From contig JASGMC010000001.1 of the NCBI GenBank assembly GCA_030156625.1, positions 1-63,872 on the forward strand: a stretch of DNA of 63,872 nucleotides, given 5' to 3'. The translations under genes and the position numbers were made by a program. Shown here piece after piece: positions 1-63,872 of this stretch (position 1 is the first letter of the stretch; each line of letters begins with the position of its first letter). Under the pieces are notes generated by a model, which saw nothing but the letters and a program-made list of their open reading frames with translations, did no database searches and was not told the origin of the DNA. The DNA is from Methanoculleus sp. (GTDB lineage: Archaea > Halobacteriota > Methanomicrobia > Methanomicrobiales > Methanoculleaceae).

Positions 1-615
1 GACGATCATGGCGAGCGTCGGGCTCTGGACGCGGCCGACGGAGAGGATGTTCGTGCCGCCCCGGCGTGCCGCGAGGCTGATGAACCGGGTCAGCGCCGCC
101 CCCCACATCAGGTCGACCGTCTGGCGGGCCTCGCCGGCAGCCGCGAGCGCGAAGTCGAGATCGGTCAGGTTCTCAAACGCGGACCGTATCTCCGCCGGGG
201 TTATCGCGGAGAACCGAGCCCGGTTGATCCTGACGTTGGGGTTCACCGCACGGACAAGCTCGTAAGCCTCCTTACCGATCAGTTCCCCTTCGGTATCGTA
301 ATCGGTGGCGATGGTGACGAGGTCCGCCTTTTTTGACAGTTTCTGGATGATATTGACGATCTTCTTCTCGGTCGGCTTCTTGACGATGCCTGCGTCGATG
401 AGGGTTCGCGGCGTGTGGGTTTCGCTTCGCCAGTTCGTGTAGCCGGGCTCGAAGTCCACCTCCACAACGTGCCCTTTGAGGCCGACCACCGTCTTCGTGT
501 CAAAGGTGTAGGTGGATACGCTTCCATCCTTTGTCGCCCTCACTTTCTCGTTGCCGGCGAGGAGCTGCGCGATACGGTTTGCTGATATATTCTTCTCTGC
601 TATGATCAGATGCAC
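1..615 (-). CDS. topA: DNA topoisomerase I (archaeal TopA), N-terminal part
   Basis: Type IA topoisomerase that relaxes negative supercoils through a transient 5'-phosphotyrosine break. The first 205 codons are in the window and the gene runs off its left edge. The start is GTG at 615-613, giving a protein that begins VHLIIAEKNISANRIAQLL, the typical archaeal TopA TOPRIM start. A purine-rich ribosome site lies inside the end of gatB. The TOPRIM acidic motif TDYDTEGELIG is present near residue 110, and GRVQSPTLAM near the edge belongs to the conserved core. The catalytic tyrosine lies beyond the window. It begins 7 nt after gatB and is probably co-transcribed with it. Confidence 0.93.
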   Translation of the reverse strand, partial: MHLIIAEKNISANRIAQLLAGNEKVRATKDGSVSTYTFDTKTVVGLKGHVVEVDFEPGYTNWRSETHTPRTLIDAGIVKKPTEKKIVNIIQKLSKKADLVTIATDYDTEGELIGKEAYELVRAVNPNVRINRARFSAITPAEIRSAFENLTDLDFALAAAGEARQTVDLMWGAALTRFISLAARRGGTNILSVGRVQSPTLAMIV

Positions 616-621
616 TGCGGG

Positions 622-2037
622 TTACACCCCCCCTATCTCGAGACACTCGGATACGATTCGCCCGAGCTCCCGCGGGTCCGCCCTGCCGCGGGTCTCCTTC
701 ATCACCTGCCCCACGAGGAAGTTTAAGGCTCCCTTCTTGCCGGTTCGGTAATCTTCCACCGCCTGGGGGTTCGCGGCGATCACGGCCTGCACGATCTGCG
801 TGAACTCGCCTCCCGTGGCCCTGGCGAGCCCCTCACGCTCCACGATCGCGACAGGCCTCTCGCAGGGCCTGCCTCGCGCGCAGGCATCAAGCATCTCTCT
901 GAGCACCTGGACGCCGGCCGCATCAGTGATGGTCTCCTCCTTCAGGAGTTCGAGGAGTTCCGCGATGCGGTCGGCCGGAACGGCGGCGATGCTCATGTCG
1001 CGGTAGTTGAGCTCCCCGAGAAGGGTGTCGGCCACCCAGGTGGCGGCGAGGACCGGGTCGACATGGGCGATCTCCTCATAGAAGTCGGCAAGTTTCGGGT
1101 CGCCGGTCAGAGTCCGGGCGTGGTTGAGCGATATGCCGAACTGTGCCATGAATCGGTTCTTCCGGGCGACGGGCAGTTCGGGGAGGTCGATCTCCGCAAC
1201 CCAGCCCGCGACACGGAGCGGCCTCAGATCGGGCTCCGGGAAGTAGCGGTAGTCGTGCTCCTCCTCCTTGCCGCGGGCGGAGGAGGTGATTCCGCGGCCT
1301 TCCATGAAGTGCCGGGTCTCTCTCGTCACCTTCTGCCCGCGCCGGAGCAGGTTCTTCTGCCGGGTCACCTCGAAAGTGAGGGCCTTTTCGACACCCTTAT
1401 AGGAGGAGATGTTCTTGACCTCGACCCGTTCGGAGCCTTCAAGCGAGATGTTTGCATCGACACGGAGAGCACCCTCCCGGTCGCCGTCGAAGACCCCGAG
1501 GTACTCGAGGACTGTCCGGAGCTTGTTGAGGAACCGGCGGGCCTCCTGCGGGGAGCGCATATCCGGTTCGGTGACGATCTCAAGGAGCGGTATGCCGGAC
1601 CGGTTGTAGTCGACGAGCGAGTACTTCGAGCCGCCTGCGACGTGAACGAGCCTTCCCGGGTCCTCTTCGAGGTGCACCCGGGTGATCCGGACGATCTTTT
1701 CGTGCCCCTCGTCGTCCTCGATCTCGACGGTCCCCTCTACCGCGAGCGGCTTGTCGTACTGCGTGATCTGATAGGCCTTCGGGAGGTCGGGGTAGAAGTA
1801 GTTCTTCCGGGCGAACTCCGACTCCTCAGGGACCTTCATATCGAGGGCTTTTGCCACACGGAGGCCATACTCGACCGCCCTTTTGTTCAGGCGCGGGAGC
1901 GCCCCCGGGAGGCCGAGACAGACCGGACAGCAGTGGGTGTTGGGTTCGTCGTCCCGGTAGTCCGTCGAGCACCCGCAGAAGAGCTTCGTCGTCGTCGCGA
2001 GCTGGACGTGGATCTCGAGTCCGACGATCGTCTTCAT
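622..2037 (-). CDS. gatB: Aspartyl/glutamyl-tRNA(Asn/Gln) amidotransferase subunit B
   Basis: GatB is the kinase and tRNA-binding subunit of GatCAB, which converts misacylated Asp-tRNA(Asn) or Glu-tRNA(Gln) to the amide form. The 471-residue length is normal. The protein opens with the family motif VGLEIHVQL and has zinc-type cysteines (CGCSTDY near residue 22, then CCPVC near 37), the conserved EEDPGR and VDYNRSGIPLLEIVTEPD blocks, and a C-terminal YqeY-like helical domain. The start ATG overlaps the end of gatA by 4 nt (ATGA), so translation is probably coupled. All three subunits sit together in the order C-A-B. Confidence 0.97.
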   Translation of the reverse strand: MKTIVGLEIHVQLATTTKLFCGCSTDYRDDEPNTHCCPVCLGLPGALPRLNKRAVEYGLRVAKALDMKVPEESEFARKNYFYPDLPKAYQITQYDKPLAVEGTVEIEDDEGHEKIVRITRVHLEEDPGRLVHVAGGSKYSLVDYNRSGIPLLEIVTEPDMRSPQEARRFLNKLRTVLEYLGVFDGDREGALRVDANISLEGSERVEVKNISSYKGVEKALTFEVTRQKNLLRRGQKVTRETRHFMEGRGITSSARGKEEEHDYRYFPEPDLRPLRVAGWVAEIDLPELPVARKNRFMAQFGISLNHARTLTGDPKLADFYEEIAHVDPVLAATWVADTLLGELNYRDMSIAAVPADRIAELLELLKEETITDAAGVQVLREMLDACARGRPCERPVAIVEREGLARATGGEFTQIVQAVIAANPQAVEDYRTGKKGALNFLVGQVMKETRGRADPRELGRIVSECLEIGGV

Positions 2038-3335
2038 GCCCTCACCTCCTGCTCGTAGGCATAGGCAGCGTCGACGACGCGCTCGTCCTCGAACTGCCTT
2101 CCCATCAACTGGAGGCCCACGGGGAGGCCGTCAATCCTGCCGCACGGAACCGATATCGCCGGGATTCCGGCAAGGTTCGCCGGCACCGTGAGGATATCCG
2201 AGAGATACATCGAGAGCGGGTCGGTCTTCTCGCCGAGGCGGAAAGCCACGGTCGGCATCGTCGGCCCGGCGATGATGTCTGCGTCGCGGAGGGCGCGTTC
2301 GAAGTCCTGCATGATATTCCGGCGGGCCACCTGCGCCTTCGCGTAGTACCTGCCGGCGTAGCCCGCTGAGAGGGCGAAGGTGCCGAGCATGACCCGGCGC
2401 CGGACCTCAGTTCCGAACTTCTCCTCCCGGAGGTCCTGGTAGGCCTCGTGCCAGGTCTTCCTGGTATCGACCGCCGGGCCGTAGCGGACGCCGTCGAACC
2501 GCGCGAGGTTCGATGAGGCTTCGCTCGTGCAGATGACGTAGTAGGCTGCAAGCGCGTGCCGCATGCCGGGTATGCTCACCGTGACGGTCTCGGCCCCGAG
2601 CCCTTCGAGGACGGCGATCGCGTTTCTGACCGTCTCCGCGACGCGGGGGTCCACGCCTTCGCCGAAGTACTCCTCCGGTATCCCTATCCGGAGGCCGGCG
2701 ATATCTGCCGAAGGCCGGTGGTCGTACGGCCGATCGAGCATCGTCGAGTCGCGGGGGTCGTACTTCGCGATCACCGACATCAGCCTTGAAGCATCCTCCA
2801 CAGTCCGGGCCATCGGCCCGATCTGTTCGAGGGAGTTTGCGTAGGCGATGAGGCCGTAGCGGGAGACCCGGCCGTAGGTGGGCTTGAGCCCTACGATCCC
2901 GCAGAACGCAGCCGGGCATCGGATCGAGCCGCCGGTATCGGTGCCGAGTGCCATCGGGACGAGGTCTGCGGCGACCGCGGCGGCACTCCCTCCGGACGAT
3001 CCGCCGGGCACCCTTGACGGGTCCGCCGGGTTTTTGGTGGGGCCGAACGCGCTCGTCTCGGTGGTGGTGCCCATGCCGAACTCGTCCATGTTGGTCTTGC
3101 CGACGATCGCGGCCCCTGCTTTCCGGAGGAGTCCCACGACGTAGGCATCGTACGGCGGGACGTAGCTCTCGAGGATCTTCGACCCGCAGGTGGTCTCTAT
3201 GCCTGCCGTGGATATATTGTCCTTGACCGCGACGGCGATGCCGGCGAGCGTCCCGTCGGAGAACGGCGCTGTGCTGCAGGTGGTGATGAAGGCGTTGTAC
3301 CGGTCGTCCGGCGAGAATTCAAGGGTTCCCGCCAC
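2034..3335 (-). CDS. gatA: Aspartyl/glutamyl-tRNA(Asn/Gln) amidotransferase subunit A
   Basis: GatA is the amidase-signature subunit that releases ammonia from glutamine or asparagine for GatB. The Ser-Ser-Lys triad is visible: Lys in GIAVAVKDN (K38), the GGSSGGS motif near residue 115, and GTDTGGSIR about 20 residues later. At 433 residues it is slightly shorter than many bacterial GatA proteins, mainly at the N-terminus, as is common in archaea. It starts directly after gatC (no gap) and overlaps gatB by 4 nt. Confidence 0.97.
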   Translation of the reverse strand: MAGTLEFSPDDRYNAFITTCSTAPFSDGTLAGIAVAVKDNISTAGIETTCGSKILESYVPPYDAYVVGLLRKAGAAIVGKTNMDEFGMGTTTETSAFGPTKNPADPSRVPGGSSGGSAAAVAADLVPMALGTDTGGSIRCPAAFCGIVGLKPTYGRVSRYGLIAYANSLEQIGPMARTVEDASRLMSVIAKYDPRDSTMLDRPYDHRPSADIAGLRIGIPEEYFGEGVDPRVAETVRNAIAVLEGLGAETVTVSIPGMRHALAAYYVICTSEASSNLARFDGVRYGPAVDTRKTWHEAYQDLREEKFGTEVRRRVMLGTFALSAGYAGRYYAKAQVARRNIMQDFERALRDADIIAGPTMPTVAFRLGEKTDPLSMYLSDILTVPANLAGIPAISVPCGRIDGLPVGLQLMGRQFEDERVVDAAYAYEQEVRA

Positions 3336-3605
3336 TCACATCACCCTCGGCGCCTTGATGAACCCGTCCTCGGTCGACCCCGCGTTCGCGAGGGTTTCTT
3401 CCTGCGAGAGGCAGGGCCGGGGCTCGTCGTCCCGGAAGACGTTCGTGATCCCGGCCGCCGGGGCGCCTTCGCCCTGTACGGTGTCGAGAACTTCAAAGTA
3501 GTCGAGAATTGCGTTGAACTGGGTGGTGAACTCCGGCACCTCGTCTTTCAATATGCCGATATCCGCAAGTTCTGCTATATGCTCAATATCGCTCTCAGTA
3601 ATCAT
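3336..3605 (-). CDS. gatC: Aspartyl/glutamyl-tRNA(Asn/Gln) amidotransferase subunit C
   Basis: An 89-residue GatC, the small strap subunit that stabilises GatA on GatB. Family features are the N-terminal helix (SDIEHIAELADI), the central FNAILDYFEVLDTV block and the proline-rich tail with FRDDEPRPCLSQEE. It overlaps the preceding asparagine-synthase-like gene by 11 nt and abuts gatA, so the four genes look translationally linked. Confidence 0.95.
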   Translation of the reverse strand: MITESDIEHIAELADIGILKDEVPEFTTQFNAILDYFEVLDTVQGEGAPAAGITNVFRDDEPRPCLSQEETLANAGSTEDGFIKAPRVM

Positions 3606-4602
3606 GTTCCGCCCTGCTGATCTCCGTTAAGTACCCTTGTACCGACTTTTTATAACCGTTTTTACGGGAGAGGCGTTGTATTATCCGCCAGATTCCGCTC
3701 CCGTATTGCATCGCTTTCTTCTCGGCCCGGGCGATTTCGGGGGGAATGTGGCGTTCTGCGACCACACGCAGGGGATATTTTCTCACCCCCCCGCGCACCC
3801 TCTCTCTCGCCGGGATCGCCTGCGCGGCGCGCACCACCCGGACGTCGAGGTAGGGCATCGACAGGTATGCCCCGTGGAGCGCCGCCACCGCCTGGTCCCT
3901 CGCCCCCTGGCGCCCGAGGTCTGCAAAGTCGCGATCGAGTTCCGCTGCGAGGTCCGGGGAGGTGAGGTAGCGGGCGTAGCCGCCGAAGAGCTCGTCGGCT
4001 CCCTGCCCGGCGAGGATCCGGGTGTGTCCCTGCTCTCCCGCCCAGGCGGCGGCGAAATACATGGTCGCCGCAATCGAGGCCTCGACCGGGTTCGTCGGAT
4101 CGGGGATTACCCGGACCACCCGGGCGAGCGCCTCCGCAACCTCGTCTTCGGTCGGGGAGACAATCGTGAGGTCGAGCCCCATCGTCCGGGCGGCCTTCGC
4201 CGCCCACGCTGCGTCGTGCGACCCCTCGATTCCCACCGTCACGCAGGGCAGGCCGGCGAGCCCGGCGACGAGGGCTGAATCCACGCCGCCGGAGAATGCC
4301 ATCACGCCCTCGTCGCTCCGCAGATCGACCGCGGTGACGATCGCCTCCTCGAGGGTGCAGGGCGGAGGATTGGGGGCTATCCGGGCCCCCTCGCGCCCGC
4401 TGCACCGGACTGTTCCCGGCGAGACCGGGCCGGGCATGACGCCGAAGGTGTCGCGAGCGATGCAGTCGCCCCATTCTAGCAGGAACTCGCCGCCGCATCG
4501 GGCGATGGTTTCCGGTCCCTCTCCGAGCATCCGCTCCACATCGGCGGGGGAGAGCCGCACCCCGTCGCGTTCCATCCAGCCCTTCAGGTTCATGGTCGGC
4601 AT
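3595..4602 (-). CDS. Asparagine-synthase-like ATP pyrophosphatase lacking the glutaminase domain
   Basis: A 335-residue protein with an asparagine synthase C-terminal (PP-loop) domain: AFSGGVDSALVAGL near residue 103, then the substrate-site signature LAGQGADELFGGYARY near 192. The N-terminus is only about 95 residues, keeps a weak echo of the region before the synthase domain (CGGEFLLEWGD), and lacks the N-terminal Cys2 nucleophile of AsnB. Ammonia would therefore have to come from elsewhere. It heads the gatCAB operon and overlaps gatC by 11 nt, which suggests a link to amide or tRNA amidation chemistry, though this is inference. A TATA-like box lies about 90 nt upstream. Confidence 0.85.
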   Translation of the reverse strand: MPTMNLKGWMERDGVRLSPADVERMLGEGPETIARCGGEFLLEWGDCIARDTFGVMPGPVSPGTVRCSGREGARIAPNPPPCTLEEAIVTAVDLRSDEGVMAFSGGVDSALVAGLAGLPCVTVGIEGSHDAAWAAKAARTMGLDLTIVSPTEDEVAEALARVVRVIPDPTNPVEASIAATMYFAAAWAGEQGHTRILAGQGADELFGGYARYLTSPDLAAELDRDFADLGRQGARDQAVAALHGAYLSMPYLDVRVVRAAQAIPARERVRGGVRKYPLRVVAERHIPPEIARAEKKAMQYGSGIWRIIQRLSRKNGYKKSVQGYLTEISRAEHDY

Positions 4603-4693
4603 ATTTCGTAATCCGGCAGGTTATTGCCATGAGGCTCCCGCGGTATGCGATCGCCCCAAAAAACGGATCAATTTCAGTGTTTGCACTGTTGAA

Positions 4694-4701
4694 CTATAAA
4701 A
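4694..4701 (-). promoter_or_regulatory. TATA-like box for the asn-like/gatCAB/topA operon
   Basis: On the minus strand this reads TTTTATAG in an AT-rich stretch between the divergent sequence contexts of the amidotransferase operon and the pilin gene. A start of transcription about 25 nt downstream would leave a leader of roughly 70 nt. It is the only good TATA candidate between 4603 and 4760. Confidence 0.4.
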
Positions 4702-4760
4702 TGTGTGTACACCGGCCGGCGCAAAATGTGGGCTACTTGGGCGATTTCGGTCGGAATACA

Positions 4761-5693
4761 TCACCCCAGGGCCGAGACGGCTACCCTGACCCGGCGCAGT
4801 GTTACACGCTCGGGCGCATGACCTTCGTCGAAGGAGAGCGTCACCTGGTCCCAGCCGTCTTCGGATATGGTCGCGTAGTTTTTGACGTTATCGTAGGTTC
4901 CATTCATCTCGGAGAGTGTCTCGTTGCACTTCTGCCGTAATGACTTGTTCATTGGGACCGGGAGACTCGTGTTAACCGCGATCCCGATAGTTTCTGAGGA
5001 TCCGGTGGCTGTCAGGTTGACCGGTATATCCTCCACCGACGCATCCAGGGAGAGCGTCCCCACGCCGTTCCCGCTCGCGAAAGTACGCTCTCCGGGCTCG
5101 AACGTCACGAGCGAGATCCGGACGGCGGTGCAGTTGTAGTTGTTGTTCTCGTCGTACTGTCCATCGTGCTCGATCCCGATGAGCGAGGCGGCGAACCCCG
5201 AGGTCTCCGCAGCCTTACGGACCTCGTCCATATCCGGGTACTCGAGCGACGTCTGGAGCCCTCCCCCGGTGACGTTGGTGTAGCCGTACTGCCAGGCATA
5301 CCCCTGGTCGCGCCAGAAACTGCCGATCGGGGTGTAGGAGAAGTTCGTCAGGTTGCAGTTGTAGGTCGTCCCGTTCAGGGTCACGCCGGCAAGTGGGCCC
5401 CCCGGATCCTCGAAGACCCGGAGCGTCCCCCCCGACCTGACCGGGTCGAGGATCGTCCCGCCCCCGCCGAGGGGAATGCGTTTCGAGAGTTGCAGGTCCT
5501 GTTTGAGCGCCGCAACGGTGGTAATGTCCGACTCGAACGCAAGGAACGACTCCTCGACCGCGTGCAGGTGCTCCACCTCCGCCTGCTGCTTGAGCGAGGG
5601 GACGACGATGGCGTTGTAGGCTGAGAGGAACATCACCAGGACGGCGAGGAGGAGCATCGCCGCGACGACCGGCGTGACGGCGCGTTCGTCCAT
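4761..5693 (-). CDS. Archaeal type IV pilin-like protein
   Basis: A 310-residue protein that opens with a class III signal-like N-terminus, MDERAVTPVVAAMLLLAVL, in which a charged leader is followed by a hydrophobic helix that would be cut by the archaeal prepilin peptidase (PibD/EppA). The remainder is predicted extracellular and carries several N-glycosylation sequons (NGT, NCT, NFS, NLT, NKS, NET). It is larger than a major pilin, so it may be a minor pilin or adhesin. Its start follows the stop of the broken pilin gene upstream without a gap, suggesting a two-gene pilin operon. Specific family membership is not certain. Confidence 0.75.
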   Translation of the reverse strand: MDERAVTPVVAAMLLLAVLVMFLSAYNAIVVPSLKQQAEVEHLHAVEESFLAFESDITTVAALKQDLQLSKRIPLGGGGTILDPVRSGGTLRVFEDPGGPLAGVTLNGTTYNCNLTNFSYTPIGSFWRDQGYAWQYGYTNVTGGGLQTSLEYPDMDEVRKAAETSGFAASLIGIEHDGQYDENNNYNCTAVRISLVTFEPGERTFASGNGVGTLSLDASVEDIPVNLTATGSSETIGIAVNTSLPVPMNKSLRQKCNETLSEMNGTYDNVKNYATISEDGWDQVTLSFDEGHAPERVTLRRVRVAVSALG

Positions 5694-6136
5694 TCACCGC
5701 ACCTCCCCGGAAAAGAGGACCGCCCGCGGCATGACGAGGCGCACCTGTCTGTCGCCGGGCTGGTACGGCACGACGATGCTGCTCCCGAGGTCGAAGACCT
5801 GCTTTTCAGGCGACAGGACGAACATATCAGAGCGATACTTCCGGGTCGCGGTGGCGTTCGAGATGATGACCTCGAGGTCGGCCGCCCGCACCCAGTCGCT
5901 GCCCTTATGGTAGAGCGTGACGTTGTCCGTCGTGCTGGCCATCATGACGGTGACCGTCGGCGCACGCTCGGTGGGGAGGAGGTTTCCGAGCGATGCGGCG
6001 AAGACGGCGACGTAGTAGGACGCGATCGTACCGTCGCCGACGGTGGGGGGGCCGGGCTGTCGAGGGGGGCGTCTGTCGCCCGCGCGTCCTGTCGCGCCCT
6101 GATGCGTGCGGCCAGCGCTTTGATACTGTCGAGCAT
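5694..6136 (-). pseudogene. Type IV pilin-like gene, probably frameshifted at a C7 tract
   Basis: The 3' part (5694 to about 6045) encodes a clear pilin body in one frame: VAVFAASLGNLLPTERAP looks like the end of a pilin transmembrane helix and the usual following junction, then a domain with HKGSDWVRAADLEVI. That frame has no ATG, GTG or TTG between its upstream stop (about 6172) and the internal ATG at 5945, which lies after the helix. A plausible N-terminus starting ATG at 6136 lies in another frame. The two would join if the C7 run (G7 on the plus strand, 6045-6051) had one more C. The cause could be a sequencing error, a decayed gene or slippage-based switching. If intact it would pair with the downstream pilin. 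Confidence 0.6.
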
Positions 6137-6478
6137 CCCGAACGGGAATCCTGCAGTTGGGGTAGTTCCGTCATCTCGTGTCGAATCCTGTTCCCGGTGC
6201 CACAACAATGTCATCACTTGTTTCCTGAATTCAGTTCGGTGTTTGCGATACGTCTGCAGATGCTTCTCTGGGCACGGTCTTCTCCTGCGCAGTGGCAATG
6301 GCGGTCGATCCCGCGTCGGCCGCACCGGCACGGTGCCGGGCAGAACGGGTACTTCCTGCAGGTTCTATCAACGATAGGGGTGGTAATACTTATTATATAA
6401 ATTATAATAGATCGTATTACTGAGGTTGTCGGGAGTGTGGAGAGTGGCTGACGGAGTTAGGAGGGGGCTGTATCCGGC
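6137..6478. other. Intergenic region with palindromic TATA box
   Basis: About 340 nt between the pilin gene and the Gate-domain gene. I see no supportable gene here. The strongest signal is an AT-rich core around 6389-6412 with TTATATAA at 6393-6400, which could serve the plus-strand gene (AGGAGGGGG ribosome site at 6459-6467) or, read backwards, the pilin genes. Confidence 0.4.
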
Positions 6479-7414
6479 ATGCCGGTGATCTCCTCCGTGG
6501 TGAACGCCGTCCTGCTGGTAACCGCGGGCATCGTCGTCGCGAACATCCTTGCCGAGACCGGGGTCTTTTCCCGGCTTTCATCGTTCACCGGGCCGTTTTG
6601 CAGGGTCTCCGGCCTCTCCGACGCGTGCATCCTCTCGGTCGTCGCCATGGGGGTCAACGCCACGGCAGGCAAGTCGATGCTCGCCGAATACTATCACGAC
6701 GGGAAGGTGACGGAGCGGGAGGTGATCCCGGTACTCATCATGGGCACCTTCCCGGTGGTGCTTGGGGAATCGCTCTTCCGGGTCCAGCTCCCTGCGGCCC
6801 TGGTCCTCCTCGGACCCGTAATCGGGGCGATCTACACGGGGTTGAACCTCTTCTCGAGCGGCATCCAGGCGTTTGTTGCCCTCCTCTACAGCCGCCGGTT
6901 TCTCGCAAACCCCGGGTGCGCGTCTGCTCTGGCACCTTCCGCACCCGCGGCCGCTCTCGTTCTCAACCGGGAGGTCGTCCTTGCCGGGTGCAGGAAGGCG
7001 GTTCCGACACTCCGGCGGGTCGTTCCCATCACCCTGGCCGCGCTGATCGTCTTCTCCCTTCTCTCCGCGACGGAGATCATGGACGCCGTCGCCGCCGCGT
7101 TCGACCCACTCCTCAGGGCCGTCGGCCTCCCCGGCGAGAGTGCCGCGGCGCTCGTGGCGCAGTTCGTCCACTTCTCGGCAGGCTACGCGATCGTTGCGTC
7201 CCTGCTCGATAACGGCATCCTCACGCTCAAGACGGCGCTCGTCACGCTCGTCCTCGGGAGCATGGTGGTCATCACCATGATCTACGTCAAGTACTCCGTG
7301 CCGCTCTACCTCTCGCTCTTCGGCCGGTTCGGCATCAGGGTGGCGCTGGTCACGTACGCGGCGAGCATGGCCGCGAAGGTGGTCACGGTCGCGCTGGTGA
7401 TGATTCTGTTCTGA
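6479..7414 (+). CDS. Membrane protein with nucleoside-recognition (Gate) domain
   Basis: A 311-residue polytopic membrane protein with about eight hydrophobic segments. It resembles the nucleoside-recognition/Gate family seen in spore-maturation and transporter-like proteins: conserved features include a small-residue motif NATAGKSMLAEYY after the second helix, GLNLFSSGIQAF, and a second half related to the first. The transported substrate is not predictable. The ATG at 6479 sits 11 nt after a strong ribosome site (AGGAGGGGG). It is monocistronic and converges on the giant surface protein gene. Confidence 0.75.
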   Translation: MPVISSVVNAVLLVTAGIVVANILAETGVFSRLSSFTGPFCRVSGLSDACILSVVAMGVNATAGKSMLAEYYHDGKVTEREVIPVLIMGTFPVVLGESLFRVQLPAALVLLGPVIGAIYTGLNLFSSGIQAFVALLYSRRFLANPGCASALAPSAPAAALVLNREVVLAGCRKAVPTLRRVVPITLAALIVFSLLSATEIMDAVAAAFDPLLRAVGLPGESAAALVAQFVHFSAGYAIVASLLDNGILTLKTALVTLVLGSMVVITMIYVKYSVPLYLSLFGRFGIRVALVTYAASMAAKVVTVALVMILF

Positions 7415-7498
7415 GGGTGTTGGGGCAGAGCGGTATCGGTGGCTGTCTCTCTCGGCAGAGGTATTCCGGGATGATCACAACGACAAAAAGAGAGGGGG

Positions 7499-10400
7499 TC
7501 AGAGTCTCCTCCTCACCAGGAGGAGGACCGTGAGCGCCAGAAGTGCCGTCCAGACCGGGAGGGGGGTGGTCTGCGGCGTCGCCGGGACCGTGCCGGTCGG
7601 CGTTGCCGTGGTTCCCGCGGCCTCTGCCCCGACCGGCGTCTCCGCCGCGATGGTCTGCGGCGTCGTGCCGGCCGTCCCGCCGGGAGCCTGTCCGGCCGCC
7701 GCGATCGCAAAGAGGCCGAATCCCCCGGTGTCTGCGGCGAAAACGGTGTTGCCGTTCTCTTCGCCGAGCACCTCGACCGGAGCCTCCTGCCATGCGCCTT
7801 CGGCGTACCGGAGCAGCATGATTTGGTTCGCCGTGTACCCGTGCTCGTCGAGCCAGGTGTTCGGCACGGCGAACCGGACCCGGACCGCGCTGAGGTCCTC
7901 TTCGGCTGCCTTGTAGAGGGTCGCCTGGACGTACTGGTAGACCGTGTCCGCCGGGGGTTCGGCAGACCGCGGGAGCGAGCCCTTCGCCGCGGTCACCATG
8001 ATCTCCTCGATCGCGTTCTTCGCGGTGAGGGTGATCGCCGAGACTGCCGTCCTGTCCATCGCGAGGGTGACGCTCTCGCCGGGCATGAGGTCGTTCGCCG
8101 CATCGACCGCGGTCGAGGTACGGCCGCTGCTGCTGCTGCTCCCGGAGGAGGTCTGCGCCTGCGCTGTTGCCGAGACGGCGGCCAGTCCGAAGATCGAGAG
8201 GCCGTTCGGTGATGCAGCCTCGAAGACCATGTTCCCGCCGGCATCGGTGCCGACGAGCCTTGTCGCGAGGACTTCTTTCGTGCCGTCCTCGGCGGACCGG
8301 ATGATCCTGACGGCATCCACGCCGCCGTGGTCGGCAACCCACGCGGGACTGACCGTCATCCGGATCGTGGCACCGGTGATGTCCTGGCCGTTCTCGAGGT
8401 TCGTTCTCACGATGTTCATGGTGTAGGCGATATCGCCGAGGTCCAGCCCGTCGGTGCCGGCGGCGAGCTGGAACGCGCTCTGTGCGTCGGGAGAGATCTC
8501 CTGCGAGACGGTCGTCGTGAGGCCGGCCCCCCCGGGAAGACCGGTCAGGTTCACCGAGACCGAGGCGCTGACCGTCCCGATCGCATCGAGTTCGGTGATC
8601 ACCGGCTGCGTATCAAGCCTGACGGCTGCGATCGTCCCGGTGATCGTGCCGTCCTCGACCGTGGGGGGGTCCTCCGTCTCGATGACCAGGGTGTAGTCTG
8701 CCTGTGGGATGGTGACGGTGTTGCCCGTCACCCTGGCGCCGGTTTCGGAGGTGTTGATGCTGACCTGCGTGCTGCCGCCGCTGTCGGGTGTCACCGTGCA
8801 GCCGGGGATGTCAAGGAACAGATCCTTGCTCTGTTCGCCCTGCAGCAGGGTCACAGTGATGTATCCCGTCTTCGCCGCGGTGTTGCTCCCGTCCGCATTC
8901 GTGGCCCGGAGGCTGACGGTGTAGGTTCCTGCGGTCAGGTAGGTGTGGACCGGGTTCTGGTCGGTCGACGTTCCCCCGTCGCCGAAGTCCCAGGCCCACG
9001 CGGTCGCGTTTCCTGTGGAGGCATCGATGAACGTCACGGTGAGCGGCGCTGCGCCGTTCGTCACGTCGGCGCTGAAGCCGGCCACCGGCATCACCACGAC
9101 CCTGTCGAGGTCGAGGTGGCAGGCCGTGGTCCCGCCTGCAGTGACGGTCACGGTCTCCTCGGCATCGAGGTAGCCCTCCAGTTCGAGACGGACCGTGTGT
9201 TCGCCGGGCGGGACGTTCGTCAGGGTGGCGTTCGTCACTTCACCGGTCTCCGTGCCGTCGAGGAAGATCCAGGCGCCGTCGGGTGCCGAGGTGACGGCGA
9301 TGTTCCCTGTCGGTGGGACAAGGCCGAAGTGGACCGGTGCGGTCTCGCCGTGTTCGACCGTGACGGTTGCCGTGGCGTCCGCATATCCGGTCTTCCTGAC
9401 GGTGACGGTATGCTCCCCGGCGGGGATGCCGGTGAGGGTGGCGTCGGTCGTCCGGCCGGTGTTTTCCCCGTCGAGCCAGATCGCGGCGCCGTTGGGCGTC
9501 GAGGTGACGGCGATGCTGCCGACGGCCTCGATGAGGTCGAGGTGGAGGGTTGCGGTCTCGTTGTACTCGATGGTTACCCCGACCACGGCGTCGACATACC
9601 CGTCCTTCCTGAGGGTGACGTTGTGGTTGCCGACGCCGATCCCGTCGACGGTGGCGTTGGTGACCTCACCCGTATCCGCGCTGTCGACGAGGATCGCAGC
9701 GCCGTCGGGGATCGAGGTGACGTTCAGGCTGCCGGTCAGGGCGGTCAGTTCGAGGACGGCCTCGGCCATCTCGCCTTCGGCGACCGTGACCGTTGTCGAG
9801 GCGTTGGCGTAGCCGTCGAGTTTGAGGGTGACGACGTGTTCGCCGACCGGAACGTCCTCGAGGAAGCAGTCGGTCACCTGCCCGGTGTCTTCCCCGTCGA
9901 GCCAGACCTCGGCACCGGTCGGGGTCGAGACGACGGCGATGCTGCCGGCCGGGACCGGGTACTCGACGACCAGGAAGGCGGCGGCGGCTTCCATCCAGTC
10001 GCCGTCACTCCGGAACCCTGCCAGGTTCTCGCTGGGGAGGAGGAACGAGGTCACGTCGCGCTCGTCGACGCCGATCTGGCTCGTGCCCGCGTAGTTCCAG
10101 GCGTCCTCGACGACCTCGTCGTTGAAGAGGAGGTCACCTTCGGTCGGCCCGGCGCCGGGGGCGACGGTGATCAGGGCGGCGTTCCGGACGTTGACGGTGT
10201 CGAGGGGGGTGGTGAACGGCGCATAGGCCGTCGCCTGTTCGGGGGTGGTGCCCTGGGATTCGCCGCCGTAGAGGAGGTCGAAGCCCTCGTTCATGATGAC
10301 GGTGTGCGGGGCGGTGACCCCGTCGTCGTAGACGACCGCGAGGACCATCCCGCGGACCGAGACGTTCCCGCCGCCGGGGAGGGTGTTGGTGAGCGTCGCG

Positions 10401-13400
10401 GTGTTGCCGTCGGCATCGAAGTCGTAGGTGACGTCGTAGACGGTCATGCCGTAGGGGTAGGAGGTGCCCCACATCTTCTCGTCTTCGTAGAAGGCGTCCT
10501 GATCGACCATCACGCCGTTGAAGGTCAGGGTGACGTTCTCCGGGAAGACCGGGCCCTTGTCCCAGGTGTAGGGGACGTAGAGGCGGGCACCTTCGATCGT
10601 CGCGTTCGCCGGAACCGCAAGGTCGTCGGCCGTCCAGTGTACCGCGTACTCGGTCCAGCCGGTGCCGGCGGAGAGGTAGGCGCTGTCGCCTGCCGACCAG
10701 AGGAGGTCGCCGCGGACGTCGTAGGTTGCGGCGGTGGCGATGTCCTCGCCGTCGGTCCAGCGCATGCCGCGGTAGCCGTTGTGGACGACGGTCTTCTCGA
10801 CTGTAAGGAGGTTGTTCTCCTCGTTCGCCTCGTCAATTGCACCGTCTGCGTCGGCCGTTGCCGTGACCGTCACGTCGTCGTCCGCTTCGCGCACGGTCTC
10901 GTCGGTCCAGGCGACGGTGGTGTTTGCCCCGGCGGCGAGGCCGTCGGCGACGGCGACGGTGCCGGCGATCCCGCTGACGTTGAACTCGACGGAGAACGCA
11001 CCGGCGTCGCCGGTGCCGGTGTTGACGATCTTTGCCGCGTAGGTGTTCTCGGAGGCGGAGAAGACTTCGCCGTTGTTCGGGGAGAGGGAGCTGACCGCGA
11101 GATCGGGGGCGTCCCCGCCGGAGCCGCCGCCGGTGACGGTGATGTAGTTGGGCTTCAGTTCAGAGTCGCTGCCGTGGTCGTTGCTGACCGTGAGGTTGAT
11201 TGAGTAGGTTCCGGCCTCGGTGTAGGTGTGGACCGGGTCCTGCTGGTCGCTGGTCGCGTTGTCCCCGAAGTCCCAGAGCCAGGAGGTCGGGTCGCCGGCC
11301 GAGGTGTCGGTGAACACAACGACGAGCGGGACGTCGCCGCTCGTCACGTCCGCCGTGAAGTTCGCGACCGGGGCGTCGAGGCCGGGGTACTTCACGGCAA
11401 GTGTCGCGAGCGTGGTCTTGTACGATCCGCCGTTCGGCACGTAGGTGAGACTGCTGTCGCTGCCGGCGGTCAGGTCGCTCCCGACGTCCCAGGTGTTCGT
11501 CCCAAAGTACCCTGACGGGGTTATGCCCGTGTAGTCGGCACCGTTGAACGTATACAGGGCGTCTCTGGAAGAGAGCATGACGTTTCGGAGGGTTGCATCC
11601 GTCCAGCCGGCGGCGAGTCCGCCGGTGGCGAAGGTCGCGGTCACCCCGCCTGCGCCGTTCGCCTGGTAATCGTGCCCGTCGTTCACCCAGTAGCGCACTT
11701 CGTCGTCGTCGCCGTCGTTGTAGGCGACCACGAGGACGAGTTCTTTGATGCGGCCGTCGAAGTTCGATGCCACCGGGGTCGAGACGACCTCCGCCTTCGG
11801 GCTCTGCGAACCGATGCGATCGGTCACGTCGTACCAGATCAGGTAATCCGAATACTGGCGGTTCACGTGATCGTTGACCGGGTAGACACTGGCCGTGTTG
11901 TCCGCGGCGGTGGCAAGGGTCTCGGTGCCGAGCGTATCGTAGGTGCCGTCGCCGTCGCCGTCGAACTTGACGGTCGCGGTTCCCGTCCGGTTATCCGTAC
12001 CTGCAGCGTATACGACCGTGTACAGCCGTGCCCACTGGATGTCGGTGTAGGCCGGGAGGTTGAACGTCTGGTTGAGCGTGTTCGTCGTATAAGAGGTCCC
12101 GGAGCCGAATTCTCCAGACGCTCCCACATAGAGATCGCCGGAGACCGTGCCGCTCTGAGTCGTGGCGAGGCGTTTCGCTCCTGCGGAGGACGAGATGTAC
12201 TGGGTCTTTGTTGCGGTATCGTTTCCGTCGGCATTGCTCGCGGTGAGCCGGACGTCGTAGGCTCCCGCTGCAAATTCGTAGGTCGCGCTCTGCTCGGTTG
12301 AGAATTCAGTCCAGCTCTCGTCGGTTCCGGACGGCCGCGACTCCCATAGCCATGCGGTGGGGGCGTTGGCCGAGGCGTCGGTGAAGGTGACGGAGAGCGG
12401 TGCAGGCCCGTTCATCGGCGTTGCGGTGAATGCGGCAACAGGCGCCTCCCCGCCGGAAGAGCCGCCGGTGACCTGGATGTAGTTGGGCTTCAGTTCAGAG
12501 CCGCTGCCGTGGTCGTTGCTGACCGTGAGGTTGATCGAGTAGGTTCCTGCGGTCAGGTAGGTGTGGACCGGGTCCTGCTGGTCGCTGGTTGCGTTGTCCC
12601 CGAAGTCCCAGAGCCAGGAGGTCGGGTCGCCGGTCGAGGTGTCGTTGAACTGCACCGGGAGCGGGGCGTCGCCGGCGGTCACGTTCGCCGTGAAGTTCGC
12701 GACCGGGGCGACGCCGCCGGTGACCGTCGCCAGCGCGGTCCCGTTCACGCCCTCCGCGGCGGCGGTGACGGTCGTCGTTCCTGTTGCGAGGGCGGTGAAG
12801 TATCCTGTCTCGTTTACCGTGCCGACGGCCTCATTGGACGAAGACCAGGTGAACGTTGTCTCGGGCAGGCGCCCGCCGTACTGTGTATATGCCTCTGCAG
12901 AGAAAGCCGTGTTTTCTCCCACCGAAACTTCGGTCTCAGCCGGCGTGACGTTCACGACGCTGAGGACCTCATCATCATTTATCACCCAGATGTTGTCGAT
13001 ATAGAATCCGGCATTTCCCCACCAGCTTTCCATATATGACTCTATCTTGAAGGTGTGTTCGCCAGGCTCTATCTCAGTGAGGTCAATCTCGTAATGTTCC
13101 CAGTTTTTGTTGTTCAGAACAACAGGAAGAGACAGCTTCTCATCGCCATCCAGGAAGACTTTTACCCAGCTGTTGTAGACATAGTTGGTCGATAACGACA
13201 ATGCCTCAAAGCGAAGAGTCTTTGCTCCTTCTGGGATATCGATCTTCCTTTCAGCGGAGGCGTATATATCAGATCCAGATGTGAACTGACTTGGATCACA
13301 GCCTATGCTGTAGTTTCCTTCATAGACCGTCGTGTTAATCAGATCACTGTTAATGCAGGTCCATTCGTCAAGCGATTCGCAGGGGTCCTGCCAGGGGAGG

Positions 13401-16120
13401 GAAGATCCCGTGACCGTGATGTAGTCGGTCTTCACTTTTGTGTCAGTGCCGGCGGCGTTCGTGACCGTGAGGTTGACCGAGTAGTTCCCGGCGGACGCAT
13501 AGGTCCAGACGGGGTTCCGCTCGGTGCTGTCGATCATGCCGTTGTTCTCAAAGTCCCAGGTCCACGCGGTCGGCGAACCGGTCGAGGTGTCGTTGAACTG
13601 CACCGCAAGCGGCGCGTCGCCATTGGTCACGTTCGCCGTGAAGTTCGCGACCGGGATGGTTGCCTCTCCCCGGTAGTCGACCTTGAGGATCGCCAGGTAC
13701 GCTTCGATACCAAGCCCTTCGTTCTGGCTCCGGAACATCACGGTGTTGTTGGCAGCAGTGAGGTACGGCGTGATGTCGGTCGTGTTCAGCCCGATCTCGC
13801 CCTGTCCGGGTGCCCAGTAGGAGGGATAGGAGACCCCGTTGAACAGCATCATACCCCGGGCACTTCCACGGGTTACCGATGTCGTCAGTGTCGCGGCTTC
13901 CACCCGGTCCATGGCGATCCCGGCACCGGTGAACGGTGCGTATGCTGTGGCTGTCTCCGGGGTCGTATAGTAAATAGAGCTCGCAAAGAGCATATCGAAC
14001 CCGTCATTGAGGTAGATCAGCTTCTCGGTTGAGTTCGTGTCCTCATAAACGACCACAAGGTTCATTCCCCGGATGGGGAGATACCCGTAGTAGGGGCTCC
14101 GGCCGGTTGTATTCATAAATGCGTTGTTGCCGGCAGGGTCAAACTGGTCGGTCACATTGTAGATCATCAAACCAAACGGTTCAGGGTATGTACCCCAGTT
14201 CTTACTCTCCCCATAATGAGTTTCATACGGTATGGTGGCTCCATTGAAGGTCATGGTGACGTTGTCGGGAGCATACCAGTTCTGTTTGTCCCAGGTGTAG
14301 GGCACGTACAGCCGTGCTTCCTTCACTGTTGCTCCCTCGGGAATGGGTAGATCCGTTTCAGTCCAGGTTATCGTCGAGCCGGTGGTGTCGATTCCGGTGT
14401 AGTCACTATCCCCGAAGGAATGCAGAACGTCGCCTTTGAGTTCGTAGATTCGTTTGGTCGTGATGTCCGGGCCGTCACCCCATCGCCAGCCTGCATAGCC
14501 GTTGTAGATGACTGCCGCCTCATATGTGTACTGGTTGTTGGTTTCATCGCTCTCGGCGATCGCGTTCTCCGCATCGACCGTGACCATGATCGGGACCGAA
14601 TCGCCGACACGCCGATCCGCTGAGTCCGCGACACTCACGACGGTGCTGTTCCCTGCGGCCAGCCCTTCCGGAACATTCACTGTCGTGCCGTTCCCGTCGA
14701 CCAGGAACGTAACGTCGAATCCGGTGGCATCTTCGGTCCCGGCGTTAGTGATCGTTGCACTGATGGTGTTGGGCGAGTAGTGGGCGAAGAGATCCGGGTA
14801 GGGTGAGGAAGCGGACGTTGGCCCGGCAGAGACTGCGAGGTCTGCACCCGCAGAGATCACGGTGATATAACCTGTCTTCACCATGGTATCCGACCCGGCA
14901 GGTCCGGTCACGGTGAGGTTGACCGTGTAGAGCCCGCCGGCGGTGTAGATATGGGACGGGTTCTGTTCCGTGCTGTCGATGGCACCGTTGTTCTCGAAGT
15001 CCCAGGCATAGGAAGTAATCATCCCGGGCCCGGAGGAATACGATGTGAATGTAACGGTCAGGGGTGCCTGCCCGGACGTGGGGGTTGCAGTAAATTCGGC
15101 GAACGGTGGGATCGTGGCCGGCCCGCCGTCAAGAATGGTGCCGTTCTGCCAGACGCCCATGAGTGGGGCGGTGTCGCTCCCGAGACTGTCGGGAACCGTG
15201 AAGACCTCATCACCGATCCCATCTCCGTCGGCATCCCCGCCGGAATAGTCGCTGCCCCAGTAGTTGCCCAGGATGGCAGACCGCGGCGTGCCGTTGTAGG
15301 TGTAATCGACCGGGTCGGGCGAGACCCAGAAGATGCTTGTCGGCGGGGTGCTTCCTAGGACTACCGTCCCGGCGTTGCCGCTGACGGTATTCAGGTAGAT
15401 GCGGTTGTCAGGGCCTGCGCTGTATACTCTGATACCTGCATCGGTATTATTGACTATTGAGTTCCTTGTGATTGTGTTGTTTCCTCCCCGGACATACAAC
15501 CCGTATGACGATCCGTCCTTGATTGTGTTGTTTTCAAAAAGGTTGGATGCACCCCGCAGGTATGCACCGTAACTGCCTGTCGCTCCTGAAATGGTATTAT
15601 TGTGGATGACATTAAATTCTGCAGTACTAATAACATAAACGCCTCCATATGTTTGCACTGGGTTAAGAATTACGTTATTATCGACAATATTGTACGACGA
15701 TCTAACTGTTACAGCAACATCGGGATTTACAAATAGATTATTCCTGACGACACAATTTGGAGCAGTATTTTCAATTAATATCCCGGATATGTGGCCCTGA
15801 AATTTCAGATCCTCCACATGGCACCCGGATGCCTGAAGGGACATGGGGTTTCCTCCAAGAATCAGGGTGACTTTATCGGCGCCTTCTCCCCTGATCGTGA
15901 TGTCGGGGTTACTGACGATGATCTGAGTTGACTCAGAGTAGATCCCGCTTTTGATATATATCATGTCTTCCTGCGATGCTGCATCGACAGCTGCCTTGAC
16001 GGATGTGTAGTCCCCGCTCCCGTCCGCCGCGACGGTCAGGGTCGCCGCCGCGACGGGTGCGGCCAGTGCGCTCATGCACAGCAGAATTGCGATACAGAAG
16101 ATCTGAAATGTTCGTTGCAT
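7499..16120 (-). CDS. Giant mosaic cell-surface protein (beta-helix, PKD, CARDB, DUF3344, PEGA)
   Basis: A 2873-residue secreted protein. Approximate order by residue: signal peptide 1-26; right-handed beta-helix/NosD-like repeats 27-323; PKD 341-420; CARDB-like 420-547; DUF3344 547-817; PKD 820-904; a jelly-roll-like domain 907-1052; Big2-type Ig domain 1052-1135; two PKD 1139-1306; DUF3344 1311-1583; PKD 1582-1660; CARDB 1670-1777; DUF3344 1780-2053; four PEGA repeats 2054-2347; PKD 2347-2423; two related domains of the kind found before archaeal sorting tails, 2427-2810. It ends in a threonine/proline linker, a hydrophobic helix and RRRL, consistent with a membrane anchor. Many NxT/S sequons suggest glycosylation. 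The role is likely structural or adhesive at the cell envelope; no catalytic motif was seen. A TATA box lies 118 nt upstream. Confidence 0.9.
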   Translation of the reverse strand: MQRTFQIFCIAILLCMSALAAPVAAATLTVAADGSGDYTSVKAAVDAASQEDMIYIKSGIYSESTQIIVSNPDITIRGEGADKVTLILGGNPMSLQASGCHVEDLKFQGHISGILIENTAPNCVVRNNLFVNPDVAVTVRSSYNIVDNNVILNPVQTYGGVYVISTAEFNVIHNNTISGATGSYGAYLRGASNLFENNTIKDGSSYGLYVRGGNNTITRNSIVNNTDAGIRVYSAGPDNRIYLNTVSGNAGTVVLGSTPPTSIFWVSPDPVDYTYNGTPRSAILGNYWGSDYSGGDADGDGIGDEVFTVPDSLGSDTAPLMGVWQNGTILDGGPATIPPFAEFTATPTSGQAPLTVTFTSYSSGPGMITSYAWDFENNGAIDSTEQNPSHIYTAGGLYTVNLTVTGPAGSDTMVKTGYITVISAGADLAVSAGPTSASSPYPDLFAHYSPNTISATITNAGTEDATGFDVTFLVDGNGTTVNVPEGLAAGNSTVVSVADSADRRVGDSVPIMVTVDAENAIAESDETNNQYTYEAAVIYNGYAGWRWGDGPDITTKRIYELKGDVLHSFGDSDYTGIDTTGSTITWTETDLPIPEGATVKEARLYVPYTWDKQNWYAPDNVTMTFNGATIPYETHYGESKNWGTYPEPFGLMIYNVTDQFDPAGNNAFMNTTGRSPYYGYLPIRGMNLVVVYEDTNSTEKLIYLNDGFDMLFASSIYYTTPETATAYAPFTGAGIAMDRVEAATLTTSVTRGSARGMMLFNGVSYPSYWAPGQGEIGLNTTDITPYLTAANNTVMFRSQNEGLGIEAYLAILKVDYRGEATIPVANFTANVTNGDAPLAVQFNDTSTGSPTAWTWDFENNGMIDSTERNPVWTYASAGNYSVNLTVTNAAGTDTKVKTDYITVTGSSLPWQDPCESLDEWTCINSDLINTTVYEGNYSIGCDPSQFTSGSDIYASAERKIDIPEGAKTLRFEALSLSTNYVYNSWVKVFLDGDEKLSLPVVLNNKNWEHYEIDLTEIEPGEHTFKIESYMESWWGNAGFYIDNIWVINDDEVLSVVNVTPAETEVSVGENTAFSAEAYTQYGGRLPETTFTWSSSNEAVGTVNETGYFTALATGTTTVTAAAEGVNGTALATVTGGVAPVANFTANVTAGDAPLPVQFNDTSTGDPTSWLWDFGDNATSDQQDPVHTYLTAGTYSINLTVSNDHGSGSELKPNYIQVTGGSSGGEAPVAAFTATPMNGPAPLSVTFTDASANAPTAWLWESRPSGTDESWTEFSTEQSATYEFAAGAYDVRLTASNADGNDTATKTQYISSSAGAKRLATTQSGTVSGDLYVGASGEFGSGTSYTTNTLNQTFNLPAYTDIQWARLYTVVYAAGTDNRTGTATVKFDGDGDGTYDTLGTETLATAADNTASVYPVNDHVNRQYSDYLIWYDVTDRIGSQSPKAEVVSTPVASNFDGRIKELVLVVAYNDGDDDEVRYWVNDGHDYQANGAGGVTATFATGGLAAGWTDATLRNVMLSSRDALYTFNGADYTGITPSGYFGTNTWDVGSDLTAGSDSSLTYVPNGGSYKTTLATLAVKYPGLDAPVANFTADVTSGDVPLVVVFTDTSAGDPTSWLWDFGDNATSDQQDPVHTYTEAGTYSINLTVSNDHGSDSELKPNYITVTGGGSGGDAPDLAVSSLSPNNGEVFSASENTYAAKIVNTGTGDAGAFSVEFNVSGIAGTVAVADGLAAGANTTVAWTDETVREADDDVTVTATADADGAIDEANEENNLLTVEKTVVHNGYRGMRWTDGEDIATAATYDVRGDLLWSAGDSAYLSAGTGWTEYAVHWTADDLAVPANATIEGARLYVPYTWDKGPVFPENVTLTFNGVMVDQDAFYEDEKMWGTSYPYGMTVYDVTYDFDADGNTATLTNTLPGGGNVSVRGMVLAVVYDDGVTAPHTVIMNEGFDLLYGGESQGTTPEQATAYAPFTTPLDTVNVRNAALITVAPGAGPTEGDLLFNDEVVEDAWNYAGTSQIGVDERDVTSFLLPSENLAGFRSDGDWMEAAAAFLVVEYPVPAGSIAVVSTPTGAEVWLDGEDTGQVTDCFLEDVPVGEHVVTLKLDGYANASTTVTVAEGEMAEAVLELTALTGSLNVTSIPDGAAILVDSADTGEVTNATVDGIGVGNHNVTLRKDGYVDAVVGVTIEYNETATLHLDLIEAVGSIAVTSTPNGAAIWLDGENTGRTTDATLTGIPAGEHTVTVRKTGYADATATVTVEHGETAPVHFGLVPPTGNIAVTSAPDGAWIFLDGTETGEVTNATLTNVPPGEHTVRLELEGYLDAEETVTVTAGGTTACHLDLDRVVVMPVAGFSADVTNGAAPLTVTFIDASTGNATAWAWDFGDGGTSTDQNPVHTYLTAGTYTVSLRATNADGSNTAAKTGYITVTLLQGEQSKDLFLDIPGCTVTPDSGGSTQVSINTSETGARVTGNTVTIPQADYTLVIETEDPPTVEDGTITGTIAAVRLDTQPVITELDAIGTVSASVSVNLTGLPGGAGLTTTVSQEISPDAQSAFQLAAGTDGLDLGDIAYTMNIVRTNLENGQDITGATIRMTVSPAWVADHGGVDAVRIIRSAEDGTKEVLATRLVGTDAGGNMVFEAASPNGLSIFGLAAVSATAQAQTSSGSSSSSGRTSTAVDAANDLMPGESVTLAMDRTAVSAITLTAKNAIEEIMVTAAKGSLPRSAEPPADTVYQYVQATLYKAAEEDLSAVRVRFAVPNTWLDEHGYTANQIMLLRYAEGAWQEAPVEVLGEENGNTVFAADTGGFGLFAIAAAGQAPGGTAGTTPQTIAAETPVGAEAAGTTATPTGTVPATPQTTPLPVWTALLALTVLLLVRRRL
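11128..11312 (-). repeat. Near-identical internal PKD repeat, copy 2
   Basis: This segment of the giant surface gene is almost base-for-base the same as 12466-12650, including long invariant runs encoding LKPNYI, SNDHGS, DQQDPVHTY and SWLWDFGDNATS. The other PKD copies in the gene are much more diverged. Recent duplication or gene conversion within the gene is the likely cause. Confidence 0.85.
12466..12650 (-). repeat. Near-identical internal PKD repeat, copy 1
   Basis: Partner of 11128-11312, with the same reading frame and orientation. The two copies flank a complete PKD plus DUF3344 unit of about 1.3 kb, so recombination between them would delete or duplicate that unit in frame. Confidence 0.85.
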
Positions 16121-16237
16121 TTTTCATCCAGCTCCTTTTTTCATCGTTTCATGTCGCCCGATACACCGGCGCTCCGGTCCGGCGATCAGAGGAGCACCGA
16201 TGGTAAAATGGGGTGAGTAGGGGATGCCACTTAATAA

Positions 16238-16245
16238 TATATAAA
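16238..16245 (-). promoter_or_regulatory. TATA box of the giant surface protein gene
   Basis: TTTATATA on the minus strand inside a strongly AT-rich block (about 16225-16300) that contrasts with the GC-rich surroundings. It predicts a 5' leader of roughly 90 nt before the ATG at 16120. Confidence 0.5.
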
Positions 16246-16469
16246 TTGAGATCGTTCATACTAGATCATAATATTTATAAATTTATTATTATCTTAGGTG
16301 TGTAAATCACATTTCCGTAATACTCTGGAAGGGAGATGCACCCAGGAACCGGTTTTCCCCAACGTCCCGCGAGTACCGGAACAACCCGGGCCGACAGGTG
16401 GCCCACGCACCTTGCGAATCGAACCGGGGTTCGCGCGCCGCCCCGAGTGTGGAGGCCGCGGCAGAGCTC

Positions 16470-16621
16470 GCGAATGTGAGCACCGCCAGGTGCGAAGGTG
16501 CGATACCCTATGGAAGGCCGTTTCACCCTTCCAGCCTAGGATATGGTTCAGATGGCAGATCCCGTGGATATAAGTGTTTCAATCAGGGTGTACCGGAGGA
16601 TCACAGATCCTTTTGGGACAA
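16470..16621 (-). repeat. Diverged repeat element, copy of 37488-37640
   Basis: Read on the minus strand, this begins GTCCCAAAAGGATCT and aligns over about 150 bp with the plus strand at 37488-37640. Shared blocks include AAGGGTGAAA, the pattern GGCYTTCCATWGGGTATCGC and CACCTTCGCACCT. Short open frames exist on both strands, but the similarity follows DNA rather than one reading frame. The stretch 16297-16470 beside it is GC-rich, has several short dyads and no supportable gene. Confidence 0.7.
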
Positions 16622-16836
16622 CCTCGATGAGAAATGTGAAGTTTCATACCCAGGGTCATGTCCTGTGGGCCCTGGTGTGACTGCTGGGCAACTGCTCGCT
16701 GCCGTGCCTGTCAACGCGATGTTCTATGAGGAGTGGCCGGCCCCCGCATATAGATGCAGGGGCCGTGTGAACCCTCGGGTCCCGGCAGGAAGAGGCATTT
16801 TAAGGCTCTTCGCCGGCCGGTATTCTTCCGATGGAA

Positions 16837-17787
16837 CTATGTCGTCTCCTTAAGGGTGAATACTGCTGTGATGATCTTATACCAGCTGCCCGACCGGTCG
16901 TACGTGAGGACATTGTTCTCTAGCACGTAAGGGGGCTGCTGCTCATCAGTCCATGTCAGGTATCCAAGCCCTGCGTAGGTCCCCTGAGTTACAGTGGGGG
17001 TGATTGCATTACCGTTCCAGGTGTACGTCCCGCTGGCCGAGGCCAGGTAGTCCACCCACAGCTCTGCAGTGAATTCCTCAGGATCTGTAGTACCGTTGAA
17101 CCACGTCTTGTTGTCGGTGTACGTGCCGATGTACTTGGTCATCGGGTCGTGGCCTTCGTTCACCCAGTACTGGGTGTCGCCACTCGAACCGGATGTCACG
17201 TTCCAGCCGTAGACCAGCTTGACCTCCTTGATCCGGCCGTCGAATCTTCCGGTCTCGTTCGTTGTCTGAACGTACACGTCGATGTCCTGGTTGGTCAGGT
17301 AGTCCTTCACGTCGAAGACAGAGACATAGTCACTGGTGACTCTGGACAGATCAGTAAACGGAGCAGATACCGTTGTGTTGTACGCAGTTCCGGTTTCAGG
17401 ATCGTATTCCAGATCCAGTGGCTGGGCGTCTGCCAGTGTGACCGCGTTCCCTCCGTTTCTGTACATCTCCACTGTCTCGGTTCCTTCGTAGTTGGCGGTC
17501 ATGTTTCCACTGTATACCACGACGTACAGGTGTGCAAACTGCATGTCGACGTTCGCGGGATTGACCTCCAGCGTGAAATTTGCCCAGGCGTCATCGGTGT
17601 CAATCGGGTTGGTGGTCTTCCATGTGTTACAGAACAGGACATCAACACCCCCGTTGACTGTACCGCTCAGTTCCGTTACCGGCGGTGTCCCGAGATATGC
17701 ATCATCCGCTGATACCGGTGCTGCGAGCATGCATGCTACTATCAGCACGAGCATGCCGGTCAGCATGCACTGTCTGGTTGTTTTCAT
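16837..17787 (-). CDS. Secreted DUF3344-type surface protein
   Basis: A 316-residue exported protein made of one DUF3344 domain. The start at 17787 (MKTTRQCMLTGML) is preferred over an ATG 15 nt upstream because GGAG lies 9 nt before it. The signal peptide ends near VSA, and the mature part carries domain hallmarks: AHLYVVVYSGNM, then FDGRIKEVKLVYGW and YWVNEGHDPM. There is no transmembrane anchor or sorting tail, so it is probably released or held by partners. It has its own AT-rich promoter region (about 17850-17935) and shares its domain with the giant protein and the operon beyond. The function of DUF3344 is unknown. Confidence 0.85.
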   Translation of the reverse strand: MKTTRQCMLTGMLVLIVACMLAAPVSADDAYLGTPPVTELSGTVNGGVDVLFCNTWKTTNPIDTDDAWANFTLEVNPANVDMQFAHLYVVVYSGNMTANYEGTETVEMYRNGGNAVTLADAQPLDLEYDPETGTAYNTTVSAPFTDLSRVTSDYVSVFDVKDYLTNQDIDVYVQTTNETGRFDGRIKEVKLVYGWNVTSGSSGDTQYWVNEGHDPMTKYIGTYTDNKTWFNGTTDPEEFTAELWVDYLASASGTYTWNGNAITPTVTQGTYAGLGYLTWTDEQQPPYVLENNVLTYDRSGSWYKIITAVFTLKETT

Positions 17788-17802
17788 ACTTTCCATCTCC
17801 AT

Positions 17803-18447
17803 GTTGGTTTGATGTCCGGGGCCATCCCCCGGCAGGAGGGGGATCGCTTTAGTATGATAAAAGCCTTACTATTTAATATTTTATATGAAATTTATTCGCT
17901 TAAACTTTAATATGTAGTTATAATATAGATATTTTTGCTACCGATCAGTATCGTCCGGTATCAGTGCCGGGGAGGCTATGCCCGGCGCGGGTCAAGAACA
18001 GCCGGGCGCATGAAAACCTACCGGGACCGCATCGGGCGGTCCAAAAGCAACCTCCCCGCCCCGGGGGATGCCGTCACGCTCCGGAGAGACATCCGTCAAC
18101 TGCAGAGGCCCCGGGTGCGGGATACATCAGTTCGATCGCATCTCTGTAGAAGAGTGTCCTCAAAACGCCGGGCGAGCCCGGCCCCGGAGAAACGTGCGTG
18201 CGGCTGCGCCGGGAGAAGTGACGTCTCCATCCCGGCGCAGGAAGATGGCCCTGTAGATCCAACATGGAGATGGTTGAAAAAGAACAGGGCCAGCTGTATT
18301 CTTTGTACTCATGCACGATTATTCTGCCGGGATGCGATGCTGCAGGCGCACTACCGGAACAATCGCACGGAGCTGCACGGCCGGGGAAGCGTGGGGCTGA
18401 AACCCGCACCGGTCCGCCCCGGAAAAAACGAGATGGCTGGGGACCCC
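17803..18447. other. Intergenic region with dyads, no gene seen
   Basis: About 645 nt. The right-hand part of this stretch, 17850-17940, is AT-rich and contains TATA-like sequences (CATATAAAATA on the minus strand) for the 17787 gene. The rest is GC-rich with short inverted repeats such as CCGGGCGAGCCCGG near 18170 and a pair of CCGGGA/TCCCGG arms near 18211-18237. Open frames here lack ribosome sites and protein-like composition. Confidence 0.4.
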
Positions 18448-21400
18448 TCACTCCCCTGTAAGATCCGCATGGCACCCTGTGGTCGCATACGGGGAGACCA
18501 GCACGTCCTCCATCGTCGTCGATGCGTTCTTCCCCACCACCTTCACCGAATAGCTGCCTATATTGAGATAGTGGAAGGTGTAGGGCGTCACTTCCCCGGT
18601 ATCCCGGCCGAAGAGGTATATTCTGGCGCCCACAGGGTCGCTTGAGACCTCAAGCGACCCCCAGGTGTAGGGTTCGAGGGTGACCTCCACCGTGGCGTCG
18701 CCGGAGCCGTTCGTCAGCAGGATCTCCCGTTCCCCGGTGATGTACCCCGGCTTTGAGACCGAAACCAGGTGTTTCCCCCCCGAGATGTTTTTCACGACAT
18801 ACGGCGTGGCAAAGCCGGTCTGGAACCCGTCGACCGATATCGCCGCCCCCGCCGGCGCCGACGTCACGAGAAGGCTGCAGGATGCATCGGAGAACACGGC
18901 GTTCACGGTGTCGTTCGACTCGACGAAGGTGGATATTCTGTGCGTCAGGTAACTCTCGCCGTCATGGACGGTGAGATATGCCCCCGTGAGTCCCCTGACC
19001 TCGACTGTCTTCGAGAACCTGTCGCCCAGGTACCTGCCGTTGAGCGAGAACTGTTTCTGGGCGTACTCGTCCGACTCGAACGTGATCGAACGCGTCAACT
19101 CCGCGTTGCCGGTGGGAAACGTCACCCGGTTCATGACGTTTCTCTCGATCCAGGCCCGTTCTTTTTCGGAGCTGAACGCGGTTTTCTCTTTCTTCACCTT
19201 GATGGTGTGCAGTCCCTCTTTCAGTCCGTAGATGACACAGGGAGTCACCCGGTCCGTCTTGCGGCCATCGACGTAAATATCCGCTCCTTTCGGGAACGAA
19301 TCGACGTAAACGCCCCCGTAGTGGTTCTGCTCCCAGGTGCGGAGAAGGCCGGGGGACGCCTTCGCCGGAACCTCGACCACGACCTCGTCGTCGCGTTCGA
19401 GCAGGATCTCCCGCTCCACTGGTTCGGCGCCGTCCATGTACACCCGGACTGTATGGCTGCCGCCCGAAAGCGATTTGAAGGCGGTGGGTGTCGTCCTGCC
19501 GGTGTACTCGCCGTCGAGGTCGACAAGCGCCCCTGGCGGATCGGAGAGCACCGAGAGGTCGAACCGCATCGCGGCGAGGTCGACGGCGGGTGTCGGCGTG
19601 GACATGGGAGCTGCTGCCGACCCCGGGTCGGGAGTAGGTACGGGGTCGGCCGGGACCTGCGTGGGCTCCGCCGTCGGAGGAGAACCTGAGGGGTTGATGT
19701 TGAACAGCCCGAGGAAGGTCGTGGCGACACCGGATAAACCATCCGATAGTTTTCCGGTCTGGATGGTTTGCACCTTCTCTGCGGAGCCGCTGTCGCCCTC
19801 ACCGTACTGCACCGCATAAACGCCTCCCTGCCGGATCTTTGCCGAGATGCTGCCTCCCGTTGCATCGGCCGCGGTCTCCAGGGTCTGCCAGACGGCCGAA
19901 GCGTTGTCGTACCTGGCAATTACGCCTCCCGGTTTGTTCACGGAGACGATCAGCCTGAGCGGGATGTCGCTCACCATATCCTCGTTGCCGACTGTGTAAG
20001 CCGGATCGACGCCTTCCGCATCATCGGGCGCGAGCCTCTGCAGCGTTATCGCCTGGACGAGGTTCCCGGAACCTCCGGTGATCGTCGCCCCCTCGGGAAT
20101 ATGGAGTTGAACGGCGCCGTCGCCGGCGACGATGTGCGCGGCCTCGATCCGGCCGTTGCTCGTGTTGAGGGTGAACCGCGATCCGGTGCCGCCGGACGAT
20201 GTCGTCGGGGTTCCGGACGCAACCGACGTGGGCGTGGCGTTCACCTCGGAAACTTCGGGCGACATGCCTTTCCTGACGACGAGGATGATGGCGCGGTTCT
20301 CCATGTAGTCGCCTTTCGTCGTGGAGATGAGGCTCTGGATCCCCGCCTCGTTCTCCGACCTTCGGAGGTACGGCCTGACGTTCAGGTCTTCCACGCTGAT
20401 CGCCGACGAGCCGCCGGTGAGCAGGTTGAACCACTCGCCGTCGTTGAAGTAGATCCGGTGTTCGTCGTCGTCCATCCCCGAACCGGCCGTGGTGACAAGG
20501 ATGAGGCGCGCCTCGCCCGTGCCGGAGAGGTCGACGGGCTCGTCGAAGTCTGCCGTCGTGATGCAGTCCTCAGACGTCGTCCCGAAGTCCGGGTTGGCGT
20601 AGAGCGTATCCGACCCCTCTGCGATCCAGTAGGTCATCTCCGGTTCGGCGGGGTCTTCGGTGACGACCAGGAGGCCGACGCCGTAGGTTGCAAAGACGTC
20701 GTCCTTCCTCCCGTCGTTTTTCACCGTCACGACGTGTTCGCCGGCGATGCCGTCCTTGATGCCGGTGACGTTGAACGCGTGGGTCTCCAGCAGGTAGTTG
20801 TAGATCCCCTCGTTCTTCCGGTCGTTGTAGGCCTTGTCGGCTGCGATGGTCGCCCCGTCGACTGCGAGACTGATCCTGACCGGGGTGCCCTCTTTCCTCG
20901 TCTCGTCATGCCCCCAGGTGGTGTAGATGTACAGCCGCGCATAGTTTATCGTGCCGTTCGTGGGGGCGGGGACGGAGATTGTGAATTCTTTGCTTTCACC
21001 CGTGTGGATAAGCCCGGTGTAGTTGCTGAACTCGTAGTAGGTCAGGTTTCCGTGGACGGTATCCGAGACGGCGAGGTCCAGGCTCTTTCCTGTGTAGCCG
21101 TAGTGGGGGGTTCCCCCGCCGCCCGTCCCATCAGATCCCTCGCCGGTCGTGAGTTCGAAGTTGACGGTGGTGGTCTCGCCGTCGCCGACCGTGACCGTCC
21201 GGTAATCTTCACCCGCCTCGCCCCTCACCTCGACCGTGTAGTCGCCGATGATCAGGTTCTCCAGCATCGCCGGGGTCACGACCGACATGTTCTCCCCGTT
21301 GAGGTAGATCCATGCGCCGGCCGGCTCGCTCGTCACCTCGATGCTCCCCGTGATCGGTTCGAGATCGAAGTGGACCGTGGCGTTTACCGCTTTGGTCACC

Positions 21401-22539
21401 GTGACCCACTGGTCGTCGGGTATCCGGTAACGCTCCATCTCGACCCTGACCGAGTGGTCTCCGGCGGAGATGCCGGGGATCGTCGTGTTCGTCGTCCACT
21501 GGGTCGGCTCGTCGTCGAGGAATATCGCCGCGCCGGCCGGCGCCGAGGTCATCCGGATTGACCCGACCTCCTCTTCGGGGTAGCGGACCGAGAGGAGGGC
21601 GAGCGGGATCTTGAAGAACGCACCCATGTACCCGCCGCCGCTCCCGCTGACGCTGAGGTCGCGGGTGTAGGTGAGCGTGCTCGGCATCCCGGGCTCCATG
21701 AGGTCGGAGACGTCCCACGTCTGGTACCCCGAGTAGCTGCCCTGCGGGTCGTTGGCATCGAGCGGTTCCATGTTGAATGTGAACTCCCCCACCTGGCTTG
21801 CAAGGTAGATCGTCGAGAACTCGGCGGCGGGGATGCGGTCGTCATACTGCGGGAGGTCCTCGGTATCGAAGACGGTCTCCCCCGTGTAGGTCTCGTCAAG
21901 TATCTCCTCGACGTAGTAGGAGTGGACGTCGTGCCCCTGGTTCACCCAGTAGTGTACTTCGTCGCCGTCGCCGTCGTCGTAGGCGACGACCAGCGTGATG
22001 AGTTTTATCCGCCCGTCTCGAAGTCCTGCGTAGCCTTCCGGCTGCTCTGTCTTCACCTCGGCGACCGGGTTGCTGTCGGTGATGAGGTTGGTCACGTCGT
22101 ACCACATCAGGTAATCGCTCGTCACCCGGTTGCAGTGGTTGTTCACCCAGACCGGCCCGTCCCCGCCATCTGCGGGGAAGGAGTACGGCACCCGGAGTTC
22201 CTCGACGCCGAGCGTCTGCATCCCGGACCCGCCGTTGAACTTCACGGTTGCCCGATGTTCATTGTTGTTCTGCATGTGGCCGCAGTAGACGGCGACGTAG
22301 AGGCGCGCCCATTTGATCTCCGTGTAGGAAGGAAGTGAGAATTCCTTAGTAACTTCGCGCACCGGCACAGTCCCCAAGAAGGAATCGTGCCATAGTCCGC
22401 CGGAGACGGTGCCTTCTTCGACGGTCTGCAGCGGGATGCCGCCCACGTACTGGTCGGCCGCCGCGGGCGCGGGCACCAGGACGAGCAGCAGCACGAGAGA
22501 GAGTACAATTCCTGTGATATATGGTCTGTTGATTCTCAT
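18448..22539 (-). CDS. Secreted DUF3344/PEGA multidomain protein
   Basis: A 1363-residue exported protein. By residue: signal peptide 1-28; DUF3344 of the first kind about 29-325; two PEGA repeats about 327-467; a second DUF3344-like module about 477-760 (DTLYANPDFGTTSED); an unassigned beta-rich domain about 787-915; a Pro/Thr linker about 945-985; then several PEGA or PEGA-like repeats to the end. There is no C-terminal membrane helix. The ATG lies 4 nt after the stop of the MacB-like permease gene, so it is the last gene of the five-gene operon starting at 27201. PEGA domains are usually extracytoplasmic binding or spacer modules; a partner role with the transporter is inference. Confidence 0.88.
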   Translation of the reverse strand: MRINRPYITGIVLSLVLLLVLVPAPAAADQYVGGIPLQTVEEGTVSGGLWHDSFLGTVPVREVTKEFSLPSYTEIKWARLYVAVYCGHMQNNNEHRATVKFNGGSGMQTLGVEELRVPYSFPADGGDGPVWVNNHCNRVTSDYLMWYDVTNLITDSNPVAEVKTEQPEGYAGLRDGRIKLITLVVAYDDGDGDEVHYWVNQGHDVHSYYVEEILDETYTGETVFDTEDLPQYDDRIPAAEFSTIYLASQVGEFTFNMEPLDANDPQGSYSGYQTWDVSDLMEPGMPSTLTYTRDLSVSGSGGGYMGAFFKIPLALLSVRYPEEEVGSIRMTSAPAGAAIFLDDEPTQWTTNTTIPGISAGDHSVRVEMERYRIPDDQWVTVTKAVNATVHFDLEPITGSIEVTSEPAGAWIYLNGENMSVVTPAMLENLIIGDYTVEVRGEAGEDYRTVTVGDGETTTVNFELTTGEGSDGTGGGGTPHYGYTGKSLDLAVSDTVHGNLTYYEFSNYTGLIHTGESKEFTISVPAPTNGTINYARLYIYTTWGHDETRKEGTPVRISLAVDGATIAADKAYNDRKNEGIYNYLLETHAFNVTGIKDGIAGEHVVTVKNDGRKDDVFATYGVGLLVVTEDPAEPEMTYWIAEGSDTLYANPDFGTTSEDCITTADFDEPVDLSGTGEARLILVTTAGSGMDDDEHRIYFNDGEWFNLLTGGSSAISVEDLNVRPYLRRSENEAGIQSLISTTKGDYMENRAIILVVRKGMSPEVSEVNATPTSVASGTPTTSSGGTGSRFTLNTSNGRIEAAHIVAGDGAVQLHIPEGATITGGSGNLVQAITLQRLAPDDAEGVDPAYTVGNEDMVSDIPLRLIVSVNKPGGVIARYDNASAVWQTLETAADATGGSISAKIRQGGVYAVQYGEGDSGSAEKVQTIQTGKLSDGLSGVATTFLGLFNINPSGSPPTAEPTQVPADPVPTPDPGSAAAPMSTPTPAVDLAAMRFDLSVLSDPPGALVDLDGEYTGRTTPTAFKSLSGGSHTVRVYMDGAEPVEREILLERDDEVVVEVPAKASPGLLRTWEQNHYGGVYVDSFPKGADIYVDGRKTDRVTPCVIYGLKEGLHTIKVKKEKTAFSSEKERAWIERNVMNRVTFPTGNAELTRSITFESDEYAQKQFSLNGRYLGDRFSKTVEVRGLTGAYLTVHDGESYLTHRISTFVESNDTVNAVFSDASCSLLVTSAPAGAAISVDGFQTGFATPYVVKNISGGKHLVSVSKPGYITGEREILLTNGSGDATVEVTLEPYTWGSLEVSSDPVGARIYLFGRDTGEVTPYTFHYLNIGSYSVKVVGKNASTTMEDVLVSPYATTGCHADLTGE

Positions 22540-22543
22540 TTTT

Positions 22544-23760
22544 TCATACCCCCGTCCGTATCGCCGTCACCGGGTTGAGGTGGGACGCCTTCAGCGCCGG
22601 GTAGAGGCCCGATACCAGGGAAAGGGCGATCGCGATTGTCATTCCGATGACGAGAAGTTCCGGCGTGATCAGGGTGATATCGCCGTCCGAAAACGTGGAG
22701 AACGTATCGCCGAGCTGGGCGACGATGAACGGCCTGCCGAACGTATTGATCACGCCCGAGAAGGCAACGCCCAACAGGTCGCCGAGCACACCCCCGATCA
22801 ATCCGATGTAGAGGCATTCGGCGAGGATTAGGTGGACGACGTCGCCGGGGGAGGCCCCGATGGCCATGGTGATCCCGATCTCCCGTGTCCGTTCAAAGAC
22901 CGACATGACCATCGTGTTGACGATCATCAGCGCCCCCACGATCAGGGAGACACCGGCAAAGAACGCCAGGATGAGGACGACGACGTCCATCAAACGGTTC
23001 ACCGACTCGATCTGCTGGAACGCGCCCTCTGCGGTGAGGCCGAGCGTCTTGACGTCGTCCACGACGGCGAAGACCGCATCGGGGCTGTCGATCCGGATCA
23101 GGACGCCGTCGAACGTCGTATCGTCTCCGCGCAACTCCTGCGCGACTCCGCGGTCGATCAGCATCACCTGGTCGAACGCATCGTCCCGTTCCTGGAGCAC
23201 GCCGACCAGGGTGAAATCGACCTCTTCGTCGACCGGCATGCCGTTCTCGTCGTAGCGCCGGACCAGGATCGGGATGGTGTCGCCGAGCCGGACCCCTTCG
23301 TAGCGCTGGAGCGTCTCGGCGATGTCGTGCCCGAGCACCGCCTGCCGCGAACCGGTGGCGAGAGGCTCTCCTTTCAGGTACTTCGGCCGGATCACGTTCT
23401 CGATCCCGCCGGGATCGATGCCCACGACCTCGAGGTAGGTCTGCCGTTTCGTGGCGTACGCCTCCCTGACCACCGCCGAAGATGCCGCGGCATGGGGGAT
23501 GGCATCGAGTTCGTCGATCTTTGCCGGCGTGATGAACTGGATCGCGCCTCCGCGGATATCCGCGGTCGCCTCGATGAGGGTGAGATCGGACTGCTCTTTG
23601 ATCGCCTCCACCGCCTGGTAGCGGATCCCCTCGCCCAGGGAGACGGTTCCTACGACGGCAGCGACCCCGATCGCGATGCCGAGGGCGGTAAGGAAGACGC
23701 GCATCCGCTTCCGGGTGACCTGGCGGGCCGAGACCACCAGGTACTCAACCAGTCTGGCGA

Positions 23761-23764
<4 letters not shown>
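22544..23764 (-). CDS. MacB/FtsX-type ABC transporter permease
   Basis: A 406-residue permease with the MacB layout: an N-terminal helix (RVFLTALGIAIGVAAVVGTVS), an extracytoplasmic MacB core of about 230 residues, and three C-terminal helices of the FtsX domain beginning near LILAFFAGVSLIVGALMIVN, with FERTREIGITMAIGA between the first two. This type transmits ATP hydrolysis as mechanical force across the membrane rather than importing solutes, and is linked to lipoprotein or peptide handling in bacteria. The GTG start at 23764 overlaps the stop of the ATPase gene (GTGA). Flanking DUF3344 genes suggest it acts on or with surface proteins. Confidence 0.93.
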
Positions 23765-24426
<662 letters not shown>

Positions 24427-24431
24427 TTCTC

Positions 24432-25400
24432 TCACCTCCGCTCGGCCCGGAGCACGGCGTTCGTCAGGACCAGGTAGTCTTTTTCGTCCTGGACCCGTGC
24501 AAAATTGTTATCGGACTGCAGGTAGGGGAGCACGTCCCGCCGGTCGATCCCGATCTGCATCGTCTCGTCGGAATCGAAGACGTTCGTCCACTCCTTCCCG
24601 TTCGAGCCCGGGAACACCGCCGAGATGATCGCTTCAAAGAACGAGGGCATACTGCCCGTTCCTTCGCGATTGAAGAAGAGCCGGTTGATCACGGGGATCT
24701 TCTCCCGGGTGTAGCCGCCCGAAGGGGCGACGAGGAGGAGTTCGGCCGAGTCGAGGCCGGAGCGATCGATCGTTCCGGGAAAGTCGATCCTGCTTGACGC
24801 CATGGCCGGGGTGATCCCGTAACTGTTGTAGAGGAGGTCGGCCCCCTCGCTCACCCACACGATCGCCTCCGGCGACCCCGGGCTCTCGTAGACGGCGAGC
24901 AGACCGATCCCCTGGACGACGAAGGTCCGGTTGTCGGTGGCGTTGTTCTCGAGGACGACCGCAAAGGAGTTTGTTCCGGGATTGAGGTCCGCGGTCGTGA
25001 AGATATCCGCGCCTGAGAAGAAATCGTTCTGGCTGGCAAACCCTTTGGAGTCCGTGTAGCGGCCGGCCTCCGTGAGTTGTTCGCCCGTATCCGTGCGGGT
25101 GAGCGAGATCACCGGATAGATTGCGCTCTGGTCGAGCTTGCTCCAGGCCCAGTAGACGTAGAGCCGCTGGTACCTGACGGCTGCGTCGGCCGGGAGTTCG
25201 GGATCGAACGCAACCGTGTACCGGTCTCCCGGGCCGAGTGCGCCGCTGTAGGTGCTGTTTCCAACGGTATAGACGTAGTCTCCCCGAAATTCGTCGTAAA
25301 ACACGGATGAAAGCGGTTTGTCCCCGGCATAGGTTGCCGCCGCGGGAGCTGCCAGAAGGAGCAGGAGGATCAGTCCGGCAGCGGTGCTACGGGAAGACAT
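24432..25400 (-). CDS. Secreted DUF3344-type protein
   Basis: A 322-residue exported protein starting MSSRSTAAGLILLLLLAAP, with cleavage predicted after AAA. The GAGGGGGATC just before the ATG supports the start and discards a longer upstream frame inside the neighbouring gene. The mature part is one DUF3344 domain (YQRLYVYWAWSK, then IVWVSEGADLLYNSYG). No anchor is visible. It overlaps the upstream gene by 14 nt and lies 5 nt before the ATPase gene, so it is wired into the transporter operon. Confidence 0.85.
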   Translation of the reverse strand: MSSRSTAAGLILLLLLAAPAAATYAGDKPLSSVFYDEFRGDYVYTVGNSTYSGALGPGDRYTVAFDPELPADAAVRYQRLYVYWAWSKLDQSAIYPVISLTRTDTGEQLTEAGRYTDSKGFASQNDFFSGADIFTTADLNPGTNSFAVVLENNATDNRTFVVQGIGLLAVYESPGSPEAIVWVSEGADLLYNSYGITPAMASSRIDFPGTIDRSGLDSAELLLVAPSGGYTREKIPVINRLFFNREGTGSMPSFFEAIISAVFPGSNGKEWTNVFDSDETMQIGIDRRDVLPYLQSDNNFARVQDEKDYLVLTNAVLRAERR

Positions 25401-27201
25401 GATCCCCCTCGGCTGCGTTGTTTCCCCTGTTCGCGTCTTTGATCGCGCCTCCCTCGTCCGCGACCACCTTGAGCCGGTGCTTGCCGGGCGTGGTGTACAG
25501 TGGAACCTCGATGGTGGCCGTCGCCCCGGCCCCGATCCCGTCGACGTGCTTGACCGCTGCCTTATCCCCGTCCAGGTAGATGGTGAGATCGAAGGCACCG
25601 ACGTCGCTCCCCCCGCCGTTCGTGATCGTGACGGGGATCGTATAGTCCGAGAACCCTGCGGCGGCTCCGGGCGGTACCATCAGCGGAGATAAGCCGACGA
25701 TGACCACGCCCGCGACCAGAACGGCCGCTGTCTTCCCACCGGGCGGGCGCAGCGCGGCAAGGAGTGCGGCGAGGCAGAGCCCTGCAAACTGGGCCAGGAG
25801 CGGGGCGGGTGACTGCTGCGTCGGTGCGGCCTGCGCCCCGGCCGCGACCCCGCTCCGCACCGGTGCCCCGATGGCGACGGAGAGGTCGGGGATCGTGCCG
25901 ACCGTAAGGTCCGTCGACGCTTTGTTGTCCGTCGGGTCGGCCTCCCCGCCGCCATCGACCCTGACTGAGACCGTATGCCGGCCTTCGGCGAGGGTGACGC
26001 CGGTTTCAACCTGCTGGACGCCGGATCTCGCCGGTTCGACCTCGACAGTTCCGACGGCAACTCCATCAACCGAGAAGACCACCCCGATCGTTCCGTCGGG
26101 TCGTGCGCCGTAGTTTCTCACGGTTGCCTGAATCGTCGCTTCCTCGCCTGCATACGCTCCCGCCACCACGGGGGTGTCGACGGCGAAGTCCGGTGCCGGC
26201 GAAGCGTCGGGCCTTTGCACCGTGAGGATCACGGAGCAGGGGTGGATGTAGTCCTCGCCTTCGGGCTGCGAGCCGATGGTGGTGATCTCGCCGTCGCCGT
26301 CGAGGTCTCTCCCGCGCTCGAAGACGATGGTATTGGTCTCTTTCAGGAGCCGGCCGACGTCGAACGTCTCGACGTCGATGTAGCGGCTATCGGTCCCGGC
26401 ACTGCCGGTCGCGTCGCCGATGTGCTCGTTGCCGATGTCCCGCGCCCCCTCGGGATAGAGCGAGAGGTCGGTCACCGGGCTGCCCAGATCCTCGCCGTTG
26501 AAGAGGATGTAATCTGGCTGCCCTTTCGTCGAGGCCAGGAGGACCGCCGTCAGGTCGGCTGTTGCCTGTCCCGTTGCGGGAGCCTTCTCAAGAGTAATCT
26601 CGCACGTATCGTGTCGCGTGGGGTTCGTGCCGGACCACCCCTCGCCGTGGAGGTCCTCGTTCCCCTCGGCGATCCAGTACCTGGTGACCGGTTTGCCGTC
26701 GTCTTCCACGACGGCCACGACGAAGATGCCGTAGGAGCGTCCGTCGATTCTGCTTTCGGCCTGCCCCCTGCTGGTCGTGAGGGTGATGGTGTTCGTGCCG
26801 CCCCGGAGCTGGTCGGTGCAGTCATGTGCGACCCAGTAGACACCGTATCCCGATACGAAGGTCTCCTCATGTCGGTCGTCTTTCCCGAAGAGGTCCCGGC
26901 GGACCGGGACGCCGTTGTTGACGCTGAGTTCCTCCCAGCCGGTGTAACGCTCGGTGCCGCCCCAGACGCCCGTGTAGATCCGTGCCCAGACCGGCTTTGA
27001 CGGAAGGGAGAAAGTGCACTTGATGGGGGGGGCAGTGAGCCCGTACGTCCCGAATGTGAGCACCTCCCCCCGGACCTCACCCTGGGCTGCTGTCTGAAGG
27101 GGGATGCCTTCGAAGTCGTAGATTGCCGAGACCGGGGCCGTCATCAGGACTAATGCAATAAACGCGCATAACCATGTGCGGATATGTTTGAATATATTCA
27201 T
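25387..27201 (-). CDS. DUF3344/CARDB surface protein with internal membrane helices
   Basis: A 604-residue exported protein, first gene of the transporter operon. The ATG at 27201 is preferred over a TTG at 27213 and leaves a leader of only about 8 nt behind the TATA box. Signal peptide 1-26; DUF3344 about 27-320; a CARDB Ig-like domain about 325-425; then a segment that starts like a second CARDB (PDLSVAIGAPV), is interrupted by two hydrophobic stretches around LAQFAGLCLAALLAAL and AAVLVAGVVIVGL, and resumes as a full CARDB fold (FSDYTIPVTITNGG) to the end. This would place the last domain on the outside if both helices span the membrane. Confidence 0.85.
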   Translation of the reverse strand: MNIFKHIRTWLCAFIALVLMTAPVSAIYDFEGIPLQTAAQGEVRGEVLTFGTYGLTAPPIKCTFSLPSKPVWARIYTGVWGGTERYTGWEELSVNNGVPVRRDLFGKDDRHEETFVSGYGVYWVAHDCTDQLRGGTNTITLTTSRGQAESRIDGRSYGIFVVAVVEDDGKPVTRYWIAEGNEDLHGEGWSGTNPTRHDTCEITLEKAPATGQATADLTAVLLASTKGQPDYILFNGEDLGSPVTDLSLYPEGARDIGNEHIGDATGSAGTDSRYIDVETFDVGRLLKETNTIVFERGRDLDGDGEITTIGSQPEGEDYIHPCSVILTVQRPDASPAPDFAVDTPVVAGAYAGEEATIQATVRNYGARPDGTIGVVFSVDGVAVGTVEVEPARSGVQQVETGVTLAEGRHTVSVRVDGGGEADPTDNKASTDLTVGTIPDLSVAIGAPVRSGVAAGAQAAPTQQSPAPLLAQFAGLCLAALLAALRPPGGKTAAVLVAGVVIVGLSPLMVPPGAAAGFSDYTIPVTITNGGGSDVGAFDLTIYLDGDKAAVKHVDGIGAGATATIEVPLYTTPGKHRLKVVADEGGAIKDANRGNNAAEGDHVFP

Positions 27202-27230
27202 ACGATCTATCAAAATGTAACATCAGATAT

Positions 27231-27238
27231 TAATATAT
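27231..27238 (-). promoter_or_regulatory. TATA box of the DUF3344/ABC transporter operon
   Basis: ATATATTA on the minus strand, centred about 33 nt before the ATG at 27201, within a sharply AT-rich patch. The spacing predicts an almost leaderless transcript. The opposite side of this divergent region (27540-27602) is also AT-rich and should hold the promoter for the uptake operon starting at 27603. The GC-rich middle (27400-27500) holds nothing I can name. Confidence 0.5.
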
Positions 27239-27602
27239 TCTATTTTTGTATTACATGCAGGGGGACCCGCTTTGTCTTGTTGCACGAAGCAGGAAAAGTT
27301 ACAAATCACACTCGCCCGGCAACGGCTGCCCGGGTCTGTTGTTATCCTCCTGAAACGTTCTGCAAACACCCGTGTCTCTCCCTGAAATCGAGGTGCGCCT
27401 GAAGGGACGGTGGGCGCGCGAACACCGGAGGCGGGGGTGGATGCCCCCGATGCCCTTACCGATCGGCGCAGGATCATGTCGACATCCCGGGAATGCCCCG
27501 CCGATATTGTTAATATTTGCCATTTTGGTGCCATTTAATCGGTGAAAATAAAAAATTACTCCTAACAAGTAATACAAAAGGTAAAATATTTAACACAACG
27601 CG

Positions 27603-28103
27603 ATGAAACTTCCTGCAGTGACACCGAACAGAGCATTACTCCTGTGCATCCTGGTCTTCGTGCTCGCGGCCTCTGCAGCGGCTGGCAGTGTTGAAAGGAC
27701 CGTAGTTCAACTGCCGGAAGGCGCCGGGAGCGGTCTTGAGGTGACGCTCACGGTGAACGATATCCCCGTCGGCGGCATCGTCGAGACCATCCCCGACGGC
27801 TGTACGTGGGCCGGGTGCGACCACCCCGACAATCGCACAAGGGTCTCGAACCGGACGGTCGCCTTCGCCGTTGTCGGCGAAGAAACGGTTCGTTACCGGC
27901 TGCAGGGGTCGCCGGGGGCCGGAGATGAGCTAAACGGCACGTGGGAAGACCTGCTGACCGGTGAATCGGGTGTGATCGGGTCGGACGGACCCTCTCGCTC
28001 CGGGCAGGCCGCGCAGACGACGGTCCCGTCGACACCCGGTTTTGAGTATGCCGCCGCACTGGCGGCGCTTGCCGCGGCGTACCGGTGGAGGTGCAGCCGG
28101 TGA
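27603..28103 (+). CDS. Small secreted protein with PGF-CTERM sorting tail
   Basis: A 166-residue protein with a signal peptide (about residues 1-27), a domain of about 100 residues rich in beta strands with VPVGGIVETIPDGC-like features and two close cysteines (CTWAGC), and a C-terminal TPGFE motif followed by a hydrophobic helix and RWRCSR. That tripartite tail matches PGF-CTERM, the archaeosortase A recognition signal seen on lipid-anchored archaeal surface proteins. The stop overlaps the next start (ATGA). Its place at the head of an uptake operon suggests a surface receptor or spacer for the ABC importer; the bound ligand is unknown. Confidence 0.82.
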   Translation: MKLPAVTPNRALLLCILVFVLAASAAAGSVERTVVQLPEGAGSGLEVTLTVNDIPVGGIVETIPDGCTWAGCDHPDNRTRVSNRTVAFAVVGEETVRYRLQGSPGAGDELNGTWEDLLTGESGVIGSDGPSRSGQAAQTTVPSTPGFEYAAALAALAAAYRWRCSR

Positions 28104-29320
28104 TGCGGAGACTTCTCCTGCTCGTCTGCTGCATCTGCCTCCTGGCCGGAACGGCAGTGGCGGAGGCGGTCCCGTGCGACCGTGACGGCGACGGCACGTT
28201 GACCTCGTCCGAGGTCGCAACCGCAATTCTCGACTCGCTGGACGCCCGGTTCATGGGCGGGACCGTCGAGGCCCCGCCGTCCGACGACCTCCGGGATGCC
28301 GCGTTCGTCTACGAGCACTGGGACGGCAGGGCGCTCACGATAACCGACTCCTCCGGGCGAACGACGACGCTCGCCCGCCCGCTCCGGAGACTGGCGGTCT
28401 TCAACAGCGATACTCTCGAGGTGATGCGGTCGATCGGCGTGGAGTCCGATCGGGTCGTGGGCGTGAGCAAGTACACCCTTGAGGACCCGACCTTCTTCCC
28501 TGAGTACCAGGGAACGGCGAACCTCGGATCGATCTGGGCTCCCGACTACGAACAGGCAGCCGCGGTCCGTCCCGATGCGATCTTCCTCTACGCAACCCTC
28601 TCCGAATCTTTCTGCGACGAGATCGAGACGACGCTTATGTCGATCGATCCCGGTATCCGGTTCTTCCGGTTCGATAGTTATCGGCCGGCGGTATACGCCG
28701 ACGAGGTGCGGAAGCTCGGTCTCCTTCTCGGGAACGAAGAAGGGGCAGAGCGGTTCCTCGCGTTTCACCGGAACGTTACGGGTACGGTGGCCGAACGCCT
28801 GAGCCGGGTGCCGGCCGACGACCGGATGTCGGTCTACCTGGAAAACTGGAACGACTACAAGAGCGCCGGAAAGGGCTCGGGCTACGACGAGAAGATAGAA
28901 CTTGCCGGCGGCAGGAACATCTTCGCCGATATTATGGTTGAATACCCGGTGGTCGACCCCGAAGCGGTCATCAGCAGGAACCCCGACGTCATCGTCAAGA
29001 TCGTGGGTGCTGGCGAACTGGCCTTCGGCGGCTACGGCGACGACGACCCGTCGTCCTTCGAGACGGTTCGCTGCTCGATCGGGAGCCGCCCGGTATGGGA
29101 CAGGATTGGTGCGGTCAGGGACGACCGGGTGTACGTCATCCACACCGACGTCATAGGAGGGCCTGAATACTTCATCGGTGTCGCGTACATGGCGAAGTGG
29201 TTCTACCCGGATCTCTTCCCCGACCTGGATCCCCGCGCAATCCACCGGCAGTACCTGGACGAGTTCCAGCGGCTCGACTACGACCTCGACGAACACGGAA
29301 CGTTCGTATACCCGGTATGA
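28103..29320 (+). CDS. ABC transporter substrate-binding protein with N-terminal EF-hand
   Basis: A 405-residue exported protein (signal peptide MRRLLLLVCCICLLAGTAV). Right after it is a canonical 12-residue EF-hand/dockerin calcium loop, DRDGDGTLTSSE. The rest is a BtuF/FecB-type periplasmic binding fold (RRLAVFNSDTLEVMRSIG, NPDVIVKI, GPEYFIGVAYMAKWFYP), used for iron chelates, cobalamin or other metal complexes. The start overlaps the previous stop (ATGA) and the stop overlaps the permease. The CobN gene in the same operon favours a corrinoid, porphyrinoid or metal substrate, but the sequence does not decide which. Confidence 0.9.
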   Translation: MRRLLLLVCCICLLAGTAVAEAVPCDRDGDGTLTSSEVATAILDSLDARFMGGTVEAPPSDDLRDAAFVYEHWDGRALTITDSSGRTTTLARPLRRLAVFNSDTLEVMRSIGVESDRVVGVSKYTLEDPTFFPEYQGTANLGSIWAPDYEQAAAVRPDAIFLYATLSESFCDEIETTLMSIDPGIRFFRFDSYRPAVYADEVRKLGLLLGNEEGAERFLAFHRNVTGTVAERLSRVPADDRMSVYLENWNDYKSAGKGSGYDEKIELAGGRNIFADIMVEYPVVDPEAVISRNPDVIVKIVGAGELAFGGYGDDDPSSFETVRCSIGSRPVWDRIGAVRDDRVYVIHTDVIGGPEYFIGVAYMAKWFYPDLFPDLDPRAIHRQYLDEFQRLDYDLDEHGTFVYPV

Positions 29321-30381
29321 TGACGGATTTCGGCAGGGAGGAGTATGCACGGCTCACAGAGAAGAGAGCCCTCTTCATCACCGCCCTCATCCTGATCCTC
29401 GTGGCGCTTGTCGGGATCGCCGTGACCCTCGGGTCGGCGGACCTCCCGGTCGCCGACGCCTACCTTGCCATCTTCGCCGGGCTCTTTCCCGGGGCGGTCG
29501 ACCTGCCGGAACGGATGATCGAGTCCAATGCGGTCGGGATCGTCTGGGGCTGGCGGCTGCACCGCGTGCTCTTCGCGATCGCGGCGGGATTTGGGCTTGC
29601 GATCGCCGGCACGGTGATGCAGGGGGTCCTCCGAAATCCGCTGGCAAGCCCCTTCACGCTCGGGATCGCCTCCGCCGCCTCGTGCGGCGCATCGGTCGCC
29701 ATCGTTCTCGGGGCCGGTATTCTCTCCGGCGGCTACCTCGTCGTCGGAAACGCCTTTCTCTTTGCCATGCTCGCTGCCGGCGCCATCTACGGCATGGCCC
29801 GCCTGCGGGGCATGGGAAGCGAGACGATGATTCTCGCCGGCGTCGCGCTCATGTACCTCTTCTCGGCGGTGACGTCCCTCCTTCAGTACGTCGGCAGCGC
29901 TGAACAACTCCAGGCGGTGGTTTTCTGGATGTTCGGGTCCCTGGATAAGTCCTCCTGGCCGAAACTCGGGATCGTGACGGCCGTCGTCGCTGCCGTCGTC
30001 CCACTCCTCCTCTGGCGCGCGTGGGACCTCAACGCCCTCGCCGAAGGCGACGAGGTGGCCAAAAGCCTCGGCGTGCCGGTGGAGCGGTCCATGGCCGGGT
30101 TCATGCTCGCCGCATCGCTCGTAACGGCGGTGATCATCTGTTTCACCGGCACCATCGGGTTCATCGGTCTGGTCGCGCCTCACATCACCCGGATGGCGAT
30201 CGGGGCCGACCACCGCACCCTCCTTCCCGCGTCCGGGCTCGTGGGCGCCGCCCTCCTCCTCGGCGCCGACTGCCTCGCGCGCACAGTAATCCCGGGGACG
30301 ATCGTCCCGGTCGGGATCATGACGGCGTTCCTCGGCATCCCGTTCTTCCTCTATCTCTTCATGCGCAGGAGGGATGCCTGA
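29317..30381 (+). CDS. BtuC/FecD-type ABC transporter permease
   Basis: A 354-residue permease of the iron-siderophore/cobalamin family with about ten membrane helices. Family motifs: WRLHRVLFAIAAGFGLAIAG, VLRNPLASPFTLGIASAA near the first third, and GFIGLVAPHITRM, the loop that contacts the ATPase. It starts at the ATG overlapping the previous stop; a second ATG three bases later would serve equally. It belongs with the neighbouring binding protein and ATPase. Confidence 0.95.
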   Translation: MMTDFGREEYARLTEKRALFITALILILVALVGIAVTLGSADLPVADAYLAIFAGLFPGAVDLPERMIESNAVGIVWGWRLHRVLFAIAAGFGLAIAGTVMQGVLRNPLASPFTLGIASAASCGASVAIVLGAGILSGGYLVVGNAFLFAMLAAGAIYGMARLRGMGSETMILAGVALMYLFSAVTSLLQYVGSAEQLQAVVFWMFGSLDKSSWPKLGIVTAVVAAVVPLLLWRAWDLNALAEGDEVAKSLGVPVERSMAGFMLAASLVTAVIICFTGTIGFIGLVAPHITRMAIGADHRTLLPASGLVGAALLLGADCLARTVIPGTIVPVGIMTAFLGIPFFLYLFMRRRDA

Positions 30382-31175
30382 CGCCCCTGCTCTGCGTGCA
30401 GGAGCTCTCGTACTCCTACCGCGACCGGCAGGTGCTTGCGGATGTCTCGTTCGCCCTCGATGCGGGGGAAGTCATCGGACTCGTCGGACCGAACGGCTCA
30501 GGGAAGACGACACTGCTCCGGTGCCTGGACCGGATCCTCGACCCGGAAGGGGACATCCGCCTTGACGGGCGCGACCTGTGCTCGATGAACCGGCCCGAAA
30601 TCTCACGGACTATCGCCTACGTCCCGCAGAACGGTGGGACCTCCGGTTCTGCGACGGTCTTTGAGACCGTTCTGATGGGCAGGCGGCCGCACCTGCGCTG
30701 GAGCGTCACCGAAGAGGATGAACGGAAGGTTTCGGAGGCGCTCTCGCTTCTCGGCATCGGCGGCTTCGCATCCCGCAGGGTCGACCGCCTCTCGGGCGGG
30801 GAGCGGCAGCGGGTGCTGATTGCACGGGCGATCGCGCAGGATGCCCGGATCCTTCTCCTCGACGAGCCGACGAGTGCGCTTGATGTGCGCAGCCAGATCG
30901 AGGTGATGGCCCTCCTCTCCCGGCTCGCGGAAGAGCGCCGGCTTGCGGTGGTCGCGGCGATCCACGATCTGAACCTTGCCGCCCGCTACTGTCACCTGCT
31001 CCTGATTTTAAAAGACGGGCGGGTGCTCGGCCGGGGGACGCCGCCCTCTCTCCTTACCGGGAGGATGGTACGTGCAGCATATGGCATCGAGGCGTCCGTG
31101 AAGGACGAAATGGGCGTGCCGTACGTGGTTCCTCTCCGTCCGTCGAACAATGATAATCTGGTGGAGATCGAATGA
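30378..31175 (+). CDS. BtuD/FecE-type ABC transporter ATP-binding protein
   Basis: ATPase of the importer: Walker A GPNGSGKTTLL, Q-loop YVPQNGG, signature LSGGERQRVLIARAI, Walker B ILLLDEPTSALD and the switch histidine AAIHDLN. The start is odd. Homology extends back to TPLLCVQELSYSY, but the only codon there is CTG at 30378, overlapping the permease stop (CTGA) and 4 nt after AGGAGGG. The first ordinary start, GTG at 30396, would remove the first beta strand and has no ribosome site at normal distance. I favour CTG. The gene overlaps cobN by 4 nt. Confidence 0.9.
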   Translation: MTPLLCVQELSYSYRDRQVLADVSFALDAGEVIGLVGPNGSGKTTLLRCLDRILDPEGDIRLDGRDLCSMNRPEISRTIAYVPQNGGTSGSATVFETVLMGRRPHLRWSVTEEDERKVSEALSLLGIGGFASRRVDRLSGGERQRVLIARAIAQDARILLLDEPTSALDVRSQIEVMALLSRLAEERRLAVVAAIHDLNLAARYCHLLLILKDGRVLGRGTPPSLLTGRMVRAAYGIEASVKDEMGVPYVVPLRPSNNDNLVEIE

Positions 31176-34100
31176 AAGTAACCATAGTGGCCTGGGGCAG
31201 CGAACTGCTGCAGTTTTCGGGTGCAGCGCGGGAGGCGGGGATCGCTCTTGCCGCGTGGCAGGTACATGAACTGAAGGACGATCCGGAGAAACGGAGGCGA
31301 TGCATCGAGTCGTGCAACGGAGCGGACGTCGTCCTGATCCACCCGTCGCACGACCCGGTCTGGGACGAGATCCTGGGTGGTCTCGGGGAGGGCGTTCCGG
31401 TCATACCGTTCGGCTACACCGATGCTTCATGGTCGGCCTCGACCGTGCCGCTCGCCGTCGTTTCCACGGTAAGCGCCTACTTCCTCTACGGCGGGCCCGA
31501 GAACATCGGGAATCTGATCCGCTATGTTCAGGCCGAGGTCGCCGGGATGGACGTCGCCTACGACCCGCCGCGCGAGACCCGCTGGGAAGGGATCTACCAC
31601 CCGGACGTCGGTGCCGTCTTCGATGACCCCGATGTGTACCTCGCCTGGTATCCGTCCCGGCACAGCATCCGTGTCGGGCTCCTCTTCTCCCGGACGCACT
31701 GGGTGAACGGGGACCTGGCTGTCGAAGATGCCCTGATCCGGGAACTCGAGAAGCATTACGACGTCCTCCCGGTCTTCTGCTTTGGGGTCCAGGATCAGGG
31801 GATCGGGGCACGGTCAGACCCTGAGGTGATAGATACCTTCTTCAAGGGTCGGATCTCTGCGCTCATCGACGCGCGAACGTTCACGCCGCCCCGTGACGGC
31901 GATGCCTGCATTAAAGCGCTGGAGAATCTCGGCGTGCCGGTCCTCCACCCCCTGATCCTCTATCATCGAACTGAAGCCGAATGGAGGGCCGATACGGATG
32001 GGATGCGTGGGAGCGACGTCTCCTGGTACGTTGTGCTGCCCGAGTTCCTGGGCGCGATCGAGATGCTGCCGGTCGGCGCGGCGGAAAGCCGTGACCCGGC
32101 GGGCACCGAGGGCGAGCGGCATGTCCCCATCGCCGAGCGGGTGGAGAAGTTCGTCGGCCGGGTTGGGAAGTGGATCGACCTTGCGGCAAGCCCTCCCGCA
32201 GAGAGGCGGGTGGCCTTCATCCTCCACAACAAACCCTGCGCATCGGTCGAGGCGACGGTCGGCGCCGGGGCGCACCTCGATACGCTGGAGAGCGTCGCCA
32301 GAATTTTGAGAGCGATGCGCGACCAGGGATATGCGGTCGAATGCCCGGAGAGCGGGAGAGACCTGATAGAAGCCATCATGAACCGGAAAGCGGTCAGCGA
32401 CTTTCGCTGGACATCGGTAGAGGAGATCGTCCGGAGAGGAGGCGCCCTTGCGCTGATAGAACCTGATGATTATGCCGCCTGGTTCGAAACCCTGCCCCCC
32501 GAAGTCAGGACCCGCATCTGCGAGGCGTGGGGACAGCCGCCGGGCGAAGAGGTGAACGGGGTTCCGCCGGCGATGATCTACGAGGGGAAGATCGTCGTTA
32601 CCGGGGTGCGCTTTGGAAACGCCATCGTCTGCGTCCAGCCGAAGCGCGGGTGCGCCGGCCCGCGGTGCGACGGAGAGGTCTGCCGGATCCTCCACGACCC
32701 GGGCGTTCCGCCGACCCACCAGTACCTTGCGACCTACCGCTACATCGAGGAGACGTTCGGTGCGGATGTGATCGTCCATGTCGGCACGCACGGAAATCTC
32801 GAGTTCCTCCCCGGCAAATCAGTCGCCCCCTCGGATGCCTGTTTCCCCGATATCGCCATCGGAACCATCCCTCACCTCTACATCTACAACGCCGACAACC
32901 CGCCGGAGGGGACGCTTGCCAAGCGGCGGAGTTACGCAACTCTGATCGACCACATGCAGACGGTGATGGTTGCAAGCGACCTCTACGCGGGGTTAAAGGA
33001 ACTCGAAGAGCAGATCGCGGATTACAACCGGGCGAAAGAGATCGACCGGGCAAGGACGCACGCGCTCGAGCACACCATCGTCGACCTCCTGGAGCAGACC
33101 GGCATAGCCGACGAGATCGGGTTTGCAGCCATGCACGAGCAGGGGGCTCCGTTTGAGGAGGTGGTCGGCGTCGCCCATACCGCCATAACCCGGATCGCCG
33201 ACACCCGGATCCCCGAGGGGATGCACATCTTTGGGGAGGTGCCGGAGGGTGAACGCCGGGTGGAGTTCATCCACGCCGTCATGCGGTATGATGGAGAAGT
33301 GAAGGGCGCGGTGCTCCGGATGATGGGGCACGACGCTTCGACTGCGGACGATGCACTGTTGCGGGATGCCGAAGTTGCAGCAAAAGCGCTCATCGCCGCG
33401 ATCCTCGCGGGGGAGACTCCTGAACGGGCGGCGGAGCGGGCTCTCTCCGACCGCCTGCGCCGGCACGACCATGAGGCGCTCGAAACGATCCGGGCTGGCG
33501 TCCTCGATATCGAGGCGCGGATAGACGACTCCGACGAGATCGGGAGCCTGCTCTCGGGGTTCGCCGGGGGTTATATCCCGCCGGGCCCCTCCGGCCTGAT
33601 CACGCGAGGCAAGCCCGAGGTGCTCCCCACCGGGCGGAACTTTTACTCGCTCGACCCTTTCCGGGTACCTACCCGTGCCGCGTGGCGGATCGGGATGCGG
33701 CTTGCGGAGAGCGTTGTTGCGAAGTACGTCGACGAGCATGGACGGGTTCCGGAGAATATCGGCATGTACTGGATGGCGTCCGATATCATGTGGGCCGACG
33801 GCGAGCAGCTCTCCCAGACCTTCTCCCTCATCGGGGTCGAGCCGGTCTGGACGGACGGCAGGGTCAGGTCCTACCGGGTGATCCCGATCGAGGAACTCGG
33901 CCGGCCGAGGATCGACGTCACCGTCAGGATGAGCGGGATTCTCCGGGATTGTTTTTACACCTCCATTGAACTTCTGGACGACGCTATCCGGGAAGTCGCC
34001 ACACTGGACGAACCGCCTGAGATGAACTTTATACGGAAGCACGCCCTGCAGGGGCGCGGTACGGCCCGTATCTTCGGAAGCAGGCCGGGAACTTACGGCA

Positions 34101-34873
34101 ACGGCGTCAGCCTGGCGGTCTATGCATCGGCCTGGAAGGAGGATGCGGACCTTGCAGAGGTTTTTGTCAGGTGGAACAGTTATGCCTACGGACGGGGTAG
34201 TTTCGGTGAAGAGTCTCCTGAGACCTTCTCCGCGCAACTTGCCGCCGTCGACCTCACTTTCAACAAGACGGTGACCGACGAGTACGACCTCCTCGGGTGC
34301 TGCTGCTACTTCGGGACGCACGGCGGGCTGACCGGGGCGGCGCGGGCACTCTCGAACCGGGACGTGCCTGCCTACTACGGCGATACGCGTGACCGGGACA
34401 GGGTGGAGGTCAGGACACTTGCCGAGGAGGTGCGGCGCGTTGTCAGGGCGAGGCTTCTCAACCCGCAGTGGATCGAGGGGATGAAGCGGCACGGCTACAA
34501 GGGTGCCGGGGATATCTCGCGGCAGGTGGGCACCGTCTACGGCTGGGAGGCAACGACACAGGAGGTGGACGACCGGATCTTCGACGATATCGTCCGCACG
34601 TTCGTCCTGGATCCGGAGATGCGGCGGTTCTTTGAGGACGAGAACCCCTGGGCGCTGGAAGAGATCGGGAGGCGGCTGCTTGAGGCGCACGAGCGCGGTC
34701 TCTGGGATGCCAACCCGGATGTTCTCGAAGGGCTGCGGGCGGCGTACCTGGAGATGGAGGGCTGGATCGAGGACCGGATGGGCGATGCCGGAGGCGAAGT
34801 CCAGGGTGGCGCAGTCCGCGTGGTGACCTTGAAGGACGTGAAAGCGCTGCGGGGAGCACGGGAGAAAGAGTGA
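31172..34873 (+). CDS. CobN/BchH-type chelatase large subunit
   Basis: A 1233-residue member of the CobN/magnesium-chelatase H family, which binds a tetrapyrrole and inserts Co2+ or Mg2+ with ATP-driven partners of the ChlI/ChlD type. Family blocks include GTHGNLEFLPGKSVAPSD, IYNADNPPEGTLAKRR, MYWMASDIMWADGEQLSQT and FNKTVTDEYDLLGC. The length fits. It closes the uptake operon (4-nt overlap with the ATPase gene). A ChlI/ChlD fusion at 44.5 kb is a likely partner. In methanogens, CobN-like proteins are often found beside metal or corrinoid transport genes; the true metal cannot be read from sequence. Confidence 0.92.
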   Translation: MKVTIVAWGSELLQFSGAAREAGIALAAWQVHELKDDPEKRRRCIESCNGADVVLIHPSHDPVWDEILGGLGEGVPVIPFGYTDASWSASTVPLAVVSTVSAYFLYGGPENIGNLIRYVQAEVAGMDVAYDPPRETRWEGIYHPDVGAVFDDPDVYLAWYPSRHSIRVGLLFSRTHWVNGDLAVEDALIRELEKHYDVLPVFCFGVQDQGIGARSDPEVIDTFFKGRISALIDARTFTPPRDGDACIKALENLGVPVLHPLILYHRTEAEWRADTDGMRGSDVSWYVVLPEFLGAIEMLPVGAAESRDPAGTEGERHVPIAERVEKFVGRVGKWIDLAASPPAERRVAFILHNKPCASVEATVGAGAHLDTLESVARILRAMRDQGYAVECPESGRDLIEAIMNRKAVSDFRWTSVEEIVRRGGALALIEPDDYAAWFETLPPEVRTRICEAWGQPPGEEVNGVPPAMIYEGKIVVTGVRFGNAIVCVQPKRGCAGPRCDGEVCRILHDPGVPPTHQYLATYRYIEETFGADVIVHVGTHGNLEFLPGKSVAPSDACFPDIAIGTIPHLYIYNADNPPEGTLAKRRSYATLIDHMQTVMVASDLYAGLKELEEQIADYNRAKEIDRARTHALEHTIVDLLEQTGIADEIGFAAMHEQGAPFEEVVGVAHTAITRIADTRIPEGMHIFGEVPEGERRVEFIHAVMRYDGEVKGAVLRMMGHDASTADDALLRDAEVAAKALIAAILAGETPERAAERALSDRLRRHDHEALETIRAGVLDIEARIDDSDEIGSLLSGFAGGYIPPGPSGLITRGKPEVLPTGRNFYSLDPFRVPTRAAWRIGMRLAESVVAKYVDEHGRVPENIGMYWMASDIMWADGEQLSQTFSLIGVEPVWTDGRVRSYRVIPIEELGRPRIDVTVRMSGILRDCFYTSIELLDDAIREVATLDEPPEMNFIRKHALQGRGTARIFGSRPGTYGNGVSLAVYASAWKEDADLAEVFVRWNSYAYGRGSFGEESPETFSAQLAAVDLTFNKTVTDEYDLLGCCCYFGTHGGLTGAARALSNRDVPAYYGDTRDRDRVEVRTLAEEVRRVVRARLLNPQWIEGMKRHGYKGAGDISRQVGTVYGWEATTQEVDDRIFDDIVRTFVLDPEMRRFFEDENPWALEEIGRRLLEAHERGLWDANPDVLEGLRAAYLEMEGWIEDRMGDAGGEVQGGAVRVVTLKDVKALRGAREKE

Positions 34874-35016
34874 GCGGCGTGAAGACGGCGGATGGCGATA
34901 AGCGACGTTTCGGCAGAAACGGAGCTCGAGCGTCGTCAGATGCGCAGCCCGTTAACGCGTCGCGCTCCATCACGCCACCGGTAACCGTCTGCATGCGGCA
35001 CGTTCCCACTTTTCAC

Positions 35017-36198
35017 TCACTCCTGCTTTTTCAGCCTGAGCAGACATGCCGTGAGAAGCAGCGCACCCGCTGCAGCAGCTACCCCAAATCCCGGCGATGC
35101 GGGTGCCGCCGGGTCTTCGAGCGGGATTGCATACAGGTCGTTTCCATCGCTCACGACGATCGCCTTGCCGTTGGGAGACCATTGCTGCATCATGAATGCC
35201 GGGTTATCGGGGCCAAGGGATGCGAGGCCGGAGCCGTCGCTCTCCATCACCCAGAGCGCCTGGTTCCGCGACTCCGACCGGAAGGCGATCCCGGCACCGT
35301 CCGGCGACCAGACCGGTGATTTGTCCCGGTTTCCTGTTGTCAATTGCTCCGAACCCGATCCGTCGCTATTGATAACCCAAAGAGAGAACTCCGGCTGTGT
35401 TCCGGGCGGTGCCGCGACGACGTAGGCGATCCTGGTGCCGTCCGGGGACCAGGAATACCCGGAGACGTTCCCGTCGCTGAACGTCACCTGTCTCTTGCCC
35501 GTTCCATCGCTCTGCATCGTCCAGATCTCTCCGTTTCCCGACCTTTCCGAGAGGTATGCGATCCGATCCCCGTGCGGCTGCCACAGGGGCAGGCGCGCAT
35601 CCCCATCGGTCGTCAGCTGCTTCTTGTTGCCGCCGTCCGCGTCCATGATCCGGATATCGGCATCCTTCCGGATTGCCGAGAGGTTCACCGCAGGCGGCCC
35701 TTCTGCAGCGGGCGCCAGGAGGGTCTTCCAGACCGCCGAGTTGTCGAAGAGGCAGGAGGTATAGACGATCCGCCTCCCATCGGCGCTCCAGTCCGCCCCG
35801 TAGCCGGAGAGCGTCAGGCCGGGGAGGATGCGGCCGCTTTCGGTCAGGCGCATCCTCCTGGTCCCGTCCGGGTTCATCGTCCAGAGGTCGAGCCCTTCTT
35901 CGGTGCCGGAGAGGAAGAGGAGTTTCTTCCCGTCCGGCGACCAGGGATCGAACTCGGTGAAGAGATTCCACGAACCATTGTCCGTCACCTGCACCGGGCC
36001 CCCGTCGTCGCACTCCATCACCCGGATGCCGGAGTGGACTCCGTCGGACGAGACGAAGGCGATCCTGGCACCGTCCGGAGACCAGAAGGGGTACGCATCG
36101 AATGCCGAATCGTTTGTCAGTTGAACAACGGGTGCAGCCGCTGCCGGGGGAATGCACACGATCAGCAGGATGATGATGCATATCGTTTTTTGGTTCAT
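35017..36198 (-). CDS. TolB-like beta-propeller surface protein with PGF-CTERM
   Basis: A 393-residue exported protein: signal peptide starting MNQKTICIIILLIVC (an ATG 24 nt upstream is less likely), then about six or seven TolB/WD40-like blades with repeated SPDGxRIAF and LWVMxSDGSG motifs, then ASPGFG, a hydrophobic helix and RLKKQE, a PGF-CTERM sorting tail. It probably forms a propeller scaffold on the cell surface. It lies 20 nt after the six-cysteine gene and may be co-transcribed with it from the shared leader. Confidence 0.85.
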   Translation of the reverse strand: MNQKTICIIILLIVCIPPAAAAPVVQLTNDSAFDAYPFWSPDGARIAFVSSDGVHSGIRVMECDDGGPVQVTDNGSWNLFTEFDPWSPDGKKLLFLSGTEEGLDLWTMNPDGTRRMRLTESGRILPGLTLSGYGADWSADGRRIVYTSCLFDNSAVWKTLLAPAAEGPPAVNLSAIRKDADIRIMDADGGNKKQLTTDGDARLPLWQPHGDRIAYLSERSGNGEIWTMQSDGTGKRQVTFSDGNVSGYSWSPDGTRIAYVVAAPPGTQPEFSLWVINSDGSGSEQLTTGNRDKSPVWSPDGAGIAFRSESRNQALWVMESDGSGLASLGPDNPAFMMQQWSPNGKAIVVSDGNDLYAIPLEDPAAPASPGFGVAAAAGALLLTACLLRLKKQE

Positions 36199-36218
36199 AC
36201 ATACCTCTCCTGCGCGTC

Positions 36219-36617
36219 TCATGGGTATATCACACAGGAAGCAGAAGCATCCTCTCTACCAATATTTGTCCATATGATGACCCAGACCCAACATTCGGCA
36301 TGCACTTTTACTTCCACAGTATAGGAGGAAGCTGAAGGCGCCACATCTATATTGTCCGTACCGGACTGTATGCAGTAATCGGTATAGAGAGGTTTCACGA
36401 TCTCACTCGAGCCGCCAGGCCAACTCACTTTGATTGTTGTACTGAGTTCGCAGCTCGTGAACGTGAACTGTTGACTATAATCGAAACATCCACTTACATA
36501 CCAGTCTACTATAACATAGCGGGTACCGTCACCCCTCTGGTACAAGTCTGCAGAATTAATCTTTGCCGACGCATTCAATTTAACGTCCTGAACGGGACCA
36601 CAAGAACCAATTGGCAT
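36219..36617 (-). CDS. Six-cysteine protein of unknown function behind shared leader
   Basis: A 132-residue protein with no signal peptide and no recognised family. It is rich in beta-forming residues, with cysteines at 6, 44, 56, 82, 109 and 128 and aromatic patches (VDWYVSGCFDY, ECWVWVIIWTN). The even number and wide spacing suggest disulfides or metal binding. The ATG at 36617 is favoured because it aligns with the ATG of the radical SAM gene at 43204 when the shared leader is superposed. An in-frame ATG 36 nt upstream lies inside that leader. Codon use is less GC-rich than the core genes. It could be a target of the radical SAM system, which is speculation. Confidence 0.55.
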   Translation of the reverse strand: MPIGSCGPVQDVKLNASAKINSADLYQRGDGTRYVIVDWYVSGCFDYSQQFTFTSCELSTTIKVSWPGGSSEIVKPLYTDYCIQSGTDNIDVAPSASSYTVEVKVHAECWVWVIIWTNIGREDASASCVIYP

Positions 36618-36692
36618 CACATCACTATTCTGCTCGGCACATTTCCTTCCCATTGCAATACTATGTCACTCGAAATTTCGCAACAGTGCCTG
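36618..36692 (-). promoter_or_regulatory. Shared leader element, copy 1
   Basis: About 72 nt just before the ATG at 36617. Read on the minus strand it aligns with 43205-43275 at roughly 80 percent identity by eye, with shared runs such as TATTGCAATGG, AAATGTGCCGA and ATAGTG. It ends at the start codon in both places. No TATA box is evident just upstream in this copy. Confidence 0.65.
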
Positions 36693-37111
36693 GAGGAACA
36701 CGGAACCGCAACGGCTATCCCCTATGGCAGCCAACAGCCCTATTGCCCTCCGGGCACGCTTTTGGGGGCCGGGATACGACGGCAATCGGGGTTCCCGGCC
36801 CCCGTGGGATACCGTACACGGTGTCACCGATCAAGGCGTCAACGTTCTCCCATATACCTTTTCTGTGACAAACATCGAACTGTCGCGGCTGTACCCGGGC
36901 CGTTGCATTCTCCTGATACGCCCTTGTTGTTCCATCTCCCGGCAGTACGGCCGATTTCCAGTTGAAATATACCTCGATCCCCGGATCGTGGGTATGAGTG
37001 CATACTCCGGTAAGAACCCTGCATACCTTCCCCGAATATCGAAACCCGGCGAAATAATCGGCCTGCCTCCAATGCAGCCCCTCCCCGGGAGCGAAAGTGC
37101 GCGCCCGTCTA
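36693..37111. other. Intergenic stretch without a supportable gene
   Basis: Overlapping short open frames occur in several phases on both strands, none with a ribosome site, a recognisable domain or consistent codon use. The stretch lies between the leader of the six-cysteine gene and a gene remnant, and is probably eroded former coding DNA. Confidence 0.35.
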
Positions 37112-37285
37112 TCATCGGATATCCGTCCGCATGAACCGCGTGTATGCGGCGGCAAAGAAGACGACGGGATAGAGGATCAGCGCCACCACGCTCGACCAGA
37201 TTTCGCCGAGCGTATCTTCAAGGGTCACCCCGGGGGGGCGTGAATCCTCAGGATCAGGATGCTCCTTAGGGAGCGTCCTTCGAGC
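37112..37285 (-). pseudogene. 3' remnant of a membrane protein gene
   Basis: On the minus strand a frame ending in TGA at 37112 encodes a charged stretch (KEHPDPEDSRPPG) followed by a hydrophobic helix SSVVALILYPVVFFAAAY and TRFMRTDIR. It has no start: upstream it runs into the repeat that begins at 37282. It looks like the last helix of a membrane protein whose 5' part was lost. The family is not recognised. Confidence 0.5.
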
Positions 37286-37419
37286 ATCGTCAGGTGCGCG
37301 TCCGGTGAACCGTAGTGCTCGGGAATCGCGATCACCGGGGGCAGACGGGGAAGGGGCTCAAAAGTTCGATCTTTCTCGCATCGGCCGTTTTCCGGGCACC
37401 GCTCGGCATGGCGGGAGAG
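37282..37419 (+). repeat. Diverged repeat, copy of 43683-43820
   Basis: About 138 bp that align along their whole length with 43683-43820. Shared blocks include TCAGGTGCGCGTCCGGTGAA, TTTCTCGYATCGG, CCGGGCAC-like and CGGCATG. It separates two gene remnants, as if it or a related event broke a former locus. Confidence 0.7.
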
Positions 37420-37465
37420 CGCACGCGAGCAGCAGCAGGACGATACATATCGTCTTCAGGGTCAT
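37358..37465 (-). pseudogene. 5' remnant encoding a signal peptide
   Basis: Starting at ATG 37465 the minus strand encodes TLKTICIVLLLLACALPP, which resembles the signal peptide of the beta-propeller protein at 36198 (NQKTICIIILLIVC). After about 20 residues the frame enters the 37282-37419 repeat and stops. This is a truncated secreted-protein gene, likely cut by the repeat. Confidence 0.5.
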
Positions 37466-37487
37466 ACCGGATCTTGTCATAGAGTTC

Positions 37488-37814
37488 GTCCCAAAAAGAT
37501 CTCCGAACCTTCGGTATACCCTAACCGGAGCCTTTACTTCCCAGGTATCTACCATTAGAGCCGTATTCTGAGCAAGAAGGGTGAAATGGCTTTCCATTGG
37601 GTATCGCACCTTCGCACCTCCTGTGCTCAAACTCCGTTCCTGCCGGGACGTCGCATATCGCCACTCGGGGAACGACTGTCGGTACGACAGGAGTTTGAGA
37701 AACTTGAAGAGTTTCGAGCGAGGGTCCGGGGAGGTGCACCCGGCGAAACGGCGAGTGCATAAGCACCGATAGGTGCGAAAGGATGTCCCTCTCCCGGCAA
37801 TAGCGTTTTGGGAC
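37488..37814. repeat. MITE-like element with short inverted ends
   Basis: A 327-bp segment that starts GTCCCAAAA and ends TTTTGGGAC. Its left 150 bp match 16470-16621 (inverted), and its right half carries dyads such as CTGTCGGTACGACAG and AAACTTGAAGAGTTT. No gene is encoded that I can support. The right end touches a weak third copy of the shared leader (about 37785-37845). Confidence 0.55.
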
Positions 37815-37824
37815 AACTTCATAT

Positions 37825-38535
37825 TCACAATACTCCTGTATACACTCTGGCCGATACCAGTTTCCACAGAAGCAATACGATCTTCGCACCGATTGCCAGC
37901 CCCACGGGAACAAAGACCGTCACCAGTGCCTGGCGAGTGGAGAGGCTTCGTGCGTGCCGCATACCTGCTGTCCAGAGGAACCCGCACCAGAGAAGAACCG
38001 GAATCGCAACTCCAGCATCGATCAGCGCTACGGCAGCTGCATGCGCCGCCACACGAGAGGGGATGAAATAGTCCTGCACCGGCAGGGAGATGAGCTGGAG
38101 GAGGGCTAGATGGAGGAGGGCCCCGACGATCAGGGGCACGCATCCGTATCCTACATTGGCCAGCGTCCTGAGAAACGTACCCCGGCCTTTGTACAGGTAT
38201 GATACCCCGTAGAAGACTGCCGAGTAAGATACCCATGCCAGGAACGGTGAGAGAGCCGTTGCAAACAGGCCCACGTATATGATCGGGTGCGCGGACGGGT
38301 CGGTGAGCTCCAGCGTTCTGGTGTACGCGGTGATCGTATCGTAATTGCCGACGATCTCAACCAGAAAAAGGCTACAGACGATCAGAGCTGGAATCTTTAG
38401 ATCGACGCGCTTGACCGGTAGTTCTGCAAAAAATGTATCGGGAGAAAGGCAGAGCAGCCCCAACTGTCGGAAAAATGAGTTTATCCGAGGGGAAGCGATT
38501 TCCTGCAAAGGAGAGATATAATCACTGATTTTCAT
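37825..38535 (-). CDS. Yip1-family-like membrane protein
   Basis: A 236-residue integral membrane protein with a short cytoplasmic N-terminus (SPDTFFAELPVKRVDLKIP, resembling the Yip1/YIPF-type start with F-F-x-x-L) and about five membrane helices. The ATG at 38535 lies inside the last codons of the preceding gene (14-nt overlap); an ATG 45 nt further upstream has no better support. Function is unknown, but the overlap ties it to the repeat-domain membrane-anchored protein before it. Family assignment rests on the overall helix pattern and the N-terminal motif. Confidence 0.65.
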   Translation of the reverse strand: MKISDYISPLQEIASPRINSFFRQLGLLCLSPDTFFAELPVKRVDLKIPALIVCSLFLVEIVGNYDTITAYTRTLELTDPSAHPIIYVGLFATALSPFLAWVSYSAVFYGVSYLYKGRGTFLRTLANVGYGCVPLIVGALLHLALLQLISLPVQDYFIPSRVAAHAAAVALIDAGVAIPVLLWCGFLWTAGMRHARSLSTRQALVTVFVPVGLAIGAKIVLLLWKLVSARVYTGVL

Positions 38536-39817
38536 AAGCCAGCCTGATTGCATAATCAACAGGACTCCATAGTAACTCAACTGTCCTGCCGTGCATCACG
38601 GTGCCGTTCAGTACCTCGTTTGCGGGTGTGCGGTTGGCCACCCACAGCTCAAGTTCTGTGGGCGAAATTGAGAACGCTCCTATCTCCAATTCGGGATGGT
38701 CCTTCCGGAACTGCAGCAGTTCAGCCACGAGTTGTTCACGCTCTTTCTCGTAATCCACATCATGGATGACTGTAAGGGTCCAGTCACCGATCTCTCTGCC
38801 CTGGAGGGCCTCCATCCCTTTTTCGTCCTGTACCCTCCTTCTTTCGCTCCCTATGGAGTACGCATAGAGGACAACCCGTTTGTTGTCCGGGTCAAATCCC
38901 CATTTACTGATGCTGAATGTTCTGTTATTGCCGCGTTGTAGATCTTTTAACTCCTCTCTCACCTCCTTCGGCACCCCGTCCGGCGTCATGTTCGCCGCAT
39001 CCAGCGCTCGTTGCATGAGTTCGGGCACATCCGGCTCCAGAACGGCCTTAAAGGTCCAGCCGCTGATCTCTCTGCCCTGAATGGCATCCACCTTCGTTTC
39101 ATACCCGTCATTCGGCCATGTGAAGTGCGCATAGGCGACGACCAGTCTGTTCCGGGGATCAAGCTCCCACGTCCGTATGCCCCCGATCTGCGCGCTGATC
39201 TTCTCCATCTCCTCTTTTACTTCGTCGGGCAACTCTTCCGGCGTCATGTTCGCCGCATCCAGCGCTCGCCTCACGGTCCGAAGCATATACGGCTCCCAGG
39301 CGACGTTAAAGGTCCAATCGCCGACCTTTCGGCCCTGAACGGCCTTCAGCTCCTTTTCATGCTCCTCATTCCATGCGAAGACTGCATGGATGACGACCTG
39401 CTTGTTCCGGGGATCAACGTCCCACTTCCAGATGATATCCTCAAACTGCGTGGCGTTTTTCATCTCTTCGATCACGTCGTCGGGCAACTCGTCCGGCGTC
39501 ATATTTACCTCTTCCAGCATTCGTTCCACGGTTCCGGACCTATACCAGGACCAGTATATCTCCTGGGCACGCTCCCAGATCTCGTCCGATGTCATGTTCT
39601 CAACCTCCTGTTCTTCTCCAGGTACCTGTTGCGGCGTTGCATTCCGGCTTATATCCCCCGGTAAGTTCGACCCTGTCGGCGACCCCTCCGGCGTCACGTT
39701 CCCGGTCCCCGGATCGCTGCCCTCGTCATTGTGCACTGCTACGATCAGTGCTAACGCGCAACAGACGACTCCGATTGCGACAACAGCGGCGATGATTCGT
39801 GCAACGGACTCTGTCAT
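38522..39817 (-). CDS. Membrane-anchored protein with three tandem repeat units, unknown family
   Basis: A 431-residue protein: N-terminal membrane helix (RIIAAVVAIGVVCCALALIVAV), a Pro/Gly/Thr-rich linker, then three copies of a unit of about 90 residues. Each unit opens NMTPxELPxEV(R/K)EEM, continues with W(D/E)xDPxNxxVVxYA and ends AxQGRxIxxWTF. A C-terminal module of about 70 residues (LLQFRKDHPELEIGAF to GTVMHGRTVEL) is shared with the 40794 gene. No known domain recognised; many sequons suggest it faces outside. The first 60-110 residues are nearly identical in DNA to its paralog, pointing to recent duplication or conversion. Confidence 0.75.
   Translation of the reverse strand: MTESVARIIAAVVAIGVVCCALALIVAVHNDEGSDPGTGNVTPEGSPTGSNLPGDISRNATPQQVPGEEQEVENMTSDEIWERAQEIYWSWYRSGTVERMLEEVNMTPDELPDDVIEEMKNATQFEDIIWKWDVDPRNKQVVIHAVFAWNEEHEKELKAVQGRKVGDWTFNVAWEPYMLRTVRRALDAANMTPEELPDEVKEEMEKISAQIGGIRTWELDPRNRLVVAYAHFTWPNDGYETKVDAIQGREISGWTFKAVLEPDVPELMQRALDAANMTPDGVPKEVREELKDLQRGNNRTFSISKWGFDPDNKRVVLYAYSIGSERRRVQDEKGMEALQGREIGDWTLTVIHDVDYEKEREQLVAELLQFRKDHPELEIGAFSISPTELELWVANRTPANEVLNGTVMHGRTVELLWSPVDYAIRLAYENQ
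39591..39715 (-). repeat. Near-identical block shared by two paralogs, copy 1
   Basis: About 125 bp matching 40575-40699 with only a handful of differences, covering the linker from TPEGSPTG to EEQEVENMTS. The flanking repeat units are far more diverged, which argues for gene conversion or a recent unequal exchange. Confidence 0.85.
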
Positions 39818-39862
39818 TCTCCTCCTCCATCAGCCCGGGGTGACGGTGCCATATGGCTCTAT

Positions 39863-40026
39863 AATACCTGAACTGTCCTGTCATGCATCATGGTGCCGTT
39901 CAGTGCCTCTTTTGCGGGTGTATGGTTGGCCACCCGCAACCGAATTTCTGTGGGAGATGTTACGAAATTCACTGCCTGCACTTAGGGCTGGTCATCTCAA
40001 AGATACAGCAGTTTCTCTTCTGTACT
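39863..40026 (-). pseudogene. Remnant of a third paralog
   Basis: Between the two paralogs the minus strand encodes TSPTEIRLRVANHTPAKE and ALNGTMMHDRTVQVL before a stop. This is clearly the C-terminal module of the flanking genes (TSPAHMEMWVRNRTPENE and so on). Upstream the match continues weakly (ELLYL, DDQP) but with in-frame stops. It has no start codon and is a decayed third copy. Confidence 0.75.
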
Positions 40027-40794
40027 TCAATCTGTCCCCGGTCCCCTCGATGCAGGTTCGGTCTCTTTCATCTCCTCCCACATCTCCTTTGGTGCGCCTC
40101 CAATTAGCTCGATTGTCCTGCCGTACATCACGGTGCCGTTCAATGCCTCGTTTTCGGGCGTACGGTTGCGTACCCACATCTCCATATGTGCTGGTGATGT
40201 TATGATAAAGCCCGATATCTCCAATTCAGGATGGTCCTTCTGGAATTGCAGCAGTTCGGCCGCAACCTGCTTACGTTCGTTCTCGTAATCGATATCGTGA
40301 ACGACCCTGAAGGTCCAGCCACAGACCTGCTTGGCCTGAATTGCCTTCACTTTCTTTTCATCCCGTATGGAGTACGCGTGGATGATGGCCAGTTTGTTCT
40401 CCGAATCAAATTCCCATCTGCTTATACCAAACTTTCTGTCTTCATAGGTTCGTTGCAGTTGTTCAATCTCTTCTCTCAACTCTTCCGGCAACTCTTCCGG
40501 TGTCATATTCGCCTCTTTCAGTGCTTCCTTTACGGGTAGAAGCAGTTGTAGATCTTCCGATAACTCTTTCGATGTCATGTTCTCAACCTCCTGTTCTTCT
40601 CCAGGTACCCGTTGCGGCGTTGCATTCCGGCTTATATCCCCCGGTAAGTTCGACCCTGTCGGCGACCCTTCCGGCGTCACGTTCCCGGCTCCCGGACCGC
40701 CGTCCTCGTCAGGAGGGTACACTGCTACGATCGTCGCTCCCGCACAACAGATAATTGCAAGTGCGATGATGATCCGTAGGGTCGTTTTTGTCAT
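40027..40794 (-). CDS. Membrane-anchored paralog with one repeat unit
   Basis: A 255-residue paralog of the 39817 gene: N-terminal helix (LRIIIALAIICCAGATIVAV), the same linker, a single repeat unit (NMTPEELPEELREE to QVCGWTFRVV) and the shared C-terminal module, then a short charged tail. The difference in repeat number (one versus three) suggests expansion or contraction by recombination. Function unknown. It lies 13 nt after the nine-cysteine gene and on the same strand, so read-through from the radical SAM operon is possible. Confidence 0.75.
   Translation of the reverse strand: MTKTTLRIIIALAIICCAGATIVAVYPPDEDGGPGAGNVTPEGSPTGSNLPGDISRNATPQRVPGEEQEVENMTSKELSEDLQLLLPVKEALKEANMTPEELPEELREEIEQLQRTYEDRKFGISRWEFDSENKLAIIHAYSIRDEKKVKAIQAKQVCGWTFRVVHDIDYENERKQVAAELLQFQKDHPELEISGFIITSPAHMEMWVRNRTPENEALNGTVMYGRTIELIGGAPKEMWEEMKETEPASRGPGTD
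40575..40699 (-). repeat. Near-identical block shared by two paralogs, copy 2
   Basis: Partner of 39591-39715 in the same frame and orientation. Confidence 0.85.
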
Positions 40795-40807
40795 GTACTC
40801 CGCCCTT

Positions 40808-41374
40808 TCAGCCCTTGGTTACATTTCCTTTTGCGTCGATCAAAAACGTCACCAGAGGCACTATATCGTGGTCCGGGAGACCGCAATTAAAGATACCTGT
40901 TATCTCGTAGATCTTCACCTTCGTAGCCTCTGTTTCTGTCCCGCGGGGCATCTGCCAGTCACCGGGTCTGATGTCCAGGTTGTCAAACTGGTAGAACTTC
41001 CAGCTGGAAAACTCGTCACTGTTGCCGCCCAAAAACTCGGCGCAGACCGCATGGCCGAAGCCCTGTGAGTTGTTTATAAGCGACACCATGTAGAAGTCCA
41101 GATCGAAGGTCCCCTCGATGTAACAGTGTTCGGGGCAGCCGTCCTTCTCCATCCAGTAGCAGCCTGCCAAGTCTTGAAGATGATCGAGGCATTTTCGGGT
41201 CCGGGCGTACCGTATCACCACGTTTGGCAGGCAATCGGCGTTGTTCCAGGACCCCGTTCCTCCTCCGCAGTCAGGAAGCCCGGGACGGAAATACCTGATC
41301 CTGAAGGGTAGATACACGCCTGCCGAGACGTGGCAGTCCATCCAGTCCCCCCAATCGCTCCATCCCATACTCAC
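40808..41374 (-). CDS. Nine-cysteine protein, possible transglutaminase-like fold
   Basis: A 188-residue soluble protein with cysteines at 14, 36, 48, 62, 72, 80, 84, 111 and 164. The block KCLDHL (C62), GHAVCAEF (H108) and KFYQFDNLDI (D131) has the order and rough spacing of the Cys-His-Asp triad of transglutaminase/papain-like folds, and RPGDWQMP follows. This is a motif-level guess, not a family match. The ATG overlaps the P-loop gene by 4 nt, so it is the third gene of the radical SAM operon. It may be the substrate of the radical SAM enzyme, or a peptidase/cross-linking partner. Base composition is lower in GC than the core genes. Confidence 0.6.
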   Translation of the reverse strand: MSMGWSDWGDWMDCHVSAGVYLPFRIRYFRPGLPDCGGGTGSWNNADCLPNVVIRYARTRKCLDHLQDLAGCYWMEKDGCPEHCYIEGTFDLDFYMVSLINNSQGFGHAVCAEFLGGNSDEFSSWKFYQFDNLDIRPGDWQMPRGTETEATKVKIYEITGIFNCGLPDHDIVPLVTFLIDAKGNVTKG

Positions 41375-42378
41375 ACCTCCAGATGACCATCACGAATCAG
41401 ATATTGCGGTAAAATCCATCCATTGCAATAGATCGCGTTCTCCTCTCTTCGGATGATATCAGAATCTGCATACTGCTGAAACGCCCAGAATTTGTTGTTA
41501 TATGGTGCATATGGTGAATTGTCGTTGCCCAGTGGGGTACCTACAGGTTTTTCTTTAATTGTCCTATACACAGCTAAGGGATCTGTGTTTGCTTGCCCAA
41601 TTTCATTGATTAACTGACAGTCCAAGTAGACAGATGGCTGGTAGCAGAGAGTCCGGGCAGTCCTTGAGTAATAGTTCAATTTCAAATGTCTATTGCTGCA
41701 TTCTCCGATGATTACAACATCACAGTCTTCTTTTTTCACCCTTTTCATAAACTTGTGGTAATCATAGCCGTACCATGTCATGCTGGGAAAAATATCCCAA
41801 TATTCTCCGGGGAATGCACCTGCCGCAATCGCTGTTTTATCGCTCTTTGGTAATGTCATTCTCGGTTCAAACGTATCAAAACCGAAGTTTTCTGGCATAT
41901 GAAGTTGATACTGCTCATCCACACAGGGGCCATCAAGGCATGCAGGAGTTTTTGTAATGACTTTTGTTACTTCCTTCTGGTGGATATTGTCCCAAAAAAG
42001 CATGAAGTCAGGGTGGCAAGATTCTACATATGTCTTCCAGGAATCGCTGAACTGATACGACATCGGCACATTTATACGCTCAAAGAGGTCGGCGAAAGCA
42101 GCACCAGTGGGCGTATAAGGATGCCATAATTCAAAGATGAAGACATCATAGCCTTTCGGAAGCCACTTTTCAAATGCATCTCTGCTTTTTGCTGCTTCCA
42201 GCGGCATATTATACTGATAGATGTTCTCACGCAAATACAAACCTACGTCATACTGGCCTTTAATTCGCTGTATGCACGCTACCTTCAAACCTTCGTTTTT
42301 GAAGTGCTTCTCCAGTGCAATTGCTGTTGTCGTTTTACCTTGATTCGAAAGTGAAGCCAGAACATATACTTTACTCAT
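41371..42378 (-). CDS. P-loop NTPase of the MinD/CobQ-like type
   Basis: A 335-residue protein with an N-terminal P-loop, SLSNQGKTTTAIALEKHF, at residues 9-26, a second nucleotide-fold strand VFIFELWH, and several isolated cysteines (ACLDGPCVDE, GECSNRH, TLCYQP, DCQL). The shape recalls MinD/BioD/CobQ P-loop proteins that use ATP to drive metal insertion or modification, but no closer family is recognised. It overlaps the radical SAM gene by 8 nt and the nine-cysteine gene by 4 nt. Codon use is AT-richer than the surrounding genome, suggesting transfer. It could energise or gate delivery of the substrate to the radical SAM enzyme. Confidence 0.7.
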   Translation of the reverse strand: MSKVYVLASLSNQGKTTTAIALEKHFKNEGLKVACIQRIKGQYDVGLYLRENIYQYNMPLEAAKSRDAFEKWLPKGYDVFIFELWHPYTPTGAAFADLFERINVPMSYQFSDSWKTYVESCHPDFMLFWDNIHQKEVTKVITKTPACLDGPCVDEQYQLHMPENFGFDTFEPRMTLPKSDKTAIAAGAFPGEYWDIFPSMTWYGYDYHKFMKRVKKEDCDVVIIGECSNRHLKLNYYSRTARTLCYQPSVYLDCQLINEIGQANTDPLAVYRTIKEKPVGTPLGNDNSPYAPYNNKFWAFQQYADSDIIRREENAIYCNGWILPQYLIRDGHLEV

Positions 42379-43204
42379 AATCTAACCTCCTGCAACAAGT
42401 TTCGAACTGATCTCGACATTTTTCTTGCTGTATATGCTCCCTGAATAATACATCACGTATTTTTTGCGGAAATTTTCCGATGGTATGCTGGTTTCGTGAG
42501 CAATCCCAATACGTCCCATCAGGAAGAACGGAAAGCCCCAGTATCCCTGCAATACAACCTTTTTCCACGCAGGTCGCGGTACAGAGAATCCCTTCTTGCT
42601 CCACTCGTTCCTTGACCCGTTGCTTCTCGGATAACCAGTCCGAAAACGATAGAGGATCTAACCCATTTTCATGAATCGGGTGATAAAGATTGAAGTTGAG
42701 CAGGTAAGACCCTGTTTCGATACAGAGATCTATGATATGATCGATGCACTTCAGATTCTGTTTGTTGGCGGTAAATGAGATGCTGTGGCGAATGTTATTC
42801 TCGTCCAGTAACCGCAGTGCTCTCACCGCGTTTTCGTAACTCCCGGCACCACGGATGAAATCGTGAACGCGGCTATTTCCGTCAATGCTGATCTGAATCC
42901 CGTCGTTTCTCCGGAAGAGATCGATGTACTGCGGGACAAGGATCCCGTTTGAACTCAGGGCAACATACCCGTTCAAACTTCGTACAATGCTGCATACTTC
43001 GCCGAATTGCGGATGGAGAAGGGGCTCCCCGCCGCTCAGAATGATCGTACTCTCTGGGAGAGGAAGATCTGCCTGCAGGAAGTCGGTACTTACCTCTCTT
43101 ATCATCTCCAGTGGCATCGAGGTATTTCCTTTGTTCAGGTAGCAATGCCTGCACGAGAGCTGGCAGTAGTCGACTATATGGAGGTCAAGGAAGTTCGCAG
43201 GCAT
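42371..43204 (-). CDS. Radical SAM enzyme with SPASM/twitch-like C-terminus
   Basis: A 277-residue radical SAM protein. The CxxxCxxC motif binding the SAM [4Fe-4S] cluster is at C14, C18 and C21 (DYCQLSCRHCY). SAM-binding features follow: SGGEPLLHP, ALSSNGIL and ISIDG. The C-terminus has many cysteines (TCVEKGCIAGI, WDCSRN, EKC, ETCC) with the LPDGTYWDC pattern, typical of SPASM/twitch maturases that carry extra clusters and modify peptides or proteins. First gene of a three-gene overlapping operon, preceded by shared leader copy 2. AT-richer than neighbours, probably acquired. Peptide or protein maturation is the favoured role; the substrate is unknown. Confidence 0.9.
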   Translation of the reverse strand: MPANFLDLHIVDYCQLSCRHCYLNKGNTSMPLEMIREVSTDFLQADLPLPESTIILSGGEPLLHPQFGEVCSIVRSLNGYVALSSNGILVPQYIDLFRRNDGIQISIDGNSRVHDFIRGAGSYENAVRALRLLDENNIRHSISFTANKQNLKCIDHIIDLCIETGSYLLNFNLYHPIHENGLDPLSFSDWLSEKQRVKERVEQEGILCTATCVEKGCIAGILGLSVLPDGTYWDCSRNQHTIGKFPQKIRDVLFREHIQQEKCRDQFETCCRRLDYE

Positions 43205-43275
43205 TCATACCACTATCCTGTTCGGCACATTTTCTTTCCATTGCAATATTGCGTCACGCAAGATTTCGTAATACT
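43205..43275 (-). promoter_or_regulatory. Shared leader element, copy 2
   Basis: The 71 nt before the radical SAM start, matching the leader of the six-cysteine gene at 36618-36692. A TATA-like AATATTAAG lies about 45 nt further upstream (near 43318), which would place the whole element in the 5' untranslated RNA. One frame through both copies reads like a peptide tail ending LQW-x-x-NVP-x-RIV and a stop at the next start codon, but it has no good start codon of its own. Confidence 0.65.
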
Positions 43276-43489
43276 TAACTTGAGACTCTTCATCATGCTT
43301 GCGATGATTTTGAAATTACTTAATATTTTCCCTTTGAGATTACGCTCCGAGCCCATCAAATTCTGCGCATTTCCGGTTTATGGCCCTCCCACTCCAACGC
43401 ACAACGCTCTACCCCTCTCATCAACCTCCCCGTTCCCGGCGACGGGGCAAGCATGGCGGCGATGTGCGATGGTTCGTTACGCGACTGGC

Positions 43490-43820
43490 CGGAGGGTGCA
43501 ATGTTTTGCTAGGAACAGAGCTTGAGAAGGCCGAAGGCCTTCGAGCGGGAGTGTGAGGCACCGTGAGGAACGACGTTCCTCTGGGAACGGAGTTCGAGCA
43601 CCGGCAGGTGCGAGGTGCGAAGAACCGGAGGAAGAGAAGACCTTTGGTCTTGGACTGGCGACTGGCCGAAGAACAGGAGCAGGAGCACCGTCAGGTGCGC
43701 GTCCGGTGAACCGTCGTGCCCGGGAATTGGGATCGCCGGGAACAGGGCGGGAAGAGGTTCAACAAATCCGTTTTTCTCGTATCGGTTGGTTCCCGGGGCA
43801 CTACCCGGCATGACGGGGAA
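43490..43820 (-). repeat. Hairpin-module repeat region
   Basis: Minus-strand reading shows modules of the same kind as 61.7 kb: CGAAGGCCTTCGGCCTTCTC, CTCTGTTCCTAGC, AAGACCAAAGGTCTT and GCACCTGCCGGTGC. The part 43683-43820 is the partner of 37282-37419. The flanking stretch 43276-43489 shows only AT-rich promoter-like DNA near the radical SAM operon and no gene. Confidence 0.7.
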
Positions 43821-44085
43821 GCCGGGATCGGTCGGACGGCGAAAAACGGGACGGTGACGGCGCGGGATTTTATGTTATAAATGGTAATATAGTATTACTT
43901 GGTATTAACAATAGTAAATTATATAATACTGCCCGTTCTATCTCTGCCTGGCGGGCGGTGGCGGAACCTCCTGTTCCCCGGCCCGGGCCGCAGAAGGGCC
44001 ATGGCCACCTCACCGGGCTCCCGGAGTTCATCGCCGCCGCCTGCCGAACTGCTCTGCACGGCTGGCGGGGCAGAGGTGATTGACC

Positions 44086-44418
44086 ATGAAGAAACGTATT
44101 CAATCCGAGAAGGGCGAGATCCTCCTTGACACCGACCGTGACGCCTGGCTCTATCTCGCGCCGCGGGGAGGTGACGCAGGCGGGGCGTTCGCGCGCGGAA
44201 AGGACCTCTTCCTGCACGAAGAGGAGGGGCTGCCCGAGACCTATTACATCTACTCCTGGTCGATGGAGCCCGGCGAAGACGAACAGCTCCAGGCAATCTC
44301 TCTCGTCTCCGCCGAACAGTTTCTGGAACTGCGGGGGCTCATGCTGAACGCATACCCGGAGCAGAGGGGGAGCGAGGTGCTGCGGTCCTACGGCTACGGC
44401 GTCGCGGAAGAGTTCTGA
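44086..44418 (+). CDS. Small hypothetical protein
   Basis: A 110-residue acidic cytoplasmic protein (MKKRIQSEKGEILLDTDRDA) with no recognised domain, signal or membrane segment. The ATG at 44086 lies 7 nt after GAGGTGA, which decides it over a TTG two codons upstream. Upstream, 43870-43930 is AT-rich with several TATA-like sequences. Composition matches the host genome. A GC-rich hairpin follows 20 nt after the stop. Confidence 0.75.
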   Translation: MKKRIQSEKGEILLDTDRDAWLYLAPRGGDAGGAFARGKDLFLHEEEGLPETYYIYSWSMEPGEDEQLQAISLVSAEQFLELRGLMLNAYPEQRGSEVLRSYGYGVAEEF

Positions 44419-44437
44419 GACCACATGGTTCCGGGCG

Positions 44438-44458
44438 GGGAGAGGCCGGCCCTCTCCC
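44438..44458 (+). terminator. GC-rich hairpin after the small hypothetical gene
   Basis: GGGAGAGG (44438-44445) pairs with CCTCTCCC (44451-44458) across a 5-nt loop, extended by one further GCG/CGC pair. No long T run follows, so termination is a guess; it also separates this gene from the chelatase gene. Confidence 0.4.
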
Positions 44459-44517
44459 GCTCGTGATTTGTTACGAAATTGAAATTCTTTAACATCTATT
44501 GCATCGTATTTTCATAT

Positions 44518-46536
44518 ATGTCATATCAGGCGCGGAGAAATGTCCTTCCGTTCACCGCCATCGTCGGCCAGGAGACGATGAAACGTGCGCTCATCCTCAA
44601 TGCCGTCAATCAGGGAATCGGCGGCGTACTCATCCGCGGCGAGAAAGGAACCGCAAAATCTACTGCAGTCAGGGCGCTTGCCGACGTGCTCCCCGAGATC
44701 GACGTGATCCGGGGCTGTCCGTACAGTTGCGATCCTGCAGGTGACGACGGCATGTGTACGACCTGTGCCGAAAGGAAGACCTCGGGCGATAATCCGGAAG
44801 TGGAACGGCGCCGGGTTCGCGTCATCGATCTCCCGCTTGGAGTGACCGAAGATCGGGTGGTGGGCACTGTCGACGTGGAACGAGCGATTCGCGAGGGGAA
44901 GGTAACCATCGATCCGGGCATCCTCGCGGCGGTCAATCGCGGGATCCTCTACATCGACGAGGTCAACCTGCTCGACGACCACGTTGCCGATGTGCTCCTT
45001 GATGCCGCTGCGATGGGCGTCAACGTGGTGGAGCGGGAAGGTATATCGTTCTCCCACCCAGCCCGGTTCATCCTGGTGGGTACCATGAACCCGGAGGAGG
45101 GGGAACTGCGGCCGCAACTGCTCGACCGGTTCGGGCTGCAGGTAACTGTGGAGGGGATCGCGGACACCGCCGAGCGTGTGGCAATCATCAGGGCCGCCGA
45201 GGCGTTCGAGCGCGATCCCGGCGAGTGCCGGGAGGCATTCCGTGCGGCGCAGGAGGAACTGCGCGAAAAGATTGCCGATGCGCGGGTGTTGCTTCCATCT
45301 GTCACTGCTGACGATGACCTCCTGAATGCGGTGGCGGAAGCATGCGTCCGACTTGGGGTCAGGACCCACCGTGCCGATATCGCCGTCGTCCGTACGGCGA
45401 AGACGATCGCCGCTCTTGACGGGCGGACCGCAGTTACTCGCGACGACGTCCGGGAAGCCATGGAACTCGCGCTCCCGCATCGGATGCGTCGAAAACCGTT
45501 TGAAGAGCCCAGGATCGATCCGGAAGATCTTGACAGAGCACTGGATGATGCCGGGAAGAAGCATGGCGACTCTCCCCGGGATGGTGGGGAGCAAGGCGGT
45601 GACGAGCGCCCCGGCGGGCATGACGGAGAGCCGCCCCCTTCCCCGGGAGGTGCCGCACACGAAACCGTTTTTCCGGTCGGAAACCCGGTCGATGTCAGAA
45701 AAATGAACCTGCCGGAACGGCGGGATACTCTTGAACGGCTAAGACCCTCCGGCCGGCGGCTCGAGACGTTCTCGGCGAGAAACATGGGAAGATATGTTTC
45801 TGCGCGGTATCCGACCGGCACCGGCGATGTCGCACTCGATGCCACGCTCCGGGCCGCCGCCCCGCACCAGTCGGTGCGCGACAGGAAGGAGATGGCGGTC
45901 ACCGTCCGCGGAGAGGATATCCGTGAGCGGGTCCGGGTGGGGAAGGTCTCCGTTGCGTGCGTCTTCGTAGTCGACGCCAGCGGTTCGATGGGAGCCACAA
46001 GGCGGATGGAGTCGGCCAAGGGCGCGGTCCTCTCGATGCTGCTGGACTCTTACCGGCACCGCGACCGCGTCGGTCTTGTGGCGTTTCGAGGAAACAGCGC
46101 CGAGACCCTCCTCCCGCTCAGCTCAAGCGTCGATCTCGCGCAAAAGCAACTGGAAGATCTCCCTACCGGCGGGAAGACGCCGCTTTGTGCCGGGCTGATG
46201 AAAGGCATGGAAGTTCTCCTGCAGGAGCGGCGGAAGAACGGCGAGGTGATCCCGATGATGGTCGTCATCTCCGATGGCCGGGCGAATGTTCCTGTGTCGG
46301 GAGACGTGCGCCATGAGGTTCTCGGCATCGCAGAGGAGATCCAATCGCACGGCATCCGCACGGTGGTCATCGACACGGAGGAGACTGGGGGCTCATTCCT
46401 CGAGTTCCGGCTGGGCTACTGCAGGGCCGTCGCGGAACATGCTGGTGGCGGGTACTACCCGATTGCCGACCTCTCCGCCGGGCTCCTGCAGGAAATCACG
46501 GCGGCCGAACGGGATGCGATGGTGCATCCCGCCTAA
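44518..46536 (+). CDS. Chelatase ChlI/ChlD fusion (AAA plus VWA)
   Basis: A 672-residue fusion of the two accessory chelatase subunits. Residues 1-340 are a ChlI-type AAA domain: FTAIVGQETMKRAL, Walker A GEKGTAKST, a cysteine set CPYSCDP and CTTC typical of archaeal/cobalt types, Walker B ILYIDEVNLL, and NPEEGELRPQLLDRFG. A proline/glycine/acidic linker follows, then a VWA domain with MIDAS motif DASGSMG and TPLCAGL. It drives metal insertion by the CobN/BchH-type subunit, probably the protein encoded at 31.2-34.9 kb. Start ATG at 44518 (MSYQARRNVLPF). Confidence 0.93.
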   Translation: MSYQARRNVLPFTAIVGQETMKRALILNAVNQGIGGVLIRGEKGTAKSTAVRALADVLPEIDVIRGCPYSCDPAGDDGMCTTCAERKTSGDNPEVERRRVRVIDLPLGVTEDRVVGTVDVERAIREGKVTIDPGILAAVNRGILYIDEVNLLDDHVADVLLDAAAMGVNVVEREGISFSHPARFILVGTMNPEEGELRPQLLDRFGLQVTVEGIADTAERVAIIRAAEAFERDPGECREAFRAAQEELREKIADARVLLPSVTADDDLLNAVAEACVRLGVRTHRADIAVVRTAKTIAALDGRTAVTRDDVREAMELALPHRMRRKPFEEPRIDPEDLDRALDDAGKKHGDSPRDGGEQGGDERPGGHDGEPPPSPGGAAHETVFPVGNPVDVRKMNLPERRDTLERLRPSGRRLETFSARNMGRYVSARYPTGTGDVALDATLRAAAPHQSVRDRKEMAVTVRGEDIRERVRVGKVSVACVFVVDASGSMGATRRMESAKGAVLSMLLDSYRHRDRVGLVAFRGNSAETLLPLSSSVDLAQKQLEDLPTGGKTPLCAGLMKGMEVLLQERRKNGEVIPMMVVISDGRANVPVSGDVRHEVLGIAEEIQSHGIRTVVIDTEETGGSFLEFRLGYCRAVAEHAGGGYYPIADLSAGLLQEITAAERDAMVHPA

Positions 46537-46543
46537 AACCCCT

Positions 46544-47884
46544 TCACCGGCAGAGCGGCAGGAGTTTCTCGATCAGGCGTTCCACCTGCCGGACGGCCGT
46601 CCCGACGTAGGCGTCCGGGTCGAGGAGGGCGTCGAGTTCCTCGCGGGTGACGAACTCCGTGACCTCGGCTCGCTCACCGAGCACCTCGGCGAGATCCCGG
46701 TCTTCGGCGAGCGCCTGCATGCTCGCCGTCCGCATCGCCTCGTGGGCATCCTGCCGGTTCATGCCCCGTTTCGTCAGGTCGATCATCACCGACTCGGCGA
46801 GATTCACCCCCCGGAGCATCATCAGGTTCTTCCGGATGTTCTGCCTGTTGAATTCGAGGCCTTCCATCACGTCGATCATCACGTTGAGGATGTGATCGGT
46901 CAGCACCGACGCCTCGGGGAAGAGCACCCGCTCGGGGGAGGAGTTCGTCAGGTCGCGCTCGTCCCAGAGGACGTTGTTTGCCAGGGCCGGCTCGACCGCG
47001 GACCGCACGATCCGGGCAAGGCCGCAGACCTGCTCGCTCTTTATCGGGTTTCTCTTGTGGGGCATCGTGCTCGAACCCACCTGCTTCTTCCCGAACGCCT
47101 CCGCGAGTTCCCCGATCTCGGAGCGCTGCATCAGCCGGAGTTCAAGGCCAATCTTGTCCAGCGTCGTCGCGATGTTTGCAAGGAGCATGAAATACTCCGC
47201 GTAGCGGTCCCGCGCGATGATCTGGTTGGAGACATCCACGGCCCCGATCCCGAGGAACTCCATCATCGTCTCCTGGATCTCGATACCGGCATCCCCGAGG
47301 GCCGCCTGGGTGCCTACGGCACCGGTGAGCTGCCCGACGACGAGGCGCGGGCGCATCTGGCGGAGCCGCTCGATGTGGCGGGAGACTTCGCTCGCCCAGA
47401 TGGCGAACCGGAGACCGTAGGTTGTCGGGACGCCGATCTGCCCGTGGGTGCGGCCGGCGCAGACGAGGGTCTTCGTCTCGGCGCTCCGGGTGAGGAGAAT
47501 GCAGAGGAGTTTGCCCAGTTTCTCCTCGATGAGCGCGAGGCTCTCGCGGACCTGCAGGGCCGTCGCCGTATCCAGGATGTCGTTCGAGGTCGCCCCGTAG
47601 TGAATCCACCGCCCTGCGTCGCCGCAGACCTCGGTGACGGCCTTGACGATCGCCATCATATCGTGGTTGATCTCGGCCTCGATCTCCTTCGCCCGCTCGA
47701 GGCGCGCCTCGGGCGCAGAGGCCGCGATCGTCTCCGCATCCTCGCGGGGGATCATCCCGTGCGCCGCCTCGGCACGGGCCAGCGCCACCTCTGCCGTGAC
47801 GATCGCCCGGAAGCGGTTCTCCTCACTCCAGACGGCACGCATCTCGGGGGTGCCGTACCGGTAGTCGATGGGATGGATTGCCAT
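46544..47884 (-). CDS. purB: Adenylosuccinate lyase
   Basis: A 446-residue PurB, which cleaves SAICAR and adenylosuccinate in purine synthesis. It begins AIHPIDYRYGTPEM and carries the fumarase/aspartase signature SSTMPHKRNP, THGQIGVPTTYG near the active histidine, and the usual C-terminal helices. A T-rich TATA-like element (47911-47920, minus strand) about 30 nt before the ATG suggests a nearly leaderless transcript of its own. It sits 46 nt after the ACS operon. Confidence 0.96.
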   Translation of the reverse strand: MAIHPIDYRYGTPEMRAVWSEENRFRAIVTAEVALARAEAAHGMIPREDAETIAASAPEARLERAKEIEAEINHDMMAIVKAVTEVCGDAGRWIHYGATSNDILDTATALQVRESLALIEEKLGKLLCILLTRSAETKTLVCAGRTHGQIGVPTTYGLRFAIWASEVSRHIERLRQMRPRLVVGQLTGAVGTQAALGDAGIEIQETMMEFLGIGAVDVSNQIIARDRYAEYFMLLANIATTLDKIGLELRLMQRSEIGELAEAFGKKQVGSSTMPHKRNPIKSEQVCGLARIVRSAVEPALANNVLWDERDLTNSSPERVLFPEASVLTDHILNVMIDVMEGLEFNRQNIRKNLMMLRGVNLAESVMIDLTKRGMNRQDAHEAMRTASMQALAEDRDLAEVLGERAEVTEFVTREELDALLDPDAYVGTAVRQVERLIEKLLPLCR

Positions 47885-47910
47885 AGTTGGTACCTGTTTG
47901 CCTTACCGCG

Positions 47911-47920
47911 TTAAAAAAGA
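47911..47920 (-). promoter_or_regulatory. TATA-like box of purB
   Basis: TCTTTTTTAA on the minus strand, 27-36 nt before the ATG at 47884, between the stop of the CooC-like gene and purB. Confidence 0.4.
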
Positions 47921-47930
47921 GGTCGTGGCG

Positions 47931-48686
47931 TCACTCCCCTCGCCGTGCGCACTCCCCGATGAGCCGCGCAGCGAGGTCCCGCACCGCTGCCCGGGCCTGG
48001 CTCTCCTGCGGGATGCCGACGATCGGCGTTCCCGCGAGATCCGCCTCCCCGACCGCCGGGTCCTCCGGGATCCGGGCGATGAGGGGGAGATCGCTCTCAG
48101 CGGCGGCCTCGCCCCGGTCCCGGTTGACGACGAGGAAGATCCTCTCCCGCGAGAGGCCGAGCGACTCGGCGAGATCCCGGATGCGGCCTGCGGTCCGCAT
48201 CCCGCGGGCTCCGGGGTCGCTCACGATCAGGAGGATCTCCGGGCTCTTGATGGTCCCCCGGGCGATATGCTCCATCCCAGCCTCTGAATCCACGACGACG
48301 AGCCGGTAGCCGCGTTCGAGCGTCTCGATGCACTCGGTGAGGAGGGCGTTCGGGAAACAGTAGCATCCCGACCCCTCGGGCCGCCCCATGGCGAGGAGAT
48401 CGTAGCCCTCCGCCTCCGCGAGTGCCCTGCGGAACCGGTACCTGATGTATCCCGTCCGGTCCATGCCCGGGGGGATGGACCGGGTGAAGGCCTCCTCCCG
48501 CATGCTCCCGAGCGTCTCCGTGAGTGCGATTCCGAGAGCCTCGTGGAGGTTCGCGTTCGGGTCGGCGTCCACGGCGAGGATCGGCCGCTCGCCGGCCGCG
48601 ATCAGCGCGTCGATCAGGAGCGACGCGATCGTCGTCTTCCCGGTCCCGCCTTTCCCGGATATGACGACGGTGCAGGGCCGGATCAT
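47931..48686 (-). CDS. CooC/AcsF-type nickel-insertion ATPase
   Basis: A 251-residue MinD-family ATPase with deviant Walker A VISGKGGTGKTT, the nearby DADPNANL, and a CxC motif in GSGCYCFPNALL, the nickel-binding feature of CooC. CooC/AcsF proteins load nickel into CO dehydrogenase or into the A-cluster of acetyl-CoA synthase. Because the operon has an ACS but no CODH, the second role is favoured. The start overlaps the stop of the methionine-synthase-like gene (ATGA). Last gene of the operon. Confidence 0.92.
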   Translation of the reverse strand: MIRPCTVVISGKGGTGKTTIASLLIDALIAAGERPILAVDADPNANLHEALGIALTETLGSMREEAFTRSIPPGMDRTGYIRYRFRRALAEAEGYDLLAMGRPEGSGCYCFPNALLTECIETLERGYRLVVVDSEAGMEHIARGTIKSPEILLIVSDPGARGMRTAGRIRDLAESLGLSRERIFLVVNRDRGEAAAESDLPLIARIPEDPAVGEADLAGTPIVGIPQESQARAAVRDLAARLIGECARRGE

Positions 48687-49708
48687 GGCTCCTCACCCCG
48701 GAGGCGGCGGGAGAGCGACGCGGTCGCCGCCATGATCGTGACGGCTTGGCGCTCGCCGGCGTTCCGGATCCCGCAGGTCGGCGTGATCAGGGACTGGCGA
48801 TCGAAGAGGTCGGGGTCGACGGTCTCCGTCGCGCGGGCGCGGATCTCCAAAAAGCGGGAGAAGAATGCATCGGGATTCTCCGCCGCAAAGACGCTGTAGT
48901 CGGCGGGGACGATCCCCCAGGCCACCACGCCTCCCGCCTCCATGTAGCGGGCGATCTCGTCGGCGTAGAGCAGAAACTCGCGGGCGTATGTCCAGGCGTC
49001 GATCGAGACCACGGCCGGCGCCAGGCCGAGGACGAAACCCCAGTCGGTGTTGGCGCAACAGTGGATGCCGAGCCCTCCGTCGAGGAGGCCGGCGATATCC
49101 CCGAAGGCGGACGCCGCGACCCCGGCATCCACCGGGACGACTGCTGAGCCGAGCGACGCGAGGTAGGGCTCGCTCAGCACCACCAGGGTCGCACGAGCGC
49201 CCATCCGCTCACGCATCGCCTCCTCGCACCACCGTGCCCGCAGGCCGAGAAGTTTGCCGAGCACGTCGGCGTACTCCGGGTCGTAGAGGATGGGCCGGCG
49301 CGTCTCGTCGACCACCTGCATCCCGAAGGTGACCGGGCCGGTCACCTGGCACTTGACGAGGAGGGCGTCCGAGAGGTCGCGGCCCATCATCGCGTGGAAC
49401 CCCGACCCGTACGCCTCACCGACCTGGTATGGCTCCGCGTTCCTCTCCAGGTAGTCGAGCAGGACCTGCTCCATCGCCTCCGAGGGATCGACGCTCCGGT
49501 CGACCATGAGCCTGCCGTCCCGGACCACCCCGCCGGGGAGGTGCTCGGCATCGGCAAAGACGATCGCCTCGAGAAGTCCCCTGTTAGGCAGGGTAGGAAC
49601 GTAAGGGATCCGGGGGAAGGCCGCGAGCACCGCCCGGCACGCCTCGCCGGGGTCGCGGTGGGGGAGCGACCCTACCCCGGTCGCGAGGAGTTCCGGGGAC
49701 GGGATCAT
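48683..49708 (-). CDS. Core-MetE-like corrinoid-dependent methionine synthase
   Basis: A 341-residue protein with the C-terminal MetE/UroD TIM-barrel fold: GVGSLPHRDP at the N-terminus, the zinc-site segment IHCCANTDW, and TPTCGIRNAG near the end with the second zinc cysteine. It lacks the N-terminal half of standard MetE. Short core-MetE enzymes are known that take a methyl group from a corrinoid protein rather than folate, and some lie beside acsCD genes. Its place between the CFeSP activator and CooC supports methyl-CFeSP as donor and homocysteine as acceptor. The ATG at 49708 overlaps the RACo stop by 4 nt; an in-frame upstream ATG (49744) lies inside the RACo gene. Confidence 0.82.
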   Translation of the reverse strand: MIPSPELLATGVGSLPHRDPGEACRAVLAAFPRIPYVPTLPNRGLLEAIVFADAEHLPGGVVRDGRLMVDRSVDPSEAMEQVLLDYLERNAEPYQVGEAYGSGFHAMMGRDLSDALLVKCQVTGPVTFGMQVVDETRRPILYDPEYADVLGKLLGLRARWCEEAMRERMGARATLVVLSEPYLASLGSAVVPVDAGVAASAFGDIAGLLDGGLGIHCCANTDWGFVLGLAPAVVSIDAWTYAREFLLYADEIARYMEAGGVVAWGIVPADYSVFAAENPDAFFSRFLEIRARATETVDPDLFDRQSLITPTCGIRNAGERQAVTIMAATASLSRRLRGEEP

Positions 49709-51627
49709 GCCTGCCACGATCTCACCCCCTGCCTGGCCCGGCACGCCTCAAGCATCTGCTGCACGTGGGGGAAGAGAGTGAAATCGGTGTGCGGCAAAAA
49801 ACAGCTCGACGTGTACCGGTCCATGAAGGAAGGATCCGCATTCAGCTCGATGTAGGTGATCCTCTGGGCGAGCTCGTCGAGTTCCTTTCTTCGTCTGCGG
49901 TTGACGAGAGCGATGTTCGCGCCGGTGATCGCGCCGTTCCCGATGTTTTCCACGCGCTCGAGGGGCGTCTCGGGTATCAGCCCGACGGTGACGGCGCTCT
50001 CTTTGTTGAGGTAGTTCCCGAACGCTCCCGAGAAGCAGATCCTGCTGATATCCCCGGGTGCAAGGCCCGCAGCGTCGAGGAGCGTCATGCAGGCTCCGTG
50101 GATCGCCGCTTTGCTCATGATCAGGTTTTTGATGTCGTTTTCGGTGATGACGAGATCCTTCCTGATCGACGTCTCCGCCTCCCAGGCCACGACGAACTCC
50201 GGATGATACCGCCCCTTCCGGACCCGGGGATGATCGATCTCCAGGTTGATCCCGCCCGTCCGGTCGATGACGCAGGCGCGGAACAGCTCCGCGAGCAGAT
50301 CGATGAGGCCCGAACCGCAGATCCCCCTCGGCCGGACGCCGTTGATCGTCGAGAAGGACGGCGCGAGGGTGTCGGGGTCGATCCGGACCCGCTCGATCGC
50401 GCCCGGGTTTGCCCGCATCCCGAAGAGCACCTCCCCGCCCTCCAGGGCCGGGCCGGCCGCGCCTGCGCAGGAGAGCATCCAGTCGCTGTTGCCGAGCACA
50501 GCCTCGAAGTTCGTGCCGATGTCCACCATGAGTGTGGCCTCCTCGCGTTCCGCCATCCCGGTGGCCAGGATATCGGCGATGATGTCGCCGCCGATGAAGT
50601 TCGAGACCGCCGGGAAGGTGTACACCCCGGCGTTCTGGTGGGCCGCGATACCGATCCGTCCGGCGGCCGTCGAGAGCATCCGCCGCACGACCGGGATGTA
50701 GGGTTCGGCGATCATGTAGGCGGGGTCGATCCCGAGAAGGAGGTGTGTCATCACCGTGTTCCCGGCTATCATCACCTCAAAGATCTCCTCGCGGTCGATC
50801 CCCGCGGCATCGGCGGCGGTCGTCAGGGCCTCGTTGATGCTCTCCGTCGCAAGTTGCTGCAGCCGTGAGAGGCCGCTCTTCCGGGAGAAGTTCACCCGCG
50901 AGAGGATATCCTCGCCGCAGGAGATCTGCTTGTTGTAGTTGGACGCCGTAGCAAGGGTCCGCCCGTCGGTCAGGCTCCAGATATAGGCCACGATCGTGGT
51001 GGTTCCGAGATCCACCGCCGCTCCGTAGAGCCTTTCCGTGGTGTTGCCTTCTTCCACGCTGCTTAAGCGGTAGCCCCCCGGCACCAGAGCGACCGTGGCG
51101 GTTGCGTGCCACCCGCTCCGGCGGAGCACCTGCGGGAGGTAGCAGAGGACGCCGAGCGGCGCGTAGACCCTGTTCGGGGGCGGGCCGCCCTGCCGCTCGA
51201 TCCCCTCGAGCAGACGGGCGAGGTCGGGATTCGTGTCCTCAAGAGACGGCGGGTCGAGGCGGACTTCGTACTTCCTGACGGCGGGACTGAGCGGGATCTC
51301 CTTCATACCCGGGACCTCCACCAGGATCTTTTGCTCCTGGATGAGGGACCCGGCCGGGACCTCCACCTGGACGTCGCCGACGACGGTCGCCTGGCAGGCA
51401 AGGCATGCCCCGCGGGCGATCTCCTCCTCCGAGAAGAACCTGCGGTACTTCTCGCGGTCGAACGACGCCGTGCCGTCTCTGATGAAGACCAGACACTTCC
51501 CGCACTTTCCCTGCCCGCCGCAGACCACGTTCATGGAGAGGCCGGCAGCGCGGGCCGCGTCGAGGAGGGTCGCGCCCTCTGGCACGGTCACCTTCCGGTA
51601 GTCGGGGAGGAACGTCGCGGTCGGCAT
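49705..51627 (-). CDS. Corrinoid activation protein (RACo-type, 2Fe-2S plus ASKHA)
   Basis: A 640-residue reductive activator. The N-terminal plant-type [2Fe-2S] domain has VVCGGQGKCGKCLVF and the fourth cysteine in ACLACQATV; a linker domain follows; and the C-terminal DUF4445/ASKHA ATPase-like domain has AAVDLGTTTIVAYIW, MIAGNTVMTHLLLG and GICGSGLIDLLAELF. RACo uses ATP and low-potential electrons to return Co(II) of the corrinoid iron-sulfur protein to active Co(I). This is a bacterial-style device, unlike the A-type activators of methylamine methyltransferases. ATG at 51627 overlaps acsC (ATGA). Confidence 0.93.
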   Translation of the reverse strand: MPTATFLPDYRKVTVPEGATLLDAARAAGLSMNVVCGGQGKCGKCLVFIRDGTASFDREKYRRFFSEEEIARGACLACQATVVGDVQVEVPAGSLIQEQKILVEVPGMKEIPLSPAVRKYEVRLDPPSLEDTNPDLARLLEGIERQGGPPPNRVYAPLGVLCYLPQVLRRSGWHATATVALVPGGYRLSSVEEGNTTERLYGAAVDLGTTTIVAYIWSLTDGRTLATASNYNKQISCGEDILSRVNFSRKSGLSRLQQLATESINEALTTAADAAGIDREEIFEVMIAGNTVMTHLLLGIDPAYMIAEPYIPVVRRMLSTAAGRIGIAAHQNAGVYTFPAVSNFIGGDIIADILATGMAEREEATLMVDIGTNFEAVLGNSDWMLSCAGAAGPALEGGEVLFGMRANPGAIERVRIDPDTLAPSFSTINGVRPRGICGSGLIDLLAELFRACVIDRTGGINLEIDHPRVRKGRYHPEFVVAWEAETSIRKDLVITENDIKNLIMSKAAIHGACMTLLDAAGLAPGDISRICFSGAFGNYLNKESAVTVGLIPETPLERVENIGNGAITGANIALVNRRRRKELDELAQRITYIELNADPSFMDRYTSSCFLPHTDFTLFPHVQQMLEACRARQGVRSWQA

Positions 51628-52961
51628 CAGGCCTTCCACTCCTTCTCCAGGTATCCGGGGAGGTCGGCCGCATCCCGGGGACCGACCAGCACCTTCCAGC
51701 CGGTCGCGTCCTCGATCTTCCCGGAGAGGGGCGCGGCGTAACCGGGTATGACGAGCCGCCGGTGATCCACCTGATCAACGACGCCGAACTTTTTGAGCGA
51801 ATCGGCGACGAGGGTCTCGGTCAGTTTCCCGCCGGCGACGGCCGTGAGGACCGAGAGCCCTTCGGTGTCCGCTACGAAGAGGTAGCAGGGTATCCGGGAC
51901 GCATCGAGATAACTGAGTAGCGTGAAGTAGGTGAGCGAGAAGTTCACCGTGAGGAGGACCGGGGCGCTCGGCCCGGGCTCGTTGATCGGGTAGATGCCCG
52001 GCGTCACCTGGATGGGCTTTTGCGGGTCGGTGTAGATGTTCTGCCGCAGGGTGAGCGCCGCCTCGCGGGAGGCGGGGGAGAGCGGGGGGGTGACGATGAT
52101 CCCCGCGTATTTCAGGATGCCCGCCGCGAGGGCCGTATCGATCTCCCCGAAGGAGCCGGCATCGAGGTAGAGGGGGTAGCCGAGCGCGGGCTCGGTCCGC
52201 CCGACGGCAGCTCTCCGGATCTCCGTCGCGGCGGCGATGAAATCACGGAGCGACCGCGGGGCGGGATCGAGCACGAGGTCCGGGGCCCCGGCGTCCGCGC
52301 ACTTACCGGCGAGAGCGGCGAGTTCGGCGGGACCGGAGGCCCGGACGGCGAGGGGGCACCCGTACCGCTTCGCAAGGGCGGCGAGGGCCTGCCAGTTGTC
52401 CCCGGTCGCGGCGTGGATCAGCGGCCGGTAGTGCCCCGATATCGCGAGAGCCGCCTCGAAGGATGCGGGATCGTCGGCGATCAGCACCAGGGGGAGGCTG
52501 CTTCCGCCACCGGCGAGGGCCACGGTCTCTGCGAACCGGTCGGGACGGTTGCTCTCGTTTTTCACCGCCACCCCGGTGAGGACGAGGTCCTGTCCCACCC
52601 GGTGGACGACCGTGTCCCGGACCACCTCCACGGCGGAACGCACCTTGTCCTCCGGCCAGGCGTCGGAGACCTGCACCATGATCCCGGGCGGGTGGTAGAA
52701 GGTCTTTTCGTGCCGGAAGAGGACGAACTCCTCGCCGATCGCAACCGATCGCTCGCCTGCGCCGACCTGCACGAGCCGGACCGGCGGCCGGGTCACCCCG
52801 CCGAGCAGGGTCTTCGTTTCGGGATCGAGGTCGGGACAGGCCTCGATCTCCGCCTTTCCGACGGCGAGTTTCATGGCGAAAGCAAGGCACGTGGGGTACC
52901 CGCACTTCTTGCAGTTCGTCTTCGGGAGGTTTTTGTAGATGTCGAGTGCTTTCATCGCCAT
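51627..52961 (-). CDS. acsC: Corrinoid iron-sulfur protein large subunit (AcsC/CdhE)
   Basis: A 444-residue CFeSP large (gamma) subunit. The N-terminal [4Fe-4S] motif NCKKCGYPTCLAFAMK plus a fourth cysteine in EACP (C-x2-C-x4-C-x16-C) is complete. A TIM-barrel middle and a C-terminal corrinoid-binding domain follow (TEGLSVLTAVAGGKL, PGYAAPLSGKIED). It carries the methyl group between methyl donors and the ACS A-cluster, or in this operon possibly the methionine synthase. It lies 2 nt after acsD. Confidence 0.93.
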   Translation of the reverse strand: MAMKALDIYKNLPKTNCKKCGYPTCLAFAMKLAVGKAEIEACPDLDPETKTLLGGVTRPPVRLVQVGAGERSVAIGEEFVLFRHEKTFYHPPGIMVQVSDAWPEDKVRSAVEVVRDTVVHRVGQDLVLTGVAVKNESNRPDRFAETVALAGGGSSLPLVLIADDPASFEAALAISGHYRPLIHAATGDNWQALAALAKRYGCPLAVRASGPAELAALAGKCADAGAPDLVLDPAPRSLRDFIAAATEIRRAAVGRTEPALGYPLYLDAGSFGEIDTALAAGILKYAGIIVTPPLSPASREAALTLRQNIYTDPQKPIQVTPGIYPINEPGPSAPVLLTVNFSLTYFTLLSYLDASRIPCYLFVADTEGLSVLTAVAGGKLTETLVADSLKKFGVVDQVDHRRLVIPGYAAPLSGKIEDATGWKVLVGPRDAADLPGYLEKEWKA

Positions 52962-52963
52962 GC

Positions 52964-53875
52964 TTAGACCTCCAGCGCCTTTTTGAGCCTCTCCACGGTA
53001 CGGGGGTGGCGGACGCAGACGATCGACGCGCCGGCGACGAAAGCCGAGTAAGCGGTGTAGAACTCCCAGGCAACCGCCATCGCATCCTGATCCGCCGGTA
53101 CGGCCTCCCGCACCTCCCGTACTGAGAGGGTATCGGTGGGGGCGCTGATCATCGGCATCGCCAGATCCGCATCGCCGGCGAGGGCGGCGAGACGTATCCG
53201 CTCCATCACCGAGTAGGAGTACTCGAACCCGTAGCCGAGCGCCCCCGTGTAGGGGTCGATCACGATCCGGTCCTGCGGCACGCCGGTCTCACAGAGGAGG
53301 ATGTTCAGCTGCTTGGCCAGGTTGACGTCGATGGGCGACTGGGCGATCACTGCGTGACCGTATGCCAGCGCCGCCGCGGCGACGCTCCGGTAGCGGTCGG
53401 CCTCCGCGGTTCCGAGGAGGAGCCGTTCGCCCTCCCCCCCCTCTCCGCAGCGGCGGAAGACCTCGCTGTCGAGTTCCGGCTCGTTGCTCCCCTCGACGAT
53501 CAGGGGGCGGGTCGTCGCCGCAAGCACCTCCTCCGTCGTCGCGGCAATCGCATCGAACGCATCAAACCCGCGCTGTTTCGTGCTGGTGAAGTTCAGCCGC
53601 ACGAGGTCCGCACCATAGGTGCGCTCCGCGGCCCGCGCCCACTCGCCGGGGTCGTTCGAGAGGTCGCCCACGTAATCGCGGACCACCGGCGGCCAGAACC
53701 GGGGGTCGTCGCAGATCTCAAGCGCTACGAGGAGCCGTTCCGGCCTCTTGCCGGAGAACGGTAAGGCCCGCTCCCCTCCGATCACGTAAGAGACCTCCCG
53801 TGTCCCCCCTTCGGCCCGCGTGGCGCCGAGGCGCACCTCCCGGATGGCTAATCCCTCATCACTGCTCTCTGTCAT
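52964..53875 (-). CDS. acsD: Corrinoid iron-sulfur protein small subunit (AcsD/CdhD)
   Basis: A 303-residue CFeSP small (delta) subunit, TIM-barrel partner of AcsC. Recognisable blocks: NDPGEWARAAERTYGADLV, QSPIDVNLAKQLNILL and DPYTGALGYGFEYSYSVMERI. The length is that of bacterial AcsD rather than the longer archaeal CdhD. Stop and start of acsC are 2 nt apart; acsB stops 12 nt upstream. Confidence 0.93.
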   Translation of the reverse strand: MTESSDEGLAIREVRLGATRAEGGTREVSYVIGGERALPFSGKRPERLLVALEICDDPRFWPPVVRDYVGDLSNDPGEWARAAERTYGADLVRLNFTSTKQRGFDAFDAIAATTEEVLAATTRPLIVEGSNEPELDSEVFRRCGEGGEGERLLLGTAEADRYRSVAAAALAYGHAVIAQSPIDVNLAKQLNILLCETGVPQDRIVIDPYTGALGYGFEYSYSVMERIRLAALAGDADLAMPMISAPTDTLSVREVREAVPADQDAMAVAWEFYTAYSAFVAGASIVCVRHPRTVERLKKALEV

Positions 53876-53887
53876 GCACCATCCCCC

Positions 53888-55924
53888 CTAGATCAGCGAC
53901 CTCATCGTGAGCGCAGGGTGTTCGACACGTTCGAGGAATGCGATCAGGTCCTCGATCGTCGGTGCCGAGACCTCGTCCGCGATCTTCTCAAAGAGGTCCG
54001 ACATCCCCTGCGCGGCGAGTTTTGCCCGCAACCGGTCCCCCAGTTCCTCTTTCAAAGGAGCCGGCATCCAGACCACCCGTGCGATGCCGTTCTCGGCCTG
54101 GAGGAACCTGTCGCTTAAGATGTAGTTCTTCGATATGCCGATGAACCCCGGCGTCTGCGCACCGCCCCCGATCGTCCCGGCGAGCGTCGAGAAGGTCATC
54201 CCGAGCGGTGTCTCACCCGCGAAGTCCCGGCTGACGATCAGGATGCCGTTCACCTCCGGGACGATCGCCGCGATGCACTCGAAGCACCCGCAGGCGGTCA
54301 TCGGGTTCTCGATCATGCTGTAGAGGGAGATCCGGTCGACCTCACCATGGGATGCCTTCTTTACGAACCGGTTCACCCCCGAAAACTCCCCATAGACGGC
54401 ATCGACTGCCTCCTCCTTCGGAACTGGCTGGTTCGCCCCGGCGGGAGTGATCTCATGGGCAATCCGGGCATCGAGCCAGGTGATCGCCCCGCAGAGCGCC
54501 GGCCGCTCCGGGGTGATGACACAGACGTGGTTCGGGGCGAACGTCTGGCAGAGGGTGCAGGAGTAGAAGGTCTCAACGTCCTCGTCCTTCATGCCGGCAA
54601 TCCGTTCGTCCCGTGCCGCATAGACCGCCCGCGCCTTCGCGAGCATCTCCTCGACTTTCTGCCCGTCGGTGACCAGCGTCACCTGGACCGCATCGATGTG
54701 ATCCGGAAACTCCATCCTGAGCTTGTGGGCGAGCAGCGTCCCGATGTCACGGATCCTGACGCCTTTTGCCACCGCCTCCTTCGAGAGCCTGACCCAGATG
54801 AGGTCCCGCTGTGCAACGTGCCAGGACCCCTCGCCGTAGTTGATGAAGGTATGGATTCGCCTCTCAAGCACCGGTTCGTAATCCGTCTTCATCTTCGCGC
54901 CGGCGACGTCCACCTGGATCGCGAGCGGGAGGGCGGAGCCTTCCAAAACGGCGTCGACCTCCGGTCCGACGACGGTGACCTTCCCGTCCTCGACCTCCTC
55001 CCGGGGCCGCATCCGGAGAAGCTCGAAGGCGGGGGTCCGGCCGCCGCCGAACTCCACGTACATCTCTTCCCTGCGGATGCTCTTTCCCTCGAACGCGGGG
55101 GAGCAGGCCATGGGTATCGGGATCGCCGTGACCGTGACCCGGATCCCCCGCAGGTCCATTCCTGTCCGGACCGCCTCGGCGGGAGCGACCGGGACCCACG
55201 CCCCTCCCCCGTAGCCTTCGCCGGCCGCGAGGATCGGTATCCCGAGCACCCGCAGGGCATCGACAAACGCAGTCTCTTCGTCGGTGAGGTCCGGGAACGC
55301 GATCACGAACGCCTTCGCCCGTTCCGCGGCGTACCCGAGCAGGGAATGGACGTCTCCTGGCTGCACACCGCCAAACATCATGGCGACCCGGGCGAGGATG
55401 TCGGCGAAGTGGATGCCCCGGGCGCTCTGCGGCCCGAGCGGCACCAGACGGTAATCCAGCCCCAGCCGGACGCCGGCGCCGGAGAGCGCCCCCACGACTC
55501 CGCCGGCAAGGAAGGTGAGCAGGTACTTCTCCTGCATCTCCCGGCAGACGGCCGCGGCGGCATCGGGGCTCTCCGGTGTCCCGACGAGGAGGCCGAGGCC
55601 GATGACGCTCCCGTCGACCAGGGTGTAGCCGAGCCTCCGGAGGACCGCGTCCGGTATGAAGCCGGTGTAGGGGCTCGGGACACCGCCTTCGCCGGCCATC
55701 AGGCACTCGCAGGCGACGAGGAGGTTGTTGCCGGACTGTTTGTATGCTTCGCGCGCTCCGTCCGCGTCCCGCACGGCAATGCCGGTGACGGCGTAGGTCA
55801 CGGGAAGGGCGTATGCCGTATCCGCGTAGGCGAGCTTCCCGGCGAGTGCCCGCATCCTCGCATCGAGGTCGATGCGGCCGCGTTCTATCGCCGCGTCAAG
55901 GGAGTCCGTAAGCTTGTTCTTCAT
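53888..55924 (-). CDS. acsB: Acetyl-CoA synthase, bacterial-length (AcsB/CdhC)
   Basis: A 678-residue acetyl-CoA synthase. A-cluster ligands are all present: C456, C459, C468 and C478 (SCTLCQTFAPNHVCV then LCGAITW) and C545-G546-C547 (TACGCFECI). These are exactly 50 less than the Moorella numbers as I recall them (506, 509, 518, 528, 595, 597). Typical archaeal CdhC lacks the N-terminal domain of about 300 residues that binds CODH in bacteria; here that domain is present. The enzyme joins methyl, CO and CoA, or runs in reverse. Operon leader gene, with a TATA box 34 nt upstream. Confidence 0.95.
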   Translation of the reverse strand: MKNKLTDSLDAAIERGRIDLDARMRALAGKLAYADTAYALPVTYAVTGIAVRDADGAREAYKQSGNNLLVACECLMAGEGGVPSPYTGFIPDAVLRRLGYTLVDGSVIGLGLLVGTPESPDAAAAVCREMQEKYLLTFLAGGVVGALSGAGVRLGLDYRLVPLGPQSARGIHFADILARVAMMFGGVQPGDVHSLLGYAAERAKAFVIAFPDLTDEETAFVDALRVLGIPILAAGEGYGGGAWVPVAPAEAVRTGMDLRGIRVTVTAIPIPMACSPAFEGKSIRREEMYVEFGGGRTPAFELLRMRPREEVEDGKVTVVGPEVDAVLEGSALPLAIQVDVAGAKMKTDYEPVLERRIHTFINYGEGSWHVAQRDLIWVRLSKEAVAKGVRIRDIGTLLAHKLRMEFPDHIDAVQVTLVTDGQKVEEMLAKARAVYAARDERIAGMKDEDVETFYSCTLCQTFAPNHVCVITPERPALCGAITWLDARIAHEITPAGANQPVPKEEAVDAVYGEFSGVNRFVKKASHGEVDRISLYSMIENPMTACGCFECIAAIVPEVNGILIVSRDFAGETPLGMTFSTLAGTIGGGAQTPGFIGISKNYILSDRFLQAENGIARVVWMPAPLKEELGDRLRAKLAAQGMSDLFEKIADEVSAPTIEDLIAFLERVEHPALTMRSLI

Positions 55925-55957
55925 GATGCCATCAGCAGGTGGTACTTAGCGTGCGGG

Positions 55958-55965
55958 CATAAAAC
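55958..55965 (-). promoter_or_regulatory. TATA box of the ACS operon
   Basis: GTTTTATG on the minus strand, 34-41 nt before the acsB ATG, implying a short leader of about 10 nt. Confidence 0.5.
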
Positions 55966-56008
55966 ATTGTTTCTGTACAGGGCGGCAGCAACCGCGGTCT
56001 CCGGGGCT

Positions 56009-56039
56009 TTCCGGCAACATGTGCTGCCGGTTGCCGGAA
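56009..56039. promoter_or_regulatory. Ten-bp inverted repeat between corA and acsB
   Basis: TTCCGGCAAC (56009-56018) and GTTGCCGGAA (56030-56039) form perfect arms around an 11-nt loop. It lies after the corA stop and about 45 nt upstream of the acsB TATA box. It may be the corA terminator or an operator for the ACS operon; the sequence does not decide. Confidence 0.5.
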
Positions 56040-56056
56040 CCCACCCGGGATCACCG

Positions 56057-57052
56057 TCAGATCCACCTCTTCTTCCTGAAGTAGAGGAGCATCACCGCCG
56101 CGACGACCGCCATCAAAGCGAGGGCCGCGGGGTATCCCCAGGGATGCCTGATCTCCGGCATGTAGGCAAAGTTCATCCCGTAGACCCCGGCGATGAAGGT
56201 GAGCGGGATGAAGATGGTGGCGATGATGGTGAGAACCTTCATGATCTCGTTCATCCGGCTGCTCTGGCTCGAGAGGTAGACGTCGAGGGTCCCGGACATC
56301 GTGTCCCGGTAGGTCTCCACGGTCTCGGCAACCTCTATGGTGTGGTCGTAGATGTCCCTGAGGTAGAAGAGTGTCGGTTCCCGGATCAGGGGCGAGTCGC
56401 CCCGTTCGAGTTCCGCCACCACGTCGCGGAGCGGCCAGACCGACCGCCGGAGGGCAACAAGGGAACGTTTTAAGGCGTAGATCGCCTGCAGGGTCTCCCG
56501 GTCGGGGTCTGCCACCACCTCCTCCTCGACCGCCTCGATACGCTCCCCGAAGACCTCGATCACGGAGAAGTAGCCGTCGACAATCGCGTCGAGCAGGGCA
56601 TAGAAGAGGTAATCGGCCCCCTCGCTCCGGAGCCGCCCGGCTCCTGCACGCAGCCGCTCCCGGCTGCGTTCGAAGACGTCGCCCGGGTGTTCCTGGAAGG
56701 ATACGACGTAGCCTTTCCCGAGCACCAGGCTGACCTGCTCGCTATGGAACTCGCCGTCGCCGGGAGTGAGCATCCGGACTGCAACGTAGAGGTAATCGCG
56801 ATAGTCCTCGATCTTCGGCCGCTGACGGGTGTTCGCGATGTCCTCCAGGGTCAGCGGGTGGATCCCGACGGCTTCCCCGATTGCCTGGACCATTTCGGTA
56901 TCGTGGACGCCGTCGGCGTCTATCCAGGTGACCGCCGGGCGGAGGGCAAGTCCCTCGATCTCCCCGGCCCGGGTGCAGGTCCGCTCGTCGAAGCGGGCCT
57001 CGTCGTAATTGGTGACCGTAACGGTGACCGGTCGTGTACGGGCACCCGTCAT
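56057..57052 (-). CDS. corA: CorA-type magnesium/cobalt transporter
   Basis: A 331-residue CorA: long cytoplasmic alpha/beta domain, then two C-terminal helices with the selectivity signature YGMNFAYMPE between them and the basic tail RKKRWI. The family forms pentameric Mg2+ (or Co2+) channels. The ATG at 57052 is chosen because GAGGG lies 4 nt before it; an ATG at 57079 is the alternative, and longer frames would run into the DUF5654 gene. Confidence 0.92.
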   Translation of the reverse strand: MTGARTRPVTVTVTNYDEARFDERTCTRAGEIEGLALRPAVTWIDADGVHDTEMVQAIGEAVGIHPLTLEDIANTRQRPKIEDYRDYLYVAVRMLTPGDGEFHSEQVSLVLGKGYVVSFQEHPGDVFERSRERLRAGAGRLRSEGADYLFYALLDAIVDGYFSVIEVFGERIEAVEEEVVADPDRETLQAIYALKRSLVALRRSVWPLRDVVAELERGDSPLIREPTLFYLRDIYDHTIEVAETVETYRDTMSGTLDVYLSSQSSRMNEIMKVLTIIATIFIPLTFIAGVYGMNFAYMPEIRHPWGYPAALALMAVVAAVMLLYFRKKRWI

Positions 57053-57140
57053 CCGACCCTCTTCGTCATGCCGGCTCATCGGAGATCCGATAGGTTCCGG
57101 TTCAGAGGGATTTGCCGAAAAGAGAGGGAGTCTTTGGGGC

Positions 57141-57392
57141 TCACGTTCTTGCCGCCACCTCATCCTCTCTCTTCGCCTTCGCTGCGGCACGGCCGATCAG
57201 GATGACCACGATCACTGCGATGATCGTCACGACGATAGCATACACGAACATGGCAACAAGGGTGCTCTGATCCCCGAAGATGAGCGTGAAGAGTTCCTGG
57301 ATGGCGCCGTTCCAGGCGAGAGCGGCGATCAGGCCGAATGCGGCTGCGAGAAGGGCCGATATCTTTTCAATGACCTCGGTCTTGAAAGACAT
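57141..57392 (-). CDS. DUF5654-family small membrane protein
   Basis: An 83-residue protein with a short amphipathic N-terminus (SFKTEVIEKISALLAAAFGLIAALAWN) and two membrane helices, the second ending in a lysine/arginine-rich tail. This is the DUF5654 pattern, common in euryarchaea and of unknown role. It precedes corA by about 90 nt on the same strand. Confidence 0.75.
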   Translation of the reverse strand: MSFKTEVIEKISALLAAAFGLIAALAWNGAIQELFTLIFGDQSTLVAMFVYAIVVTIIAVIVVILIGRAAAKAKREDEVAART

Positions 57393-57605
57393 ATAATTTT
57401 CACCGGTGAGCGGTAAGCGGTCGGTTATATAATACTTTCGTCAACGGGCCCCGGCCCGGCCATGGGGGCGCCCACAGTCGCCCGCCTCCGGGGGACGGGG
57501 ATCTGCGTCTCATGGAGCGCTCCCGGCAGGTTCCCGGTCGGCGTTTTCCTCTCCTGCCGGAACTCGGTCCCGCTCACTTTCGCCCCGGGCACCCAAACTA
57601 CATTG

Positions 57606-59639
57606 ATGTCAGCCGTCGACCTGTATGCAATGGATACCCTCGACGACTGGTTCCCGTACCGGGAGTACCGATCCCACCAGCGGGAGATGCTTGATCTGGC
57701 CGCATCCGTCGCACGCGACGGCGGCATCGCCATGATCGATGCGCCGACCGGGAGCGGCAAGTCGAGCGTGATCTCCGCGCTCCTTGCGGAGAGCCGGGGA
57801 CGGAAAGTGCTCGTCGCCGTCCGGACCATCAGCCAGCTTGCGACGTTCATGCGCGAGCTCCAGCTTGTCCGGGAGAAACGCGGCGACCTCAGGTTCGCTT
57901 ACCTCATCGGCAAGTCCAGCATGTGCCCGCTCGGCGGCGAGGGGGATGTCTACCGGCGGTGCGAGGGTGTCAAGTCCTTCTCGACGGCGCTGATGCGGGA
58001 ACGGGCGCAGAAGGGGTCGCTCGTCCCGGCGAACGACCGCCAGATCAAGCAGCAGATCCGGAAGATGGACCCGGAGCACCCGCTCATCTGCCCCTACTTC
58101 ATCCACGGCAAATCGTTTGTGGAGCCCGAGGACGCGGGGCTGAAGATGATCCCGTCGGCGGCCCTGCGCGTCCGGGCCGACCGGGTGAGCACCGAGCTTA
58201 TCTGGCCCGACCAGCTCGCCGGGTTCTGCGGCGACGTCTGCCCGTACGATACGATGATGCATGCCGCCCGGGACGCCGACGTGGTGCTCGTGAACTTTTA
58301 CCACCTCTTTGACGACATGATCCGGGAGCAGCTCTACCAGTCGCTCGGGATCGAGGGGCACGACGCCCTGCTGCTCATCGACGAGGCCCATAACTGCGGC
58401 GACGTCGTCCAGAGCATCGAGAGCGTGACGATCGAGGAGCGCGACATCGTGCAGGCCGGGCACGAACTCTCCGGACGCCGGCGATCGCGGCAGGCGGACG
58501 CCATTATCCAGATCCTGCCGCAGATTACCCGGTTCATGGAAGCGCTCAAGGGTTCGCACGAGGTCGAGGACTGGTTCGACCCCGCCATCTTCCAGCGGAT
58601 GATCCTCTCCGGCACGCTCTACCGGAGCATGGAGGAGATCGTGGACGACCTCCTCAAGATCAGCGAGGGGCTCCGCGAGAAGAATATGCAGGCGGGCGAG
58701 TTCCGGGAGAGCGCGATCGAGCGGCTGACCGAGTTTTTCTACCGGATCTTCCGTTCCGCCGCCGATCCGGCTTACCTGACCGTTTACCGCAAAGAGGACG
58801 GCGGCGCGGTGGCGCTCGAGGTAAGGAACATCGACCCGAGCACCAAGCTCCAGGATATCGCCCGGGCGCATGCCTGCTGCGTTCTGATCTCGGGGACGCT
58901 CTCCCCTATAGAGAGTTACCGCCGCTACTACTTCGGCGACCTTCCCGTCACGGCGATGTCGCTCCCGAACTCCTTCCCCCCGGAGAACCGCCGCATCCTC
59001 TGCGCAAACGATATCACCACCGCCTACTCGATGCGCCGGGACAGAGAGAACCTCGCACGGACCGAGGACTACATCACCACGTTTGCCCGCCTTCCGGGGA
59101 ACCTCGCCGTCTATTTCCCCTCCTACGACCTCCTGAACACCTTTGCGGAGCGGTGCATCCCCCGGATCAGGAGAAAGCAGATCTACATCGAGTCCAAGGA
59201 CACCGCGGCCTCGGCCGCCATGCTCCGGGAGTTCATGGCCCTCCCGGGAACCGGCCGCTCGGGCATCCTCTTTGCGGTCTGCGGCGGCAAGTGGAGCGAG
59301 GGTCTGGACTACCGGGGCGAGATGCTCGCGGGAGCGCTCGTCATCGGCCTTCCGCTCGCGCCGTTCAACCGCGTCCGCCGGATGGTGATCGACTACTTCC
59401 GGATGAAGTTCGGCGAGGAGGGGGAGTTCATCAGTTACACCCTCCCGGCAGTCAACCGCGCCCTGCAGGCGCTAGGAAGGGTGCTCCGGACGCCGGAAGA
59501 CCGGGGGATGCTCGTCCTCGGGGATAAGCGGTTCCTGGAGCGCCGGGTCCATGCCGGGCTGCCGCCGTGGATGCAGGGGGAGATGGCGGTATGCACCGCC
59601 GATATCTTCAAAAAGGAGGCTGAAAAATGGCGATCGTGA
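57606..59639 (+). CDS. XPD/Rad3-type superfamily 2 DNA helicase
   Basis: A 677-residue helicase of the XPD/DinG type. Motif I DAPTGSGKSSVI, Q-region REYRSHQREML, DEAH-like motif II LLIDEAHN, then motifs III-VI (VLISGTLSP, KWSEGLDYRGE, QALGRVLRTPEDRG). Four cysteines between motifs I and II (MCPLGG, RRCEG, ICPYF, FCGDVCPYD region) can hold the [4Fe-4S] cluster of the family. A start at 57606 is used; an ATG at 57630 is also reasonable. It overlaps the MGMT gene by 13 nt, a DNA-repair pairing. Confidence 0.92.
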   Translation: MSAVDLYAMDTLDDWFPYREYRSHQREMLDLAASVARDGGIAMIDAPTGSGKSSVISALLAESRGRKVLVAVRTISQLATFMRELQLVREKRGDLRFAYLIGKSSMCPLGGEGDVYRRCEGVKSFSTALMRERAQKGSLVPANDRQIKQQIRKMDPEHPLICPYFIHGKSFVEPEDAGLKMIPSAALRVRADRVSTELIWPDQLAGFCGDVCPYDTMMHAARDADVVLVNFYHLFDDMIREQLYQSLGIEGHDALLLIDEAHNCGDVVQSIESVTIEERDIVQAGHELSGRRRSRQADAIIQILPQITRFMEALKGSHEVEDWFDPAIFQRMILSGTLYRSMEEIVDDLLKISEGLREKNMQAGEFRESAIERLTEFFYRIFRSAADPAYLTVYRKEDGGAVALEVRNIDPSTKLQDIARAHACCVLISGTLSPIESYRRYYFGDLPVTAMSLPNSFPPENRRILCANDITTAYSMRRDRENLARTEDYITTFARLPGNLAVYFPSYDLLNTFAERCIPRIRRKQIYIESKDTAASAAMLREFMALPGTGRSGILFAVCGGKWSEGLDYRGEMLAGALVIGLPLAPFNRVRRMVIDYFRMKFGEEGEFISYTLPAVNRALQALGRVLRTPEDRGMLVLGDKRFLERRVHAGLPPWMQGEMAVCTADIFKKEAEKWRS

Positions 59640-60097
59640 CCGGGTCGTGCCGGTTCGGCCTCTGGCACGTCCACGTGGCATGGCAGGACGACATCGTCTA
59701 CCGGGTGCGTTTCGCACGTGCTGGCATCGCGGGATCGGTCCCGGAGGAGATCCTGCGCTACTGTGCAGGGCGGCCGGCGGACCTCTCCTCCCTCCGGAGC
59801 ATCGCAACCGAGGGGGAATCCATCTCTGCCGCGATCTACCGCACGGTCCGGGCAATCCCCTGCGGGGAGACCGTCACCTACGGCGAGGTTGCCCGGAGGG
59901 TCGGGACCGCACCCCGGGCGGTCGGTTCGGCGATGGCCCGAAACCCTACCCCACTCGTGGTGCCTTGCCACCGGGTCGTCGCGAAGACCGGCTTGGGGGG
60001 TTTCTCCCCCGATCTCGCGATCAAGGAGGCCCTGCTTGCCATGGAACGCCGTGTGCCCGGACCCTGCACGTCGGAAAAGAGAGAAGTTAACAGGTAA
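59627..60097 (+). CDS. ogt: Methylated-DNA-protein cysteine methyltransferase
   Basis: A 156-residue MGMT that accepts the alkyl group of O6-alkylguanine on C114 in the active-site motif VVPCHRV. IPCGETVTYGEVARRVG and the winged-helix region AVGSAMARNP are typical. The N-terminal domain is short. The start overlaps the end of the helicase gene by 13 nt, so both are probably made from one transcript. Confidence 0.95.
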   Translation: MAIVTGSCRFGLWHVHVAWQDDIVYRVRFARAGIAGSVPEEILRYCAGRPADLSSLRSIATEGESISAAIYRTVRAIPCGETVTYGEVARRVGTAPRAVGSAMARNPTPLVVPCHRVVAKTGLGGFSPDLAIKEALLAMERRVPGPCTSEKREVNR

Positions 60098-60121
60098 CTC
60101 CGCCATAGTATAATAGTTGAC

Positions 60122-61033
60122 ATGAAGATCGTGGTCCTGGGTGCCGGGGCGGTCGGCCTGACCGTTGCCGCAAAGTTGTCCCGCGTCGCGGACGTTCACG
60201 CCGTAGCGAGGACGCGGCACGCGGATGCGGTGCGGAAACGGGGTTTTCTGATGACCGGAATCTGGGGAGAGGGCGCATACCGTTTCAGCTGCTCCGAGGA
60301 TCTCCCCGAAGCCTGGCGGGACGCCGACTACTACATCGTCGCCGCAAAGTCCACCGACACTGAGGCAGTCTGCCGCCAGTTCGCCGACGCCATCGGAGGG
60401 CGTGAGGTGATGAGCCTCCAGAACGGCATCGGGAACGAGGAGATCATCGGGCAATTCACCGACCGGGTCATCGGCGCCATGATCATCACCGGGTTCGAGT
60501 GGCGGGGTGATGCGTCGGTCCATGTCTCGGTGGAGGCGGCGCCCATGAAACTGGGAAGGTTCCCGTCCGGCATGGACGACGCGGTCGGGCTTCTCGTCGA
60601 CCTCATCCGGAAGGCCGGCATCCGGGCGGAGGCGACCGACGGGATCAGGACCGACCTCTGGTCGAAGACCCTGTATAACTGCGCGTTAAACCCGCTCGGC
60701 GCCCTCATGAACGTCCCCTACGGCGCGCTCACCGATCCGCATGCCTGGGCGATCGTCACCGCGATCGTCCGGGAGGCCTGCCGGGTGGTGGAGGCCGAGG
60801 GCGTCGCCCTCCCCTGGGAGACACCGGAGGCGTACCTGGAGTATCTCCGGACCGAGCAACTCCCGGCGACGGCCGCCCACCATTCGTCGATGCTACAGGA
60901 TCTTACTCTGGGGCGGAAGACCGAGATCGACTTCATGAACGGCGCGGTGGCGGCGCTCGCCCAAAAACACGGTATCGACGCGCCTTACAACGCCTGCATC
61001 GCCGACCTGATCCGCTTCCGGGAGCGGCTCTGA
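60122..61033 (+). CDS. Ketopantoate reductase-like protein (PanE/ApbA)
   Basis: A 303-residue NAD(P)-dependent reductase: N-terminal Rossmann motif VVLGAGAVGLTVAAKL, SLQNGIGNEE at the substrate/cofactor junction, and a C-terminal helical domain with KTLYNCALNPLGALMN (catalytic lysine) and S-rich MLQDLTLGRKTEIDFMNG. Function in pantoate/CoA synthesis is the family role; many archaeal copies are untested. It overlaps or abuts the MobA-like gene. Confidence 0.9.
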   Translation: MKIVVLGAGAVGLTVAAKLSRVADVHAVARTRHADAVRKRGFLMTGIWGEGAYRFSCSEDLPEAWRDADYYIVAAKSTDTEAVCRQFADAIGGREVMSLQNGIGNEEIIGQFTDRVIGAMIITGFEWRGDASVHVSVEAAPMKLGRFPSGMDDAVGLLVDLIRKAGIRAEATDGIRTDLWSKTLYNCALNPLGALMNVPYGALTDPHAWAIVTAIVREACRVVEAEGVALPWETPEAYLEYLRTEQLPATAAHHSSMLQDLTLGRKTEIDFMNGAVAALAQKHGIDAPYNACIADLIRFRERL

Positions 61034-61050
61034 TGGCCGGAGAGAGAAGT

Positions 61051-61674
61051 ATGCGGTCTGCGATTGTCCTCGTTGGCGGAGCGGCACGGCGTGCCGGCGG
61101 GCGGGAGAAGTACTTCTTTACGTTCCGGGGCAAGGCTTTCATCGACCGCCTCATCGATACCCTGAGAGAGGTGGTGGACGAGACTGTAGTAGTCGCACGG
61201 GATCCCGGACAGTGCGAACGGTTCGGCCACCTCAACGCTGTCAGGTGCATACCGGATATCAGGAGGGATCTCGGGCCGATCGGCGGCCTGCACGCGGGGG
61301 CGCTCGCGGTGCACGGCGAGTACGTCTTCGTTGCCGCCTGCGATATGCCCTGCATTCACCCGGAGGTGGTCCGGCTGCTCTTTGACGCCGCTGCCGGGTA
61401 CGATGCCGCCATTCCCTGCTGGAACGCCGATATGCTCGAGCCGCTCCACGCGGTCTACCGGACGAGCGCACTGCTCGGATACCTGGAGGAGCACGAGTCG
61501 CTCTCGCTCCGTGCGATGGTGCGGAGCCTTGATACCCGGTACGTGCGCGTGGAGAAGATCCGTGAGATCGATCCGGACCTGCTGACGTTTACAAACATCA
61601 ACAACTTAGAAGACCTGGAGTCGATCGATCCGTCGGCAGGGCGGGGCCGGGACGACGTGCCTGAACCCTACTGA
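61051..61674 (+). CDS. MobA-like molybdenum cofactor guanylyltransferase
   Basis: A 207-residue nucleotidyltransferase of the MobA family with a variant N-terminal loop VGGAARRAGGREKYFF, the GPIGGLHAGAL and AACDMPCI metal-site motif, and PCWNADMLEPLHAVY. It would add GMP to molybdopterin (or tungstopterin) for formate dehydrogenase and formylmethanofuran dehydrogenase. The ATG at 61051 has GGAG 8 nt upstream; an ATG at 61033 overlaps the previous stop and is possible. Confidence 0.88.
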   Translation: MRSAIVLVGGAARRAGGREKYFFTFRGKAFIDRLIDTLREVVDETVVVARDPGQCERFGHLNAVRCIPDIRRDLGPIGGLHAGALAVHGEYVFVAACDMPCIHPEVVRLLFDAAAGYDAAIPCWNADMLEPLHAVYRTSALLGYLEEHESLSLRAMVRSLDTRYVRVEKIREIDPDLLTFTNINNLEDLESIDPSAGRGRDDVPEPY

Positions 61675-61679
61675 TGCTC

Positions 61680-61995
61680 CAAACTTATCGCCGCGACTCG
61701 AAACCCTTCGGGTTTCTCACGCTCTGTTCCTAGCGGAACATCGCAACTCGCACCTTCGGTGCTCGTGCTCCGGTTCTCACGAACCGTCGCAACTCGAAGA
61801 CCTTCGGTCTTCTCAAGCTCCTGCCCCGCACCTTCGGTGCTCCTGCTCCGTTCCGTTGGAACGTCGCCCCCTTCGGCCAGTCGCAACTCGAAAACGCTTC
61901 GCGTTTTCTCGAGTTCCTGCCGGTCCGCCAGTCGCAACTCGAAAACGCTTCGCGTTTTCTCGAGTTCCTGCCGGAACGGCAGTCGCACTTCACGT
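61680..61995 (+). repeat. Array of hairpin repeat modules
   Basis: Alternating hairpins after the MobA gene. Stems with a TTC loop: GAAACCC/GGGTTTC, GCACC/GGTGC (twice), GAAGACC/GGTCTTC and GAAAACGC/GCGTTTTC (twice). Stems of the GTTCC/GGAAC or GGTTC/GAACC kind lie between. TCGCAACTC recurs at 61741, 61787, 61881 and 61932. The last two modules are an identical tandem pair of about 46 nt with a 51-nt period. The stem sequences differ yet stay complementary. Confidence 0.85.
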
Positions 61996-62246
61996 GAGAC
62001 CCCCGATCCGTAAGCGGGCGGGGGACCGTCCTGCCTGCCGTATTCTTCCTTGCAAGCATTCCCGGTCGGGTATCACCCTTTTCTCGTGCCCGGGCCGGTA
62101 AGTTCCCTGACTCCGGGCTTTCCGGACGCTCAAAAAGTTCTACTTGTATTCCCGAAACCCCGGCGGCCCCGTGCAGCCCCTGGTCAGGGTTGAGCAGGAG
62201 CCGGCGAACCGTCCCGGAGAACAAGGCAGGTACGCCCTCCACAACA

Positions 62247-62254
62247 TTTATATG
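62247..62254 (+). promoter_or_regulatory. TATA box of the beta-propeller gene
   Basis: TTTATATG centred 28 nt before the ATG at 62279, the spacing of a leaderless archaeal transcript. This decides the start against upstream in-frame ATGs at 62252 and 62144. The stretch 61996-62240 holds no gene that I can support. Confidence 0.65.
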
Positions 62255-62278
62255 GGATCTCCGAGAAGTCAGGGCCTG

Positions 62279-63541
62279 ATGTCATCGGGGGAAGTGACTT
62301 CATCCAATTCTACCGCCGAAGATCGGGCGGCTTCCGGGATCGTGCAGGCAGCGCATTCCTGCCGTGGAACCCGGATATCTCGAGCAGGCCGCATCATAAC
62401 ACCGCTCCTTCTGTTCTGCTGTCTTATCGCTGCCCTGTGCGGGACCGTCTCCGCGGATGAGGGGGATTATGCTCCTCTCTGGGAGCTGGGGGCCAACGAT
62501 GCCGTCAGTTCTGTGGCAGTGACGCAGGACGGCTCCACGATCGCTGCCTGTGCGGGCTCGACGGTATACCTCCTGGACCGGCAGGGGAATGTCCTCTGGA
62601 AGACCGCTGTCGGGTCCCGGGTGCAGGATGTCGGGATATCGCCCGAAGGGTCGCGCATCGGCGTCGCTGCAGACAAGCTCTATCTCTTTGACCGGGAAGG
62701 AAACCTGCTCTGGGCCGAGAAGACGACCTTTGTCTACCGGAGTGTGGCGCTCTCGTCAAACGGCATGTATGTAGCCACAGGCTGCGACAATGGTGCGGTC
62801 TACATCTTTGACCGGAACAAGAAGCAACTCTGGGACTACGATATGGGGACCGACAGCTACGGCATTGCAATATCGGAGAACGGGCGCAGGATCGCGATCG
62901 GCTGCGATGATCAGGGGGTCTACCTTCTCAACAGCAGGGAGGGAGAGTCCTGGAGTTACGGGACCGGCAAATGCGTGGAGGGTATTGCCCTCACCCTCGA
63001 CGGGCGGTTCGTGGCGGCCGGGTCGCTTGACCGGTGCGTCTACCTCTCCACGGGGGAGGGTGAGCACCTCTGGAAATACCCCACGGAAAATGCCGTCCTC
63101 TCGACGGCCCTGACAAACGAGGCGAACAGGGTCTTCGCCGCGTCCGGCAGGACGGTCTATGTCCTTGACCGTGCGGGAGCCGAGCTCCAGAAGATCGCCC
63201 TCGCCGGTCGTGCGGAGTCCGTTGCCGTGACCCCCGACGGTTCGTTCCTCGTCGTCGGGGGCGGCGAGGGCGACCGGTCCATTCGTCTCTTCACGGACGA
63301 TGCGACCCTGATCGGGAGCCGGGAGCCGACGGAGGCGGTGCTGGACGAGGTCGAACCCCTGAACCAGACCGCGAGCGACGTGACCGTCCTCTCGTCCTCT
63401 CCGGACGACAGCACGGGTACGGCTGTGGAAACGAACGCCCGGGCCCGGGCCGAGGAGGTTCCGATCACCACGCGGGTGCTCGGGTGGGTGGAGAACATCG
63501 TCTCTCTCCTCTTTGAACCCCAGGAAGGCTTCCTCGCCTGA
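62279..63541 (+). CDS. Membrane-anchored PQQ/WD40-like beta-propeller protein
   Basis: A 420-residue protein: short N-terminal tail, a membrane helix or uncleaved signal (IITPLLLFCCLIAALCG), then about seven propeller blades with repeated patterns of the type SVALSSNG, VYLLDRQGN, LWKTAVGS and GAVYIFDRNKK, then a Thr/Ser/Asp-rich tail. It resembles other Methanomicrobiales PQQ-like outer-surface propellers. No catalytic residue is seen. Leaderless start at 62279. Confidence 0.82.
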   Translation: MSSGEVTSSNSTAEDRAASGIVQAAHSCRGTRISRAGRIITPLLLFCCLIAALCGTVSADEGDYAPLWELGANDAVSSVAVTQDGSTIAACAGSTVYLLDRQGNVLWKTAVGSRVQDVGISPEGSRIGVAADKLYLFDREGNLLWAEKTTFVYRSVALSSNGMYVATGCDNGAVYIFDRNKKQLWDYDMGTDSYGIAISENGRRIAIGCDDQGVYLLNSREGESWSYGTGKCVEGIALTLDGRFVAAGSLDRCVYLSTGEGEHLWKYPTENAVLSTALTNEANRVFAASGRTVYVLDRAGAELQKIALAGRAESVAVTPDGSFLVVGGGEGDRSIRLFTDDATLIGSREPTEAVLDEVEPLNQTASDVTVLSSSPDDSTGTAVETNARARAEEVPITTRVLGWVENIVSLLFEPQEGFLA

Positions 63542-63559
63542 ACTCTTTTTGAGCGGGGC

Positions 63560-63872
63560 AGGGCGCTAGCGGAGCATTATACCTAGATTTTTACCTGGCT
63601 GTTGCCTCTCGCGTTGCCACGAATGCCCCGGTTTTGCTCTGTCAGGGGGGGGGAGAGAAGTGTGCGGGTATCCATCAGCGGGGGACCCCGAAGAAGAACA
63701 GGGTCCCGGCTTGCTCCTGGGATACGGCTCACCTCCGGTTATCGCCACGGACGGCCCCCGCCCCCTCCGGAAGGGGGCGGCCGAAGGCCTTCGAGTGGGG
63801 GTTACAGGTAGCCACCTGTGAGGTGGAGACAGGGGAGGGGGCATGCCCCCTCCCCGTCAGCCCCTCCCCCAA
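63560..63872. repeat. Palindrome-rich intergenic DNA at the window edge
   Basis: About 310 nt without a supportable gene. It contains a run of G (63647-63656), several GC palindromes (GGGGGAGGGCATGCCCCCTC-type arms at 63835-63857, CCACCTGTGAGGTGG near 63810) and GGCCGAAGGCCTTCGAG at 63779-63795, which is shared with the module at 43525-43541. It belongs to the same repeat family. Confidence 0.55.

Follow-up and report, generated by a model that had tools for sequence, protein, structure and literature searches.

Three overlapping genes on the minus strand of a Methanoculleus genome may well form a modular archaeal cassette in which a radical SAM enzyme modifies a tandem W-x-D/N/E repeat at the N-terminus of a cargo protein, likely into cyclophanes, and a P-loop protein (PL) handles that cargo, a reading that we hold with moderate confidence. 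The radical SAM gene is linked to the Trp motif across loci, and the gene behind PL is an exchangeable cargo. The features, numbered along the window (the whole stretch of 63,872 nucleotides that was analysed), are the following.

42371..43204, minus strand: radical SAM enzyme (A2 family, twitch-like C-terminus), the proposed Trp-repeat maturase; 277 aa, ATG start
41371..42378, minus strand: PL, predicted SIMIBI-type NTPase domain and C-terminal domain; 335 aa, ATG start
40808..41374, minus strand: nine-cysteine protein, the cargo; 188 aa, GTG start, N-terminus (MS)MGWSDWGDWMDC
41336..41362, minus strand: tandem W-x-D repeat WSD WGD WMD, the proposed modification site (blind pattern match, in frame)
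40027..40794, minus strand: C1-family gene, N-terminal membrane segment (by eye) and repeat domain
38522..39817, minus strand: second C1-family gene, with more repeats
37825..38580, minus strand: Yip1-domain membrane protein, recurrent near such cassettes (Pfam PF04893, 2.5e-18)
36219..36653, minus strand: orphan cargo-type beta protein, by eye similar to the C-terminal portion of the cargo in G028 (L033:8039-8725)
35017..36222, minus strand: PD40 beta-propeller protein (PF07676, 4.5e-32), whose end we take to be PGF-CTERM-like
34857..43910, no strand: accessory island of about 9 kb, limits approximate, absent in four relatives

The initial annotation had placed overlaps of 8 and 4 nt between the three genes, and the open reading frame coordinates agree, but the 4-nt overlap holds with the GTG start only: an ATG two codons later would not overlap PL, and it is this ATG at 41368 (product of 186 aa, MGWSDWGDW...), not the GTG, to which the cargo start of the relatives corresponds. 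The upper limit then given to the operon, 43275, lies 71 nt too far, as the radical SAM gene starts at 43204. The genes are indeed AT-richer than their surroundings (GC 0.48 for the radical SAM gene, 0.43 for PL and 0.55 for the nine-cysteine protein, against a 1-kb median of 0.64), and the 1-kb GC profile of the window has its minimum, 0.42, in the segment starting at 41501. The stretch is also repeat-rich, as had been noticed, with 11 direct-repeat families between 34500 and 44500 and one 115-nt repeat; most of the families lie inside and between the two genes downstream of the cassette. The region 34857..43910 is an island, absent in four relatives in which the flanks are joined with gaps of 941 (G001), 122 (G014), 1083 (G015) and 123 nt (G023). 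A PL match was searched for in front of the orphan beta protein gene (36219..36653) and none was found.

Among the 31 PL loci examined, four are without the 3′ end of PL and one (L055) is without an MG start, which leaves 26 intact PL-cargo junctions. Where the radical SAM gene is present, all eight cargos start with MGW or MGGGGW and six of them carry a tandem W-x-[D/N/E], which in the window reads WSD-WGD-WMD; where it is absent, 17 of 18 junctions are without such a start (Fisher p 5.8e-6, a value that is too optimistic because the test treats loci as independent and PL loci share ancestry). Two results bear on this kinship: the PL tree, on which the radical SAM label needs at least three changes, and the blind pattern search described below. 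Absence was judged within the locus stretch, which for L049 means the stretch and not the whole genome, and the L046 genome has a radical SAM gene at another locus. Co-occurrence, proposed at the outset as a check, is borne out: a search at E <= 1e-25 across 61 genomes, this one among them, finds the radical SAM gene in four, always directly 5′ of PL. The single exception at the junctions, G405b (L098), has an MGW-type cargo in a genome with no radical SAM gene at 1e-40, and its PL is cut short behind a transposase-like gene. Weak versions of the motif are present in G138a (WAE-YAD) and G205 (one WDE), and in G012, which lies outside the 26 junctions, the enzyme is present and the cargo motif was lost in a deletion. 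In G009 the cargo retains WFD-WGD-WVD, and neither PL nor the enzyme was found in its genome (94% complete). The persistence of the motif without the enzyme in G009 and G405b would suit a motif that stays unmodified and serves for docking or assembly, the target of the enzyme lying elsewhere. This is improbable in our view, since the linkage of motif and enzyme is two-way and includes PL-free loci, and since the Cys-domain proteins of G019 and G020, genomes without the enzyme, have a different start and no motif.

The PL-free regions extend the comparison to 13 further radical SAM loci, of which six (L123, L124, L131, L132, L133, L134) have W-repeat genes at most 0.8 kb downstream. No W tandem lies downstream in the other seven (L122, L125, L127, L128, L129, L130, L135); in L125 and L127 the contig ends just 5′ of the radical SAM gene, and the cargo-like gene present in L128 and L129 has no tandem. 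In three of the six positive regions the radical SAM reading is interrupted, by a stop in L123 and L134 and by a split between frames in L133, and in L132 and L134 many repeat units have the spacing W-x-x-D, which does not fit an i/i+2 link; both observations lower our confidence in the cyclophane reading of the cassette. The blind search for (W-x-D/N)3 in 392 genomes returned 15 sites, seven of them in frame of an open reading frame of at least 100 aa, and five of these seven have the radical SAM family in the same locus (the hypergeometric value of 9.4e-5 counts genomes, with out-of-frame motif sites included). As a background, three W-x(1-2)-[DNE] units within 12 residues occur in 16 of 1126 distinct open reading frames, and ten of the 16 are in radical SAM loci, as cargo or neighbour; the cargo of the window is missing from the 16 because reading frames with identical C-terminal ends were dropped and a fusion in G012 has the same end.

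The enzyme has a Radical_SAM domain (Pfam PF04055, 1.2e-18, 68.3 bits against a cut-off of 29.5), and its CxxxCxxC motif (C14/C18/C21) is invariant in all seven aligned homologues, as are C217-x12-G230-x4-C235 and C270. The twitch/SPASM motif consists of CX9-15GX4C and a further C-terminal Cys, and judged from its sequence the enzyme carries this motif. The window enzyme, described earlier as SPASM-like, has no match to Pfam SPASM (PF13186); a distant relative in L132 passes that model with 23.5 bits against a cut-off of 21.5. In NCBIfam it stays under the cut-off for all 25 families listed. The best match there is TIGR04340, the radical SAM protein of the 'ACGX system', which is matched by all seven members (best 2.2e-27) and gives the window enzyme 93 bits against a cut-off of 400; the model of GrrM/OscB, a known cyclophane maturase family, gives 51 of 310 bits, under its cut-off, which counts against our best explanation, and the YhhB model matches five of the seven members (best E-value 1.9e-12). 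The PADLOC models of known anti-phage systems gave nothing specific: the enzyme is similar to pVip (1.4e-13), and PL, the nine-cysteine protein, C1 and the W-repeat protein of L132 have no match at 0.01. Among viral contigs, relatives of the enzyme were found on three phage-like ones; they are distant (32-34% identity), have a second radical SAM gene behind and no W tandem at the threshold used; viral relatives of PL and of the nine-cysteine protein were searched for and none were found.

In sequence, the nearest protein of solved structure is the peptide maturase SkfB (1.6e-16), with only about 165 residues aligned. The radical SAM core and the C-x12-G-x4-C spacing are common to the window enzyme and the SkfB, CteB-type and anSME twitch-SPASM maturases, whereas its C-terminus is short, with fewer Cys, and its target motif is another one. 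The C-terminal Cys residues leave room for one auxiliary cluster at most, which is counted against our best explanation. Since the solved structures nearest to it belong to SkfB and further maturases of peptides or proteins, the enzyme could also modify the cargo through Cys thioethers, in the manner of sactipeptides or ranthipeptides, or through some other Trp or Asp change, and the W repeats of the window, G049, G009, L048, L124, L126, L131 and L133 do have Cys residues nearby. We consider this rather unlikely: the letters in common are W and D/N/E, and there is no nearby Cys in L054 of Methanolobus or in L132 and L134, where the Trp/Asp repeats are of equal or greater length.

PL lies under every Pfam and NCBIfam cut-off, in agreement with its first description as a P-loop NTPase of no known family. 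In the predicted model residues 1-163 adopt a SIMIBI (SRP54/ParA-type) P-loop fold, which makes the N-domain an SRP/ParA-like NTPase domain by predicted fold, common to SRP54/FtsY, ParA/MinD, GPN and CbiA/CobB. Unlike these families, PL has a C-terminal part of its own, at the end of which CNGW-LPQYL is conserved. The structural matches listed barely extend into residues 165-335, which does not in itself point to a new fold. A PDB sequence search with PL profiles gave nothing significant (best E 1 and 0.2). The Walker A of the G010 and G049 proteins has GKI in place of GK[ST], a further point against our best explanation. CbiA is matched by six of 16 PL members (best 0.0038), the window PL being sub-threshold in Pfam/NCBIfam, and a CobB/CbiA amidotransferase was rejected as identity for PL, as hhalign aligns the two profiles over 36 columns only, at Walker A. 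Weak CbiA/MobB/CobA Walker A matches of PL, a resemblance of the enzyme to NirJ/AhbD models far under cut-off, and the genes flanking the island, which we take to be CobN-like and Mg-chelatase-like, would together fit a cofactor pathway of tetrapyrrole or cobalamin type to which the nine-cysteine protein is unrelated. Such a pathway is highly improbable: the flanks nearly adjoin in the four relatives without the island, the cassette has different neighbours elsewhere, and the PL-CobB alignment is confined to Walker A. No chelatase gene was seen near the cassettes within the locus stretches of L046, L049 and L054.

The product of the third gene has nine cysteines, as had been counted, and no Pfam or NCBIfam family match. 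Conservation supports the proposed Cys-His-Asp triad in part: C48 and H108 are invariant (10 rows), and position 132 is Asn or Asp (9 rows reaching it); with N51 and Q129 these are the conserved residues of the Cys-domain. The order of Cys, His and Asn/Asp is common to transglutaminase and papain-like cysteine hydrolases, and the cargo is possibly a Cys-His-Asn/Asp hydrolase domain; the model predicted from three sequences has a pLDDT of 31, too low for use. The Cys profile also matches Ig domains, and 17 Cys-domain genes were separated by hand. A C1 match follows 14 of the 17, and from this gene order C1 appears to be the partner of the Cys-domain cargos. The domain occurs without the enzyme and PL in four of the ten genomes that have it (G009, G019, G020, G029). 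In G010 (L031) the third gene is replaced by an unrelated beta-type protein, and L054 of Methanolobus and L048 of a Methanophagales bin carry further unrelated cargos; in most loci the cargo product begins Met-Gly. The initial annotation had suggested a modification system with the cysteine-rich product as substrate or partner. A modification system whose substrate is the third gene's product is indeed the best-supported reading. Recognition through the cysteines is unlikely, however, because the third gene is exchangeable and the N-terminal Trp motif, the likely mark, stays with the enzyme.

Triceptide systems (XncB, OscB/GrrM, MscB, YxdB) likewise have a radical SAM enzyme with a C-terminal Cys motif beside a product with tandem aromatic-x-Asp/Asn. 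OscB is reported to link C7 of Trp with the beta carbon of an Asn or Asp that stands at i+2 (PMC11002830), and in PMC9062424 Aro-x-Asn and Aro-x-x-Asn repeats are regarded as cyclophane marks. As in triceptide 3-CyFE systems, the neighbouring product carries aromatic-x-(Asp/Asn) motifs, but by sequence the enzyme could be placed in no described 3-CyFE family. In contrast to triceptides, the cassette is archaeal, has a PL NTPase and exchangeable cargos, and has the motif, in PL loci, right at the start of proteins that are 132 to 403 aa long (743 aa in PL-free L132). It also differs from a classical RiPP leader-core precursor, as the eight radical SAM-linked reading frames start at the motif and run at least 132 residues on, whereas products of the PL-free ANME-1-like loci do carry a segment before the repeats. 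Among the titles and abstract openings covered by the literature search, no earlier description of such a system in these archaea was found, and a term search in the accessible part of PMC4158269 gave nothing relevant.

In the mechanism that we infer, the freshly translated protein of the last gene would be the substrate of the radical SAM enzyme and the N-terminal tandem W-x-D/N/E of this protein the target. The most likely change would be a C-C cross-link in which the Trp ring is bonded to the beta carbon of an acidic or amide residue two places further along, yielding three-residue cyclophanes with a loss of two H each. PL could be dedicated to handling cargos that begin Met-Gly and have no visible signal peptide, by presenting, holding or targeting them, with or without the enzyme. 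The finished cargo would work together with the membrane-anchored C1 protein encoded alongside. A bolder version, which is speculative and rather doubtful, has the enzyme stapling tandem W-x-D/N repeats at the extreme N-terminus of complete, folded proteins. The staple would turn this N-terminus into a tag for non-Sec export or for display, which PL, as an SRP-fold NTPase, would hand over to the membrane, and cargos would be swapped, each type paired with a membrane partner of its own (C1 or propeller). Methanogens, methane oxidisers and Archaeoglobi, in several archaeal families of the phylum, would then share a polymorphic system of surface effectors.

If the proposed reading is true, cyclophane-type radical SAM chemistry, known in the published portions consulted for bacterial peptide products, would reach the N-termini of whole archaeal proteins. 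PL would represent a new family of SRP-fold NTPases whose genetic partner is fixed, and the Cys-domain possibly a new archaeal cysteine hydrolase family with a paired membrane protein. Methanogens and methane-oxidising archaea would gain a searchable protein modification with a sharply testable substrate, the W-x-D/N repeats.

The radical SAM gene, the P-loop NTPase gene and the nine-cysteine gene were proposed in the initial annotation to be a protein-modification operon, and the three-gene arrangement is confirmed, with overlaps of 8 and 4 nt:

42371-43204, minus strand, radical SAM gene
41371-42378, minus strand, P-loop gene
40808-41374, minus strand, nine-cysteine protein, the exchangeable cargo directly behind the P-loop gene

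The 4-nt overlap holds with a GTG start of the cargo, but the starts of relatives match an ATG two codons later, and the upper limit proposed for the operon, 43275, lies 71 nt past the radical SAM start. The genes are, as claimed, AT-richer than their surroundings (GC 0.48, 0.43 and 0.55 in the listed order against a 1-kb median of 0.64).

The presence of the radical SAM gene follows a tandem W-x-[D/N/E] motif (W motif) at the cargo N-terminus. Thirty-one P-loop loci were examined; four lack the P-loop 3′ end (one of them, in genome G012, with the radical SAM gene present) and locus L055 lacks the Met-Gly start, leaving 26 junctions. The radical SAM gene is present in the fetched locus for 8 of these, and all eight cargos start with MGW or MGGGGW.

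N-terminal motifs of cargos at junctions with the radical SAM gene present
Window: WSD-WGD-WMD
G010: WSN-WGD-WAN
G049: WSD-WGN-WAN
Methanolobus L054: WIS-WGN-WND-WGE-WSD
Methanophagales L048: WGE-WGD-WSD
Archaeoglobus-type G275: WGD-WGN-WSD
G138a: WAE-YAD (weaker)
G205: WDE (weaker)

The gene is located ahead of the P-loop gene in seven of the eight, and behind a propeller gene in L048. Among junctions free of it, 17 of 18 cargos lack Trp at that site; the sole exception, G405b, combines a Trp start with a P-loop gene shortened behind a transposase-like gene, and no radical SAM gene was found in its genome at 1e-40. Absence was scored on the fetched locus (for L049 on this alone; the genome of L046 carries the gene elsewhere, at L054). 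The association over 26 junctions gives a Fisher p of 5.8e-6, which is too optimistic because the P-loop loci share kinship; at least three changes of the radical SAM label are needed on the P-loop tree.

A blind search of 392 genomes with the pattern (TGG NNN RAY)3 returned 22 matches, which fall at 15 sites spread over 14 genomes, against 6 matches in 5 genomes for the reversed control. Seven of the 15 sites are read in frame in ORFs of 100 codons or more. For five of them the locus as fetched includes a radical SAM gene of the same family (window, G049, G275, G311 and G350, the last with a longer frame on the opposite strand); the remaining pair (G125, G521) consists of simple 9-nt repeats. 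A cluster of three W-x(1-2)-[DNE] motifs in a stretch of 12 residues occurs in 16 of 1126 distinct ORFs of at least 100 aa from the context loci and window, namely 10 radical SAM cargos or neighbours, one G009 cargo and five others, two of which are P-loop proteins.

The P-loop gene was detected in 9 of 61 genomes (the window's own counted), 17 of 232 class genomes and 15 of 392 genomes of the phylum sample; the 13 loci of one search include Methanolobus, Methanococcoides, Methanomethylovorans, Methanospirillum, Methanoregula, a Methanophagales bin and Archaeoglobus. Its product is predicted to form a SIMIBI-type NTPase domain with a C-terminal part, and one of 16 members scanned (L054:5884-7005, Methanolobus psychrotolerans) carries a twin-arginine signal at its N-terminus (PF10518, 2.7e-5). 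The start of the cargo lies 2-9 nt past the P-loop match end in 25 of 26 junctions (-1 nt in L056), and the cargo product opens with Met-Gly, in a few cases with Met-Met-Gly, Met-Cys-Gly or Met-Asn-Ile-Gly; no Sec signal was seen by eye at cargo starts. The cargos are diverse: Cys-domain proteins, beta-type proteins and Ig/PKD-like arrays. In the Cys-domain alignment C48, N51, L69, C72 and H108 are invariant (10 rows), and Q129 and Asn/Asp at 132 are kept in all nine rows reaching them; a Cys-His-Asn/Asp site in the nine-cysteine protein is plausible. A match to the C1 family (N-terminal membrane segment by eye, then a repeat domain) follows 14 of 17 Cys-domain genes on the same strand within 60 nt between profile matches, the others being L053, L036 and a truncated L088 copy. 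Behind beta- and Ig-type cargos a PD40 propeller gene is a frequent neighbour, and genes of the Yip1 type turn up repeatedly near the cassettes. Judged from gene order, each cargo type is suggested to have its own paired membrane partner.

Several features are signs of cargo exchange at the P-loop gene. G012, of the same genus as the window genome and corresponding at this locus to L045 (a Methanoculleus sp. contig), shares 99.85% identity with the window over 34403-41206, 98.1% over 43658-48000 and 92.0% over 41651-43495; it carries (L030:7127-8596) an in-frame fusion of P-loop residues 1-244 to residues 41-188 of the cargo in which the W motif is missing, and the neighbouring radical SAM gene is intact despite this. 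G010 matches the window through the radical SAM gene and the first part of the P-loop gene (42132-43496, 81.6%), beyond which the P-loop end and cargo differ. Partial P-loop 3′ ends precede further cargos in G159 (two), G138a and G057 (one each); the cargo behind the G138a stub starts MGWADWADV. In G159 (L088:5367-9215) C1 genes lie in between, and the region resembles a row of spare cassettes.

The surrounding ~9 kb, comprising the three genes, two C1-family genes and genes for Yip1-domain, orphan beta-type and propeller proteins, is an accessory block, because the flanks left of ~34855 and right of ~43900 nearly adjoin in G001, G014, G015 and G023 (941, 122, 1083 and 123 nt apart; six regions were taken, the remaining two being on contigs that end before the informative site). 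A 115-nt direct repeat (79%; 37282-37396 and 43683-43797), with further copies adjoining a chelatase gene in G009, G010, G012 and G016, may have contributed to rearrangement of the island.

At 1e-40 the radical SAM family turned up in 7 of the 232 genomes of the class and in 16 of the 392 of the phylum sample. Fifteen regions were fetched, two of them also with the P-loop gene. A W-repeat gene lies within 0.8 kb downstream in 6 of the 13 P-loop-free regions (L123, L124, L131, L132, L133, L134), and none was found downstream in the other seven (L122, L125, L127, L128, L129, L130, L135); the radical SAM reading is broken in L123, L133 and L134. One cargo domain is common to L048, where it occurs with the P-loop gene and no pre-segment, and L131, where it occurs without the P-loop gene and is preceded by an RWERWRA-type pre-segment and a second radical SAM gene with a twin-arginine-like start. 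The P-loop protein may substitute for the L131-type leader. Such a second gene stands directly ahead of the family member in L128 (9-1055; TAT_signal 21.5 of 22.7 bits), L129 and L131 (reverse strand). Family f9, L132:3314-7029 (G438) and L134 (G322), has a radical SAM gene extended by an additional C-terminal region; the proteins encoded behind it open with eight W-x(1-2)-D units in L132 (WGDWSGDWSGDWSDWSDWATDWGGDWGAD, within 743 aa) and ten in L134; by eye, the surrounding small genes resemble an integrated virus or plasmid. Three phage-like viral contigs (L137, L138, L139) carry two consecutive radical SAM genes, of which the first is distantly related (32-34%) to that in the window.

What chemistry could the W motif receive? 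On the one hand, published accounts describe i to i+2 three-residue cyclophanes made by OscB (Trp C7 to the beta carbon of Asn/Asp) and XncB (Trp C6 to Arg or Asn) (PMC11002830), and take repeated Aro-x-Asn and Aro-x-x-Asn motifs to signal cyclophane-type products (PMC9062424). Because of these links and marks, W-x-D/N tandems beside a twitch-like radical SAM enzyme are, by analogy, best read as a cyclophane substrate. On the other hand, three points count against the cyclophane reading: the window enzyme falls under every cut-off of the 25 NCBIfam families listed, GrrM/OscB included (the best E-value of any of seven members to any of these families is 2.2e-27); its C-terminal Cys are fewer than those of a full SPASM domain; and many L132 and L134 units are spaced W-x-x-D. 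This spacing and the interrupted radical SAM readings slightly lower confidence in the main reading, in which the enzyme modifies the repeats, most likely as cyclophanes, to about even odds, and raise the odds of two rival explanations.

No published description of this cassette was found in the literature searched. The protein-modification proposal was right in outline; its cysteines are probably not the mark, since the radical SAM gene travels with the W motif. The cassette is filed as a radical SAM peptide or protein maturation system, set outside the triceptide family.
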